Below, piece by piece: positions 1 to 42,018 of a stretch of DNA of 42,018 nt. The number at the start of each line of letters is the position of its first letter. Within the stretch, counting starts at the first letter, position 1. Origin of the DNA: a virus; the IMG/VR virus record IMGVR_UViG_3300021090_000055, positions 1 through 42,018 of that record; one strand, 5' to 3'. The notes under the pieces are model-generated. The model did not search any database and had not been told where the DNA came from. It saw only the letters and a list, made by a program, of their open reading frames with translations. Both the position numbers and the translations under genes were made by a program.

Positions 1-381
1 GATCGGCGTGGGCTTGGCGGCCCTGGTCGGCTCGGCCTTTTCGACCACCTGTCGGCGCCCTCCGTCCGCCGTGGCGGTCTTCGGCTTGGGCAGCCGGGTG
101 ACCTTCGCCCGCGTGGTCTTCGGCGCAGCTGGGGCCGCTGGCGCCGGCGTGGAGCCATCGTCGCGGCTGAAGAAGCGCCAGCCGTTGCAGGCGATGCCGC
201 CCATGATCTTCTTGCCGGCGTCGCTTAGGGTGCTGTATCGGTCGCCGACCAGGCGCGGGCCCTCGTCGAGGATGAACGGCTTCTTCTCCTCGAGCTGGTC
301 GTAGAGCGCGACGAAGCGCTCCTTGCGGTAGGTGGCGACGAAGCGGTCGCCGGTGGCCAGGGTGCGGTTTTCGATGGGCAT
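1..381 (-). CDS. Truncated gene with RAMA/DUF4357-like fold
   Basis: The minus strand is open from an ATG at 381 to the window edge, giving 127 codons with the C-terminus missing. AGAGGA lies about 8 nt upstream of the start. The N-terminal 75 residues read RTLATGDRFVATYRKERF, later YSTLSDAGKKIMGG and CNGWRFFSRD. This spacing, a short beta meander followed by a 'sLSaAgkai...nGWrFf' motif, resembles the small RAMA/DUF4357 domains associated with restriction and modification enzymes and with phage proteins. The tail is Ala/Pro/Lys-rich, like a linker or basic DNA-binding extension. It is the only convincing minus-strand gene and is divergent from the rest, so it could belong to a regulatory arm. 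The gene call is solid; the fold assignment is by eye. Confidence 0.72.
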   Translation of the reverse strand, partial: MPIENRTLATGDRFVATYRKERFVALYDQLEEKKPFILDEGPRLVGDRYSTLSDAGKKIMGGIACNGWRFFSRDDGSTPAPAAPAAPKTTRAKVTRLPKPKTATADGGRRQVVEKAEPTRAAKPTPI

Positions 382-456
382 GGTTGAGTCCTCTTTCAGA
401 TTTGCTGTGATCATCACTCACTCCGCCCGCGAGTGAAGTCAAGCGTTTTCCTCTGG
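382..456. promoter_or_regulatory. Divergent control region with two palindromes
   Basis: The stretch between the minus-strand gene and the first plus-strand promoter contains GTGAT-C-ATCAC (407-417) and TCACTC-7-GAGTGA (418-436). On the minus strand, TTGACT (442-437) could serve as a -35 for the leftward gene, though the matching -10 is poor. Adjacent dyads between divergent genes are typical of repressor operators. No binding protein can be assigned. Confidence 0.45.
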
Positions 457-487
457 TTGCCATCTGTCCGGTCGAATGTGCTAAGCT
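457..487 (+). promoter_or_regulatory. Promoter/operator P1 of the TTGCCATCTGTCCGG family
   Basis: TTGCCATCTGTCCGG is followed 10 nt later by TGC-TAAGCT, an extended -10 match. The -35/-10 spacing is 19 nt. The downstream GCGG..AGCAAA and a GGAGG box are shared with the elements at 9440 and 13585, so the conserved unit covers promoter plus leader. It drives the accessory operon beginning at 634. Confidence 0.6.
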
Positions 488-500
488 GCGGCCAGCAAAT

Positions 501-633
501 CGGAAGGAGGTTGAACTTCAATCACCGAGAAATAACGCGTTGGCCGGGTGGCGGGCGGGAACGTAGAAACCCCGAGGCTTCCGCCGCCCGGTCCCTGTCG
601 TCCACGTCGAGTCGCACAACCGAAAGGATCCCC
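501..633 (+). promoter_or_regulatory. Structured leader with orphan Shine-Dalgarno and hairpin
   Basis: GGAAGGAGG (502-510) sits where the sibling leaders have their ribosome site, but no start codon follows at a usable distance. The leader continues for 120 nt and contains an 11-bp stem, CCGGGTGGCGG (544-554) with CCGCCGCCCGG (581-591), including one G-T pair and a 26-nt loop. A second ribosome site (AAAGGA, 623-628) precedes the real ATG at 634. The stem may be a regulatory RNA structure or the remains of a lost small gene. Confidence 0.4.
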
Positions 634-1434
634 ATGGCAGCCAAGACGAAACTCGCCTTCGAGGCGAAGATTGCCGGCGTGAAAATCGAGCCGGCGAAGG
701 ACAACTACGGGTCGACCGGGAAGCTCCTGGTGACCCTGGTGGTCGACCAGCCGAAGCCTCCAGCGAAGCCGAACGTGCCATACAACCTGCAGGGCCGTTG
801 GACCAATGGCGTCACCACCATCAAAGCGCGCCCGGGCGACAACGTGCCACACCAGAAGAAGGAAACTCCCGAGGACTACGACAAGCGCGTACTCGAGCGG
901 CGACGCGAACAGCAGGATTACGACGGGGCCATCGATGAATACCAGGTCGAACTGGAGAAGCACCGGCGGCGCCTGGCAGCGTTCGGCCCGCGACTGATGT
1001 CCTATGCGCAGTTGATCGGCATCGCCGGCGTATTCGGAGGCCAACCGGTGAGCGTGGTCATCACGCCCAACCAGGACCTGCTGCCCGCCTTCGCCCTTTC
1101 GCTGGTCAGTGAGGACGAGGCGGTCGCCGGCGCCGTTGCGACTCCCGTGGCGCTCATCGATGCCACGCCCAGCGCTGCCGAACCGCGTGTTCGCGCCACA
1201 GAGCTGATGGGCTTCGATGGCCCCCAGCTGAAGGCTTGCGGCCACCTGGACAGGGAGCTGTGTGACTGCGACCAGACCGCCGAATCGCCGGCCGATGAGC
1301 CCGAGGTCGAGCCGGATGTCGCGGTCGTGGCCATTCCCAAGCACGGCCGCCGGTCCAAGGCCGCGGGCATCATCCGCGAGACTGGCACGGACGAGATTGA
1401 TCTTCCCGCCGGTAGCACTGGGCCGTTCGAATGA
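634..1434 (+). CDS. Hypothetical phage protein, 266 aa
   Basis: The frame is open further upstream, but I chose the ATG at 634 because AAAGGA lies 5 nt before it and the upstream codons overlap the promoter and leader. The N-terminal half is basic and likely beta-rich (KIAGVKIEPAKDNYGSTGKL, LLVTLVVDQP). The middle is a charged helix (about residues 85-125, ERRREQQDYDGAIDEYQVELEKHRRR), which could be a short coiled coil. Near residue 205 comes a Cys/His patch, KACGHLDRELCDCDQ, followed by an acidic tail. I do not recognise the family. It is the first gene after promoter P1 and is ATGA-coupled to the next gene, so it is probably expressed early with the accessory set. Confidence 0.75.
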   Translation: MAAKTKLAFEAKIAGVKIEPAKDNYGSTGKLLVTLVVDQPKPPAKPNVPYNLQGRWTNGVTTIKARPGDNVPHQKKETPEDYDKRVLERRREQQDYDGAIDEYQVELEKHRRRLAAFGPRLMSYAQLIGIAGVFGGQPVSVVITPNQDLLPAFALSLVSEDEAVAGAVATPVALIDATPSAAEPRVRATELMGFDGPQLKACGHLDRELCDCDQTAESPADEPEVEPDVAVVAIPKHGRRSKAAGIIRETGTDEIDLPAGSTGPFE

Positions 1435-1727
1435 ATCGCTCCTACGTCCGGGACTTCACACTCCCGGACGGTTTCACCTGGTGCCGGCGGCCGACGCTCC
1501 CGATGGTCGCCCATGCCAGCTACCAGCACGGCAACGCCAGCTGCGGCCTGGCTCGCGTCGACGGGCGGGCTGTCGTCGTGCTTATCGATTGGTCGCCGGC
1601 GCCGGGTGTTCCGCTGTGCACGGACTGCGCCAGCTTCCTGTATCGCGCAGGACGCTACCATCCGCAGGAAGACGTCCGCCAGGCATCGTTCTCCGATGCG
1701 CTCGCAGGAGGATCCGACCGTGGTTGA
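1431..1727 (+). CDS. Small hypothetical protein with CxxC
   Basis: A 98-residue protein whose ATG overlaps the preceding stop (ATGA), so it is translationally coupled. It has the shape of a small DNA- or protein-binding peptide: LPDGFTWCRR near residue 17 and LCTDCASFLYRAGRYHP near residue 62 provide three cysteines that could hold one metal ion with a histidine. It belongs to the run of tiny Cys-containing proteins that recurs at 9.8-14.4 kb. No family recognised. The last 8 nt overlap the next gene's start. Confidence 0.6.
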   Translation: MNRSYVRDFTLPDGFTWCRRPTLPMVAHASYQHGNASCGLARVDGRAVVVLIDWSPAPGVPLCTDCASFLYRAGRYHPQEDVRQASFSDALAGGSDRG

Positions 1728-1950
1728 GCTCATAGTTCTCGGGATCTACCTGGGGACGGTCGCCCTCGGCCTCGTAGCGCTGGGCATTTTCGGCGACCCG
1801 GATTCGCCCAACACGTTGGACTGGATCGTTCCGATCATGGCGTGGCCCGCGTTCGTTCTCTTCTATGTCATCCTCGGCCCGTTCTGGCTGGCGTATCAGC
1901 TCGGCTGCCTCGTTAGGAAGCATCACGCAGGAGGACCCGAACGTGGGTGA
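1720..1950 (+). CDS. Small two-helix membrane protein
   Basis: GTG start with AGGAGG at 1706-1711, an 8-nt spacing that decides the start. The 76-residue product has two hydrophobic segments: residues 3-24 (LIVLGIYLGTVALGLVALGI) and about 36-60 (WIVPIMAWPAFVLFYVILGP), then a short basic tail (LVRKHH). It should sit in the inner membrane as a hairpin. Size and topology would fit a holin-like or superinfection-type membrane peptide, but it lies far from any lysis gene, so I leave the role open. It overlaps both neighbours by a few bases. Confidence 0.65.
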   Translation: MVELIVLGIYLGTVALGLVALGIFGDPDSPNTLDWIVPIMAWPAFVLFYVILGPFWLAYQLGCLVRKHHAGGPERG

Positions 1951-2821
1951 CGAGACCGGGATCGGCTGGACCGACCATACGTTCAATCCCTGGCTCGGCT
2001 GTACGAAGGTCAGCCAGGGCTGCGTGAACTGCTATGCCGAGACGCTCATCAAGAATCGCATGGGCAAGGACCTGTGGGGGCCGAAGGGCGATCGCCAGCG
2101 CACCGCGCCCGCGAACTGGCGGAAGCCCCTGAAGTGGAACGCCGAGGCCCGGGCCGAGGGTCGCCGCCATCGCGTCTTCTGCGCCAGCTTGGCGGACGTC
2201 TTCGAGGACCACCCCGTGGCGCACGAGTGCCGCGAGGACCTCTGGCCGCTCATCAAAGGCACCGAGTGGCTCGATTGGCAGCTGCTCACCAAGCGGCCGG
2301 AGAACTTCGAACTCATGTTGCCGGTCGACTGGGGAGACGGCTACCCGAACGTCTGGCTGATGGTCTCGGCCGAGGACCAGGATAACTGGGATCGGAGGGT
2401 TCCGATCCTCCTGCGCACGCCCGCGGCTGTGCGAGGCGTCAGTGCCGAGCCGCTACTGGGCCCCATCGAACCAGGTGATGCGATGCTCGACTCGCCGCGC
2501 ATCTCCTGGCTCATCATCGGCGGCGAAAGCGGCACCGGCGCCAGACCTATGGATCTCGCTTGGGCGAGGAAGCTGCTCGATTATGCCGTCTGCGACGACA
2601 CGCCGGTGTTCATGAAGCAACTTGGCGCGAAACCGCGCGAGCATTACCGAGACCGGTCCGGTTGGAACGTCGACCTGAAATGGTGTGGTGGGTCGGACGT
2701 GCCGCCCGTGTCCAGTTCCCAGCGCGAACCTGACTGGTGGGCACCGATGTTGAAGGCCCGCAAGGGCGACGACCCATCCGAGTGGGCGGCGGACCTGAGG
2801 GTGCAGCAATGGCCGAGGTAA
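1943..2821 (+). CDS. Phage Gp37/Gp68 family protein (DUF5131)
   Basis: GTG start preceded by GCAGGAGGACC; the start lies inside the end of the previous gene. The 292-aa product opens with IGWTDHTFNPWLGCTKV and the diagnostic cysteine cluster C-x6-C-x2-C (CTKVSQGCVNCYAE, about residues 20-33). Further on are FCASLADVFED, WLLLTKRPE-like WQLLTKRPENF, and WLIIGGESGTGARPM, all hallmark blocks of the Gp37/Gp68 family widespread in phages and mobile elements. The cysteine cluster resembles an Fe-S site of the radical-SAM type, but the biochemical role of the family is not established to my knowledge. Length is normal for the family. It lies in the accessory operon, not with structural genes. Confidence 0.93.
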   Translation: MGDETGIGWTDHTFNPWLGCTKVSQGCVNCYAETLIKNRMGKDLWGPKGDRQRTAPANWRKPLKWNAEARAEGRRHRVFCASLADVFEDHPVAHECREDLWPLIKGTEWLDWQLLTKRPENFELMLPVDWGDGYPNVWLMVSAEDQDNWDRRVPILLRTPAAVRGVSAEPLLGPIEPGDAMLDSPRISWLIIGGESGTGARPMDLAWARKLLDYAVCDDTPVFMKQLGAKPREHYRDRSGWNVDLKWCGGSDVPPVSSSQREPDWWAPMLKARKGDDPSEWAADLRVQQWPR

Positions 2822-3162
2822 CCCGCTGCCGGCACGGCATCTGGTCCGATCAGAGGGGTGGGCATGAATGCGAGTACGACGTCTCTACGCCTTTCGTCTC
2901 GGAGCCCGAGCCCGACGAGTACGAGGCACCCCGCGAGCGTCCCGCCATGCCGCGAAGTTCGGCCCGGGCGCGCTTTGATGGCGAAGTTCAACTACGACGT
3001 CGAACAGGAGCTGGGCGCAATCGCACGGCGCGGTGGCAAGCTGGCCCCTATGGCCGATCCCGAATGGATGGCGCCGCGGATGAGCGCCTTCGTGGAGTGG
3101 CTGGAACGCGAGAACATTTTGGAGAGTGGAACCATCCCAGACCTCATGATGCTGGCGCATAA
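2809..3162 (+). CDS. Possible small Cys/His protein, overlaps next gene
   Basis: An ATG just before the stop of the DUF5131 gene opens 117 codons. Residues 1-50 look protein-like: MAEVTRCRHGIWSD, then HECEYD, a possible C-H-H-C metal site, then an acidic stretch. The remainder becomes Arg/Gly-rich and overlaps 185 nt of a better gene in another frame, so the true product may be shorter in function or the tail may be noncoding drift. A frameshift joining it to the next gene is possible. The gene is uncertain. Confidence 0.4.
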   Translation: MAEVTRCRHGIWSDQRGGHECEYDVSTPFVSEPEPDEYEAPRERPAMPRSSARARFDGEVQLRRRTGAGRNRTARWQAGPYGRSRMDGAADERLRGVAGTREHFGEWNHPRPHDAGA

Positions 3163-3310
3163 TTTCCACTCCATCGTCCTGCAACTGATCTGCGGCGCCG
3201 AGGACGGGATTGAGGGCATGGTGTATCCATCGGCTGCTTTGACCTTCCAGTTCGGCTGCGATGACCTGGTGAAACGGGCGGCGGCCAAGCACGACGGTCC
3301 GCCGCGATGA
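2978..3310 (+). CDS. Hypothetical protein, 110 aa
   Basis: I begin at the ATG giving MAKFNYDVEQELGAIARRGG because the earlier in-frame codons encode a Ser/Arg/Pro-rich string typical of an out-of-frame reading. The product is mostly helical with a mid-protein motif MSAFVEWLERENILESGT and a conserved-looking HNFHSIVLQLICGAEDG. No ribosome site is convincing, so translation may rely on coupling with the upstream overlapping frame. Family not recognised. It ends in an overlap with the ASCH gene. Confidence 0.6.
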   Translation: MAKFNYDVEQELGAIARRGGKLAPMADPEWMAPRMSAFVEWLERENILESGTIPDLMMLAHNFHSIVLQLICGAEDGIEGMVYPSAALTFQFGCDDLVKRAAAKHDGPPR

Positions 3311-3675
3311 TGATCATCGCGTTCGACAAGACGACGCCGGCGCTCCTCGCTGGCCGCAAGACTGTGACGCGCCGGGAGTGGGCGCCGAAACACGCGGCTT
3401 CGTTCCATGCTGGCGAGCTGGTGCAGGCGTGGAACCATTCGCCGCGAGTGAATGGCGCGAAGCGGGTGGGGACGATCCGGCTGACGGCGGCGCCATCCCG
3501 GGAAAGGTCGGACATCATCCTAGCGAGCGATTACGAGGCGGAGGGCTTCGCCTATCTCGACGAGCAGGAGATGACGCTGAGTGACGGCGTTTATCCGCGC
3601 GAACTGTGGGATGACTGGTTCACGGATCCGGTGATGCTATGGGTGGTGCGGTTTGAGCTGGTCGAGGTCTTGTAA
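3307..3675 (+). CDS. ASCH domain protein
   Basis: The start overlaps the previous stop (either of two adjacent ATGs). The 122-aa product matches the ASCH fold: an N-terminal strand IIAFDKTTPALLAG, then the signature KTVTRREW (residues 17-24) that lines the putative nucleic-acid-binding cleft, a loop GELVQAWN and the strand GTIRLT, ending with the strand MLWVVRFELVEV. ASCH domains are PUA-related beta barrels found in RNA-binding proteins and, in phages, often occur alone; some members act on modified nucleosides. Here it sits between unknown small genes. The role is probably RNA or nucleoside related, by inference from the fold. Confidence 0.85.
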   Translation: MMIIAFDKTTPALLAGRKTVTRREWAPKHAASFHAGELVQAWNHSPRVNGAKRVGTIRLTAAPSRERSDIILASDYEAEGFAYLDEQEMTLSDGVYPRELWDDWFTDPVMLWVVRFELVEVL

Positions 3676-3992
3676 TGGTCCGCTACTGTCCTCGCTGCCA
3701 CGTCGAGCTGCAGGACCTCGATACCCTCGTCCCCTGGTGCGACCGCTGCGCCTGGACTCCGCCGGAAACGGACGCGCTCCCGGTGCCCCTTCCGCGCTCC
3801 GAGAAGGGCGACCTCCCACTGGTACCAGAGCGCTTTTTCGGCGATGCGGACGCCGACCACTATCGGCGCACACGGTTGCCCGAGCAGGACCCGTCGCCCA
3901 TTCGTGAGGAGATCAGGACGATGAAGCGCCGGCCGCGGTGGCTGGGCGGCGGCTGGATTATGGGCGGCCCTTGTGGTGGCAGGCCCTGCTGA
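3675..3992 (+). CDS. Zinc-ribbon peptide, 105 aa
   Basis: The ATG overlaps the stop of the ASCH gene (TAATG). The N-terminus is a classical four-cysteine zinc ribbon: YCPRCHVELQDLDTLVPWCDRCAW, i.e. CxxC-13-CxxC within the first 26 residues. A charged linker follows and then a short Gly/Trp-rich tail (WLGGGWIMGGPCGGRPC) with two more cysteines. It is probably a nucleic-acid or protein-docking adaptor. It shares this architecture with the small-gene run at 9.8-14.4 kb, although it lies 6 kb away. Confidence 0.72.
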   Translation: MVRYCPRCHVELQDLDTLVPWCDRCAWTPPETDALPVPLPRSEKGDLPLVPERFFGDADADHYRRTRLPEQDPSPIREEIRTMKRRPRWLGGGWIMGGPCGGRPC

Positions 3993-4069
3993 CCCGGAAA
4001 CTGAACGCTGGCGCCCCGCTGCCGATCGCGGTAGATTCGGACCATCTGAACGATGAAGGCTGAACAGGC

Positions 4070-4627
4070 GTGCAATCAAAGTCCTCCGACCAGCGCGCAC
4101 ACCAGATGCTCATGGTCGAGCGGCGCCTCCTGGTGGCCGACCTCCTGAAGAGCGGCCTGTCCCAGCGGAAGATCCTTGTCGCCCTCCAGGGCCAGCGCGA
4201 CCCGAAGGATCCCTCGCTGCCGCTTCACAAGATCTCCCTCGGCACGGTGAACTCCGACATCAAGGCGATCATGGCTGAGCTCACGAAGGTCTCGGTCAAT
4301 CGCGTCCAGGAGGCCCGCGAGCTGGACCTGGCACGTATCGACCAGATGCTGGTCGGCCTGTGGCCTGGCGCCTCCAGCGGCGACGCTGAGAAGGTCCGCG
4401 CGGCAACCCCGCTCCTGGCGCGCCGCGCCAAGATGCTCGGCTACGACGAGCCCACGAAGGTGGTCCACGGCGGTGATAGCGAAGCGGCGCCGATCCAGAT
4501 CGTCTATCGCACTGGACCGAAGATCGACCTCACACAACTGAGCGACGAGCAGCTCGAGCAGCTCGAGAACATTGTCCAGCACCAGGTTGCTGAGGAGCCG
4601 GGCCAACCGCCCAGCGAGTTAGAATGA
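4070..4627 (+). CDS. terS: Small terminase subunit candidate
   Basis: GTG start with GAAGG about 13 nt upstream. The 185-aa product begins with a helical DNA-binding region (about residues 15-70): RRLLVADLLKSGLSQRKILV reads as a helix-turn-helix, and SLGTVNSDIKAIMAEL as the following helices. A central helical part and an acidic tail (SDEQLEQLENIVQHQ) follow, the layout of small terminases, which recognise the packaging site through the N-terminus, oligomerise through the middle and contact the large subunit through the tail. Position supports it: the large terminase lies 0.9 kb downstream. A plain HTH regulator is the alternative. Confidence 0.6.
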   Translation: MQSKSSDQRAHQMLMVERRLLVADLLKSGLSQRKILVALQGQRDPKDPSLPLHKISLGTVNSDIKAIMAELTKVSVNRVQEARELDLARIDQMLVGLWPGASSGDAEKVRAATPLLARRAKMLGYDEPTKVVHGGDSEAAPIQIVYRTGPKIDLTQLSDEQLEQLENIVQHQVAEEPGQPPSELE

Positions 4628-4632
4628 GAAAG

Positions 4633-4659
4633 GCCCGGCGCCGTTTGCGCGGCCCGGGC
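4633..4659 (+). terminator. Intergenic GC hairpin, weak terminator or attenuator
   Basis: GCCCGG (4633-4638) pairs with CCGGGC (4654-4659), with an inner CGC/GCG pair around a short T-rich loop. No T-tract follows, so Rho-independent termination is doubtful. It may separate expression of the small terminase from the next gene or protect the mRNA 3' end. Confidence 0.35.
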
Positions 4660-4681
4660 ACGTCACCGAAGGAGTCTTTCG

Positions 4682-5266
4682 ATGCTCACCAAGGCTAACC
4701 GATCCATGAAACTCGGTCCCGGTATTGGGCCGCTCACCACGACCGAGGAGACCCGCCTCGGGGAACTGACCGCGATCGTCGACCGCGGGTTCGCCACCTA
4801 TTTCGAGGTGGGCACCGCGCTTGCCGAGATCAGGGAGTCGCGGCTCTATCGGGGTGGGGCCCAGACCTTCGAAGAGTTCTGCGAAGCGCATTGGCAAATC
4901 ACGTCGCACCGCGCGAACCAACTAATGACGGCCGTCGACGTGGTAAAGGAAATCGGAACCGTGGTACCGATTCCAGCAAATGAGCGGCAGGCTCGCGCTC
5001 TCAGTGCCGCGCCCGTTGGCAAGCGTGCAGAGACCCTTCAGGAAGCCATCGCGACTGCGCCCGAGGGCAAACTCACGGCCGCACATATCAACTCGGTGGC
5101 CGAGCGCTGGGCGGGCAAGGTTACCAGGCGCGAGGAAGTCCCGGCGCCGTTCTCCCATGTCTCAGGGCCCATCCCGAAACCCACGTCGAACCGGCGCCCG
5201 CAGGCGGAGACCCTGCGCCATTGCCCCACCTGCACCTGTGAGATGGAGCCCGGAGAACCAGAGTGA
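4682..5266 (+). CDS. DUF3102/ParB-like DNA-binding protein with C-terminal zinc motif
   Basis: ATG preceded by AAGGAG (4669-4674). The 194-aa protein carries ELTAIVDRGFATYFEVGTAL and AEIRESRLYRGGAQTFEEFC (residues 20-65), then HWQITSHRANQLMTAVDVV. This arrangement of a helical stretch, 'rLYr...tFeeyc', then a helix-turn-helix with 'W.is...AnqlM.a', is seen in DUF3102-type and ParB-like mobile-element proteins. The end has CPTCTCEM, a likely metal site. It lies between the two terminase genes and immediately upstream of the repeat array, which makes the array a natural binding target (inference). It may act in packaging, replication or repression. Confidence 0.6.
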   Translation: MLTKANRSMKLGPGIGPLTTTEETRLGELTAIVDRGFATYFEVGTALAEIRESRLYRGGAQTFEEFCEAHWQITSHRANQLMTAVDVVKEIGTVVPIPANERQARALSAAPVGKRAETLQEAIATAPEGKLTAAHINSVAERWAGKVTRREEVPAPFSHVSGPIPKPTSNRRPQAETLRHCPTCTCEMEPGEPE

Positions 5267-5499
5267 AACTCCGACAGTTTCTTTACCTCGATATCTGTCG
5301 TGCTTTCGGACTGTCGCACTCAGTCAAACTGTCAGTGAGACTGCGACACTTTCTTTACCTCGATAACTGCCGACTGTCGCACTCAGTCAAAACGTCAGTG
5401 AGACTCCGACAAACTGTCAGTGAAACTCCGACAGTTTCTTTACCTCGATATCTGTCGTGCTTTCGGACTGTCGCACTCAGTCAAACTGTCAGTGAGACT
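5262..5499 (+). repeat. Direct-repeat array upstream of large terminase
   Basis: An 81-nt sequence occurs twice without a mismatch (5262-5342 and 5419-5499), with a degenerate middle copy (5343-5405) and a short fragment (5406-5418). Each copy has TTTCTTTACCTCGA (5278, 5350, 5435) and a stem-loop: CACT-CAGT-CAA-ACTG-TC-AGTG (5317-5337 and 5474-5494; variant at 5380-5400). Copies are offset by 157 nt, not a multiple of 3, so the repeat is selected or copied as DNA or RNA rather than as protein. A related array stands before the tape measure gene. Location next to the terminase suggests a packaging site. Confidence 0.9.
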
Positions 5500-5526
5500 C
5501 AGCCCGGGCTTGGCGCTGATGAATGA
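5263..5526 (+). CDS. Open frame through the repeat array, doubtful gene
   Basis: A GTG overlapping the previous stop (GTGA) opens 87 codons that end in the ATGA of the large terminase, so both ends are coupled in the style of this genome. The peptide is made only of repeat-derived sequence (RQFLYLDICRAFG, RHFLYLDNCR, later the same DNA in another frame as TVSLPRYLSCFRTV). It is more likely a bridge that keeps ribosomes moving into the terminase gene than a functional protein. No ribosome site of its own and no known family. Confidence 0.25.
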   Translation: MKLRQFLYLDICRAFGLSHSVKLSVRLRHFLYLDNCRLSHSVKTSVRLRQTVSETPTVSLPRYLSCFRTVALSQTVSETQPGLGADE

Positions 5527-7028
5527 GCAAACTCGGTCTCAACACCACCCTCGCCGATATCGAGATCGAGCGCTGCCGGCGTAGCTTCCCTCGCTTCCTC
5601 AAGCACTGGGCGTTCATTAACCGCGAGAGCGGCCAGCAGCTGACCTTCGCCGACCTCTGGGAAGGCCAGCGCGAATTCGCCGAGCAGATGGTCCAGCACC
5701 CCTGGCTATTCGCCCTCAAGGCCGGAAAGCTGGGCTTCACCGAACTCGAGTGCGCCTGGGACGGCTGGGTGGCCCTGTTCCGCCAACCCCATGCCCGCGT
5801 TCACCTCTTCTCCAAGGACCAGCCGGCCAGCCGCGAGCTGCTCGGCATCGTGAAGTTCGGCATTGAGCACCTGCCGGCAGAGTGGGGGATTCACTTCCTC
5901 TCGGGCAAGGCGGGCGACGATACCTCGACCTCTTTCCGCTTCCGGACGGTCTGGATGGCGCCGGACGATGCCCGCGGGATCTTCTCCTACCCGGCGACCA
6001 AGAATGTAGCCATCACGCAGTCGGCGACCCACAGCCACGTGGACGAGATCAGCCACATGCTCTTTGCGAAGGAGCTCTGGAACTCGGTGAGCACGACCGT
6101 GCCGGAGGGCGGCAGCTGCCACGTCCTCAGCCGCGGCGCCGGCGACTCGGTCTACTCGTATGAGCTGTGGGAGAACGCACGCGCCGGCGTGTCGCGCCTG
6201 GTGGCGTTCTTCACCCCCTGGGACCGGCGTCCGGGCCGTACGGCGGAGTACCGCGAACAGATGGCCGGCAGCATGACCCCGGCTGGCCTGGGTTACTACC
6301 TGCCCATCACGGAGGAGGACGCGCTCGCCGGCGACGAGACAAATCCGTTTATCGAGATGGACATATGGGACCGCCTGGCCGAGGGCCCGGAGACGCTGCC
6401 GCGGTTGGAACCTGGCACGCGGGAGCCCTTCGTAATCTCCCTCGATGCCGGCATCAGCGGTGACTGCTTCGGCGCAGCCATCGCTACCCGGCATCCTCTT
6501 CGGCACAACGAGCCGGCGCTGCGCGCCGCGAAGGTCTGGCGGCCGCAGGACTTCCCCAGCGGGCGGATCGACTTCAAGCAACCTGAGCGCTGGGTGCGAT
6601 TCGTGATTAGCGGTGGTTGCCGCGCCGGCCATCCCAAATTGCTGCCGCTGCCCGGTTGTGAGTACTGCGCCGCCGGCGCCTGGGATATCCCGCCGAGCCC
6701 GGGCGCGCTGCAGCTGACCTACGACCCGCACCAGCTCGAGGAGATGGCCCAGGACCTGCAGCGCGACGGCGCTATCTGGGTGGATTCGTTCGACCAGGGC
6801 GAGGAACGGCTGATCGCCGATGCCGGCCTGCGGCACCGCGCCATGGCCGGTACGATGGCCCATAATGGCGACGCGAACGTCCGCGAGCACATCAGCAACG
6901 CGCGGGCCAAGACGCAACGGGACGAAGAGAGCAAGATTCGCATTGTGAAGAAGTCCGAACGCCTGAAGATCGACCTGGCGGTGTGCGTTTCCATGGCCTT
7001 CAAGCGCATCATGCAATACAACGTCTAA
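5523..7028 (+). CDS. terL: Large terminase subunit
   Basis: A 501-aa packaging motor that translocates DNA into the prohead and cuts the genome. The ATPase half shows a Walker A variant, KAGKLGFTE (residues 66-74), and a Walker B, VDEI (173-176), in HSHVDEISHM. The nuclease half has the first acidic residue in VISLDAGISGD (D308), a second in WVDSFDQGEER and a third in SERLKIDLAVCVSMAF near the end, the RNase-H-like triad expected for terminases. An insertion with CRAGH and CEYCAAG (about residues 365-390) may bind zinc. No strong ribosome site precedes the ATG; translation may couple to the frame crossing the repeat array. Confidence 0.93.
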   Translation: MSKLGLNTTLADIEIERCRRSFPRFLKHWAFINRESGQQLTFADLWEGQREFAEQMVQHPWLFALKAGKLGFTELECAWDGWVALFRQPHARVHLFSKDQPASRELLGIVKFGIEHLPAEWGIHFLSGKAGDDTSTSFRFRTVWMAPDDARGIFSYPATKNVAITQSATHSHVDEISHMLFAKELWNSVSTTVPEGGSCHVLSRGAGDSVYSYELWENARAGVSRLVAFFTPWDRRPGRTAEYREQMAGSMTPAGLGYYLPITEEDALAGDETNPFIEMDIWDRLAEGPETLPRLEPGTREPFVISLDAGISGDCFGAAIATRHPLRHNEPALRAAKVWRPQDFPSGRIDFKQPERWVRFVISGGCRAGHPKLLPLPGCEYCAAGAWDIPPSPGALQLTYDPHQLEEMAQDLQRDGAIWVDSFDQGEERLIADAGLRHRAMAGTMAHNGDANVREHISNARAKTQRDEESKIRIVKKSERLKIDLAVCVSMAFKRIMQYNV

Positions 7029-7044
7029 CCGCCCGGAGGGCAGC

Positions 7045-8664
7045 GTGACTCAACCCGCCTCACTCGAGTCCTTCGGCTCCGATATCGATCGGGCGATTCG
7101 CCGGTCTGTGGAGACCATCGATTCCACCGACCTCGTCGGCGTTGGCGATCGCTACGGTGTCCTGGCATTCGCGGCCGCGTTCGCCGACGCCGTCCCCAGC
7201 TGGGGAGTGAGTCCCAGCGTGCGCGATAGCATGCTGCGCCAGTTCATCACAAAGGAGCCCTTCGCTGGCTCGGCGTTCGGCAGCATCATTGCCCGCAACG
7301 CCGCGTTCTCCTGGGAGATTCGCGGGCCCGAACGCACCCAGCAGATCGGCCACGAGCTGCTCCTCAACGCCAACTGGGGTGGCGGCTGGGTGGAATTCAT
7401 CAGTCTCCTCAGCATGGACTACCTCACCCAAGACAAGGGCGCCTTCATTGAGCTGATTCGTGAGGCCGACAGCGAGCGTGCCCCGGTGGTCGGCCTGCGC
7501 AACCTGGACGCGGCGATGTGCTGGTCCACGGGTAACCCGCTGCAGCCGGTGATCTTCCTCGACCGTGTGAGCGGGAAGTACCACCGCCTGAAGTGGTATC
7601 AGGTGAGGCAGCTGCGCGAGCTGCCGATGTTCACCGGCAACTTCACCGGGACGTTCGGCCGCTACCACGGCATGCAGCTGTGCGCTCTGAGCCGGGCACT
7701 CAAGGGCGCGCAGATCTGGTTCAACGTCGAGCAATACCAGCAGGAGAAAACCGGCGGCCGCCACACCAGGGCGATCCACGTCATCTCGGGTGTGCAGAAG
7801 GCGGACGTCGAGGACGCCATGAAACTGCAGCAGGCGAACGCCGACGGCCAGCTGCTCGAGCGATACATCCAGCCTGTGATCCTCGCCGCGGTGGACCCGG
7901 ACGCGAAACCATCGGTGGCCACGCTCGAACTGGCGGGCCTCCCGGACGCTTTCAACCAGCAGGAGGGCCTGAAGCAGTACCTGACGCTGCTGGCGATGGC
8001 GCTCCTGACGGACTACGGCGAACTGGCGCCGCTGCCAGGCGGGCAACTGGGCTCCGGAATGCAGTCCGAGATTATGGACGACAAGTCCAAGAAGAAGGGC
8101 GCCGGCCTCTTCCGCAAGATCATCACGCATGTGATGAACACGGTGATCCTTCCCGACAACCTCGAGTTCGCCTACGACGAGCAGGATATGGGCGAGGAGG
8201 AGGCCGAGGCCACGGTCAAGAAGCTGCGCGCCGAGGCGCGTGCACTGATGGTCCAGACCGGCGAGGTTGACCGCGCCGGCGCCCGCCAGATGGCGCTGGA
8301 CGACGGCGATATCAGCCCGGAACTGTTCGAGCAGATGAACGCCAAGGACTTGACCGGCGGTGCCTTCGCGGACACCCAGCGATACATCGTCCAGATCGGT
8401 GGAGGCCCGGGCGCGGAAACGCCAGGCGGACCGCTCGGTAGCCCTGGCAACATCATCGGCACACCGTTGACCGGGAAGCCGACGCAGACGGTGGCGCCGG
8501 CGCCGGAACCCGCGCCGACCGGCGACCAAGCGCAGGCAACGAAGGCCAGCGACCCGATCGCCGAGGAGCGGCTGGCCACCGAGGCGGACGCCCAGGCGGC
8601 GATCGAGAAGCCCCTCAAGAGGATCTACGCCAACATCAGCAAGCGTCTGACTGAGCTCGAATAG
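7045..8664 (+). CDS. Portal protein
   Basis: GTG start with GGAGGGCAGC just upstream. The 539-aa product has the layout of portal proteins of the DUF935/SPP1-type: an N-terminal part with FITKEPFAGSAFGSIIARN, a stretch with DKGAFIELIRE and LRNLDAAMCWSTGNPLQPVI, and a long helical region TLLAMALLTDYGELAPLPGG followed by the crown helices. A low-complexity Pro/Gly/Thr tail (about residues 465-510) precedes a final helix. The dodecameric portal forms the DNA gate at one capsid vertex, docks the terminase and later the connector. Position directly after the large terminase supports the call. Confidence 0.88.
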   Translation: MTQPASLESFGSDIDRAIRRSVETIDSTDLVGVGDRYGVLAFAAAFADAVPSWGVSPSVRDSMLRQFITKEPFAGSAFGSIIARNAAFSWEIRGPERTQQIGHELLLNANWGGGWVEFISLLSMDYLTQDKGAFIELIREADSERAPVVGLRNLDAAMCWSTGNPLQPVIFLDRVSGKYHRLKWYQVRQLRELPMFTGNFTGTFGRYHGMQLCALSRALKGAQIWFNVEQYQQEKTGGRHTRAIHVISGVQKADVEDAMKLQQANADGQLLERYIQPVILAAVDPDAKPSVATLELAGLPDAFNQQEGLKQYLTLLAMALLTDYGELAPLPGGQLGSGMQSEIMDDKSKKKGAGLFRKIITHVMNTVILPDNLEFAYDEQDMGEEEAEATVKKLRAEARALMVQTGEVDRAGARQMALDDGDISPELFEQMNAKDLTGGAFADTQRYIVQIGGGPGAETPGGPLGSPGNIIGTPLTGKPTQTVAPAPEPAPTGDQAQATKASDPIAEERLATEADAQAAIEKPLKRIYANISKRLTELE

Positions 8665-9282
8665 ATGGTCGCGCTACCCTTCAGTCGCGGCCAGAAGGCG
8701 ATGGCCGATATCCTCCAGGACGAGGCGTTCTGGGCGGAACAGCGGGCGCTGCTCATGAAGGTCATGGTGCCGCTCTGGACAGAGGCGTTCGTCGCCGGCG
8801 CCGAGCTGGGCGCGCTCGAGAAGCCGGTCAAGGGCAAGGCGGCCGCGGACCTGCCTTACTCGCTGGTCGACATCCAGGTCATCAACAACGCGGCCGCGGA
8901 GTTCATCTCCGGGTACTCGAACACCTGGTGGATGACCTGGTCGATGTCGCAGCGCCAGGTGCTCGGCCGGGCGATCCAGAGCGCCTATGACCACGGCCTC
9001 GGGCCGAAGGACGTCGCCAAGGCGATCGCCAGCGCGTTCGCCCCGAAGAACGCCGAGGCGATCGCCATCACGGAGATGACTAACGCCATCGGCGCCGGCG
9101 CCCAGGCGCAATATCGAGCGCAGGGATTCGGCCAATGGGATTGGCGCACGGTCGCCGACGCCAGGGTCGATCCGGTCTGTGAGGCGAACGGACAGAACGG
9201 GCCGTACCCGATGACCACGCCGTTCGCGGCGGCGCATCCTCGCTGCCGCTGCTGGCCGGTTCCCGCCGGCGAAGCCTCCTAG
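8665..9282 (+). CDS. Minor head protein, SPP1 gp7 / Mu F-like
   Basis: The ATG follows directly on the portal stop. The 205-aa product carries the C-terminal signature of the phage head morphogenesis family: EMTNAIGAGAQAQYRAQG (about residues 133-150), WDWRTVADARVDPVCEANG, and PFAAAHPRCRCWPVP at the end, the conserved 'T..D.rv...C...G' plus 'HP.CRC' block that likely binds metal. Proteins of this family are minor capsid components attached to the portal and, in SPP1, influence DNA exit. It is shorter than many homologs. It ends the first structural block; the next structural genes come 5 kb later. Confidence 0.88.
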   Translation: MVALPFSRGQKAMADILQDEAFWAEQRALLMKVMVPLWTEAFVAGAELGALEKPVKGKAAADLPYSLVDIQVINNAAAEFISGYSNTWWMTWSMSQRQVLGRAIQSAYDHGLGPKDVAKAIASAFAPKNAEAIAITEMTNAIGAGAQAQYRAQGFGQWDWRTVADARVDPVCEANGQNGPYPMTTPFAAAHPRCRCWPVPAGEAS

Positions 9283-9312
9283 TTGACATCTGTCCGGTTG
9301 CGGGCGCATAGT
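9283..9312 (+). promoter_or_regulatory. Promoter/operator P2, TTGACATCTGTCCGG variant
   Basis: TTGACA, a perfect -35, begins immediately after the minor head stop and continues as TCTGTCCGG. CATAGT lies 18 nt on as a -10 candidate. It is a member of the element family at 457, 9440 and 13585, but no gene follows within 190 nt, so it probably drives an untranslated RNA or reads through to the next unit. Confidence 0.5.
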
Positions 9313-9421
9313 CCACCTGCGCTAGGTTAGAGGGTCCCCGTCGACCCTCGATGAGCGCACCGCCGCCATGGCCGCGTGAAGGGTATTCGCTCCACCTGAT
9401 AAACGCGCCTGGCGGCCTTTT
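9313..9421 (+). ncRNA. Putative small RNA between P2 and a terminator-like hairpin
   Basis: No reading frame of interest lies here. A perfect 7-bp hairpin GAGGGTC-6-GACCCTC (9330-9349) follows the promoter, and GGCCGC (9370-9375) pairs with GCGGCC (9412-9417) directly before TTTT (9418-9421), which could end a transcript of about 105 nt. A second promoter starts 19 nt later. It does not fold as a tRNA. It may be a small phage RNA or simply an unused leader. Confidence 0.35.
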
Positions 9422-9439
9422 CATGCCCGCTTCGAGCGG

Positions 9440-9470
9440 TTGCCATCTGTCCGGATTTATGTGCTAAGCT
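9440..9470 (+). promoter_or_regulatory. Promoter/operator P3
   Basis: TTGCCATCTGTCCGG followed 10 nt later by TGC-TAAGCT, identical in design to P1. The downstream leader GCGGCGAGCAAACG and CCGGAGGACCCC leads straight to the ATG at 9500, so here the conserved leader supplies the ribosome site. It starts the ATPase and small-protein operon. Confidence 0.62.
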
Positions 9471-9499
9471 GCGGCGAGCAAACGAAACCGGAGGACCCC

Positions 9500-9856
9500 A
9501 TGGCTGATCCCAACTACCCGAACCTGCCGCCGATCATCAAGGCGGCGATCGACGACTACGTTCTCAACCACCACTGCAAGGGCGACTTTGTCATGGCGGT
9601 GTTGGCGAACGACCTGCGCGGCGCCGTCAACCGCGCGGACCCGAAGAACAGCGAGCCTGCTGTGTGGCGCGAGATCATCGGCTACGTCTACAACGAGGTC
9701 CCGGCGCCGGCGCTCGTTGACGTCGACGGCTGGCTCATGGGCTGCCTGCAGCCCGACGAGATCCACGCCTGCAAGTTTCGATCCGCTCCGTGGGAGCAGA
9801 TGGAGTTTAGCGCCACCTGTTTGTGCGTCTGCCACGAGTGGATGCCGGTGGCGTGA
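9500..9856 (+). CDS. Hypothetical protein, 118 aa
   Basis: The ATG is chosen over an upstream in-frame TTG that lies inside the promoter; CCGGAGGA precedes it by 5 nt. The product is acidic with helical segments (IIKAAIDDYVLNHHCKGDF, VMAVLANDLRGAVN, VWREIIGYVYNEV) and a C-terminal cysteine group (HACKF, CLCVCHEW). No family recognised. As first gene after promoter P3 it is probably well expressed. It overlaps the next start by GTGA. Confidence 0.72.
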   Translation: MADPNYPNLPPIIKAAIDDYVLNHHCKGDFVMAVLANDLRGAVNRADPKNSEPAVWREIIGYVYNEVPAPALVDVDGWLMGCLQPDEIHACKFRSAPWEQMEFSATCLCVCHEWMPVA

Positions 9857-10047
9857 TCGGCTACTGGCAGCGGGATGTCGTGCGCACCTTCCCCGGCTTC
9901 CATGTCTGGGAGGGCGTCGAGGTCCTGCTGTCCTGCGGGCACGTCATCGTTCGCGCCACCGATCTGCTCCCAGACGCTCTCCCCTGCCGCAAGTGCTGGC
10001 GCGCCAACGACCGGGCCATTCGCCTTCTCTACGAAAGGAAACCATGA
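9853..10047 (+). CDS. Small zinc-finger-like peptide, 64 aa
   Basis: I take the GTG that overlaps the previous stop (GTGA), the coupling used throughout the operon. The peptide has SCGHVIVR (residues 28-35) and LPCRKCWR (about 44-51), a C-x-H plus CxxC set that can hold one zinc. It ends four bases into the ATPase gene. Role unknown; similar tiny zinc proteins follow the ATPase. Confidence 0.65.
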   Translation: MIGYWQRDVVRTFPGFHVWEGVEVLLSCGHVIVRATDLLPDALPCRKCWRANDRAIRLLYERKP

Positions 10048-11339
10048 AGATCAACTCGGCAACCATCACCAACTTCAAGCGCCTGCGCTACCTCGAACTC
10101 AAGCCCCAGGGCGCCCTGATCGTCATCGGCGGCGCCAACGGCCAGGGCAAGACTTCGCTCATCGACGCCCTGGCCGACGGCCTCGCCGGCAAGAAAACCG
10201 ACATCCCGCAGCCCGTGACCCGCGGCCAGACCGAGAGCCGCATCGAGATCACACTCGACGACGGGTTCGTCATCACGAAGTACTACAAGATCGACGACAA
10301 AGGCGAGTTGAGTTACGGCCTGAAACTCACGAAGGGCGACCTCGAGGCGGCGAAAGCCGTGGGCACGCTCGCCAAGTTCCACAACGCCTTATCCTTCGAC
10401 CCGCTCTCGTTCGCACGCGAACGCCCGCATGAGCAGGCGGAGACCCTCCGCAAACTCCTCGGGCTGGACTTCGCCGCCCTCGACAAACGCCGGCAGGAGA
10501 TCTTCGAACGCCGCACCGTGACCAACAGGATGCTTCGCGACGCTATCGGCGCCATCGAACTGCTGCCCGAGCCGAGGGCGGATGCTCCACACCTGGTGGA
10601 CCTCTCCGCCCTGCTGCAGCGCCAAGCCGAGTGGATCAGGATGCAGCAAGCCAACCAGCAGGTCCGGCAGGACTCCGAACGCCGCAACAACGCCCGCGCC
10701 CTCACGCGCGACCGGGTGAATGACCTGGCTACCCGTATCACGCAGCTGGAGAAGCAATTGGGCGATGCGCGTGGAGAACTGGCGATGGCCGAGCGGGCAG
10801 ACGATGAGGCAATCATCGCGACGAGGGACGCGCAGAAGGCCGTCCTGGCGCTGGTCGACCCGGACCTCGAGGGGCTCAACGAGGAGATCGCTACGGTCGA
10901 GGAGAACAACCGCGCGGCACGCCTGGCGGGCGAACGCGACGCCAAGCACGCCCACAAGATGGAGCTGGAGAAGGAGGCGAACGGTTACACCTTCGAACTC
11001 GAGGAGGTTGACCGCGAGAAGGAGGCCGCCATTGCCGGCGTGACGTTCCCTGTGCCTGGTCTCGGCTTCGATGGGGCGGACGGTACGGTGACGCTCAACG
11101 GCCTGCCCCTGAGCCAGGCAGCGGAGAGCGAGAAGGTCTGGATCGGCGCCGCGGTGGCGCTGGCCATGTCGCCGCACCTCCGGGTGCTGCTCATCCGGGA
11201 CGGCAGTGGGGTGGGGCCCGAGGCGCTCGAGCTGCTGCGGGACCTGGCGATGGACAATGGGGCGCAGATCTTCATCGAGCGGGTGGGGACGGAGGGGGCC
11301 TCGATCGTCATCGAGGACGGCTACGAGGCCGACCGATGA
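10044..11339 (+). CDS. Rad50/SMC-like AAA ATPase
   Basis: ATG with GAAAGGAAACC upstream. The 431-aa product starts like RecF/Rad50/SMC proteins: INSATITNFKRLRYLELKP, then Walker A GGANGQGKTS (residues 29-38). A coiled-coil region spans roughly residues 145-340 (RDRVNDLATRITQLEKQLGD and others), and the C-terminal lobe has SQAAESEKVWIGAAVALAM in the position of the ABC signature and RVLLIRDGSGVG as Walker B. It lacks a hinge or zinc hook, so it is a short relative. Such ATPases act in DNA repair, recombination or anti-defence and usually pair with a nuclease, which I do not see nearby. Confidence 0.85.
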   Translation: MKINSATITNFKRLRYLELKPQGALIVIGGANGQGKTSLIDALADGLAGKKTDIPQPVTRGQTESRIEITLDDGFVITKYYKIDDKGELSYGLKLTKGDLEAAKAVGTLAKFHNALSFDPLSFARERPHEQAETLRKLLGLDFAALDKRRQEIFERRTVTNRMLRDAIGAIELLPEPRADAPHLVDLSALLQRQAEWIRMQQANQQVRQDSERRNNARALTRDRVNDLATRITQLEKQLGDARGELAMAERADDEAIIATRDAQKAVLALVDPDLEGLNEEIATVEENNRAARLAGERDAKHAHKMELEKEANGYTFELEEVDREKEAAIAGVTFPVPGLGFDGADGTVTLNGLPLSQAAESEKVWIGAAVALAMSPHLRVLLIRDGSGVGPEALELLRDLAMDNGAQIFIERVGTEGASIVIEDGYEADR

Positions 11340-11587
11340 GACCGCACTGGGTGCCGTGCCGCGGCGGCTGCGGCACGCTCCTGCCGCCCGGCCAGAAGTG
11401 CTTCGCCTGCGCCGCCCAGGCCGTTGCCGATTGGAGGGAAAGCCGATGCCCAGGGGAACGTCCGGAATCACTGTCAGCGGTAGCCCGCCCATCTGTTGCG
11501 CCGTCTGCTGCCGCGCCGGCCAGGGCGCCGGAAAGCACGTCCGCCTCGTCTTCGCCGGCTTCGGCGACGGGACGGTTATTTGCCTGA
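11336..11587 (+). CDS. Small zinc-ribbon peptide with doubtful tail
   Basis: ATGA overlap with the ATPase. Residues 1-30 contain VPCRGGCGTLLPPGQKCFAC, a C-x3-C-10-CxxC zinc ribbon. After about residue 40 the sequence becomes Ser/Ala/Pro-rich and overlaps the next gene in another frame by 142 nt, so the tail may not matter for function. The N-terminal part looks real and is coupled to the ATPase gene. No family recognised. Confidence 0.5.
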   Translation: MRPHWVPCRGGCGTLLPPGQKCFACAAQAVADWRESRCPGERPESLSAVARPSVAPSAAAPARAPESTSASSSPASATGRLFA

Positions 11588-11661
11588 GCTGCGGCGACGA
11601 ATGGCAGCGCCTGGCGCCAGCGATCGAGGCTAAGATCCTCGAGGAAGGACCCATCGAATGA
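11446..11661 (+). CDS. Small Cys-rich protein, 71 aa
   Basis: ATG with GGAGGGAAAGCCG directly upstream, so this start inside the previous frame is well supported. The product has ICCAVCCRAG (residues 16-25) and ICLSCGDEWQRL (about 46-57), two cysteine knuckles with an intervening beta hairpin (KHVRLVFAGFGDGTV): a compact zinc ribbon. The C-terminal helix is acidic. Role unknown, probably DNA or protein binding. Confidence 0.72.
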   Translation: MPRGTSGITVSGSPPICCAVCCRAGQGAGKHVRLVFAGFGDGTVICLSCGDEWQRLAPAIEAKILEEGPIE

Positions 11662-11676
11662 CCACGGGGAGCAGCC

Positions 11677-11844
11677 ATGAGTGACCCAGCCAAAGATCTC
11701 TCTCAGGCCGAATCGCTGGCGCTGGCTGCGATGGAACATCTCTTCGAAGGTCGCCGTAGGGGCGGCATCGCGGAGAAGGATCTGATGCAGCTTTCGATCG
11801 TTGAGTCGCTGGCCTCGATAGCCCTGACGCTGGCAAAACGATGA
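11677..11844 (+). CDS. Small helical protein, 55 aa
   Basis: ATG with GGGGAGCAGCC upstream; it ends in an ATGA overlap with the next gene. The peptide (MSDPAKDLSQAESLALAAM, then EKDLMQLSIVESLASIALTL) is two amphipathic helices without cysteines, so it differs from its zinc-binding neighbours. Too short for family recognition. Tight spacing, a good ribosome site and coupling make it a real gene. Confidence 0.65.
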   Translation: MSDPAKDLSQAESLALAAMEHLFEGRRRGGIAEKDLMQLSIVESLASIALTLAKR

Positions 11845-12041
11845 ACGTCCCCTTCACGCTCCCGGGAGAGACCGAGACGAAATACAAACCAGACCCGATC
11901 TGCGAATGCAGCCACCGGAAGTCCGAGCATCCACGGGAAGTGTGCCGCGCGCACTTCACTGACCAGCACAACCGCCTTTGCGGCTGCGTGAGGTTCTGGG
12001 AGCGGGCCTTCCCAAGATCGGCGGAGGCGCATCGTGGCTAG
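11841..12041 (+). CDS. Cys/His-rich peptide, 66 aa
   Basis: ATGA-coupled to the gene before. The middle of the peptide, ICECSHRKSEHPREVCRAHF (residues 21-40), and LCGCVRFW further on supply six cysteines and two or three histidines, enough for one or two zinc sites. The pattern 'C.CgH....H' is common in small actinophage and actinobacterial metal-binding proteins. Role unknown. Confidence 0.65.
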   Translation: MNVPFTLPGETETKYKPDPICECSHRKSEHPREVCRAHFTDQHNRLCGCVRFWERAFPRSAEAHRG

Positions 12042-12240
12042 GAGCATGGATGCGATCGCCCAGCGGTTCGGCACGGGCCCCATCCTGCCGCGCCCGGGCG
12101 GCGGTGGCGTCTACCCTTACCAGAACCCGCCCAGGTCGCGGCCGTGCCAGCTGTGCGGCCACGACGAGGCCTTCCAGCACGACGGCCTCGGCAATTGCAG
12201 CCAGGCCTGCAGAGTCTGCCGGGGTACTCCCGATGCCTAG
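12034..12240 (+). CDS. Small zinc-knuckle peptide, 68 aa
   Basis: GTG start inside the end of the previous gene. After a Gly/Pro-rich leader the peptide has PCQLCGHDEAFQHDGLGNC then CRVCRG (residues 37-63): CxxCGH...H...C...CxxC, a plausible two-site zinc module. It is typical of this operon. No family recognised, and no ribosome site stands out. Confidence 0.62.
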   Translation: MARSMDAIAQRFGTGPILPRPGGGGVYPYQNPPRSRPCQLCGHDEAFQHDGLGNCSQACRVCRGTPDA

Positions 12241-12493
12241 CGCTGCGAAACGGAAGACCGGCGAGGTCGCCTTCCTCGCCGGCGCCATGACCACCGTCCA
12301 CGTGATCTCCTGCTACACCGAGGAGTGTCCGAAGGCGATCCTGATCGAGGGCCGCAAGGCGGAATCGCAGCTGCGCCCGATGGCCCGCAGGACTGGCTGG
12401 GCGATGGTGCGCGGCGCCTGGTTCTGTCCTGGCTGCGAGCCGATCGCACGCAGGATGGCCGCGGACCTGGCGCTCGGGGTGAACCTCGAATGA
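12233..12493 (+). CDS. Small protein with two CxxC-type sites, 86 aa
   Basis: The ATG overlaps the preceding stop by a few bases. Residues 24-35 read VISCYTEECPKAI and residues 62-70 AWFCPGCEPI, with a helix in between (RRTGWAMVRG). This is the common 'sC...eCg..i......Gw.......CP.C' fold of zinc-ribbon proteins seen in many phages. A second ATG at 12287 is a possible shorter start and would keep both cysteine sites. ATGA coupling at the 3' end. Confidence 0.66.
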   Translation: MPSAAKRKTGEVAFLAGAMTTVHVISCYTEECPKAILIEGRKAESQLRPMARRTGWAMVRGAWFCPGCEPIARRMAADLALGVNLE

Positions 12494-12522
12494 ACAACGA
12501 ACCACGGGAGGATCCTCTCCCC

Positions 12523-12810
12523 ATGAACCGCGACCCGCGCGGCGCCTATCTTGGCTGCGAACGCTGCGGTGGCTGGGAATTCGTCTCTTACACCTGCCTC
12601 GGCAATTGCGTGGTGCACGGCTGGACGTTCTACACGAGCGACTACGCACAAGACATCCGCCGCGATCAGCCTCACGTCCACCACGAGCTGTGCCCAGACT
12701 GCAGCGCCGACCAGGGATACCACCCGAACTGGGTGTCGGAGGTCCCGCGCTCGCAAGATGAACTCCAGCACCAGCTGGTCGAAATACACCTCAAGGAGCA
12801 AACGCGATGA
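12523..12810 (+). CDS. Cys-rich protein, 95 aa
   Basis: An earlier ATG (12490) overlaps the previous stop, but GGGAGGATCC sits before the ATG at 12523, so I prefer the latter; the extra residues would simply translate the ribosome site. The protein has LGCERCGGWEFV, YTCLGNCVVHGW and ELCPDCSADQGYHPNW, six cysteines plus histidines arranged as zinc ribbons, and an acidic C-terminal helix. ATGA-coupled to the next gene. Role unknown. Confidence 0.68.
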   Translation: MNRDPRGAYLGCERCGGWEFVSYTCLGNCVVHGWTFYTSDYAQDIRRDQPHVHHELCPDCSADQGYHPNWVSEVPRSQDELQHQLVEIHLKEQTR

Positions 12811-13175
12811 CCCGACCCGAGGACCTCAACCCGCGCGCGGCCGCCTCGATGCGTGCCGCCGCCATCCACCAGTTCACCGAGCTGATCGACTGGGCCGCCG
12901 AAGGCCCTGGGCGCGCCGCTATCCCGTTTTATGAGGTCGCCGCCAAGACGGTCGACATGCTGATCGACGCGATGCTCGAGGCCCACGACTGGGAGGAGAG
13001 CAGCTGGGAGGAGAGCAGCGCCTGTCCTGGCTGTGGATGCACCGACGGCGACGGATGCGTCGAAGACGTGCAGCTCGACCCGCGCCTCCAGAGCGCATGC
13101 AGCTGGTCGTCCGTCCAGAATGACCGCGGCGAATGCTTCTGTAGCGCCTGCGTCGATCCGGAGCCGCCGCGGTGA
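12807..13175 (+). CDS. Helical protein with C-terminal Cys cluster, 122 aa
   Basis: ATGA overlap with the upstream gene. The first 60 residues form helices (MRAAAIHQFTELIDWAAEG, VAAKTVDMLIDAMLEAHDW). A perfect 15-nt tandem duplication (12990-13019) then gives EESSWEESSA, followed by ACPGCGCTDGDGC, SACSW and GECFCSACVDP. This end resembles the Cys-rich 'CpgCGCtd..aC' motif of small actinobacterial metal-binding proteins. Function unknown. Confidence 0.68.
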   Translation: MTRPEDLNPRAAASMRAAAIHQFTELIDWAAEGPGRAAIPFYEVAAKTVDMLIDAMLEAHDWEESSWEESSACPGCGCTDGDGCVEDVQLDPRLQSACSWSSVQNDRGECFCSACVDPEPPR

Positions 13176-13345
13176 AGCCGATGCTGGACGGCCACGACCG
13201 GCTGATCGCCAAAGTGTTCTCGAAGCCGGTTCCTCAACGCTGTCTCTGGTTCAAAGCCGATGGGCTACGGTGCGGGCATTGGGGCATAGCCTTGGCCGGA
13301 CTTTGCTGGCAGCACGAGGACAAAGACGCGAGGGCGCCGCGGTGA
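13172..13345 (+). CDS. Small Cys peptide, 57 aa
   Basis: GTG overlapping the previous stop (GTGA) and ending in a GTGA overlap with the next gene. The peptide has QRCLWFKADGLRCGHWGIAL and LCWQHED, i.e. C..C-x-H...C..H, a possible single zinc site. Short but coupled on both sides, so likely translated. Confidence 0.55.
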   Translation: MKPMLDGHDRLIAKVFSKPVPQRCLWFKADGLRCGHWGIALAGLCWQHEDKDARAPR

Positions 13346-13557
13346 GTGGCACGTCGGATGGGCGCTGTTGGTGGTGCGGCCAGTTCGCGCCCGGAGGCGT
13401 GTGCGTGCGACCCCATCCCACCTACGATCGACGGACCGAGCGTGCCCGGCGCTACGTCCAGACCAGCGGCGAGAACGTGCTCGCCAGCATTGATCCGCCG
13501 GCGCCGCCTGTTGGCGGGCCCTGTTGGGTACTCGTGCAACCACCTCCGCTTCCATAG
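13342..13557 (+). CDS. Small protein with CxxC, 71 aa
   Basis: GTG start overlapping the preceding stop. Residues 8-22 read GRCWWCGQFAPGGVCV, followed by a basic stretch (YDRRTERARRYVQ) and a Pro-rich end. The stop codon lies in the loop of a 10-bp hairpin. It is the last gene of the P3 operon. No family recognised. Confidence 0.58.
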   Translation: MSGTSDGRCWWCGQFAPGGVCVRPHPTYDRRTERARRYVQTSGENVLASIDPPAPPVGGPCWVLVQPPPLP

Positions 13558-13566
13558 CGGAGGTGG
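13540..13566 (+). terminator. Perfect 10-bp hairpin at operon end
   Basis: CCACCTCCGC (13540-13549) and GCGGAGGTGG (13557-13566) pair perfectly around a 7-nt loop that contains the stop codon of the upstream gene. The following bases are GC-rich, without a T-tract, so it may stabilise the mRNA end or assist Rho-type termination rather than act as an intrinsic terminator. A new promoter begins 19 nt later. Confidence 0.5.
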
Positions 13567-13584
13567 GCGGAGATCTCCTGATGG

Positions 13585-13613
13585 TTGCCATCTGTCCGGT
13601 TGAGGACTATGCT
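13585..13613 (+). promoter_or_regulatory. Promoter/operator P4
   Basis: TTGCCA and TATGCT at an ideal 17-nt spacing, with the conserved TCTGTCCGG in the spacer. The leader GCGGGCAGCAAATTG and CCGGAGGATCC leads to the ATG at 13643. It is the best sigma70-like match of the family. Confidence 0.66.
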
Positions 13614-13642
13614 GCGGGCAGCAAATTGAAACCGGAGGATCC

Positions 13643-13810
13643 ATGAATTACCACCGCGACATCGCCCGCCACCTCGAACGGGTGGCCTGGCATCGCCGCT
13701 GGGCAGCCCACCCAACGGCCACGCCGCGCCTGCGCCGCGCCCACATCCACGCCGCCCTCGGTCTGCTGAGGATCGCCCGGGCCCTCAACACCGGCCCCGA
13801 TCATGTTTGA
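13643..13810 (+). CDS. Small basic protein, 55 aa
   Basis: ATG after CCGGAGGATCC, directly downstream of promoter P4. The peptide is one or two basic helices (HRDIARHLERVAWHRRWAAH, PRLRRAHIHAALGLLRIAR) rich in Arg and His, without cysteines. It may bind nucleic acid. Its final codons overlap a micro-gene for a membrane peptide. Confidence 0.6.
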   Translation: MNYHRDIARHLERVAWHRRWAAHPTATPRLRRAHIHAALGLLRIARALNTGPDHV

Positions 13811-13892
13811 CAAGAGCGAGTTCCTCATCGTCGGCCTGGTGGTGGTCCTCGTGGCCATCGTCGTCGGCACGCAGATAGCGAAACTCGCATGA
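13803..13892 (+). CDS. Single-pass membrane micropeptide, 29 aa
   Basis: ATG overlapping the previous gene's end and an ATGA overlap with the next gene. After MFDKSEF the product is one hydrophobic helix (LIVGLVVVLVAIVVGTQIA) with a terminal Lys. Coupling on both sides argues for translation despite its size. It could be a membrane anchor or a modulator of a host membrane protein. Confidence 0.5.
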   Translation: MFDKSEFLIVGLVVVLVAIVVGTQIAKLA

Positions 13893-14155
13893 TTCCGCAC
13901 ACGCTGCGCGTCCGCTATTCATCCAAGCTCGGCCTGCCGAACTACTCAAGCGTCGAGGCCGAGGTCGAGATCACCTACGAACTGGAGGACAGCGACGACC
14001 TCGGCGAGGCCGTCAAGCTGGGCTTCATCAGCATCAAGGCTCACGTCCTCGATAATATCCGCGTCGCCAAGGCCCACGTGGCCGACCAGCAACAGGCCCT
14101 GGGCGAGGGCGCCTACGATAAGCCCGGCGCCGGCAACTCGAGCTATCGGCGGTAG
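13889..14155 (+). CDS. Hypothetical protein, 88 aa
   Basis: ATGA-coupled. The N-terminus is a beta hairpin (HTLRVRYSSKLGLPNYSSVE, AEVEITYELED) and the centre an acidic helix (DLGEAVKLGFISIKAHVLDN), the shape of small single-domain phage proteins of unknown function. No motif recognised. The stop codon overlaps the next promoter element. Confidence 0.65.
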   Translation: MIPHTLRVRYSSKLGLPNYSSVEAEVEITYELEDSDDLGEAVKLGFISIKAHVLDNIRVAKAHVADQQQALGEGAYDKPGAGNSSYRR

Positions 14156-14182
14156 CCATCCGCCAGAACAGTCTGATACGAT
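14153..14182 (+). promoter_or_regulatory. Promoter driving a leaderless small gene
   Basis: TAGCCA and TACGAT are separated by 18 nt, and TAGCCATCCGCC resembles the TTGCCATCTGTCC element. The ATG of the next gene lies only 6 nt after the -10, so the transcript would start at or just before the ATG. Confidence 0.45.
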
Positions 14183-14188
14183 CTGAGC

Positions 14189-14407
14189 ATGGAACGCATC
14201 GGCCCGGAACTCCCCAAGTGCGATCGCTGCCACGTCCCCACGAGCCTGCGCTTCAACGTGGGCCGTGGGATGCAGTTCGGTCGCTGGCTGCCGCCCGAGC
14301 ACGTCTGTGTCGTCTGCTATCGCAAACGGCACCGCAACCATGATCGCGGCCACCAGGGCCGCCTGATTCCGCGCAGCCAGGTTCTTCCACCGGAGCAGTT
14401 CCGTTGA
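14189..14407 (+). CDS. Zinc-ribbon protein, 72 aa
   Basis: ATG 6 nt after a -10-like TACGAT and without a ribosome site, so probably a leaderless message. Residues 11-14 (CDRC) and 40-43 (CVVC) form a CxxC-25-CxxC zinc ribbon with a basic, His-rich tail (RKRHRNHDRGHQG). It is the last of the small Cys-rich proteins before the capsid block. A terminator-like hairpin follows. Confidence 0.66.
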   Translation: MERIGPELPKCDRCHVPTSLRFNVGRGMQFGRWLPPEHVCVVCYRKRHRNHDRGHQGRLIPRSQVLPPEQFR

Positions 14408-14433
14408 CCTAGACGGGAGTCGGAGATCTGCCG

Positions 14434-14467
14434 TACAGCATGGCCGCCTTCGGGCGGCTTTGCTGTA
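14434..14467 (+). terminator. Long hairpin with UUCG loop, overlaps next promoter
   Basis: GCCGCC-TTCG-GGCGGC (14443-14458), capped by a stable tetraloop and followed by TTT, is extended by TACAGCA (14434-14440) pairing with TGCTGTA (14461-14467). It ends the accessory operon. Its 3' arm contains TGTATC, the -10 candidate of the next, apparently leaderless gene. Confidence 0.65.
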
Positions 14468-14477
14468 TCCTCTGGGC

Positions 14478-14858
14478 ATGCTCACTGCCATCCACCCGAA
14501 GCTCCCGCTCCTCAAGGGCGACCAGGCGGCGCAGATCCAGTCGCTGGCGAAACAGTGGGGTGCGGACCTCAAGCGCCAGATGGGCACCTACCCGGCGCAG
14601 ATGGCGACGTCGTCGGGCTACCGCCGCACCGGCACCTACGGCCGCATGAGCCGCGTCACCTACGAATCCTCCGGCGGGCACTTCGCGGTGGTCTTCACCA
14701 ACCCCGTGGTCTATGGCCAGTATGTCGGCGGACCATCGGCGCAGCAGTCCCGCGAGATGGCGCGCCGCAACTGGCCGCGGGTCGATGAGGTCGCCGAGGA
14801 CCTCTGGGCGAAGACGGAGACGAACATCAAGCGGGTCATTTCCGAAGCGGTGAATTGA
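14478..14858 (+). CDS. HK97 gp10-like / tail-completion type protein
   Basis: The ATG lies 8 nt after TGTATC and has no ribosome site. The 126-aa product has a long N-terminal helix (QAAQIQSLAKQWGADLKRQM), then YRRTGTYGRMSRVTY and HFAVVFTNPVVYGQYVGG, then C-terminal helices (RRNWPRVDEVAEDLWAKTET). A helix followed by 'R.tG.yg.s....... v.N...Y..yv..G' and an amphipathic helix is the layout of HK97-gp10-like proteins, which finish the head-proximal end of the tail. Its position upstream of the protease rather than near the tail genes is unusual. The assignment is by pattern only. Confidence 0.55.
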   Translation: MLTAIHPKLPLLKGDQAAQIQSLAKQWGADLKRQMGTYPAQMATSSGYRRTGTYGRMSRVTYESSGGHFAVVFTNPVVYGQYVGGPSAQQSREMARRNWPRVDEVAEDLWAKTETNIKRVISEAVN

Positions 14859-14905
14859 CAACAGCGCGATACACTTCGATGATTCGAGCGACCGGGGAAG
14901 CAACC
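14855..14905 (+). promoter_or_regulatory. Promoter and GGGGAAGCAACC leader of the capsid operon
   Basis: TTGACA overlaps the previous stop. TACACTTCG (14870) matches the -10 region of the promoter at 28044, and GCGACCGGGGAAGCAACC (to 14905) is identical in both. GATGAT at 17 nt from TTGACA is an alternative -10. The leader motif recurs before the PseB-like, tail and tape measure genes. Confidence 0.55.
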
Positions 14906-14915
14906 GAAGGTCTCT

Positions 14916-16688
14916 ATGGATCCGAAAAGCGTTGCTCCCGCCTCCATCGTTGCGTCGTACAAGGAACTCGCGCGCGCGCTCATGGGCGCCGGAAAGAGCC
15001 ACGACGAGGTCGTTTCCGAGGTCACGGCCCTGGCCGAAAAGTGCGGTTACGCCTACGAGTCTTCGTGGGTCCCGTTCGCCGGCGCCACCTCATTCGATGA
15101 GTACGACTCCTACCAGCAGGCGGCCACGCAGGAAGCAGCCGTCTACGAACTGACCTATGCGTTCCAGTCCGTGGTCTCCAACATCCTGAAGTCCGAGATG
15201 CTGAGCCTCGCCGACAAGGCGTCCGCGGTGCGCCAGGCCTCCATCGACCTGGCCTCGCGCATTCCCAACGACCCGCGCACGACCATCGAGCAGGACGAGG
15301 GCGACGACGAACTCGAGGAGATGGGCATGCGCTCTATCGGCTCCCGGCTGTGGGGCACGATCACCGGCCGCAAGGCTCAGTGGGATACCGCGTTCATCAA
15401 CGACCTGCCCGATTCGGCCTTCGCGATCATCATGCCAGGCGGAGAGAAGGACGTCGGCGGCAAGACCACGCCGCGCAGTCTGCGGAAACTCCCTCACCAT
15501 GACAGCGCCGGCAAGGTCGACGCGCCCCACATGCGAAACGCGATGTCGAGGCTTCCGCAGACGAAGGGCCTCACGGACGCCCAGCGGACGAAGGCGGAGA
15601 ACCACCTGGCGGCGCACCAGAAGGCGATGAAGAGCCTCGAGGACCACGAGCCGCTGCCGGCTGGCGGATCGTTCCGAGCGTTCAAGGATGCCAGCGGCGC
15701 CTACCGCTGGGCCGCCATTTACAGCAATAACTTCGAGGACCTCGAGGGCGAGATCTTCCCGTACGAATCGCACAAGGAGTTCGTCGACTGGGTCGATCGG
15801 ACCGGGTCCCTCCCGGAACTCTGGCTCTGGCATACGCCAGGCACGAAGGTCGGCTCGGCCGACGCTATCGACCTGTCGACGGAGGGGTTCCTGGTCGCCC
15901 TGGGCACGTTCGACGAGGGAAGCAAGGATGTCGCGGCGCGCCTCGAGGCCATGGGGCCGCAGGCGGTCAGCCACGGCTACAACTACGAACCAGCAGGTCT
16001 GGTGAACGGCGTCTACACGAAGGAGGCGCACTACCGGACCTTCGAAATCTCGGTCATCCCGCCCGGCCGCGAGGCCAATCCAATAGGCACCGGCTTTGCT
16101 GCCGGCACGGAGGTTCAGGTCATGCTCACGAAGGAAAAGCGCGACTATTTCACCCTTGTTCTCGGTGGCGACACCGTCGCCAATCTCGAGAAGGTGCTGG
16201 GTGACGCGGCCTCCAAGGCTCGCGAGAAGGGCATCGCATACAAGGACCTCACGTCGGCCTTCGAGCCAACTGAGCCCACCACGGCGGCTGTTGCGGCCAC
16301 CGCTGCCAAGGACGAGGCGGTTATTCCGCCGGACCTGTCGCAGCTGCTCGCCACGGCGGTGACCTCTGCGCTGGCGCCACTGAGCGAGAAGCTCGACCAG
16401 GTGGCCGCCGGCCTGGCTACGACTCAGGACGAGGTCAAGAGTCTGAAGGCCTCCGACGACGAGAAGATCTCCTCGCGCTTCGCGGCGCGTGGTGGCCCTC
16501 CTGGCACGGGCTTCGTCGCGTCGACTGACCCGTCGACCACCGTCCGCGCCAATTCCACCGAGGCCAAGGAGGCCGAGGCCGGACTCAAGGTCGTCGGCGG
16601 TCCGCTCGGTGAACTCGTCGCCAGTGCGCCGGATGCCATGAAGCCACACCTGGAGATGCTCGGCGCCCTCATCGGCGGCGGCCACTAA
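14916..16688 (+). CDS. Capsid maturation protease fused to scaffold
   Basis: A 590-aa protein. Residues 1-150 are helical and may be a separate head-joining domain. About residues 155-230 contain LPDSAFAIIMPGGEKD, RSLRKLPHHD and APHMRNAMSRLPQTKGL, a block common in phage protease polyproteins. The protease core follows: SNNFEDLEGEIF, LWLWHTPGTKVGSAD (catalytic His candidate) and MGPQAVSHGYNYE (Ser candidate), then FEISVIPPGREANP, the U9/S78-like HK97 prohead protease order. The last 150 residues (LATAVTSALAPLSEKLDQVA) are a scaffold-like coiled coil ending in GALIGGGH. It processes and shapes the prohead. It lies directly upstream of the capsid gene. Confidence 0.82.
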   Translation: MDPKSVAPASIVASYKELARALMGAGKSHDEVVSEVTALAEKCGYAYESSWVPFAGATSFDEYDSYQQAATQEAAVYELTYAFQSVVSNILKSEMLSLADKASAVRQASIDLASRIPNDPRTTIEQDEGDDELEEMGMRSIGSRLWGTITGRKAQWDTAFINDLPDSAFAIIMPGGEKDVGGKTTPRSLRKLPHHDSAGKVDAPHMRNAMSRLPQTKGLTDAQRTKAENHLAAHQKAMKSLEDHEPLPAGGSFRAFKDASGAYRWAAIYSNNFEDLEGEIFPYESHKEFVDWVDRTGSLPELWLWHTPGTKVGSADAIDLSTEGFLVALGTFDEGSKDVAARLEAMGPQAVSHGYNYEPAGLVNGVYTKEAHYRTFEISVIPPGREANPIGTGFAAGTEVQVMLTKEKRDYFTLVLGGDTVANLEKVLGDAASKAREKGIAYKDLTSAFEPTEPTTAAVAATAAKDEAVIPPDLSQLLATAVTSALAPLSEKLDQVAAGLATTQDEVKSLKASDDEKISSRFAARGGPPGTGFVASTDPSTTVRANSTEAKEAEAGLKVVGGPLGELVASAPDAMKPHLEMLGALIGGGH

Positions 16689-16728
16689 ACCTCAACGCCC
16701 ATCACACACCAGGTCCGGGAGGGACGCC

Positions 16729-18186
16729 ATGGATATCACTGCCGAAATGATTGGTCAGGCTCTGCTGGGGCTGGTGCAGAACGTCAAGGCCACGGGCGCC
16801 AAGCACGACGCCGGCACCACTCCGGCCACCACGGGCTACGTGCACGGCCCTGGCGGGCTGCTGTCGTACCCGGGCGTCGACCCGGTCGTCTTCCACACGA
16901 ACGTCGGCTTTATTCCCGGCGTGATGAACTCGATCCCCGCGGTGCCGACGCGCTTCGACACCCCGCTCTTCGAGATCGTGACCGGCATCAAGGCGGACGC
17001 CGCCGGGCAGGAAGAGGCCGCGGGAGTCTGCGATGTCGCCCCGGTGGGAGGCACGATGAAGGCGGGCATCGTCACGTTCCGCTTCGGCCGCTACCAGCGG
17101 CGCACGCGCACGATCGAACTCAACCGGCTCGGTCATCTCAACAACCGCGCCGAGCCCATGGACCTGCAGCTGGTCGGCCAGTCCGCGGGCGCAAACGTGT
17201 TCGGTGGGCCGGCCAACGGTGCGTTCCCGCAGGGCCAGATCTTGACCAACGAGATCGACGCCGTCATGCAGGAGCGGGCTGTCAGCCTGAACCGCCAGCT
17301 GCAGCGCCAGGTCTGGACCGGCAACCCGGGCAACAATAACGCCGGCGGCGGATACGCCGAATTCGCTGGCCTCGATCTGCTCATCAATACCAACTGGAGG
17401 GATGCCCTCACCGGCAACGCCCTGCCGAGCCTCTACCCGACCATCTTCAACTTCGCGTTGAAGCAGATCGATTCGAACGGGCCGGAGCTGGTCAATCAGG
17501 TCACCTACCTGGCTCGCCAGGTGCGCGACCTCGCGGAACGCACCGGTGTCAGCAACGTCCGCTGGGCCTTCACAATGAGGCCTGCGCTGTTCTTCGAGCT
17601 GACCAAGGTCTGGCCCTGCGCCTATTTCACCAACCTCTGCACGTTCGGCGCCGGCACCGCGACCGACATCCGCCAGAACATCGACCTCGGCGACCAGACG
17701 GCGATGCGGGATGCTATGCGGCAGGGCCGCTACCTGCTCATCGATGGAGAACGCTGGGACGTCATCCTCGACGATGCGATCGTGGAGTACTCCAACACCA
17801 CGCTGAACGGTGTGACGTCGGGCTGCTTCAGCTCCGACATCTACCTCCTGCCGATGAGTGTCAGCGGCCGCGCGACGCTCTACTTCGAGTATTTCGACTT
17901 CAGCAACGCGAGCCTGGCATCCGCCCTTGGTCAGGGCATGGTGCTGGCTCGAGTCCTTGGCGGCGGCGCCTGGCTGGAGACCATCCGGCAGACGCTCTGG
18001 TGCGTCGACTGGCAGGCGAAGATCGAACCGCGGCTCATCCTGCGGACGCCCTGGCTCGCTGGCCGCATCACGAACGTCCAGTACTGCCCGCTCATCCAGA
18101 CGCGCCAGCCGTTCCCGGACAGCGCCTACTGGGTCAACGGTGGCGAGGTCTCCCGTCCGGGGCCGAGCCTCTACAACCCGTTCTAG
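16729..18186 (+). CDS. Major capsid protein, HK97-like
   Basis: ATG after GGGAGGGACGCC. The 485-aa product follows the protease-scaffold gene and precedes a strong terminator, the standard position. Features are an N-terminal arm, GFIPGVMNSIPAVPTRFDTP, the E-loop region FRFGRYQRRTRTIELNRLG, a long spine-helix region (NEIDAVMQERAVSLNRQLQR), an Asn/Gly-rich loop near residue 200 and P/A-domain strands such as VRWAFTMRPALFFELTKVWP. Unlike minimal HK97 proteins it has a C-terminal extension (residues 380-485) with WVNGGEVSRPGPSLYNPF. It forms the icosahedral shell. No separate decoration gene is obvious, except perhaps the following small gene. Confidence 0.85.
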   Translation: MDITAEMIGQALLGLVQNVKATGAKHDAGTTPATTGYVHGPGGLLSYPGVDPVVFHTNVGFIPGVMNSIPAVPTRFDTPLFEIVTGIKADAAGQEEAAGVCDVAPVGGTMKAGIVTFRFGRYQRRTRTIELNRLGHLNNRAEPMDLQLVGQSAGANVFGGPANGAFPQGQILTNEIDAVMQERAVSLNRQLQRQVWTGNPGNNNAGGGYAEFAGLDLLINTNWRDALTGNALPSLYPTIFNFALKQIDSNGPELVNQVTYLARQVRDLAERTGVSNVRWAFTMRPALFFELTKVWPCAYFTNLCTFGAGTATDIRQNIDLGDQTAMRDAMRQGRYLLIDGERWDVILDDAIVEYSNTTLNGVTSGCFSSDIYLLPMSVSGRATLYFEYFDFSNASLASALGQGMVLARVLGGGAWLETIRQTLWCVDWQAKIEPRLILRTPWLAGRITNVQYCPLIQTRQPFPDSAYWVNGGEVSRPGPSLYNPF

Positions 18187-18419
18187 TCTCGAGCGCCTCG
18201 AGCGCCAACGAAGCAGAAGGCCCGGTGAAAACCGGGTCTTTTGCTGTGTGTGGTTGACCGACGTGACCGGCTCCGGAGATACCCGGACATATCCGCTATT
18301 GACACGGAGGTCCTTGCCGCGGACGAGACGAACCCGCATGATGACGCTTCGGCGCCGAGCGGCCCGGGGTCCGACAGCCAGGCCGCCGGCGACCGCAATC
18401 CCACCTGGAGGAATCCCCT
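18187..18419 (+). other. Gap after capsid gene: terminator and unclear coding
   Basis: After the terminator the remaining 170 nt keep one frame open (18241 onward) whose translation, with DISAIDTEVLAADETNPHDD, has a protein-like acidic composition but no ribosome site, and which runs out of frame into the next gene. It could be a remnant of a small decoration or connector gene. I see no other signal. Confidence 0.4.
18212..18246 (+). terminator. Strong Rho-independent terminator after capsid gene
   Basis: A 15-bp stem (two or three G-T pairs) with CCCGGT-GAAA-ACCGGG at its tip; GAAA is a stable GNRA tetraloop, and the 3' arm runs into TCTTTTGCT. It should cap the very abundant capsid mRNA and make expression of the next gene depend on read-through or another promoter. 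Confidence 0.85.
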
Positions 18420-18689
18420 TTGTCCTGGTCAGCGAATTTCAGTTGCAGTATCGAGTCAATTCCAGCGACAGCGCGTCTGGTTACGCCGGCGTACTCGACG
18501 GGCTATGCCGAAGACGAACAGAAAGCCGCGTTTCGCATCGCGGTTGAGGCAGCGGTTATCGCCGCTAGTGTTGTCGGACCGCCGTCTGCTGAAGTGATGG
18601 TGACGGTGGGTGGTCACGCTAACCCAAACAACGAGCCTGAAGGGGGCTGGGCCAAGGACACAATCACCATCGCGATCGCCCGTCGCTAA
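18420..18689 (+). CDS. Small structural-type protein, 89 aa
   Basis: TTG start chosen because TGGAGGAATCCCCT precedes it. The product has MSWSANFSCSIESIP then AFRIAVEAAVIAASVV and a Gly/Asn-rich end (VTVGGHANPNNEPEGGW). Small proteins just after the capsid gene are often decoration or head-completion proteins, but I do not recognise this one. It is followed by a noncoding stretch and a terminator. Confidence 0.6.
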   Translation: MSWSANFSCSIESIPATARLVTPAYSTGYAEDEQKAAFRIAVEAAVIAASVVGPPSAEVMVTVGGHANPNNEPEGGWAKDTITIAIARR

Positions 18690-18752
18690 CGGACCCGAGT
18701 TCACTCTTGAAAGGGGAGCCCGAGACCGATAGCGAAGACGCGTTCTAGGCGC

Positions 18753-18758
18753 TATACT
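18753..18758 (+). promoter_or_regulatory. Isolated TATACT -10 box
   Basis: GGCGCTATACTCGGC is a near-consensus -10 and resembles the TATACT at 28066, but no -35 lies at a suitable distance. A transcript from here would meet the terminator 50 nt later, giving a very short RNA. Confidence 0.3.
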
Positions 18759-18789
18759 CGGCGCGGGTGTCATCTGGTTCTCCTGGCCG

Positions 18790-18820
18790 AAGCCCCGGTG
18801 GTCAAGCACCGGGGCTTTTG
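18790..18820 (+). terminator. Rho-independent terminator before glycosylation block
   Basis: AAGCCCCGGTG (18790-18800) and CACCGGGGCTT (18807-18817) form a perfect 11-bp stem with a 6-nt loop, followed by TTTTGC. It insulates the glycosylation operon from the capsid unit. The next promoter begins 2 nt later, the same terminator-promoter arrangement as at 29676-29736. Confidence 0.88.
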
Positions 18821-18821
18821 C

Positions 18822-18870
18822 TTGCCACCTGTCCGCCTGTTAGGCTTCCCCGCGTGAAGGGGGAAGCAAC
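18822..18870 (+). promoter_or_regulatory. Promoter and leader hairpin of glycosylation operon
   Basis: TTGCCACCTGTCCGCC is followed 3 nt later by TTAGGCT (-10 candidate TAGGCT, 18841). The leader folds into a perfect 8-bp stem, GCTTCCCC (18844-18851) with GGGGAAGC (18860-18867), inside the recurring GGGGAAGCAAC motif, just before the ATG at 18874. The -35/-10 spacing from TTGCCA would be only 13 nt, so either the -35 is TTGCTT or another sigma factor or activator is used. Confidence 0.55.
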
Positions 18871-18873
18871 TCC

Positions 18874-19812
18874 ATGCTCCAAGCGCGCATCTTCGTAACC
18901 GGCGGCGCCGGCTTCCTGGCCCGGGCGCTCTACCGCCGGGCTACCCGTGAGAACTGGCCAGCAACGTTCACCTGCTTCAGCCGCGACGACGCCAAACACG
19001 TCGCCCTGCGGCGCCGCTACCCGAATATCCATTGCATACGCGGCGACGTCGCCGGCGATCGCGACGTCCTCGCCGGCGCGATGCGCGGGCATGACCTGGT
19101 CGTCCACGCGGCTGCCGTCAAATATGTCGACCTCGCTGAAACGGCCGTGTTCGACACGGTGCGGGTGAACGTCCACGGCTCCGAGAACGTGGCGATGGCC
19201 GCCATCTCCGCCCAGGTGCGGCGCGTCATCGGCATCAGCACCGATAAGGCGGCGCTGCCGGTGAACGTCTACGGGATGACCAAGGCGGTCATGGAACGGA
19301 TCCTCGTCGAGGCCGACCGCCTGGCCACCGAGACGGAATTCACGGTCTGCCGCTACGGGAACGTCGTTGGGTCGACCGGCAGCGTGATCCCCATGTTCAA
19401 ACGCCAGTACCAGGAGCAGGGCTCGGTGACCGTCACCGACCCGGCGATGACGCGCTTCTGGATGAGCGCGGACGCAGCGATCGACACTATCGTCGAGGCC
19501 TCGCGCTGCAAGCGTGGCTCGACGGTTATCCCTGTGCCCCAGGCCGCATCGATGCGCACGGTCCTGGAGGCCTGCGGCATCCCCACGACCTGCGCGCGCG
19601 TGGTGGGCCTGCGCCCGGGCGAGAAGATCCACGAGCTGCTTATCCACGAGCAGGAGTCGGTGCGCTGCTACCAGAACGGCTACGGGTATTGGGAGTTGCG
19701 GCCGCCAGGCGAGGTCCACGGGACGCAGCAGTTCTCACTGAGCTCGGAGAACGCCATCTCTCTGTCGGCCGAGGAACTCTCCGCGTTCATCGCGGATTCG
19801 GAGGGCATCTAA
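18874..19812 (+). CDS. PseB/FnlA-type UDP-GlcNAc 4,6-dehydratase
   Basis: A 312-aa extended short-chain dehydrogenase. The NAD(P)-binding motif is TGGAGFLA (residues 9-16); HAAAVKYVDLAE (78-89) is close to the HAAALK..p..E block of the PseB/FlaA1/CapD/FnlA group; the active site is STDKA (122-126) with Tyr133 and Lys137 in YGMTK. The substrate-side motif CRYGNVVGSTGSVIPMF also fits. Known family members remove water from UDP-GlcNAc to make a 4-keto-6-deoxy sugar, some with 5-epimerisation. No membrane anchor, so it is cytosolic. It opens the glycosylation operon. Whether it inverts C5 cannot be read from the sequence. Confidence 0.88.
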   Translation: MLQARIFVTGGAGFLARALYRRATRENWPATFTCFSRDDAKHVALRRRYPNIHCIRGDVAGDRDVLAGAMRGHDLVVHAAAVKYVDLAETAVFDTVRVNVHGSENVAMAAISAQVRRVIGISTDKAALPVNVYGMTKAVMERILVEADRLATETEFTVCRYGNVVGSTGSVIPMFKRQYQEQGSVTVTDPAMTRFWMSADAAIDTIVEASRCKRGSTVIPVPQAASMRTVLEACGIPTTCARVVGLRPGEKIHELLIHEQESVRCYQNGYGYWELRPPGEVHGTQQFSLSSENAISLSAEELSAFIADSEGI

Positions 19813-20627
19813 TGGTGATCCACATTCTCGGCGCCGGCGGAATGCTCGGGCAGGCGCTCATCAAAGCCTGCGAGGCTAAGGGCCAGCCGTGCATTGGCTG
19901 GGGCCATCATGTTGTGGATATCAGCGACCCTATCCAGGTCGCTGGCCTGGTCACCAGGACCATGTTTCCTAACGACGTCATCATCAACGCCGCCGGCGCC
20001 ATCCCATTGAAGAATCCTTCGGCGATTGAGATGCTGCGGACGAACGCTCTCGGCCCCTGGAACGTCGCCGAAGCAACCCGCCAGGTTGGCGGTATCGCCG
20101 TCGTCCACGTCTCCACCGATTGCGTGTTTGCCGGCCGGAAGCCCCGCAAATCCGGTTACGACGCTGGTGATGTACCTCGCCCACCGATGGATCTCTACGG
20201 CCGTTCGAAGCTCGCCGGCGAGGTAGCGATGGAGCATGTCATCAACGTGCGCACCTCGTTCGTCGGTCCGGAGCACGGCCTCTGGAAGCACATCGTGGAG
20301 CAGCCCGGCCGGGTCAATGGCTGGAGGGATACATCCTGGTCGGGGTCGACCGTGGATGCAGTCGCGGCGAGCCTGCTCATAATCGCCACCATTCCCAATC
20401 GGCTCGGCTGCCATCGCCCCGAGCGCCTTGGCTTGCACCGCCGCGGCAACATCGAGCACCTGGCCACCGAGCGGCCGCTCACCAAACTGGAGGTCTGCGA
20501 GTTGCTCTGCAAACACCTCGGAGGGCCTCCGCCTACGCCGGGCGTCCATGGCGCCGGCGTCTATCGCGCCATGGAACCGACCATCGTCCTACCGTCGCTC
20601 GCTGAAGCCCTTGGAGAACCCCTGTGA
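19812..20627 (+). CDS. RmlD/FnlB-like nucleotide-sugar reductase
   Basis: TAATG overlap with the dehydratase. The 271-aa SDR protein has GAGGMLGQAL (residues 8-17) for NAD(P)H, INAAGAIPLKNP, and the catalytic STD (101-103), Tyr129 and Lys133 in DLYGRSKLAGE. This is the dTDP-4-dehydrorhamnose reductase (RmlD) pattern, also used by WbjC/FnlB, which works with a PseB-like dehydratase towards N-acetyl-fucosamine-type sugars. Together with the preceding gene it could reduce a 4-keto-6-deoxy amino sugar. The C-terminal part is longer and divergent (LTKLEVCELLCKHLGG), so substrate is uncertain. Confidence 0.85.
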   Translation: MVIHILGAGGMLGQALIKACEAKGQPCIGWGHHVVDISDPIQVAGLVTRTMFPNDVIINAAGAIPLKNPSAIEMLRTNALGPWNVAEATRQVGGIAVVHVSTDCVFAGRKPRKSGYDAGDVPRPPMDLYGRSKLAGEVAMEHVINVRTSFVGPEHGLWKHIVEQPGRVNGWRDTSWSGSTVDAVAASLLIIATIPNRLGCHRPERLGLHRRGNIEHLATERPLTKLEVCELLCKHLGGPPPTPGVHGAGVYRAMEPTIVLPSLAEALGEPL

Positions 20628-21331
20628 CCTCTATTGCGGTAGTCATCCCCGTGGGCCCGCGGCCCTCACACCAGCGCTACCTGCAGGAGCTGATGACCTC
20701 CCTCGCAACGCAGACGCGGCCCGCCGACCAGCTGGTCTTCGTCGACGACATGGCCAACCTCGAACTCGACGAGCTGAGCGAGATGTACCGGCGCTTCAGC
20801 GGATCGGCGGTCTGGCCCGAGATCCATATCGTCCGCAACTATTGGCTGCTCGGAGTCGCCGGCAGCTTCAACGTGGGCGTCGCCTACGCCACGCTCGAAA
20901 ACGACCTGGCGTTCATGATGGGCGCCGACGACGTCATGCGGCCGACCTGCCTGGAAGAGACGGTCCGCTGCTTAGGATTGCACGGCGGCATCGACGCCTA
21001 TTACTACGCCGGGCTCAGCTACATGGACACGCTCGAGGAGCAGACGGTGCCCTGCAACGCGGCCGCCGTCACCCGCGGCCTCTGGCAGATGACCGGAGGA
21101 TTCCCCGTCGAGTCGGCGGTCGGTGCTCCCGACTGCGCGCTCGTCTCGATCATGATGACCTACATGAACAGCCGGCTGATCCCCATCGCCGGCGGCGCGC
21201 CCCTGGTGGACTACCGCCGGCACGCCGAGACCGATACCGCGACGCGTGGCCCCGCCTGGCAGGGCCCGATCCTCGAGTCGAGGAACATCCTCACGCGCGA
21301 CTGGCAGGCACCTGATTGGGGGCGAATGTGA
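20624..21331 (+). CDS. Family 2-like glycosyltransferase
   Basis: GTGA overlap with the reductase gene. The 235-aa protein has the GT-A beginning SIAVVIPVGPRPSHQRYLQE and LATQTRPADQLVFVDDM, a nucleotide-sugar metal site candidate AFMMGADDVMRP (about residues 105-116), and a C-terminal acceptor region YYYAGLSYMDTLEE to VDYRRH. Single-domain and soluble. It would transfer an activated sugar to an unknown acceptor, plausibly a virion protein given the setting. Confidence 0.85.
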   Translation: MTSIAVVIPVGPRPSHQRYLQELMTSLATQTRPADQLVFVDDMANLELDELSEMYRRFSGSAVWPEIHIVRNYWLLGVAGSFNVGVAYATLENDLAFMMGADDVMRPTCLEETVRCLGLHGGIDAYYYAGLSYMDTLEEQTVPCNAAAVTRGLWQMTGGFPVESAVGAPDCALVSIMMTYMNSRLIPIAGGAPLVDYRRHAETDTATRGPAWQGPILESRNILTRDWQAPDWGRM

Positions 21332-22026
21332 TACCGATCTCGATCGTTGTGACCACCTACGTGCCGCCCGATACGACGCGGGCCGACGCTTTGCTGATGG
21401 CAGCCGAGTCGTGGCGTTCGCGTCTGTGCTCCGAAGGGTTCATAGACCTCATCGTTGAGGGCGATGGGAGCCCCGACGACGCGTGGCTTCGAAAGCTGGA
21501 AGACGTCTGGCCGGAGCTGCGCTACGAGACCGGCCGCGGAGGCGTCGGCGCATCGCTCAACCGCGGGCTTGCCAAGGCGTTCGAGCGTTCTCCCATCGCC
21601 CTCTACGCGGTAGACGATTGGGCGTTGACGGAAGACTTCAACATCTCGCCATGGGTCCAGATGCTCGAGGAGAACACCCAGATCGGCTGTGTCCGCCTGG
21701 GCCCACCGCACCCAGGGATCACCGGGACCGTCATCGCCGCCTCCTCGAACTGGCAGGGATGGGCGCTCCGGCTCGACCCGGCCGCCGGTGGCATCATCGC
21801 CGCCCAGCGGCCGGCTCTCTGGCACCGGCGCTTCTTCGACCGCATCGGACCTTGGAAGGAGAACTGTTCGGCCCTCGAATGCGAGGCCGATATGAACAGT
21901 CGTTGGGCCGTGGATGCCCAGCGCGAACTCCTCCACACGCCGGAGATCGTCCTGGCCCTGCCGCATCCCTGGTACCACATCGATACCGTTAGTCTCTCAG
22001 CCATCAATCCAGGAGAACGATCATGA
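21328..22026 (+). CDS. Family 2-like glycosyltransferase
   Basis: GTG overlapping the previous stop (GTGA); an in-frame TTG 12 nt earlier is less likely. The 232-aa product begins ISIVVTTYVPPDTTRADALL and has GVGASLNRGLAKAFERSP followed by IALYAVDDWALTEDF, whose DD matches the metal-binding site of GT-A enzymes. WKENCSALECEADMNSRW may form the acceptor side. It shares the 'vDDW' type with the gene at 22586, so both may have the same sugar donor. Confidence 0.8.
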   Translation: MIPISIVVTTYVPPDTTRADALLMAAESWRSRLCSEGFIDLIVEGDGSPDDAWLRKLEDVWPELRYETGRGGVGASLNRGLAKAFERSPIALYAVDDWALTEDFNISPWVQMLEENTQIGCVRLGPPHPGITGTVIAASSNWQGWALRLDPAAGGIIAAQRPALWHRRFFDRIGPWKENCSALECEADMNSRWAVDAQRELLHTPEIVLALPHPWYHIDTVSLSAINPGERS

Positions 22027-22589
22027 GCTGCGACGCGCACAAGCTGGCGGTCACGCGCCGATTCCTCGACTGGGCCGACGTGGATCTCATCCGCGAACTG
22101 ACGGCGCTCCTGGACCGCGACCGCGATGTTGTGGTCGTGGACCTCGGCGCCGGCTCCGGCACCACGGCCGGCGCCGTTTGGGCCGAACGGTCCCAGCGCA
22201 TCCGAATCACGACCTACGATATCGACCCGACAAATCTCCATTGGTCGGGCGTCTTCATGTCGAACATCGGAGCGGCGATCGACGAGGCCTGGCAGGGTCA
22301 TCTGAAAGACTCGACGGAAGCGGCCGCGGATTGGGGCGACGAATCGATCGACCTGCTCATGCTCGACACCTCGCACACCTACGAACAGACCGTCGCCGAA
22401 CTCGCCGCCTGGCTGCCGAAGGTCCGTCGCGATGGCTGGGTATGGTGTCACGACTACCGTGGCGATTACCCGGGCGTGACGCAGGCTATCGATGACCTCG
22501 TCGGAGCTGGTGATATCGAAACGTGGAAGGTCGAGGGCCTCGGGTGGTCCGGCAATCGCCCGCGAATGACGCAGCCGGAGGCGGCATGA
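22023..22589 (+). CDS. SAM-dependent methyltransferase
   Basis: ATGA-coupled. The 188-aa protein has a Rossmann motif I VVVVDLGAGSGTTAGAVW (Asp40, glycines 42-46), motif II ITTYDIDPTN and a motif IV-like IDLLMLDTSHTYEQT followed by GWVWCHDY. This is the Methyltransf_24/Macrocin-O-methyltransferase-like group, which often methylates sugars. In this operon it likely adds an O-methyl group to a transferred sugar (inference). Confidence 0.85.
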   Translation: MSCDAHKLAVTRRFLDWADVDLIRELTALLDRDRDVVVVDLGAGSGTTAGAVWAERSQRIRITTYDIDPTNLHWSGVFMSNIGAAIDEAWQGHLKDSTEAAADWGDESIDLLMLDTSHTYEQTVAELAAWLPKVRRDGWVWCHDYRGDYPGVTQAIDDLVGAGDIETWKVEGLGWSGNRPRMTQPEAA

Positions 22590-23269
22590 CCTGGCCGAAC
22601 GTCTGCATCATTCTCCTCACCTACGAGCGCCTCGAGTACGCCAAGCGCACCCTGAAACTCGCGCTCGACGGCATCGCCTACAGCGGCCGCCTCTCCGTTC
22701 ACATCGCCGACGACGGCAGCGGCCCGGGATACATCGACGAACTCGTGCAGCTGGCCGGCTGCTATCCCCACCTGACCGGCATCTCGACCACGAACGCCGA
22801 GCGTGGTGGCTATGGGAAGAGCTACAACATGGCGACGATGGTGGTCCACCACGACAACCCCGTGCTGCTGCCGCTCGAGGACGACTGGGAACTCCTGCGC
22901 CCGCTCAACCTCGACCCGCTCATCGAGACCCTGGGAGCCGGCGCGGGCATCGGCTGCATCCGTCTCGGCTACCTGGGCTTCACGCAGGACCTGCGCGGCC
23001 GCTTCGTTCACGCCGGCGGTGGCACCTACCTGCTGCTCGACGAGGACAGCCCTGAGCCGCACGTCTTCAGCGGCCATCCTCGCCTGGAGACGCGTGCATG
23101 GGCGCGAGAGGTCGGTCCCTGGCCCGAGGGATTGGGCGCCGGCGCCACGGAGTTCGCGGTCTGCCACCGACCGCAGGCGCGCCGCGGGATCGCCTGGCCC
23201 ACCGACCTGGTGCTGACCAGCGGTAACCTCTTCGGCCACTTCGGCGCTATCCAGGCGAGGGACGATTGA
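22586..23269 (+). CDS. Family 2-like glycosyltransferase
   Basis: ATGA overlap. The 227-aa product starts VCIILLTYERLEYAKRTLKL, an unmistakable GT-A opening, followed by IADDGSGPGYIDELV, GGYGKSYNMATMV and LPLEDDWELLRPLNLDP with the DD metal site. The C-terminal part (PRLETRAWAREVGPWPEG) sits where acceptor specificity lies. Third single-domain glycosyltransferase of the operon, more like the second than the first. Confidence 0.85.
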   Translation: MTWPNVCIILLTYERLEYAKRTLKLALDGIAYSGRLSVHIADDGSGPGYIDELVQLAGCYPHLTGISTTNAERGGYGKSYNMATMVVHHDNPVLLPLEDDWELLRPLNLDPLIETLGAGAGIGCIRLGYLGFTQDLRGRFVHAGGGTYLLLDEDSPEPHVFSGHPRLETRAWAREVGPWPEGLGAGATEFAVCHRPQARRGIAWPTDLVLTSGNLFGHFGAIQARDD

Positions 23270-23466
23270 TGAACGCCCAGGAATTCAGGCAGCAGCGCCA
23301 GGCGATGCGGCTCTCGATGCAGGCCATGGCCTTTCGCAGCGGCATCAACAAGGCGTACATCTCCGAATGGGAAACGGGCATCCGGGTACTCGACCCCGAA
23401 CGCATCGCCCGGCTGGAGGCCGCCCTGGAATCGCCCATCTGCCCCGCCTGCAAGAGGCCGTTTTGA
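23269..23466 (+). CDS. XRE-family HTH protein, 65 aa
   Basis: TGATG overlap on both sides. The peptide is almost only a helix-turn-helix: FRQQRQAMRLSMQAMAFRSG, INKAYISEWETGIR, LDPERIARLEAAL, matching the XRE core including the recognition helix 'ayISewEtG'. It ends with CPACKRPF, a zinc knuckle. It probably regulates transcription, perhaps of its own operon; no dyad lies nearby, so the target is unknown. A regulator embedded between glycosyltransferases is uncommon. Confidence 0.85.
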   Translation: MNAQEFRQQRQAMRLSMQAMAFRSGINKAYISEWETGIRVLDPERIARLEAALESPICPACKRPF

Positions 23467-26201
23467 TGCGCGTCTTCATCCATCCGCAGATCTCGGGCGA
23501 GGACACCGGCCAGGGCGGCATTCGCCGCGTGATCGAGGGCCAGCGCCGACACCTGCCCGAGCATGGCATCGAACTTGTCGACGACCCGGCCGAGGCAGAC
23601 GTCATCGCCTGCCACGTCCAGATCCCCCCAGAATACCTGCGGGACTATCCCGACAAGGCGTTCGTGCACCACTGCCACGGGATGTATTGGGCCGAATACG
23701 AGTGGCCGAAGTGGGCGAACGAGGCGAACACCAACGTGATCGACGCCATCCGCGCCGCAGACGCGGTCACGGTGCCAACCGAGTGGGTCGCCCGCATCGT
23801 CGAACGCCATACATGCCGCAAGCCCTGGGTGGTGCCGCACGGCCTCGACCTCGAGGAGTGGATGCCCGGGCCCGGCGCCGGCGTACCCTATGTGCTCTGG
23901 GACAAGACCCGGCCGGACCCGGTATGCGACCCGCGGGTTCTCAACGACCTGGCCGGCCTCATGCCGGAGATCCAGTTTGTCTCCACCTTCGGCGAGGTCG
24001 CCCCGAATGTGACCATCACCGGGCACCAGGCCTTCGCTGGCGCCCGCGAACTCACGCGCAGCGCGCACGTGTACCTGGCGACCTCCCGCGAGACCTTCGG
24101 CATCGCCACCCTGCAGGCGATGGCCTGTGGCGTACCCGTGGTCGGCTACGACTTCGCCGGCCAGGCGGAGATCGTCACGCACATGGTCGATGGGTACCTG
24201 GCCGAGCCGGGCAACCTCAACGACCTGGCCGCCGGCGTGCGCTGGGCGTTCGCCAACCGTGATGCCGCCGGCGCCGCGGCGCGCGCGACGGCCCAGAAGT
24301 ACTCATGGGACTATCCGTCGCTCATGTACGCCCAGATCTACGGTGAGGCGCTCGAACATCGCCGGCGCCAGGTGCCGCGCGTCTCGTTCATCGTCCGCGC
24401 CTATAACATGGGCCGCTGGCTCGGGGAGACGCTGCAGTCGATCAGCGCCCAGACGGTCCGGGACTGGGAATGCATCATTGTTGACGATGGCTCGACGGAC
24501 GATACGGCCGTGGTCGCCGAAATGTACACGCGGGACCCACGCTTCACGCTCCTGCGCCAGGCGAACGGCGGCATCGTCGACGCCATGATCAGTGGCATCG
24601 AGGCATCGCGCGGCCGCTACGTGATGGCGGTGGACGCCGATGATCGGCTGACCCCGAACGCCATGGAGCTGCTCGCCGGCGCCCTCGACAAGGACCGCGC
24701 CATCCACGCCGCCTATGGGAACCTGTTCTTCGTCTCGGAGGACGGCACCACGGCGATCGACTTCTCGTCCGACGGGCGCATCATCGAATCCGGGCACAGC
24801 GGTTGGCCGATGCAGTTCCGCTGGGACTGGCAGGCGCTGGGCCGCAACCTCCTGCCCTATTGCACGATGTACCGGCGCGAGGCCTGGGACCTCACGGGTG
24901 GCCACCGCCGGCGCTGCGCGACCGCCGAGGATGCCGACTTCTGGCTGCGCATCAGCTCCTATGGTTTCCGCCCAGCGATGGTGTCGGAAGCCGACGTACT
25001 CATCTACCGCGTCCGGGGAGACAGCTACTCGCGACAGGTCACGCCTGTCGATTGGGCAGCCTGGTTCCCCTGGCGCGTGGATGCATGGCTGGCGCCGGCG
25101 GGCGCGGTGACACAGGAGTTGCTTCCCCTACCGTCACTAGACCCGCCGGCGGTGGCTGTTGTCATCCCCGTGGGGCCCGGGCACGAGCGCCTGGTCATGG
25201 ACGCGATCGACAGCGTCGATGCACAGAATTTCCGCTGGTGGGAATGCATCGTCGTCAACGACAGCGGCCGCGAACTGCCACGGATGCCAAGCTGGGTGCG
25301 TCTCGTCGAGAGCCGCGACGAGCAAGATCGTCTGCATCGCTTCGGCGGTGTTGCCCAGGCCCGGAACGCCGGGATCGCAAGCGCGCGCGCCGCGCACTAC
25401 CTGCCGCTCGACGCCGATGACATGCTCGAGCCAACCGCCCTGCAGGTGCTATGGGAAGCCCACAAAGAGCGCCCGGACGTCATCCTCTACACCGACTTTT
25501 GGCAGGACCAGGACGGTAAATGGACCATCTGGCGGGCGCCGGACTGGGACGCGAACCTGCTGCTCAGCAAGGGTGCCATCGCCGGCGTGACCGAACTCGT
25601 GCCCGTCCGCTACTGGCATCAGGTCGGTGGCTACCCTGAGGACACAGCCTGGGAAGACTGGGCTTTCAAACTGCTCTGCGCCGAGGCGGGCTTTTGTTCG
25701 GCGCGAGTCGCGCGGCCGCTCTTCACCTACCGCAAGCACACCGGGCGCCGGAGCAGCGATAATTGGGCCACGTTCGAACGCAGCAAGGCCGATATGATGC
25801 TGCGATTCGGTGATTACTGGTCGGACGGGAACGTCCCGCCGAGGAGGACACTCTTGGCATGTGGCTGCAGCGGAAACGCACGCGCGACGGCATATCCGCC
25901 GGCGCCGATCCTGCCGGACGGCAGCACCGGAGGCGACATGGCGCTCATCCGCTACGACGGCGAGCGCATCGCGACCTTCCATCTCAAGGGGCCGTCAGGG
26001 ACGCAGTACCACTTCGCCAAGGGCGAGGAACTCTACGCCTTGGCGGCAGACGAAGCCTTCCTGCTTGACCAGCAGGGCTTTGCCAAGGTCGACGTCGCGG
26101 CCGCGGACCAGCCAGGCGACGCTCCGATCCTGCAGTCGGCTCAGACCGGCAGCGCGGAAATACCCGCTGAGACCCCGTCAGATGCCCAGGGCGTCAAATG
26201 A
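23466..26201 (+). CDS. Three-domain glycosyltransferase (GT4-GT2-GT2)
   Basis: TGATG-coupled, 911 aa. Residues 1-300 form a GT-B/GT4-like unit: MRVFIHPQISGEDTGQGGIR, WVVPHGLDLEEW, and YLATSRETFGIATLQAMACG with the Ex7E-like donor site. Residues 304-560 are a GT2 unit: VSFIVRAYNMGRWLGETLQS, IIVDDGSTDDT, VMAVDADDRLTPNAM. Residues 562-800 are a second GT2 unit: VAVVIPVGPGHERLVMDAID, CIVVNDSG, LPLDADDMLEPTAL. From about 825 a small beta domain follows, MALIRYDGERIATFHLKG with GTQYHFAKGEELYALAADEA, resembling short phage virion proteins. Such a protein could build an oligosaccharide in one pass. Confidence 0.88.
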   Translation: MRVFIHPQISGEDTGQGGIRRVIEGQRRHLPEHGIELVDDPAEADVIACHVQIPPEYLRDYPDKAFVHHCHGMYWAEYEWPKWANEANTNVIDAIRAADAVTVPTEWVARIVERHTCRKPWVVPHGLDLEEWMPGPGAGVPYVLWDKTRPDPVCDPRVLNDLAGLMPEIQFVSTFGEVAPNVTITGHQAFAGARELTRSAHVYLATSRETFGIATLQAMACGVPVVGYDFAGQAEIVTHMVDGYLAEPGNLNDLAAGVRWAFANRDAAGAAARATAQKYSWDYPSLMYAQIYGEALEHRRRQVPRVSFIVRAYNMGRWLGETLQSISAQTVRDWECIIVDDGSTDDTAVVAEMYTRDPRFTLLRQANGGIVDAMISGIEASRGRYVMAVDADDRLTPNAMELLAGALDKDRAIHAAYGNLFFVSEDGTTAIDFSSDGRIIESGHSGWPMQFRWDWQALGRNLLPYCTMYRREAWDLTGGHRRRCATAEDADFWLRISSYGFRPAMVSEADVLIYRVRGDSYSRQVTPVDWAAWFPWRVDAWLAPAGAVTQELLPLPSLDPPAVAVVIPVGPGHERLVMDAIDSVDAQNFRWWECIVVNDSGRELPRMPSWVRLVESRDEQDRLHRFGGVAQARNAGIASARAAHYLPLDADDMLEPTALQVLWEAHKERPDVILYTDFWQDQDGKWTIWRAPDWDANLLLSKGAIAGVTELVPVRYWHQVGGYPEDTAWEDWAFKLLCAEAGFCSARVARPLFTYRKHTGRRSSDNWATFERSKADMMLRFGDYWSDGNVPPRRTLLACGCSGNARATAYPPAPILPDGSTGGDMALIRYDGERIATFHLKGPSGTQYHFAKGEELYALAADEAFLLDQQGFAKVDVAAADQPGDAPILQSAQTGSAEIPAETPSDAQGVK

Positions 26202-26500
26202 ACGACGTCGCCGCCGTCCTGGTCGTCGGGCTGGGTGCCTGGCGCCTGGCGTCCCTCATGGTCAACGAGGAGGGACCGTTTGGACTCTTCGAGCGCATGC
26301 GCGCGTGGGCGGGCGTTCCGCGCGTGGGCATCCAGGAGCCGCGGCCGTTCATCGGCGGCTTACTCTCCTGCGTCTGGTGCTCTAGTATTTGGACCGCGGC
26401 CGGCCTGTGGGCGGTCTGGCACTACCTTCCCGCCGGCGCCCTCTGGCTGGCCGCCGCCGCTATAGCACCTATCGTCGAACGCTGGGTGCACCAGAAGTAG
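26198..26500 (+). CDS. DUF1360-like membrane protein
   Basis: ATGA overlap with the large glycosyltransferase. The 100-aa product fits DUF1360: an N-terminal helix VLVVGLGAWRLASLMVNEEG, an amphipathic loop GPFGLFERMRAW, then the Cys motif GLLSCVWCSSIWTAAGLWAV and a last helix ALWLAAAAIAPIVERWV. Two or three membrane helices. The family occurs in Bacillus and many phages with unknown function. It is the last gene before the connector, possibly placing glycosylation at the membrane. Confidence 0.82.
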   Translation: MNDVAAVLVVGLGAWRLASLMVNEEGPFGLFERMRAWAGVPRVGIQEPRPFIGGLLSCVWCSSIWTAAGLWAVWHYLPAGALWLAAAAIAPIVERWVHQK

Positions 26501-26510
26501 GGAGTTCGCC

Positions 26511-27761
26511 GTGGGCCGCACCGAGACCGAAACGAAACTGTCGACCGCCGAATGGGCCAAGATCATGGGCATCAATCCGCTGCACTTCGAGGGCGTCAAC
26601 CTGCAGGCGTTGACCGAGATCGAGGGCAACTGCGCCGGCGCCTGGCTGCAGCACGAATGGCAGCAGCACGATGCGGTCAGCCGCGAGGAACTCTCCCGCT
26701 TCATCGCCCGGGCCGAGGCCGATATCGAAGATGCCCTGGGCTTCAGCCTGGCGCCGACCTGGGAGGTCGACGAGCGCCAGGTGAGCATTCGCCCGGTCCA
26801 GGTCGAGACCATCAACCTCGGCGGGTCTGACGTGCGCTGGTATCGCCAGCCCATCATCACCGATAAGAAGTGGTTCATCGCCGGCGGCATCCGCGGGACC
26901 GCGGTCGTCCTCGCGGCCGCGCCCATCACCTGGGCGATCGTGCCCGCCGGCGACTATCCGCGCACCGGCACCGTCTCCGCTCCCTACACGGGCAGTGACC
27001 CGTGCGAGATCCAGATCTTCTATCCGGGCAAGGGCGCCGACCCGACCTACCAGATTCGCCCGGCCCAGGTGAGCATCGCCGCCGGCGTGATCACGGTGAC
27101 GTTCGCCCGCGAGCTCACCGTGCTCGAGCTGTTGCAGGAGGACATCCTGGCCGCGCCGGTCGACGGCCTCGATAACGCGGCCTTCCTCACGACAGTCGAT
27201 ATCTACCGGGTCTACAACGATCCGAGCACGCAGGTCTCGTTCCTCTGGGAGCCCGTTGGCGGCTGCGGCTGCGGTTCGACCGGCAGTTGCCCGACCTGCA
27301 GTTACGCGACATCCACCGGATGTCTGGTCCCGCGCGATGGCCGGCTGGGAATCATCAGCTATGGGCCGGCGACCTGGGACGCAGCGACGGGCGCGTTCAT
27401 CGCGGCGCCGTTCGGCATGGCGCGGCAGCCTGATATTCTCCGGCTGTATTACCAGGCCGGCCTCCAGGATACGAAGCTCGCCTGCCCGCGCACGACCATG
27501 TCGGCCGACTGGGCGCGGACGGTGGCCTACTATGCGGCCTCGATGGTCGACCGTGAGTGGTGCGCCTGCTCGGCGAACGTCGCGGAGAAGTGGCAAGAAG
27601 ATCTTTCGTTTGTTTCCGGCGGAGAGGAATATTCCCGTTATGGCCTCAGTCCGGCAAACCTCAACAACCCGTTCGGCCCGCGCCGCGGCGCCATCTATGC
27701 CTGGCAGCGGTGCAACGGCCGCGACACGCGCATCGGTCGCGCCGCCGTCATGGCTCGATAG
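26511..27761 (+). CDS. Head-tail connector protein, enlarged
   Basis: GTG with GGAG upstream. The 416-aa product starts with helices typical of gp6-type connectors (EELSRFIARAEADIEDALGF) and ends with WARTVAYYAASMVDREWCAC and a region rich in Asn/Pro/Arg, as in gp6/gp15-like adaptors that sit under the portal. Between them are beta strands and a Cys-rich insert, CGCGSTGSCPTCSYATSTGC (about residues 249-268), that could bind two metals. Gp6-type connectors are usually near 100-200 residues, so this is about twice the usual length. Predicted structural adaptor between portal and tail. Confidence 0.65.
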   Translation: MGRTETETKLSTAEWAKIMGINPLHFEGVNLQALTEIEGNCAGAWLQHEWQQHDAVSREELSRFIARAEADIEDALGFSLAPTWEVDERQVSIRPVQVETINLGGSDVRWYRQPIITDKKWFIAGGIRGTAVVLAAAPITWAIVPAGDYPRTGTVSAPYTGSDPCEIQIFYPGKGADPTYQIRPAQVSIAAGVITVTFARELTVLELLQEDILAAPVDGLDNAAFLTTVDIYRVYNDPSTQVSFLWEPVGGCGCGSTGSCPTCSYATSTGCLVPRDGRLGIISYGPATWDAATGAFIAAPFGMARQPDILRLYYQAGLQDTKLACPRTTMSADWARTVAYYAASMVDREWCACSANVAEKWQEDLSFVSGGEEYSRYGLSPANLNNPFGPRRGAIYAWQRCNGRDTRIGRAAVMAR

Positions 27762-27768
27762 GAGAGAC

Positions 27769-28047
27769 ATGAGACAGGTCACCTACACCGACACCGCCGG
27801 CCGCAAATGGCAGCGCCTGCTGCCCGATGCGGCGCCCGACAGCGACGCCAGGAAGGGCGTTCCTCTGGGCCCGCCCTCGCTCGAGGCGCTTGGTCTGAAT
27901 CACGAGACCGAGGTTCGGTTGCACAACGCGCTCTTCAATCGCGGGCTGATCACGGCCGACGATGTCGCCCGGCGTCCGAACGAAGTGGCGGCGGCGCTGA
28001 TGTCTGCGCTACGCCTCGACGCGCAGACGATCATGGCCCTCTACTGA
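27769..28047 (+). CDS. Small helix-hairpin-helix (alpha-CTD-like) protein
   Basis: ATG after TAGGAGAGAC. The 92-aa product has an N-terminal beta hairpin (VTYTDTAGRKWQRLLP), then LEALGLNHETEVRLHNALFN and RGLITADDVARRPNEV and MSALRLDAQTIMALY. The helical half follows the RNA polymerase alpha C-terminal domain pattern 'L.LS.R..NaL.R.gI.Tv.dl......l' and so should fold as a helix-hairpin-helix. Between connector and tail tube genes a structural or regulatory adaptor is equally possible. Confidence 0.62.
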   Translation: MRQVTYTDTAGRKWQRLLPDAAPDSDARKGVPLGPPSLEALGLNHETEVRLHNALFNRGLITADDVARRPNEVAAALMSALRLDAQTIMALY

Positions 28048-28071
28048 CAATAGGCAATTTCGCGGTATACT
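28044..28071 (+). promoter_or_regulatory. Promoter of the tail tube gene
   Basis: CTGACA and TATACT at 16-nt spacing, overlapping the stop of the previous gene; the downstream TTCGCGCGACC is shared with the promoter at 14855. It should give strong late transcription of the major tail protein. Confidence 0.68.
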
Positions 28072-28081
28072 TCGCGCGACC

Positions 28082-28125
28082 GGGGAAGCAACCCAGCTCC
28101 TATCTCAGCTAGGCAGGTTGTTCCC
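28082..28125 (+). promoter_or_regulatory. Leader hairpin around GGGGAAGCAACC
   Basis: GGGAAGCAACC (28083-28093) pairs with GGTTGTTCCC (28116-28125), 10 bp with one bulged G. The ribosome site AGGCAGG (28111-28117) lies partly in the 3' arm, and the ATG is 3 nt away, so the stem may modulate translation or stabilise the mRNA. The motif is shared with the leaders at 14894, 18860 and 30841. Confidence 0.5.
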
Positions 28126-28127
28126 TC

Positions 28128-29648
28128 ATGGTCGCCATCAAGAACTCGAAGGTCGTCAAGAACACCCAGAGCCGCGTCTTCACAATTGAAGGCGGCGCCA
28201 ACCCGGGGACCTCTCCCGTGTACCAGGGATATGCCCGCGCCATGGGCCTCGCCTGGCCCCAGGGGGCAATCACCCCGGTCCGCATCCCGAGCGCCACTCT
28301 CTACGACCGCTTTGATATCGTCGCCACCCTGCAGGCACAGCAGGGGCTGCCGGCCATGTCGATCGAGTCGCGCTACCGCCAGGTCCTGAGCGACCTCCTG
28401 CGCCTCGTGAAGAAAGGCTGCCAGGTGGATATTCAAGTCCACATCGGCAGCTGCAAGGCGCCTAATGACTTCCTCGGCGGCTGGACCGATGGCCACATCG
28501 TGGTTCTCCAGGGCGCCAACGCCACCGACTACACGACTGGCGACCTCGGCGCCCTCGATTCGAACGAACGCGCGATGGTCATGGAGACCGTGCCGTTCAC
28601 CGGCCTCGACCTATTCGAAATCGGCCCGATGGTATCGACGCTGCAGGCCGAGACGCTCATCACCGACGAGATCGTCGATGTCACGATCTGCGACTCGATC
28701 GCCTGTGGCAGCTGCGGCCTCCCGAGCGATGGCTGCCAGGTCGTCTTCGCGGTGGTCTCGGACTCCAGCGGTTCGCCGGGTATCCCTGCCGCGGTCATCT
28801 GGTCGGCCGACGGCGGCATCACCTGGAACAAGCGCGGCATCTTCACGCTGGGCCTCGCCGAAACGCCCACCGCCATCGCGTGCGTCGGCACCGACCTGGT
28901 CGTGCTCACGAACAACGGACTTGCCCATCACTGGATCCCGATCAGCGACATGGTCAACGCGACCGGGAGCTGGACCAAGGTCACCACCGGCTACGTCGCC
29001 ACGCATGGCCCGAACAACCTGGTGAGCATCGATCGCACGCACACGTGGATCGTCGGCGACCTTGGTTACATCTACTTCAGTGCCGATATCCGCAGCGGTG
29101 TCTCGGTGCTGTCGGCCGGTGACCTCACCGTGCAGAACCTGCTCGCCATCGACGCTACAGATATCCTCACGCTCGCCGCAGTCGGCGCCTCGAACGCGCT
29201 CTTGACCAGCAACAACGGTGGCACCACCTGGTCGCTCGTCACCGGTCCCGCGGTCGGCATCGCGCTCAACACCGTTGCGATGAGCACCGACCAGTTCTTC
29301 CAGATCGGCACGGCCGGTGGAAACCTCTACTACACCAGGAACGCTGGTCTCACCTGGACGCTGAAAGCCTTCCCTGGCTCCGGCTCCGGGGTCATCCGGG
29401 ACATCGTCATGGTCAACGACACCGTCGGCTACATGGCGCACGACACGGCGGGCTTCGTCGGCCGCGTGCTGCGGACCATCGACGGCGGCAACAACTGGTA
29501 CGTGACTCCCGACAACCCGAACATCCTGTTCCCGTCGGTGCGTCGCATCAACCGCATCGCGGCCTGCCGCGACAACATCAACATCGCCTTCTACGGCGGC
29601 CTGGGGAACGACGCCAACGATGGAAAGCTTCTGAAGGCGGCCGCCTAA
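28128..29648 (+). CDS. Major tail protein fused to Asp-box beta-propeller
   Basis: A 506-aa protein. Residues 1-190 look like a tail tube subunit (VVKNTQSRVFTIEGGANPGT, VRIPSATLYDRFD, LGALDSNERAMVMETVPF) and the gene holds the position before the chaperones. From residue 205 it carries repeated Asp-box (BNR) motifs: WSADGGITWNKRG (about 224), TSNNGGTTWSLV (361), YTRNAGLTWTLK (403) and RTIDGGNNWYVT (451), the signature S/T-x-D/N-x-G-x-T/N-W of sialidase-type propellers. No sialidase arginine triad is visible, so it is more likely a sugar-binding or shield domain. A loop with CDSIACGSCG joins the parts. Hundreds of copies would cover the tail. Confidence 0.78.
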   Translation: MVAIKNSKVVKNTQSRVFTIEGGANPGTSPVYQGYARAMGLAWPQGAITPVRIPSATLYDRFDIVATLQAQQGLPAMSIESRYRQVLSDLLRLVKKGCQVDIQVHIGSCKAPNDFLGGWTDGHIVVLQGANATDYTTGDLGALDSNERAMVMETVPFTGLDLFEIGPMVSTLQAETLITDEIVDVTICDSIACGSCGLPSDGCQVVFAVVSDSSGSPGIPAAVIWSADGGITWNKRGIFTLGLAETPTAIACVGTDLVVLTNNGLAHHWIPISDMVNATGSWTKVTTGYVATHGPNNLVSIDRTHTWIVGDLGYIYFSADIRSGVSVLSAGDLTVQNLLAIDATDILTLAAVGASNALLTSNNGGTTWSLVTGPAVGIALNTVAMSTDQFFQIGTAGGNLYYTRNAGLTWTLKAFPGSGSGVIRDIVMVNDTVGYMAHDTAGFVGRVLRTIDGGNNWYVTPDNPNILFPSVRRINRIAACRDNINIAFYGGLGNDANDGKLLKAAA

Positions 29649-29675
29649 TCCAGCCTCACGCCATGGGGAAAAGCG

Positions 29676-29710
29676 AAGGCCCGGGTATCTCCTACTGCCC
29701 GGGCCTTTTG
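29676..29710 (+). terminator. Rho-independent terminator after tail tube gene
   Basis: AAGGCCCGGG (29676-29685) and CCCGGGCCTT (29698-29707) form a 10-bp perfect stem with a 12-nt loop, followed by TTTTGC. It limits read-through from the abundant tail tube mRNA. The next promoter overlaps the end of the T-tract. Confidence 0.87.
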
Positions 29711-29711
29711 C

Positions 29712-29736
29712 TTGCCATCTGTCCGCCTGTTAGGCT
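29712..29736 (+). promoter_or_regulatory. Promoter for tail-assembly chaperones
   Basis: TTGCCATCTGTCCGCC and TTAGGCT, nearly identical to the element at 18822. The -10 (TAGGCT) lies 9 nt before the ATG at 29746, and no ribosome site intervenes, so the mRNA would be leaderless. Confidence 0.58.
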
Positions 29737-29745
29737 TCCCTCACC

Positions 29746-30513
29746 ATGGCAAAACGCGCGAGTACTCCGAAAGAACCGACCGTCCCCGACTACCTGGCGA
29801 AGCGGGAACCGACCGACGCAGAGAAGGCTCTCACCGCCGTCAACGAGGCGCTCCACATCAACGCGAGTGACGGCTCGGTGACGCTCAGTAACGGGATCGT
29901 CATCGGCACGAAGAAGGTCCCCGTGATGATCATTCAGCGGGTGGTGAGCGTGCTGCCTGAGCCGACGGTGCCGATGATCTTCATCGATGACAGCAACCGC
30001 GAAGAGCCGAACTACAACGACCCGGACTACCTCCAGGCGCTCGACCGCTGCTACAGCCAGCGCATCGAAGCGGTGCAGCGTATCTACACCGCCTTCGGCA
30101 CTTTCGTGATTAGTGTGCCGAAGGATGCCGGTCTCTATCGGCCTGAAGATGATCGCTGGATCGAGGACCTGCGTGCCAACGGACTCGAGCCGAACGTCGA
30201 GACCACGCAGTCGCGCTACGTCGAGTGGTTGCACCTCCACGCCTGCGTCGAGGCCGCGGACCTGACTGCCATCTCGTACGCTGCGTCTTCGAAGACGGGT
30301 GTGCTCGAAAAGGAGGTCCTCGACGCGGTCCAGTACTTTCGGAATAACGCGGAATGGCGAGCCGATCGAGGACTATCCGCTCGCGGACCAATTGGAGACG
30401 GGGATCCACTACTCGAGGGATCTGCCGTGGATGGTGCCGGCCCTGGAGGAGCGGGAGGCAGCACACTTCGCGGGGTACCCGTGGAGGAAGTGGCAGAGAC
30501 TTCCGAGGGCTGA
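29746..30513 (+). CDS. Tail-assembly chaperone, short form (G-like)
   Basis: A 255-aa product immediately upstream of the tape measure gene, the universal site of tail-assembly chaperones. Residues 1-197 are well formed (an acidic N-terminal part with VSVLPEPTVPMIFIDDSN, then YVEWLHLHACVEAADLTAIS and VLEKEVLDAVQYFRNNAEW). Beyond the Tyr-Phe codons the frame turns into Gly/Pro-rich filler while the +1 frame becomes protein-like, so ribosomes probably shift there. The chaperones coat the tape measure during tail assembly. The short form ends without the T extension. Confidence 0.75.
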   Translation: MAKRASTPKEPTVPDYLAKREPTDAEKALTAVNEALHINASDGSVTLSNGIVIGTKKVPVMIIQRVVSVLPEPTVPMIFIDDSNREEPNYNDPDYLQALDRCYSQRIEAVQRIYTAFGTFVISVPKDAGLYRPEDDRWIEDLRANGLEPNVETTQSRYVEWLHLHACVEAADLTAISYAASSKTGVLEKEVLDAVQYFRNNAEWRADRGLSARGPIGDGDPLLEGSAVDGAGPGGAGGSTLRGVPVEEVAETSEG

Positions 30514-30637
30514 GAAGGCACACTGCGTCGCGCACTTCCGCCTGCGCTGGAAGATCGAGGCGAACGTCGAGGACGCCAGGAACCGCTACCGGAAGGCCCA
30601 GGAGGCTGCCGCGCGTGCGCGCGAGGCTGCGCGGTAG
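30299..30637 (+). CDS. T extension of tail-assembly chaperone (frameshift product)
   Basis: The frame is +1 relative to the upstream chaperone and overlaps it by 215 nt. The formal GTG start is not convincing, and the protein-like part begins around 30352: GEPIEDYPLADQLETGIHYS, MVPALEEREAAHFAGYPWRK, then a basic helix (RYRKAQEAAARAREAAR). This pattern, a second frame of about 95 residues joined to the end of the first, is what siphovirus G/GT pairs show. The full product would then be fused after residue 198 of the short form. Confidence 0.72.
   Translation: MCSKRRSSTRSSTFGITRNGEPIEDYPLADQLETGIHYSRDLPWMVPALEEREAAHFAGYPWRKWQRLPRAEKAHCVAHFRLRWKIEANVEDARNRYRKAQEAAARAREAAR
30337..30340 (+). other. 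Candidate +1 frameshift slip site TTTC
   Basis: In the zero frame the codons are TAC-TTT-CGG. A tRNA-Phe on TTT can re-pair on TTC after moving one base, and TTC is its better codon. The downstream +1 frame gives GEPIEDYPL, the zero frame degenerates. AAAGGAGG (30309-30316) lies 20 nt upstream. A slip anywhere up to 30353 would give almost the same product; a -2 shift leads to the same frame. Confidence 0.5.
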
Positions 30638-30650
30638 AGCGTCCCTCTTT

Positions 30651-30803
30651 TTGAGAACTGTCCTGAAAACGGGCCCTCTCACTCAGTCAGAACTCAGTGA
30701 TGATTCGAGGGTTTCTTTACCTTGAGAACTGTCCTGAAAACGGGCCCTCTCACTCAGTCAGAACTCAGTGATGATTCCGAGGGTTTCTTTACCTTGAGAA
30801 CTG
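30651..30803 (+). repeat. Tandem repeats before tape measure gene
   Basis: Two units of 71 and 72 nt (30651-30721, 30722-30793) differing by one inserted C, plus the first 10 nt of a third. Each has TTGAGAACTGTCCTGAAAAC, a stem-loop CACT-C-AGT-CAGA-ACT-C-AGTG (30680-30699 and 30751-30770) with a central C-C mismatch, and TTTCTTTACCTTGA (30712, 30784). The latter two are shared with the array upstream of the large terminase. No coding potential. Confidence 0.9.
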
Positions 30804-30828
30804 CCCAGCGGCCCGCGGTGCCGTGAGT

Positions 30829-30881
30829 TAGACTTTCGCTGGGGAAGCAACCCACGCCGCTCACGAAGGCAGGACGCTTCC
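30829..30881 (+). promoter_or_regulatory. -10 box and GGGGAAGCAACC leader of tape measure gene
   Basis: TTAGACTTTCGC (TAGACT at 30829) resembles the -10 regions of the other GGGGAAGCAACC units; no clear -35 is visible in the GC-rich sequence before it. GGGGAAGCAACC spans 30841-30852, and its GGAAGC pairs with GCTTCC (30876-30881) next to the ATG. GGCAGGAC inside the loop is the ribosome site. Confidence 0.48.
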
Positions 30882-33800
30882 ATGGCCCAGCTGCAGCCCC
30901 TTGGTTACAAAGCCGTCATCGAGGGCTTCGACGCCTACGTCCAGCAACTGAAGGCAATGCAGAAGGCGGGCGACGACACCGCCCGTGGCCTCGACGACAG
31001 CGCGAAGAAAGCCAAAGCGGCGAACGATGCGTTCGGGACCCTGCAGAAGGGGTCCGCGCTCCTGAGCGCTGGCATCCTCGGTATCGGCCTGGCATCGGTC
31101 AAGATGGCCGCGGACTTCCAGCACCAGATGAGCCAGGTCGGCGCCATCGCCGGCGCCACCGACGAGGAGATGGGCAAACTCAGTGCGGCGGCACTGAAGA
31201 TCGGCGCCGATACGGCGTTCTCCGCCAGCCAGGCGGCCTCCGCCATGGAGGAACTCGCCGCCGGCGGCCGCTCCGTCTCACAGATCATCGGCGGCGAAGC
31301 GCTCGCCGCGGTCAACCTGGCGGCTGCCGGCAACTACGGCCTCGCCGATTCCGCCCGGGTCATCGCGACGTCGATGTCGGTCTGGGAAGGCACGCAGATC
31401 TCGACCAACGAGGTCGTCAACCGGCTGGCCGGCGCCGCCAACGCTTCCCGGTTCGGCGTGGATGATATGGCCCAGGCCGTCGCCGCCGGCGGCGGTGTGG
31501 CCAAGGCGGCCGGCGTCGACTTCGGCGACTTCAGCACGGCGATCGCAGCGACCGCCAACTCGTTCAGCTCGGGCTCTGATGCCGGCACGTCCTTCAAGAC
31601 TTTCATCACCTCTTTGACCGGGAACAGCAACCAGGCGAAGGACGCCCTCGCCGCCCTCGGGATCATCACGAAGGACGGCTCAAACGCCTTCTATGATGCC
31701 GCCGGCAACCTCAAGAACATGTCGGAGATCACCCAGATCCTGCATGACGCGCTCGGCGGGCTTTCCCAGGAACAGCAGACCGTCGCGATGAAGACGATCT
31801 TCGGGAACGATGCATACCGGACAGCCGCCGGGCTGATGAAGCTGACCGGTGACGAGTTCACGGCCATGTCGGCGAAGATGAAAAGCACCGACGCGGCAGC
31901 GGTGGCCAAGCAGAGGATGGACAACCTCTCCGGCGGCATCGAACAGCTGAAGGGCAGCATCGAGACCGTCGGCATCGCGATCGGTACGCGCGCGATCCCG
32001 ATGCTCACCGGCCTCGCCGCCGGCGCCACGAAGGCCACCAATGCCTTTGGTGAGCTGCCTGTGAGCACGCAGAACCTGGTGCTCGCCATCGGCACGATGG
32101 TGGTGGCCCTGCCCGCGATGATTGGCCTCGTCCAGAAGGGCGCGGTGGCGGTCCAGACCCTGGGCCTGGCCATGCAGACGGCTCGCGGCCGGGCCGCGCT
32201 CATGGCCGTCGGCATCGGGGCGATCATCATCGGGCTGGACCTGCTCTCGCAGAAGGCCACCGGCGCCAGCCTCACGGATCGGGTCTTTGGCGACGTCGGG
32301 AAAACGGAGGCCGGCAAGAAGGCGGTGGACGAGTTCGCCGCGGCCCTCCTGGCCGGCGGTGAGAAGGCCGACAAGTCTAAGATCGCCCTGGATCAGCTCG
32401 CGAAGACGACTGCCGAGTTCGCGAGCACCAGCGCGGACGCCGCCGGCGAGCAGTCCGGCCTGCAGAACGCCCTGCTCGGGAACGACAACCGGATTTTCGG
32501 CTTCAATGTCGGCCTGTCGGGCGGCATCGACAACCTCAAGAAGTTGAAGGCGGAGACGGAGGTTTCCGCCAAGGCCCTCGTCGAAAACGGCGCCACCGTC
32601 TACCAGCTGAAGTCTGCGTATGACGCGCTGCCGCCGACGCTGCAGAAGACCTTTGACGACGTTACGCACGTTTCGGCCGCCTGGAGCATCGCCCAGGACG
32701 CCGTCGAGAAGGAGATCTTCGCCGTTCGATCGGCGGACAGCGTCCACGCCGCGGCCGCGAAGAGCATGGAATACACCGGTGCGGCGATCGCCAAACTGGG
32801 ACAGACCGGTGAAGAGCTTGCGACCTACATGGGGGCCACCTGGGGGCCGACCCTGAACTCGGTCTTCGCCACGTTCGAGGGCGATACGAAGAACAAGCTC
32901 GCGTCCATCCAGGGGAAGTTCCCCGACGTCCAGATCTCCGCCGATGGGCTGCGGGCCTACCTCAAGGAGACGTTCGGACCGGACGGTGCATCGGCCTTCG
33001 ACGATTTCGAGAAGAAGGTCGAGTCGTCCTTCAAGGACATGAAGGGCGCCCTCGCCGAGATCTTCCCCGCCGTGGACGAGTCGTTCACGAACTGGAAGAA
33101 GCGAATCGACCAGATGGTCGTCGACCAGCAGAACTTCGAGAAGAACCTCAAGATCATCTATGCCGGCATCACCGCGGCCGGCGTGGCCTTCCCGGACGAG
33201 ATCCTGGGGGCGCTCGCCGACAAGGGGCCAGCGTTCGTGGCCATGTTCACGAAGCTCTACCTGGAGGATCCGACGAAGGCGCTCAAGGTCCTGAAGGTCG
33301 CGGCGCCGGCGGCGATGGGCGTGGCCGCCGACCAGATCACCAACCGCGTTATCGGCGGCATACCTGGCATGACGGCCGCGACCACGGCCCTGATCAACAA
33401 GCCCTTCACGGCTGCGGCCGCGGCCTCGCGCGCGGAGATGCTCGCGAGCGGCGGACCGTCCATCGTGCGTGGGCTGGCCGATGGGATCGCCGCGAACTCT
33501 GGGTTAATCGACACGGCCGCGCAGAAGACCGGATCGATGGTTCCGCCTGGCGTGGCGAAGGGCATCCGGGACAACGATGCGCAGGCCAGGTATGCCGCGG
33601 AATGGTTGGTGTCCGCCACCACCGAAGCTGCCCGTTTGAAAGCCGTGGAAACGTCGCCGTCCATCGGGGCCGCAATCTCACAGGGCGTCGGGTCCGGCAT
33701 CTCCGCGCGGATCAGCAATCCTGTTGCGGCAGCAGTCACGATGATCGGAGAGGTTCTGCGGGCGGCGAAGGCCAAGGCAGAAGCCCAGTCGCCATCCGAG

Positions 33801-34730
33801 CTGTTTGCCCGGGAGGTCGGCAAGCCGATCCCGCAGGGCATTGCCAAGGGCATCGACGACGGGTCGATGACCGTCACCAGCGCCCTGGACAAGCTCTTTG
33901 GACCGGCGAGCACCTGGTGGATCGGGCTGAACAAGACGAAGGAGCAGCTGCTCGCGTGGTGGGCCGATACCGGGGCAAAGATTGGCGTCGCGGCTGGCGC
34001 TGCGATCGGTGCCGGCAGCGCTGCTGGCGGTGCCGGGTCTGGCGGCCTTCCACCGCTGAACACCAGCGGCAACGTCGGTGGCGCCGGTGGATTCGGAGGC
34101 GCCGCGGGGGGCAGTTCGTTCGCCGCGCCCAGGCCCGACAAGAGCGGCAACATCCCTGGTGTGCAGGGCTACGATGTGACTCAGAAGCCCGACGGCAGTT
34201 ATGAATACACCGCGCACAACTACGGCGGAACGGCGCCAGGGCTGCCCATCAAGCAGCCGGACGGCACCTACGTCTCGGATAGCCAGAGCAACCATCCCGG
34301 GCAGTACTGGAACGGCACCGGCTGGTATTCGACGAACGTCAACAACCCGAAGTCGAACGCGGACTATGGCCAGGCGTCGAGCCAGCCGGGCGGCTTCCAC
34401 ATCGATATTGCCACGGGCTTCCTGGTCCCCAACAAGAGCGCGGCGATCGGCCTGAACTACTCGACGAAGGATCAGGCTGTGTGGGTGCACCGGGGCGAGG
34501 CGGTGATTCCCGAGGCCTACAACGCCTGGGGGCCCGGCAGTTCGGTGAGCGCGCCGATGGGTGGTGGCGGCGCCGGCGGATCGACCAAGTCGATAACGAT
34601 CGATATGCGCGGCGCGCAACTCACGGGTACACTCGCGGAGAACGAGGCGCTGATGACGCGAGTCGCGCGCCAGGTCCTGAACGATGACCTCGGCCGCGGC
34701 TCGGTGCTCGCCGGTGTCACGTTCCGATAG
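30882..34730 (+). CDS. Tail tape measure protein
   Basis: 1282 aa, implying a tail of roughly 190 nm by the usual 0.15 nm per residue rule. The N-terminus is helical (AYVQQLKAMQKAGDDTARGL) and continues into a TP901-type domain: HQMSQVGAIAGATDEEMGKL, TAFSASQAASAMEELAAGG, VNLAAAGNYGLADSARVIAT. Hydrophobic helices near residues 385-440 (LVLAIGTMVVALPAMIGLV, ALMAVGIGAIIIGLDLL) fit a membrane-active segment. The last 250 residues change to Gly/Ser-rich linkers and a small beta domain with YSTKDQAVWVHRGEAVIPEA, often seen at tape measure C-termini. It fixes tail length and is ejected ahead of DNA. Confidence 0.95.
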   Translation: MAQLQPLGYKAVIEGFDAYVQQLKAMQKAGDDTARGLDDSAKKAKAANDAFGTLQKGSALLSAGILGIGLASVKMAADFQHQMSQVGAIAGATDEEMGKLSAAALKIGADTAFSASQAASAMEELAAGGRSVSQIIGGEALAAVNLAAAGNYGLADSARVIATSMSVWEGTQISTNEVVNRLAGAANASRFGVDDMAQAVAAGGGVAKAAGVDFGDFSTAIAATANSFSSGSDAGTSFKTFITSLTGNSNQAKDALAALGIITKDGSNAFYDAAGNLKNMSEITQILHDALGGLSQEQQTVAMKTIFGNDAYRTAAGLMKLTGDEFTAMSAKMKSTDAAAVAKQRMDNLSGGIEQLKGSIETVGIAIGTRAIPMLTGLAAGATKATNAFGELPVSTQNLVLAIGTMVVALPAMIGLVQKGAVAVQTLGLAMQTARGRAALMAVGIGAIIIGLDLLSQKATGASLTDRVFGDVGKTEAGKKAVDEFAAALLAGGEKADKSKIALDQLAKTTAEFASTSADAAGEQSGLQNALLGNDNRIFGFNVGLSGGIDNLKKLKAETEVSAKALVENGATVYQLKSAYDALPPTLQKTFDDVTHVSAAWSIAQDAVEKEIFAVRSADSVHAAAAKSMEYTGAAIAKLGQTGEELATYMGATWGPTLNSVFATFEGDTKNKLASIQGKFPDVQISADGLRAYLKETFGPDGASAFDDFEKKVESSFKDMKGALAEIFPAVDESFTNWKKRIDQMVVDQQNFEKNLKIIYAGITAAGVAFPDEILGALADKGPAFVAMFTKLYLEDPTKALKVLKVAAPAAMGVAADQITNRVIGGIPGMTAATTALINKPFTAAAAASRAEMLASGGPSIVRGLADGIAANSGLIDTAAQKTGSMVPPGVAKGIRDNDAQARYAAEWLVSATTEAARLKAVETSPSIGAAISQGVGSGISARISNPVAAAVTMIGEVLRAAKAKAEAQSPSELFAREVGKPIPQGIAKGIDDGSMTVTSALDKLFGPASTWWIGLNKTKEQLLAWWADTGAKIGVAAGAAIGAGSAAGGAGSGGLPPLNTSGNVGGAGGFGGAAGGSSFAAPRPDKSGNIPGVQGYDVTQKPDGSYEYTAHNYGGTAPGLPIKQPDGTYVSDSQSNHPGQYWNGTGWYSTNVNNPKSNADYGQASSQPGGFHIDIATGFLVPNKSAAIGLNYSTKDQAVWVHRGEAVIPEAYNAWGPGSSVSAPMGGGGAGGSTKSITIDMRGAQLTGTLAENEALMTRVARQVLNDDLGRGSVLAGVTFR

Positions 34731-34740
34731 AGGGTGAGAG

Positions 34741-35286
34741 ATGCCGGACTGGCCCGTCGAAGCTGCGCAACCCCTGCCGGTCTTCCTGTCGACGATCGAG
34801 GACTGGGTCCGCAAAACCGGGCGGCTGGCTGATTACACGTCGGCGGCTTTCATTGATGGAGCGGTCTCCGTCCCCCTCATCGTGCGCAGCACGTTCACCG
34901 CCAAGAAACTGTTCTGTTTGAACGGCGCGATCCTGGTCGGGAACTGCCAGATGGCCATCGCGCGGTCCGGAGTCAGTCCTTCCTTCGGACCTGCGCCCAC
35001 TTCCAGCATTACCCTGGCGTCGATCGTTGCCCAGGCCGGTATCAGCGTCTGGCAAGCATTCGACATCCCCGACGTTATCCTCACTCCCGGGCTCTATTAC
35101 CTGAGATATGGTTCTGACGCCATCACCGGGCAAGTGCAGCGTCTCTACGCTCCCACCGCGAATCTGGGTGAGACGTGCTACCTGGCCGGCTGCTGGCTTG
35201 GCACATATCCGCTCTATGGGGGTAGCTTTTTCCAGGGTATGTTCGACGGAACGGTACCGATCCTCGCCGTGGGAGGGGTGGCCTGA
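34741..35286 (+). CDS. Tail-tip protein A1 of an A-B-A-B paralog set
   Basis: ATG 8 nt after a GGGTGAG ribosome site. The 181-aa product is beta-rich, with KKLFCLNGAILVGNCQMAIA and AQAGISVWQAFDIPDV, both nearly repeated in the third gene of the set. The fold looks like a small jelly-roll or sandwich: 'tvkkl.cfnGa...GncdialfG....p...' then 'pG.Yyl.yg.d..tg.v.rl'. Position just after the tape measure suggests a distal tail or side-fibre component, possibly receptor or glycan binding (inference). It ends in a TGATG overlap with the next gene. Confidence 0.7.
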   Translation: MPDWPVEAAQPLPVFLSTIEDWVRKTGRLADYTSAAFIDGAVSVPLIVRSTFTAKKLFCLNGAILVGNCQMAIARSGVSPSFGPAPTSSITLASIVAQAGISVWQAFDIPDVILTPGLYYLRYGSDAITGQVQRLYAPTANLGETCYLAGCWLGTYPLYGGSFFQGMFDGTVPILAVGGVA

Positions 35287-35831
35287 TGCCAGGATGGCCA
35301 GATCGACCCCGCTTCTCTCCGTCCGTCAGCATCTGCAACGCCGAGAATTGGTACAGGGAAACCGGCGTGCTCACGCTCTGGACCGGCGCCGCCTGGTCGA
35401 CGGCGAACCTCGCGGTCTACACGCCGATCTACGTGCCGAAGCCGATGTCGCTCACGCAACTGGGCGTGTTCCACGGTGGGGTGGTGAGCGGCAACATCGA
35501 TGTCGGCATCTTCTTGCCCGACAGCGAGGGCAAGCCGGGCGCGCGCCTGGTCTCGAAGGGATCAACGGCCCAGGCCGGCATCAATAGCCTCGTCCTGCAC
35601 AACACCGCGGACGTCTGGGTCGATGGTCTCGTTTACCTGGCGTGCGCCCTGGATAACAATACCGGCCAGCTGATGCGGCTGGTCGCCCTGGCGGCGGACG
35701 GTTCGGGCCCGAACGAAGGGAGTATTTTCACGCAGGCCGCGGCCTTCCCACTGCCGGCGAACGCGACACCGAACGCCGCCGGCGTCGCTGCCAATATCCC
35801 GGTTATGATCGCAACTGTGGGGATGAGCTGA
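35286..35831 (+). CDS. Tail-tip protein B1 of the paralog set
   Basis: TGATG-coupled, 181 aa. It starts MPGWPDRPRFSPSVSICNAE, then NWYRETGVLTLWTGAAWSTA, FHGGVVSGNIDVGIFLPDSE, GKPGARLVSKGSTAQAGINS and GSIFTQAAAFPLPANATPNA. The same blocks recur in the fourth gene, so B1 and B2 are close paralogs. It shares the general fold with A1 and A2 (short WxxxTG, 'G.cdvgif', 'pG.vYla.a.d..tg...rl'). Role as for A1. Confidence 0.7.
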   Translation: MPGWPDRPRFSPSVSICNAENWYRETGVLTLWTGAAWSTANLAVYTPIYVPKPMSLTQLGVFHGGVVSGNIDVGIFLPDSEGKPGARLVSKGSTAQAGINSLVLHNTADVWVDGLVYLACALDNNTGQLMRLVALAADGSGPNEGSIFTQAAAFPLPANATPNAAGVAANIPVMIATVGMS

Positions 35832-36415
35832 TGGATTACCCAAAGCCGATCGATACGCAGGTCGAGCCGATCTTCCTGACGACGGCCGCGGAATACCGGC
35901 GCCAGTATGGGAAGGTGCCGCTGCTCACGTCAGCGGTCTGGGGCATCGCGAATCAGATCCTTGCTGGACCCGTTAAAGTTCGCCAGCGCATGACCGTTAA
36001 GAAACTCTATTGCTTCAATGGTGCCGCGGTGTCTGGCAACTGTGATATCGCGCTGTTCGGTCCAGCCGGCCGACTCACGGTTGGCGGATCGAACTGGATG
36101 AATCCTCAGTGGCGGTTGACGGCGGCAGGATCGACCGCCCAGGCCGGGATCAGTGTCTGGCAAGCGTTCGACATCCCCGACTTCATCATCCCTCCGGGGA
36201 TGTACTGGATCGCCTACGGCCTCGACAACATCACCGGCGCCGTGACGCGACTCGACACGCTGGCCGCGAACATGAACCAGCTCGGCCACCTGGTAAACGC
36301 GCTTTCTCTACAGGCGAGCGGCATACCGATTTTTGACAACAACGCCGGCGTTCCGCTGGCCACGCTGGCAGCCGCGGCATCGTATCCGCTGCTGGCGCTC
36401 GGAGGGATCGCCTGA
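35831..36415 (+). CDS. Tail-tip protein A2 of the paralog set
   Basis: TGATG-coupled, 194 aa. MTVKKLYCFNGAAVSGNCDI and STAQAGISVWQAFDIPDFII are almost identical in pattern to A1, and PPGMYWIAYGLDNITGAVTR matches A1's PGLYYLRYGSDAITGQVQR. It differs in the N-terminus (MDYPKPIDTQVEPIFLTTAA) and in a longer end (NQLGHLVNALSLQASGIPIF). Divergence with preserved core suggests one duplication of the A-B pair followed by change at exposed loops. Confidence 0.7.
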   Translation: MDYPKPIDTQVEPIFLTTAAEYRRQYGKVPLLTSAVWGIANQILAGPVKVRQRMTVKKLYCFNGAAVSGNCDIALFGPAGRLTVGGSNWMNPQWRLTAAGSTAQAGISVWQAFDIPDFIIPPGMYWIAYGLDNITGAVTRLDTLAANMNQLGHLVNALSLQASGIPIFDNNAGVPLATLAAAASYPLLALGGIA

Positions 36416-36975
36416 TGCCTCTCTGGCCGTCTCAGATCGTCCCGAACGACTTTGTCGACACCTTCTACCTGCCGAACACCGAGTGGTGGTACCAGCAAAC
36501 CGGCAAGGCGCCGATCGAAACGTCGGCCGCCTGGACCACCGCTAATAAGGCCGTCTACACGCCCGTGATCGTGCGCGGCATGTCCAAGCCGTCTGGAATC
36601 GCCGTCTACAACGGCGCCACGGCCGCTGGCATGCTGCAGGTGGGGCTCTATGCAGTCGATAGCGAGGGCAAGCCCGGGGCGCGGTTGATGGCGAGCCCAC
36701 CGACCCCCCAGGTTGCGGCCGACGTCGGGCGATTCACCGACGTCAATTTTGACGACGTCGGGAAGTGGGCCGGGCCCGGTGTCTATTACCTGGCCTGCGT
36801 CTTCGATGGCGCCACGGGGACGGTGACACGCCTGGCGGCGCTCACAAGCGACCAGAGTGGGCCTATCATGGGCGGGATATTCACGCAGGCGACGGCGTTC
36901 CCGCTGCCCGCGGTGGCGACCCCGGACGGCGCCGGCGTGGCGTTCAACGTCCCGATCCTCGTGATGTTCGGCTAG
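36415..36975 (+). CDS. Tail-tip protein B2 of the paralog set
   Basis: TGATG-coupled, 186 aa. It begins MPLWPSQIVPNDFVDTFYLP and has NTEWWYQQTGKAPIETSAAW, then KAVYTPVIVRG, VGLYAVDSEGKPGARLM and GGIFTQATAFPLPAVATPDG, all paired with B1. It ends the four-gene set. The FTQA.AFPLPA and DSEGKPGARL blocks are the strongest evidence for paralogy. Confidence 0.7.
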   Translation: MPLWPSQIVPNDFVDTFYLPNTEWWYQQTGKAPIETSAAWTTANKAVYTPVIVRGMSKPSGIAVYNGATAAGMLQVGLYAVDSEGKPGARLMASPPTPQVAADVGRFTDVNFDDVGKWAGPGVYYLACVFDGATGTVTRLAALTSDQSGPIMGGIFTQATAFPLPAVATPDGAGVAFNVPILVMFG

Positions 36976-36987
36976 AAAGAGGAGACC

Positions 36988-37320
36988 ATGAGCAACCCTA
37001 ATGTCGAAGCCAGCGGCACCCTCACAGCAACTGGCAGCGCCACCGAAGACACCCTGGCGACCATCAATCTCCCGCGTACGATGTCGCTGATCGTCGACCT
37101 CACCAACCTGGTCGGCGGCGACGCGGTGACGCTCCGGGTGAAACGCAAGATCCTGAGCGGCGGCGCGGTGCGCACGGTCTACAAGGAGACCTTCGCCGGA
37201 CTGCAGACGGACCCCGGCGCCATCTCCGTGCCGATCCCATCGCCGCACCAATGCATCGTCACGCTCGCGCTCGAGACCGCAACGCCCCGAAACTTTGACT
37301 GGTCCCTGGAGTCGATGTAG
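36988..37320 (+). CDS. Small beta-rich tail protein, 110 aa
   Basis: ATG after AAGAGGAGACC. The product is a compact beta sandwich (SGTLTATGSATEDTLATINL, MSLIVDLTNLVGGDAVTLRV, PHQCIVTLALETATPRNFDW), the type of single-domain protein found among distal tail and fibre genes. It abuts the next gene without a gap. No family recognised; likely virion component by position. Confidence 0.66.
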   Translation: MSNPNVEASGTLTATGSATEDTLATINLPRTMSLIVDLTNLVGGDAVTLRVKRKILSGGAVRTVYKETFAGLQTDPGAISVPIPSPHQCIVTLALETATPRNFDWSLESM

Positions 37321-38394
37321 ATGCCTCGAGGAACTGCTCGCGCAGCGGCACTGCTGACCGGCCGCCAGGCGGCGGGAACGCTGGTCGTCATCACGTCGCC
37401 GGCGGCCGACGCGGTGGTGTTGACCTCTGCGTTCACCGTGACGTGGACCACCCCGGGCGCCCAGGCGACGTTCAAGCTCCAGATCTATTCGAACGCGGCC
37501 GGGACCACGGTGGTCTACGACTCCGGCCTGGTGAACACCGCCACGCTGGCGCACAACGTGCCTGGAGGATCCATCCTCAGCGGCGCCACCTACTATGTGC
37601 GCGTCTTCAGCTGGGGAACGGACGGATCGTCGGCCGAGTCGGCCATCGTGCGGTTCACGACGGCGTTCCCGACCTCCTCGAACGTCCCCGGGCTGGCCCT
37701 GACGATCATGGGCGGCAACTGCTCTCGCGACGCCACGATGCTGCCCGGGATCAATGTCCGGTGGTCGACACCGGTGATCGGAGTGGGCGAGACCTTCGTC
37801 AGTTACCACGTGCGCCGGCGCCTGGCGGGCACCACCGCCTACACGACGATCGCGGTCATCACGGCGATCGGGACCCGGACCTACACGGATTACACTTGCA
37901 TCCCCTGGGCGACCTACGACTATGCGGTCGTCTGGAACGCGACCGCCGCGACCGGGACTCTCACGAGCGCGGTGCAATCGCCGGCGCCGCACTCTCACGT
38001 GGACTTCGAGCACGCGTTTATTCACGAGGTCGCGACGCCCACGGAGTTCGTGCGGTTCGAAGCCTGGGACCTGGCGGTGGAGACGGCGCTCGACATGGTC
38101 CTGGAGACGACGGTCGGCCGGCTGGCGCCAACGGCGTTCGTGGGTGAGGCGATGAGCAGCAAGATCTCGCTGCGCGGACTCGAGCAGTTGCGACGGGATC
38201 CGCGGCGGTGGCCGGCGCTGGTGAGGATGCTCGGGCGACAATCGACGTTGGCGACGATGCTGTGCGTGCGCAGCGGCCGGGACCGGGAGCGGTACTTCGT
38301 GGCGCTCCCGCGGGTGCCGAAGGCGATCGGCCAGGTGACATTCGTGGCCACGCTCGAGCTGCAGGAAGTCGCCTATGATGAGGCGGCAGCATGA
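37321..38394 (+). CDS. Minor tail protein with fibronectin-III-like domains
   Basis: ATG immediately after the previous stop, 357 aa. Two sandwich domains: residues 15-115 (ITSPAADAVVLTSAFTVTWT ... TYYVRVFSWGTDGSSAESAI) and 120-225 (PGINVRWSTPVIGVGETFVS, YDYAVVWNATAATG). Each shows the FN3-type 'W......Y.v.v....' spacing. The final 130 residues switch to a helical/basic module (LVETALD-like LAVETALDMVLETTVGRLAP, LRGLEQLRRDPRRWPALVRM). FN3 domains on phage tails usually contact cell-surface glycans. Position in the tail-tip group supports it. Confidence 0.75.
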   Translation: MPRGTARAAALLTGRQAAGTLVVITSPAADAVVLTSAFTVTWTTPGAQATFKLQIYSNAAGTTVVYDSGLVNTATLAHNVPGGSILSGATYYVRVFSWGTDGSSAESAIVRFTTAFPTSSNVPGLALTIMGGNCSRDATMLPGINVRWSTPVIGVGETFVSYHVRRRLAGTTAYTTIAVITAIGTRTYTDYTCIPWATYDYAVVWNATAATGTLTSAVQSPAPHSHVDFEHAFIHEVATPTEFVRFEAWDLAVETALDMVLETTVGRLAPTAFVGEAMSSKISLRGLEQLRRDPRRWPALVRMLGRQSTLATMLCVRSGRDRERYFVALPRVPKAIGQVTFVATLELQEVAYDEAAA

Positions 38395-38417
38395 GTGACC
38401 TCACGTGGGGTGAGTAG

Positions 38418-39578
38418 ATGGCGCGATTGAACGTAATTGGCTTTGAGACCGGGGACTACAGCGAGACCGATTTTCAAAATGGCACCGGGTCGATTAGCAC
38501 TACCCAAAAGAGAACAGGTGCTTACTCATTACGAGCTAATCCTACAACGAGTACGCTCCTGTTCAGGCTGAAAACCCATGATGCCACGGGGGCTTTCGCA
38601 ACCTGGAACACCGCCAATATTTATTTCACTTTCTACTTGTGGATAGCTTCTGCCCCATCTGCCAAAACGACAATTCTGGAGGTGGAAAGCGCTGGCCCTT
38701 CACAACTACGTGTGAAACTGGACACTGATAACACTCTCACGCTCGTCTACTTCAACGGCGCTGCCGTTCAGACCCAGATAGGGTCGGCATCGGCAGCGCT
38801 TAGTACAGGCGCGTGGCACCTGATCGAGGTGAAAGGGACCGCGCTCGCGACGGGTGGTTCCTCAGTGGCCGAGCTAAAACTTAATGGCTCGGTGGTGGCG
38901 ACAGGAACCGGACTCACGGTCATGGTCACCCCGGCAAACAGCACCCATGCCTACATAGGCATGATTGATGCTGCAACGGCGGACCTCTATTTCGACGACA
39001 TTGTCATTGACGATGCTGCCTACCCCGGCGCGAGGCAGGTCAACATCCTCAAACCACGCGCGGCGGGCGCGAGCGCACAGTGGGCAACGGGCACGAGCGC
39101 TCTGTTCTCTGCGGTCAACGAAGTCCCGCACGACTCGGATACCACCTACATCGGCTCCGTCACTTCCGGTAACGCCTCCTCATTCGCAATGGACAGCAGC
39201 GCCACGGGTGGGGTGGTTGGCACGATTGGCGTCATCAAGACGGTAGGCATCTTCCGCGACGAGGGTGGCGCGTCGAGCATGTCCGTGCGTCTCCGCAACG
39301 GGGCGACGAACCGTGACACTACGGCGGTAGACCCTGGCGCAACCTATGTTGCTCTGGCTCGTTTGGACGCCACCGACCCGAACGGCGGTGGCGCATGGAC
39401 AAGCGGTGGGCTGGACACGATCGAGGCAGGAGCGGTCAACAGCGCAGCGGTAGCGGCGCGGTGCACGGCGCTCTACGTGATGGTGGAGTGCGCGGGTACT
39501 CCGTCATCAAAGGTGCATCAACTCGTCGATGCTGGCCTCGTGGACCGCGGCCTCATTTCAGCAGGATTGGTGGGATAG
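38418..39578 (+). CDS. Lectin-like (LamG/ConA-type) tail protein
   Basis: ATG 4 nt after GGGGTGAGTAG. The 386-aa protein has a concanavalin-like jelly-roll: IGFETGDYSETDFQNGTGSI, RTGAYSLRANPTTSTLLFRL, FYLWIASAPSAKTTILEVES, TGAWHLIEVKGTALATGGSS, VAELKLNGSVVATGTGL and DLYFDDIVIDD, the strand order of LamG/laminarinase-like lectins. The second half (SVTSGNASSFAMDSSATGG) is a further beta domain. Its first 300 nt are visibly poorer in GC and use other codons than the neighbours, which points to recent transfer. Likely receptor or glycan binding. Confidence 0.78.
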   Translation: MARLNVIGFETGDYSETDFQNGTGSISTTQKRTGAYSLRANPTTSTLLFRLKTHDATGAFATWNTANIYFTFYLWIASAPSAKTTILEVESAGPSQLRVKLDTDNTLTLVYFNGAAVQTQIGSASAALSTGAWHLIEVKGTALATGGSSVAELKLNGSVVATGTGLTVMVTPANSTHAYIGMIDAATADLYFDDIVIDDAAYPGARQVNILKPRAAGASAQWATGTSALFSAVNEVPHDSDTTYIGSVTSGNASSFAMDSSATGGVVGTIGVIKTVGIFRDEGGASSMSVRLRNGATNRDTTAVDPGATYVALARLDATDPNGGGAWTSGGLDTIEAGAVNSAAVAARCTALYVMVECAGTPSSKVHQLVDAGLVDRGLISAGLVG

Positions 39579-40247
39579 ATGGATTACCTGGGAACTTTCG
39601 ATGTCAACAGCACCGTGCGGATCCTCTTCACCACCCACGCCCAGACCGGCGCGGCCATCGCTCCCCTGACAGCGTTCGAGGCGGCGGATGTGATCCTCTA
39701 CAAGAACGGCAGCGCCACCCAGCGCAGTTCGACCTCCGGCTGGACGATGACCAGCCCGTTCGACGCGATCGTCGGTCTTCACCAGATCGCTTTCGATCTC
39801 TCGGACAATACCGACGCCGGCTTCTATGCCGCCGGATCCGAGTATGTCGCGATTCTCTCGCCTGACACAGAGACGGTCGATGGGCTCGTGGTGATCCGGG
39901 TGCTCGGGTCGTTCAGCATCGAACGCGTCTCCAAGGTAAATGTGACGGCGATGGCTGCAGGAGTCATCACCGCGGCCGTCATCGCCACAGGCGCGGTCGA
40001 TGCCGACGCCCTGGCGGCTGATGCCGTGGATGAAATATGGGCGAAGGCCCTTAGTGACCTGGCAGCGGTGCCAGGCGCGACGGCGACGGTCCTGGCGGCT
40101 CTGAACTGGCTCTTCGAACTGGCCCGCAACAAGCGGACGGAGACCGCCGCCCTCGAGGTCGTCTACAAGGATGACAGTTTGACCGCCCTGGCATCGTCCG
40201 CGAAGAGCGACGACACGGTGACCTTCACCACGGGTAAGTACGCCTAG
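39579..40247 (+). CDS. Tail fibre-type protein, 222 aa
   Basis: The ATG follows directly on the previous stop. The N-terminal 115 residues match a module common in tail regions: FDVNSTVRILFTTHAQTGAA, ADVILYKNGSATQRSSTSGW, AIVGLHQIAFDLSDNTDAGF, YAAGSEYVAILSPDTETVDG. A heptad-like stretch rich in Ala/Val follows (AAVIATGAVDADALAADAVD), then WLFELARNKRTETAALEVVY and DSLTALASSAKSDDTVTFTT, a layout of short fibre proteins. Probably a structural subunit that trimerises through the helix. Confidence 0.7.
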   Translation: MDYLGTFDVNSTVRILFTTHAQTGAAIAPLTAFEAADVILYKNGSATQRSSTSGWTMTSPFDAIVGLHQIAFDLSDNTDAGFYAAGSEYVAILSPDTETVDGLVVIRVLGSFSIERVSKVNVTAMAAGVITAAVIATGAVDADALAADAVDEIWAKALSDLAAVPGATATVLAALNWLFELARNKRTETAALEVVYKDDSLTALASSAKSDDTVTFTTGKYA

Positions 40248-40249
40248 CC

Positions 40250-41548
40250 ATGGCCATCGATACCGCGGCAAAGCGCCAGGCGGCGCTGCGCAATCGGCGC
40301 GGGATGCTGCGCCCGGACGGGGACCTGACGAGCGGCGCCGACCGCGCCGCAATGCTGGGCCACTATTGGTTCCCATTCCCGCCGCCCGGCCCCGACATCA
40401 TTCCACCGACGGATGCCGAGATTGCCGACGCCCTCAGCGGCCGCCACGGGCCGGTGGCGATGCGCTTTCGATTCGAGCAGCGCACGCTCTGGAACGAATT
40501 CGTCCAGGACCTCGACGCTGCCGTCATCCTCAACGTCGGCGAGATCATCGTCGACAACACCAGGGCGGTGGTCTGGACCTGCGACCTGCGCGTGCGGCCC
40601 CAGTTGCTGCCGGCGACCTTCGATCCCGACACAGACCACTTCGCGATCTTCGCGGAGGCCTTCGCCGGTCAATACCTGGGCACGGGCGAGTGGGTGCCGT
40701 TCCAGCTGGGCCTCTATTCGATGGACGAGGTGCGGGCGACGCCCTCGGCCAACAACCAGGAGGCGTGGGACGTGCGCGCCGCCGACGTGTCGCTGCTGCT
40801 GTTCGAAAAGTACACCCAGGTGAGTTACACCGTCGCCGCCGGCGCCCGCTTCACCGACACGGTCTACGCGCTCATCACCGGCCTCGGCCTGCGGGCCCAG
40901 ATCACGGACAGCGGCCTGACGCTCCCGGTGGCGAGGACCTGGCCCTCGAACACGCCCTACGGGACGATCGTCAACGCGCTGCTGAAGGCGATCAATTACC
41001 ACCCCGCCTTCGCCGACAACGAGGGCATCGTGACCTCGACGCCGCGGCTGGCGCCGAGCACCGAGACGGCCGACGTCGCCTACACCACCGAGGCCGAACC
41101 GCGCATGATCCGGCCCGGCTTCCAGCGACTGCGCAACCGCAACCTCTACCCGAACCGGGTCACGGTGGTGAACCGGGACGCCAACCGGGCGCCGTTCGCC
41201 GTCGAAGGAATCAACGATGACCCGGATTCGCTCGTGTCGACGGTCGTGAAGGGCAGCGTGACCAGTATCGAGGTGGATGGGAGCCTGGTGCCGTCGACGG
41301 CCGTAGCGGCCGCTGTGGCCTCCTACGAGCTGCAGGCGGCCGCCGGCGAAGCAGAGCGAGGGACGCTGTCGACGCACCCAGATCCCAGGCGCGGGCCGCG
41401 AGACTTTTACGAGATCACGTTCGAGGGCGCCGAGGTGGCCACCCTGTGGCGATCGCTCGGCTGGCGGCTCGCCCTGCGCACAGGGACGAAGATGGACCAC
41501 CAGATCGCCCGGGCCAGCCAGGTGGACGTCACCACGACGACCGTGTGA
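40250..41548 (+). CDS. Tail hub or baseplate-like protein, 432 aa
   Basis: ATG 2 nt after the previous stop. It has beta-rich N-terminal regions (VILNVGEIIVDNTRAVVWTC), then a block typical of phage hub proteins: VRAADVSLLLFEKYTQVSYT, FTDTVYALITGLGLRAQITD, YGTIVNALLKAINYHPAFAD, and RNRNLYPNRVTVVNRDANRA. A domain order of 'aDVs..L......t...Gt.y...v..ll...G' matches gp27/gpD-type baseplate hubs. It would form the distal end of the tail tube and mate with the fibres. Confidence 0.72.
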   Translation: MAIDTAAKRQAALRNRRGMLRPDGDLTSGADRAAMLGHYWFPFPPPGPDIIPPTDAEIADALSGRHGPVAMRFRFEQRTLWNEFVQDLDAAVILNVGEIIVDNTRAVVWTCDLRVRPQLLPATFDPDTDHFAIFAEAFAGQYLGTGEWVPFQLGLYSMDEVRATPSANNQEAWDVRAADVSLLLFEKYTQVSYTVAAGARFTDTVYALITGLGLRAQITDSGLTLPVARTWPSNTPYGTIVNALLKAINYHPAFADNEGIVTSTPRLAPSTETADVAYTTEAEPRMIRPGFQRLRNRNLYPNRVTVVNRDANRAPFAVEGINDDPDSLVSTVVKGSVTSIEVDGSLVPSTAVAAAVASYELQAAAGEAERGTLSTHPDPRRGPRDFYEITFEGAEVATLWRSLGWRLALRTGTKMDHQIARASQVDVTTTTV

Positions 41549-41558
41549 GGATGCAGCC

Positions 41559-41813
41559 ATGGCAGCAGAAGACCGCAACATCCTCGACGACGTGACCCGG
41601 CAACTGGCCGCGGACCAGCGCGGGCAGCTCTTCCGGGCGGTGGTGACCGCCAACGATGGCTCGCAGGTCTTCATCCGGCGGGACGATGCCGCGGCGGCCG
41701 ACACGCAGAGCTACCCGAAGGCCAGCGGGCTGGTCGTGGCCGCGAACGACGAGGTCCTGGTCGGACGGGTGGGTAACAGTTACGTGGTGATCTGCAAAAT
41801 CATCCGCAACTAA
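41559..41813 (+). CDS. Small OB-like tail-spike protein, 84 aa
   Basis: ATG after GAGGATGCAGCC. The product has an N-terminal helix (DRNILDDVTRQLAADQRGQL) and then a compact beta barrel: FRAVVTANDGSQVFIRRDDA, ASGLVVAANDEVLVGRVGNS and YVVICKIIRN. The strand order and the 'V...ndevlv.rvgn.yVV...i' end recall OB-fold proteins that accompany hub proteins or bind the tip. Ends the tail operon. An inverted repeat and a promoter follow. Confidence 0.66.
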   Translation: MAAEDRNILDDVTRQLAADQRGQLFRAVVTANDGSQVFIRRDDAAAADTQSYPKASGLVVAANDEVLVGRVGNSYVVICKIIRN

Positions 41814-41845
41814 CCGGACATTTGGCCGGTTGTCTGTGCTATGCT
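41812..41845 (+). promoter_or_regulatory. Promoter with inverted repeat before secreted gene
   Basis: AACCGG-8-CCGGTT (41812-41831) overlaps the upstream stop. TGC-TATGCT (41840) is an extended -10, and the ATG follows after 6 nt, so the transcript is likely leaderless. The dyad sits where a -35 region would lie and could be an operator. Confidence 0.55.
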
Positions 41846-41851
41846 CGGGTC

Positions 41852-42018
41852 ATGAACGCACTCATCGCTGCCGCCCTGCTCCTCTGGGGCTGGTTCGCCC
41901 CGCTGCCCATCACCACGCACGACGCGCGCGAGAACCCCGCCTATGATCAGGTCACCTCGACCGCCTGGGCGGACGAGGATGTCTCGACTCCCTGCGAGAT
42001 CTGGTTCGGCGCGCGCTT
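41852..42018 (+). CDS. Secreted or membrane protein, cut by window end
   Basis: Leaderless ATG, 55 codons before the edge. The first 20 residues (MNALIAAALLLWGWFAPLPI) form a hydrophobic helix typical of a signal peptide or anchor, followed by a polar part (THDARENPAYDQVTSTAWAD). It may be the beginning of an envelope-acting lysis or exclusion protein, since lysis genes often follow tail genes, but nothing in the visible part proves it. Confidence 0.6.
   Translation, partial: MNALIAAALLLWGWFAPLPITTHDARENPAYDQVTSTAWADEDVSTPCEIWFGAR

Follow-up and report, generated by a model that had tools for sequence, protein, structure and literature searches.

The window, that is, the whole stretch of 42,018 nt analysed here and itself a fragment of a viral genome, carries a cassette of eight genes for sugar activation, glycosyl transfer and methylation that is lodged among the genes of the virion. 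We consider it likely that, in the cytoplasm of the host, the phage uses these enzymes to make a glycan of its own and to link it to virion proteins, i.e., that it glycosylates its own particles. Decoration of the virion had been put forward in the original prediction and is the best-supported reading in that the locus keeps its place beside the capsid gene across related viruses; the acceptor and the sugar are predicted assignments. The wider proposal, that an uncultured tailed-phage lineage uses a 6-deoxy-amino sugar of its own making to build a glycan of the capsid or tail and that swapped tailoring enzymes give rise to virion 'glycotypes', seems to us evenly balanced.

The cassette (18874-26201) lies on the plus strand, as do the bordering genes, and was found between the capsid and tail genes as predicted. 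Its upstream border is the gene of the major capsid protein (16729-18186), whose HK97 fold is confirmed by an AlphaFold model (pLDDT 77.7) matching phage capsids with a Foldseek probability of 1.00. A Mu-F-like head protein and the terminase are encoded further upstream, and a DUF5131 protein (PF07505, E=1.8e-63) is found far upstream of the terminase at 1865-2821. All eight cassette genes are open and follow one another in the predicted order with overlaps of 1, 4, 4, 4, 4, 1 and 1 nt, the most likely starts of three of them being corrected to 21328 (GTb), 22586 (GTc) and 23466 (GT3). The last gene overlaps by 4 nt with a gene for a small DUF1360 membrane protein (26198-26500; PF07098, 4.7e-8; one TM-like segment), and 10 nt downstream of the latter a head-tail connector-type gene (26511-27761), named from gene order and conserved in position in 13 viruses, closes the locus.

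Two strong terminator-like hairpins with U-rich 3' sides separate the capsid gene from the cassette, one just 3' of the capsid gene (18211-18245; -29.2 kcal/mol, z -8.1) and one 50 nt ahead of the dehydratase gene (18787-18822; -28.3 kcal/mol, z -3.1). Of the terminator, promoter and leader hairpin that had been ascribed to the cassette, the terminator has candidates in these two structures; a scan of the capsid-dehydratase gap found no sigma70-like promoter, and the leader hairpin is weak (about 18844-18867; z -1.7). The description as an operon of its own is likewise half right, since the hairpins set the cassette off from the capsid gene, but no separating element was found between cassette and connector, and translational coupling runs through the DUF1360 gene to the connector. 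Judged from these gene overlaps and not from RNA, the cassette would head a transcription unit that continues into the virion assembly genes. Downstream of the connector follow a tail-tube-like gene, also named from gene order, and the tape measure gene. The tail-tube-like protein (28128-29648) has a C-terminal BNR/YCF48-type repeat region, which is unusual for a tube protein, and it may accept the glycan or serve in sugar binding. Four tandem genes downstream of the tape measure gene (34741-36975) encode similar proteins of 181-194 aa, two of which were searched against Pfam and gave no match; they are perhaps tail-tip or fibre paralogues.

The first gene (18874-19812) encodes a predicted PseB-like UDP-HexNAc 4,6-dehydratase, with matches to Polysacc_synt_2 (PF02719, E=3.5e-64), to the PseB model (1.3e-66) and, as the best solved structure, to 2gn4 (1.6e-50). 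Its motifs are as claimed, with STDKA from residue 122, Tyr133 and Lys137. The catalytic position holds Tyr (STDKA...YGMTK), as in the UDP-GlcNAc C6 dehydratase 2gn4, whereas the aligned CapE/FnlA-type structures have Met, and the enzyme shows the TDK and YxxxK motifs of the PseB-type family with Tyr (PseB/FlaA1). Its score is below the curated PseB equivalog cut-off (224.7 bits vs 407.75), and we therefore limit the name to 'PseB-like'. The catalytic Tyr is present in all 15 uninterrupted viral dehydratases and across the insert in a further virus, G001. In the latter (L003:18132-20192), a 356-aa intein-like insert sits exactly between STDKA and the catalytic Tyr, and inserts are also present in this virus's reading frames for terminase and portal (L003:2235-4988 and 4975-7536). 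The second gene (19812-20627) encodes a predicted RmlD-like 4-reductase that matches RmlD_sub_bind (PF04321, 2.2e-21), although only the N-terminal half of this profile is covered. Read from the ATG at 19812, it has STD from residue 101, Tyr129 and Lys133, in agreement with the prediction. Both genes thus align with families of nucleotide-sugar SDRs, and the 'deoxy-amino sugar' is a prediction of substrate and product drawn from these assignments.

The remaining genes also belong to the enzyme classes originally named. GTa (20624-21331) is a GT2 (GT-A) transferase (Glycos_transf_2, PF00535, 1.5e-9) with 10 homologues in nine viruses. GTc (22586-23269), part of the conserved core, matches weakly by sequence, and its predicted model (pLDDT 87.9) resembles GT-A structures with a Foldseek probability of 1.00. 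GTb (21328-22026) has no Pfam match and aligns with GTc in one shared family (A4), as a diverged GT-A-type paralogue. The methyltransferase (22023-22589) is of the O-methyltransferase type (Methyltransf_24, PF13578, 1e-14); no relative was detectable by sequence among solved structures, and its homologue in one related virus, G002, is fused to PIG-L. The small XRE protein (23269-23466; HTH_3, PF01381, 1.6e-10) had no homologue in the relatives. GT3 (23466-26201), which belongs to the core of the lineage, is a three-unit transferase of 911 aa with one GT4 domain (PF13692, 4.9e-17) and two GT2 domains (PF00535, 7.3e-36, two stretches). TM-like segments are absent from the seven enzymes of the window, so that GTa, GTb, GTc and GT3 represent phage-encoded soluble glycosyltransferases.

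We posit the following pathway for the proposed virion glycosylation. The dehydratase, by its family and active-site residues, would convert UDP-GlcNAc, its presumed substrate, to a 4-keto-6-deoxy sugar, which the reductase may turn into UDP-2-acetamido-2,6-dideoxyhexose. The GT-A enzymes and GT3 would then assemble a short oligosaccharide straight onto a soluble acceptor protein, and the methyltransferase would cap it, the order of these steps being a suggestion. The scan of cassette proteins turned up neither a flippase or polymerase nor a priming transferase or a Gtr-type membrane protein. Given this lack of membrane machinery and of TM segments, transfer must take place in the cytoplasm onto a soluble acceptor, unless the enzymes feed a pathway of the host. 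Since the locus has kept its position amid virion genes, the acceptor is most likely a virion protein, probably that of the capsid or of an adjacent head or tail gene; among soluble acceptors, DNA is the chief alternative. The likely benefit would be an altered or shielded particle surface. Escape from antibodies, which had been suggested as a purpose, makes a weak general motive where the hosts are, as it appears, environmental bacteria.

To find the lineage, the capsid protein was used as query in an alignment search, which yielded 26 loci in viral contigs and four in MAG bins, with capsid proteins 31-49% identical to that of the window. No capsid relative was detectable among phage isolates (50,697 records), where the dehydratase had matches in six records only, one of them a 635-kb metagenomic phage; the matches in Staphylococcus and Listeria records may, we presume, be host DNA. 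The MAG bins contributed one further virus only, L031. Its contig is 100% identical over 21 kb to L034 although the two are binned in MAGs of different phyla, and the contig of G001 (L003) is also found in a Nitrosotalea MAG (L032), i.e., misbinned virus contigs occur in public MAGs. Binning is thus unreliable here, and an assignment of the host from the MAG loci was rejected.

Sixteen viruses were readable from capsid to connector: the window, G001, G002, G005, G009, G010, G011, G017, G019, G020, G021, G022, G024, G025, L031 and L033, with the locus of G022 being read across contig ends that share a 78-nt direct repeat. At least one glycosyltransferase gene occupies the capsid-connector interval in 15 of these viruses; GT3 is present in 12 and the dehydratase, always located within this interval, in 10. 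Seven incomplete records show the dehydratase at the same place, bringing the count to 17 viruses. G021 has GTc and GT3 only, G019 and G025 a small transferase gene only, and the distant L033 is the sole readable virus without any transferase. The small or absent cassettes of the last three show that the cassette is dispensable in the wider lineage.

The relatives keep a core of dehydratase, GTc and GT3, and the enzymes around it vary. In G005, a DegT aminotransferase, a GNAT acetyltransferase and a rhamnosyl-type O-methyltransferase replace the reductase. G006 and G022 have a formyltransferase and a PIG-L-type deacetylase by homology (tested for G006, assigned through clustering for G022), and G002 combines a Methyltransf_13/14-type C-methyltransferase, an FkbM methyltransferase and the methyltransferase-PIG-L fusion. 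G017 and G018 have an Epimerase-type enzyme in the dehydratase's stead; they had been considered as dehydratase carriers and were rejected, their match to PF02719 being weak. Adjoining the connector in G002 is a gene (L035:720-1997, minus strand) for a 425-aa low-complexity protein with about nine hydrophobic segments and IPSP-type repeats; this 'nine-TM' protein was rejected as a polymerase, as a low-complexity repeat with no family match. Judged from gene content, tailoring genes are exchanged in this viral locus in the manner of O-antigen or capsule loci. As in these bacterial loci, a kept core with exchanged tailoring enzymes may provide each virus with a different glycan.

The same likeness in enzyme repertoire and variability speaks for modification of the host surface, in which the sugar would be placed onto O-antigen, capsule or teichoic acid and would exclude other phages or ease the release of progeny. 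This is the common reading of phage sugar genes (PMC12911398), and two of the relatives encode a tyrosine recombinase. An integrase match is absent, though, from the window and from 13 of 15 viral records, and coupling of the locus to late virion genes means that the host would be modified late. The scanned cassettes also lack the genes that typify Gtr/O-antigen modification clusters (GtrA, a GtrB-type or polytopic transferase). Host glycans, kept as the alternative in the original prediction, are weakened as a target by the missing flippase, polymerase and membrane transferase, and we regard this explanation as unlikely.

A slightly smaller likelihood attaches to hypermodification of DNA, in which the transferases would glycosylate modified phage bases and so block restriction. 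Soluble viral transferases that act on DNA are known, according to the account of Pyle et al. (2024) in PMC12619734, and ThyA-like genes occur in three of 19 records and a C5-methylase above cut-off in one of 18. In the three relatives with ThyA-like genes, modification of DNA is conceivable. TET/JBP matches, on the other hand, were found in none of 19 records, in a search whose controls were silent, and the records, which are incomplete, show no consistent hydroxymethylase or C5-methylase partner. The sugar cassette is moreover placed beside capsid genes and not replication genes, and tailoring of such depth would seem unnecessary for blocking restriction. Glycosylation of a virion protein is the reading we retain.

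The history of the locus was followed through its proteins. Dehydratase distances correlate with capsid distances over 16 viruses (Spearman 0.74, Mantel p <= 0.001), as do those of GT3 with capsid (0.71) and connector (0.90; Mantel p <= 0.001). The correlation falls to 0.50 within the close clade, where some exchange is therefore likely. When a maximum-likelihood tree was built with 32 cellular homologues drawn from two phyla, the viral dehydratases, 16 in number, fell into a single clade (support 100/99); the long-branch cellular sequences L100 and L065 were left out of this tree. In a first tree L100 had fallen inside the viral group; the 3.9-kb piece that encodes it carries no further gene resembling those of the window. 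By these comparisons the cassette is an old viral locus and not a recent host capture. That it is a decaying or newly captured bacterial polysaccharide island with no role in the virion is very improbable, since, for all its O-antigen-like gene set and its varying content among relatives, its composition equals that of virion genes (GC3 0.77-0.89), its dehydratases form a virus-only clade co-diverging with the capsid protein, and no viral member has lost the active-site residues, which in G001 flank the intein-like insert.

To our knowledge, where virion glycosylation has been reported for phages, their transferases draw on nucleotide sugars of the host. A literature search for a description of a locus like the present one found nothing; relative to known phage virion glycosylation, the proposed system would stand out by its self-made sugars and its polymorphic capsid-linked locus. 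If the wider proposal for the lineage is true, it would be a phage counterpart of the autonomous glycosylation of giant viruses, and phage particles could have evolvable glycan coats. The identity of the sugar-bearing virion protein and the selection behind differing sugars would become testable questions. A further lesson is that gene order should be inspected before such genes are labelled as host-directed 'auxiliary metabolic genes'.

Among known systems, bacterial O-antigen, capsule and flagellin-sugar loci (PseB, FnlA/CapE, RmlD) combine a dehydratase with an RmlD-like reductase as the window does, and share DegT aminotransferase, GNAT, formyltransferase, PIG-L and methyltransferases with its relatives. 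The window differs from them by the lack of polymer export machinery, by its position in a virion gene module and by a separate dehydratase clade. In mycobacteriophages, phage-encoded transferases reportedly add sugars to the capsid and tail-tube proteins (PMC12363180; PMC12619734). Like the window, these phages (Che8 gp108-110, Corndog gp38, Myrna) encode soluble transferases in a small coupled cluster, and in Che8 gp108 a GT2 enzyme is joined to a domain of Methyltransf_24, the family of the window's methyltransferase. The Che8 cluster, in contrast, is without sugar-activation genes and occupies the genome's right end, whereas the cassette of the window adjoins the capsid gene; no sequence relation was detectable between the GTb/GTc family and gp109/gp110 or between GT3 and gp108. 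The precedent among large DNA viruses is PBCV-1, which makes its own 6-deoxy nucleotide sugars, encodes a multi-domain transferase ending in an O-methyltransferase-like domain and has a glycosylated capsid protein, Vp54 (PMC4691112). Virus-encoded 6-deoxy nucleotide-sugar synthesis together with transferases is common to PBCV-1, Mimivirus and the window. PBCV-1 and Mimivirus are eukaryotic viruses with a capsid fold unrelated to that of the window phage, PBCV-1 and ATCV-1 use GDP-mannose or UDP-glucose pathways unlike the one predicted here, and the sugar genes of PBCV-1 and Mimivirus are not known as one capsid-linked locus. By analogy of function, the locus of the window may be likened to a combination of both precedents, the virion-directed transferases of Che8 and the self-made sugars of PBCV-1.

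Follow-up and report, generated by a model that had tools for sequence, protein, structure and literature searches.

Phage surface adhesins are usually homomeric. Glycan-binding decoration proteins located on phage heads include T4 Hoc, T5 pb10, SPP1 gp12, and phi29 gp8.5 (PMC7602432), and several surface domains of the mycobacteriophage Douge are reported to bind mycobacterial glycans (PMC13033339). The described protein that most closely resembles those considered here is A4L_25 of cyanophage A4 (Anabaena phage A-4L), which is chain Z of structure 9jwb; this chain is part of the capsid asymmetric unit and, with 1 copy beside 7 major capsid chains, fits one copy per asymmetric unit. A4L_25 is the only solved stand-alone relative of the proteins described below; its gene is located among tail genes even though the protein belongs to the capsid model, and virion location hence does not follow from gene position.

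Here, we analysed a 42-kb IMG/VR virus record (the window, i.e., the whole stretch of DNA under study), in which four cassette genes at positions 34741-36975, designated A1, B1, A2, and B2, are followed by a smaller gene, designated C (Table 1). This cassette is a two-paralogue version of the phage surface jelly-roll proteins, with C as a dedicated partner. Our preferred reading, which we hold with about even confidence, is that the cassette encodes a virion surface structure of the form (A-B)n plus C, a lectin-like adhesin built from two paralogues that probably decorates the capsid and of which the A-B unit was duplicated in this phage.

A preliminary description of this DNA had reported four coupled genes of 181-194 codons that alternate between two subtypes; four plus-strand open reading frames within this range were confirmed, and the subtype motifs quoted at the time were found in the right copies. 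At each internal A/B join the sequence TGATG is present, such that the stop codon and the next start codon share one base. A1 begins 10 bases past the tape measure gene, while C starts 12 bases past B2 and is preceded by a clear AGGAG; genes for an Ig/FN3-like protein and for a tail protein (phrog_1887) are located downstream of the cassette. The surroundings include a number of further genes. A 386-aa protein encoded just 3' of the cassette (38418-39578) matched phrog_14065 (E 7.1e-23) and, weakly, laminin G, and is a possible carrier of another surface-binding domain. Shortly 5' of the tape measure gene, a 506-aa protein (28128-29648) has a C-terminal BNR/YCF48-like beta-propeller and may be a tail tube protein bearing the propeller on its surface. 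A sugar-modification block (18874-26201) separates the head and tail modules, and an AAA/SMC-like ATPase (9588-11339; PF13476; phrog_1499, E 6.9e-69, unknown function) is encoded just 3' of the terminase-Mu F-like head genes.

Table 1. Cassette genes and selected neighbouring genes in the window
Feature	Position	Strand	Description	Basis
A1	34741..35286	+	181 aa, subtype A jelly-roll family member	ORF; family profile E 3.5e-42
B1	35286..35831	+	181 aa, subtype B	ORF; AlphaFold2 model pLDDT 71.6, pTM 0.74
A2	35831..36415	+	194 aa, subtype A	ORF; 40% identity with A1
B2	36415..36975	+	186 aa, subtype B	ORF; 47% identity with B1
C	36988..37320	+	110 aa partner gene, predicted small jelly-roll	ORF with own Shine-Dalgarno
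Tape measure protein	30882..34730	+	Context, outside cassette	phrog_1533 E 5.7e-82; PF10145 E 1.2e-34
Nucleotide-sugar epimerase-like gene	18874-19812		Part of sugar-modification block	
Methyltransferase-like gene	22023-22589		Part of sugar-modification block	
Multi-domain glycosyltransferase, 944 aa	23367-26201		Part of sugar-modification block	

Pairwise alignment placed all pairs among the four proteins far above shuffled sequences (200 shuffles per pair), indicating that A1, B1, A2, and B2 are all homologous and form one family. Global identity was 40.0% (z 24.8) between A1 and A2 and 47.2% (z 27.2) between B1 and B2, as compared to 32.0-34.8% (z 9.6-14.0) for the four A-B cross pairs; A1 was hence closer to A2 than to B1, in keeping with the alternation originally proposed. 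A quartet test on the four proteins identified AA|BB as the best topology, against which the other two groupings lost 27.7 log units and were rejected (p-AU 1.4e-4 and 1.7e-4); the same topology was best in every third of the proteins, with significance in the middle and last thirds only. Wider trees also grouped A1 with A2 (support 99/97 and 100/98) and B1 with B2 (98/95 and 100/96). Since forcing A1 and B1 together in a 24-row tree did not significantly worsen the fit in an AU test (p 0.126), the AA|BB claim rests on the quartet test. Codon identity at conserved residues was 0.45-0.58, close to the 0.44 expected from codon usage; synonymous sites are thus saturated and the duplication is old. 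These saturated sites, together with a longest common DNA stretch of 15 bases between copies, rule out a recent duplication as well as recent gene conversion. The AA|BB topology, the finding that almost every relative has just one A-B pair, and an independent A-B-A- array in another phage (see below) support the conclusion that the A-B pair was duplicated as one unit, long ago, in the window phage.

Relatives were gathered by two pattern scans, one with the motif GNIDVGI(Y/F) and one with a C-protein motif, which yielded independent contig sets; a pattern scan of genomes returned chance matches only, with the exception of L039, a Gemmatimonadota/Gemmatimonadales contig that also carries one adjacent pair. 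When whole records were searched with a family profile, 17 of them had exactly two members each; two of these records (G020 and G011) are near-identical, such that the pair is present in about 16 other uncultured phage records. The same profile found three members in G002 and no member in G018 and G019. In G002 (locus L046), the genes are arranged as A-B-A-, with the third gene cut by the contig end; this gene is 69% identical to the first and 30% identical to the second, and the array is a second, independent unit duplication. In a 39-row tree, labels for first and second genes required 6 changes, compared to a mean of 13.3 for shuffled labels (0 of 500 shuffles as low), indicating that A and B have been distinct for a long time in a large part of the family, although this distinction does not trace to a single split. 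One clade of all first genes and one of all second genes was rejected, as at least 6 changes are needed and this arrangement was present in 0% of bootstrap trees. Window A and B genes clustered together, with weak support (87/83), before joining the A or B genes of other phages, and, judging from these trees, the A/B split in the window lineage may have been a separate event. In L023, the two genes of the pair were sisters, with 98-100% support.

The third gene, C, is a conserved partner of the pair. All 8 loci that had been identified through A/B and had both flanks available (L005, L008, L016, L018, L019, L020, L023, and L039) carry a relative of C close to the A-B pair; C was located before or after the pair, depending on the locus, and about 1.2 kb away from it in L023. 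A leave-one-out profile recovered the window C protein with an E value of 3.4e-16, and the reverse search, which used the C motif alone, identified A/B genes adjoining or near C in 9 of 11 new contigs. C proteins did not match any entry when tested against Pfam and PHROGs. The AlphaFold2 model of C (pLDDT 81.9) is a small jelly-roll that showed no specific structural match; the best hits (Z about 10) were unrelated small jelly-rolls, and phage cement proteins reached a Z of only 7.7, which is at noise level.

For the A/B family, a model of B1 built from a six-row alignment, and of moderate quality (see Table 1), also showed a jelly-roll, with 9jwb_Z as the top structural match among 993 chains (Z 17.7, rmsd 2.5 over 154 residues, 20% identity). 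The next matches were a domain of the Douge central fibre, the lectin-like domain of Cwp84, and a domain of the Bxb1 tail tip, and carbohydrate-binding modules matched at lower Z. Sequence profiles agreed with the structural comparison; a six-member profile detected 9jwb_Z in the PDB (E 9.8e-4), and larger profiles detected A4L_25 at 1.3e-9 among A-4L ORFs and at 1.1e-8 among the phage ORFs tested. From these fold matches, we infer that A and B proteins are lectin-like and may bind glycans, with the understanding that fold alone proves no function. Pfam searches gave no match for A1, B1, B2, and C and only a sub-threshold chance match for A2. A tblastn search of A, B, and C proteins against 50,697 phage records returned nothing that passed E 0.01, and the cassette is therefore absent from existing annotation; among the queries for cultured-phage homologues, A2, the L020 A protein, and the L018 C protein had no match and B1 had a single insignificant one (E 0.6). 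Nostoc phages A1 and N1, considered as cultured relatives on the basis of BFVD rows, were rejected, as the first 50 kb of each gave no profile match.

With regard to the location of these proteins on the virion, the preliminary description referred to small tail-tip proteins. This label rests on the genes following the tape measure gene in the window, as they also do in one relative (G004), and is not supported for the family as a whole; of the 9 phages with a recognised tape measure gene, 7 (G003, G005, G006, G009, G011, G012, and G017) have the cassette upstream of it, a count in which permuted ends of these linear fragments could affect a few cases. The cassette lies between the portal and tape measure genes in G003 and G005 and just after the portal gene in L005 and L039; in L049, genes for a cement protein and a capsid protein are just upstream of C-A, and in L044 the cassette is followed by head-tail adaptor, Neck1, and terminator genes. 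The last four loci thus have the cassette in a head-module position, which is not the case for the window. In most relatives, gene order points to a surface role at the head, but it does not fix the location in the window phage. That A1, B1, A2, and B2 are tail-tip or baseplate receptor-binding proteins, in a cassette that serves the tail in the window lineage, is an explanation we consider possible, if on the unlikely side. The site after the tape measure gene, in the window ahead of the Ig/FN3-like and tail proteins, is the usual one for tail-tip genes, and domains of the same fold are found in the Douge central fibre and the Bxb1 tail tip; on the other hand, this explanation has to accommodate the head and neck neighbours in relatives, A and B proteins that each consist of one domain and lack a fibre shaft, and a closest solved structure that is a capsid protein. 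The position in the window would push annotators to "tail tip" on weak grounds. Some cassette neighbours resemble fibre or glycan-active proteins; a cellulase (GH5)-like protein is encoded directly upstream of the A-B pair in L020 (9152-10708), and a recurrent neighbour that starts with M(A/P)AP(S/T)TR(N/H/R) or similar is located just 3' of the cassette in L016, L018, L021, L039, L043, and L044, with the L039 copy matching a minor tail protein family.

The preferred reading, a capsid-decorating adhesin, includes a proposed mode of action. A and B would descend from one lectin-like jelly-roll protein, have diverged as paralogues, and act jointly, in all likelihood in the form of a hetero-oligomer that is held on the particle by C, as a putative anchor, and/or by a structural protein; this oligomer would most likely decorate the capsid, presumably also in the window phage, and could provide weak, reversible contact with host-surface glycans. 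C (or the particle) would form the base, B the more constant subunit, and A the more exposed subunit, and the ancient duplication of the A-B unit in the window phage would have led to two heteropairs. Conservation between L046 and L050 was 98% for C, 81% for B, and 63% for A; over four phage comparisons, A was never more conserved than B (with a significant difference in two) and C ranked highest in three. When conservation was mapped on the model of B1, loops were less conserved than strands for A1-A2 (22/73 vs 47/100, p 0.028), and B1-B2 showed no loss of loop conservation relative to strands. As signals of subunit exposure, these differences are modest, and the model used is of moderate quality. 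The conserved pairing, subtype order, constant partner, and unit duplication are what a hetero-oligomer predicts; the hetero-oligomer raised in the preliminary description has thus become likelier, and we infer it rather than regard it as established. A and B could instead be independent homo-oligomeric adhesins with different ligands, adjacent only through tandem duplication and never forming a heteromer. We consider this rather unlikely; tandem duplication commonly yields adjacent paralogues, the L023 sisters look as if formed separately, and the window A and B genes also cluster, weakly, but the near-uniform count of exactly two, the conserved subtype order and partner C, and the persistence of A-B alternation in two duplications that arose independently speak against it. 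The store of alternative adhesins also suggested earlier, taken here as one in which recombination would switch host range, draws on the several paralogous copies and the less conserved A1-A2 loops; it is highly improbable and was not upheld, as none of the four genes is disrupted and all are coupled in translation, the short shared DNA and saturated synonymous sites do not point to any recent exchange among the copies, and no linked silent cassette or recombinase was found. A stronger version of the preferred reading, in which an obligate A/B heteromer with C would be a widespread capsid-decorating system specific to uncultured phages, with A-B multiplied independently and A as the faster-changing outward subunit, is put forward tentatively and is, in our judgement, rather doubtful.

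If the preferred reading is correct, the cassette would represent a two-component surface module, consisting of a diverged paralogue pair and a dedicated partner, that is found mostly in uncultured phages and has stayed together as a unit in two or more duplications of independent origin. Compared to known systems, A4L_25 resembles the window proteins in fold, detectable sequence similarity, similar length, and its stand-alone domain, but is encoded by a single gene in A-4L, where a C partner was not found by profile; moreover, A-4L is a podophage, and A4L_25 was shown in its capsid. Among proteins in PHROGs, phrog_25864 (193 positions, unknown function) shows weak, partial similarity to B1 (E 2.1e-4), A2 (E 5.2e-3), and B2 (E 0.097). 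Domain 476-687 of the Douge central fibre gp20 (8zdp; Z 14.8) and the Bxb1 tail tip domain (9d93_Pa; Z 12.1) share the fold and a virion-surface location, but are embedded in long fibre proteins, whereas the window proteins are stand-alone paralogous pairs. Finally, T4 Hoc, T5 pb10, SPP1 gp12, and phi29 gp8.5 share the proposed role, i.e., a non-essential contact with carbohydrates at the virion surface, but have other folds, and none is described as a diverged paralogue pair with a third partner (PMC7602432).
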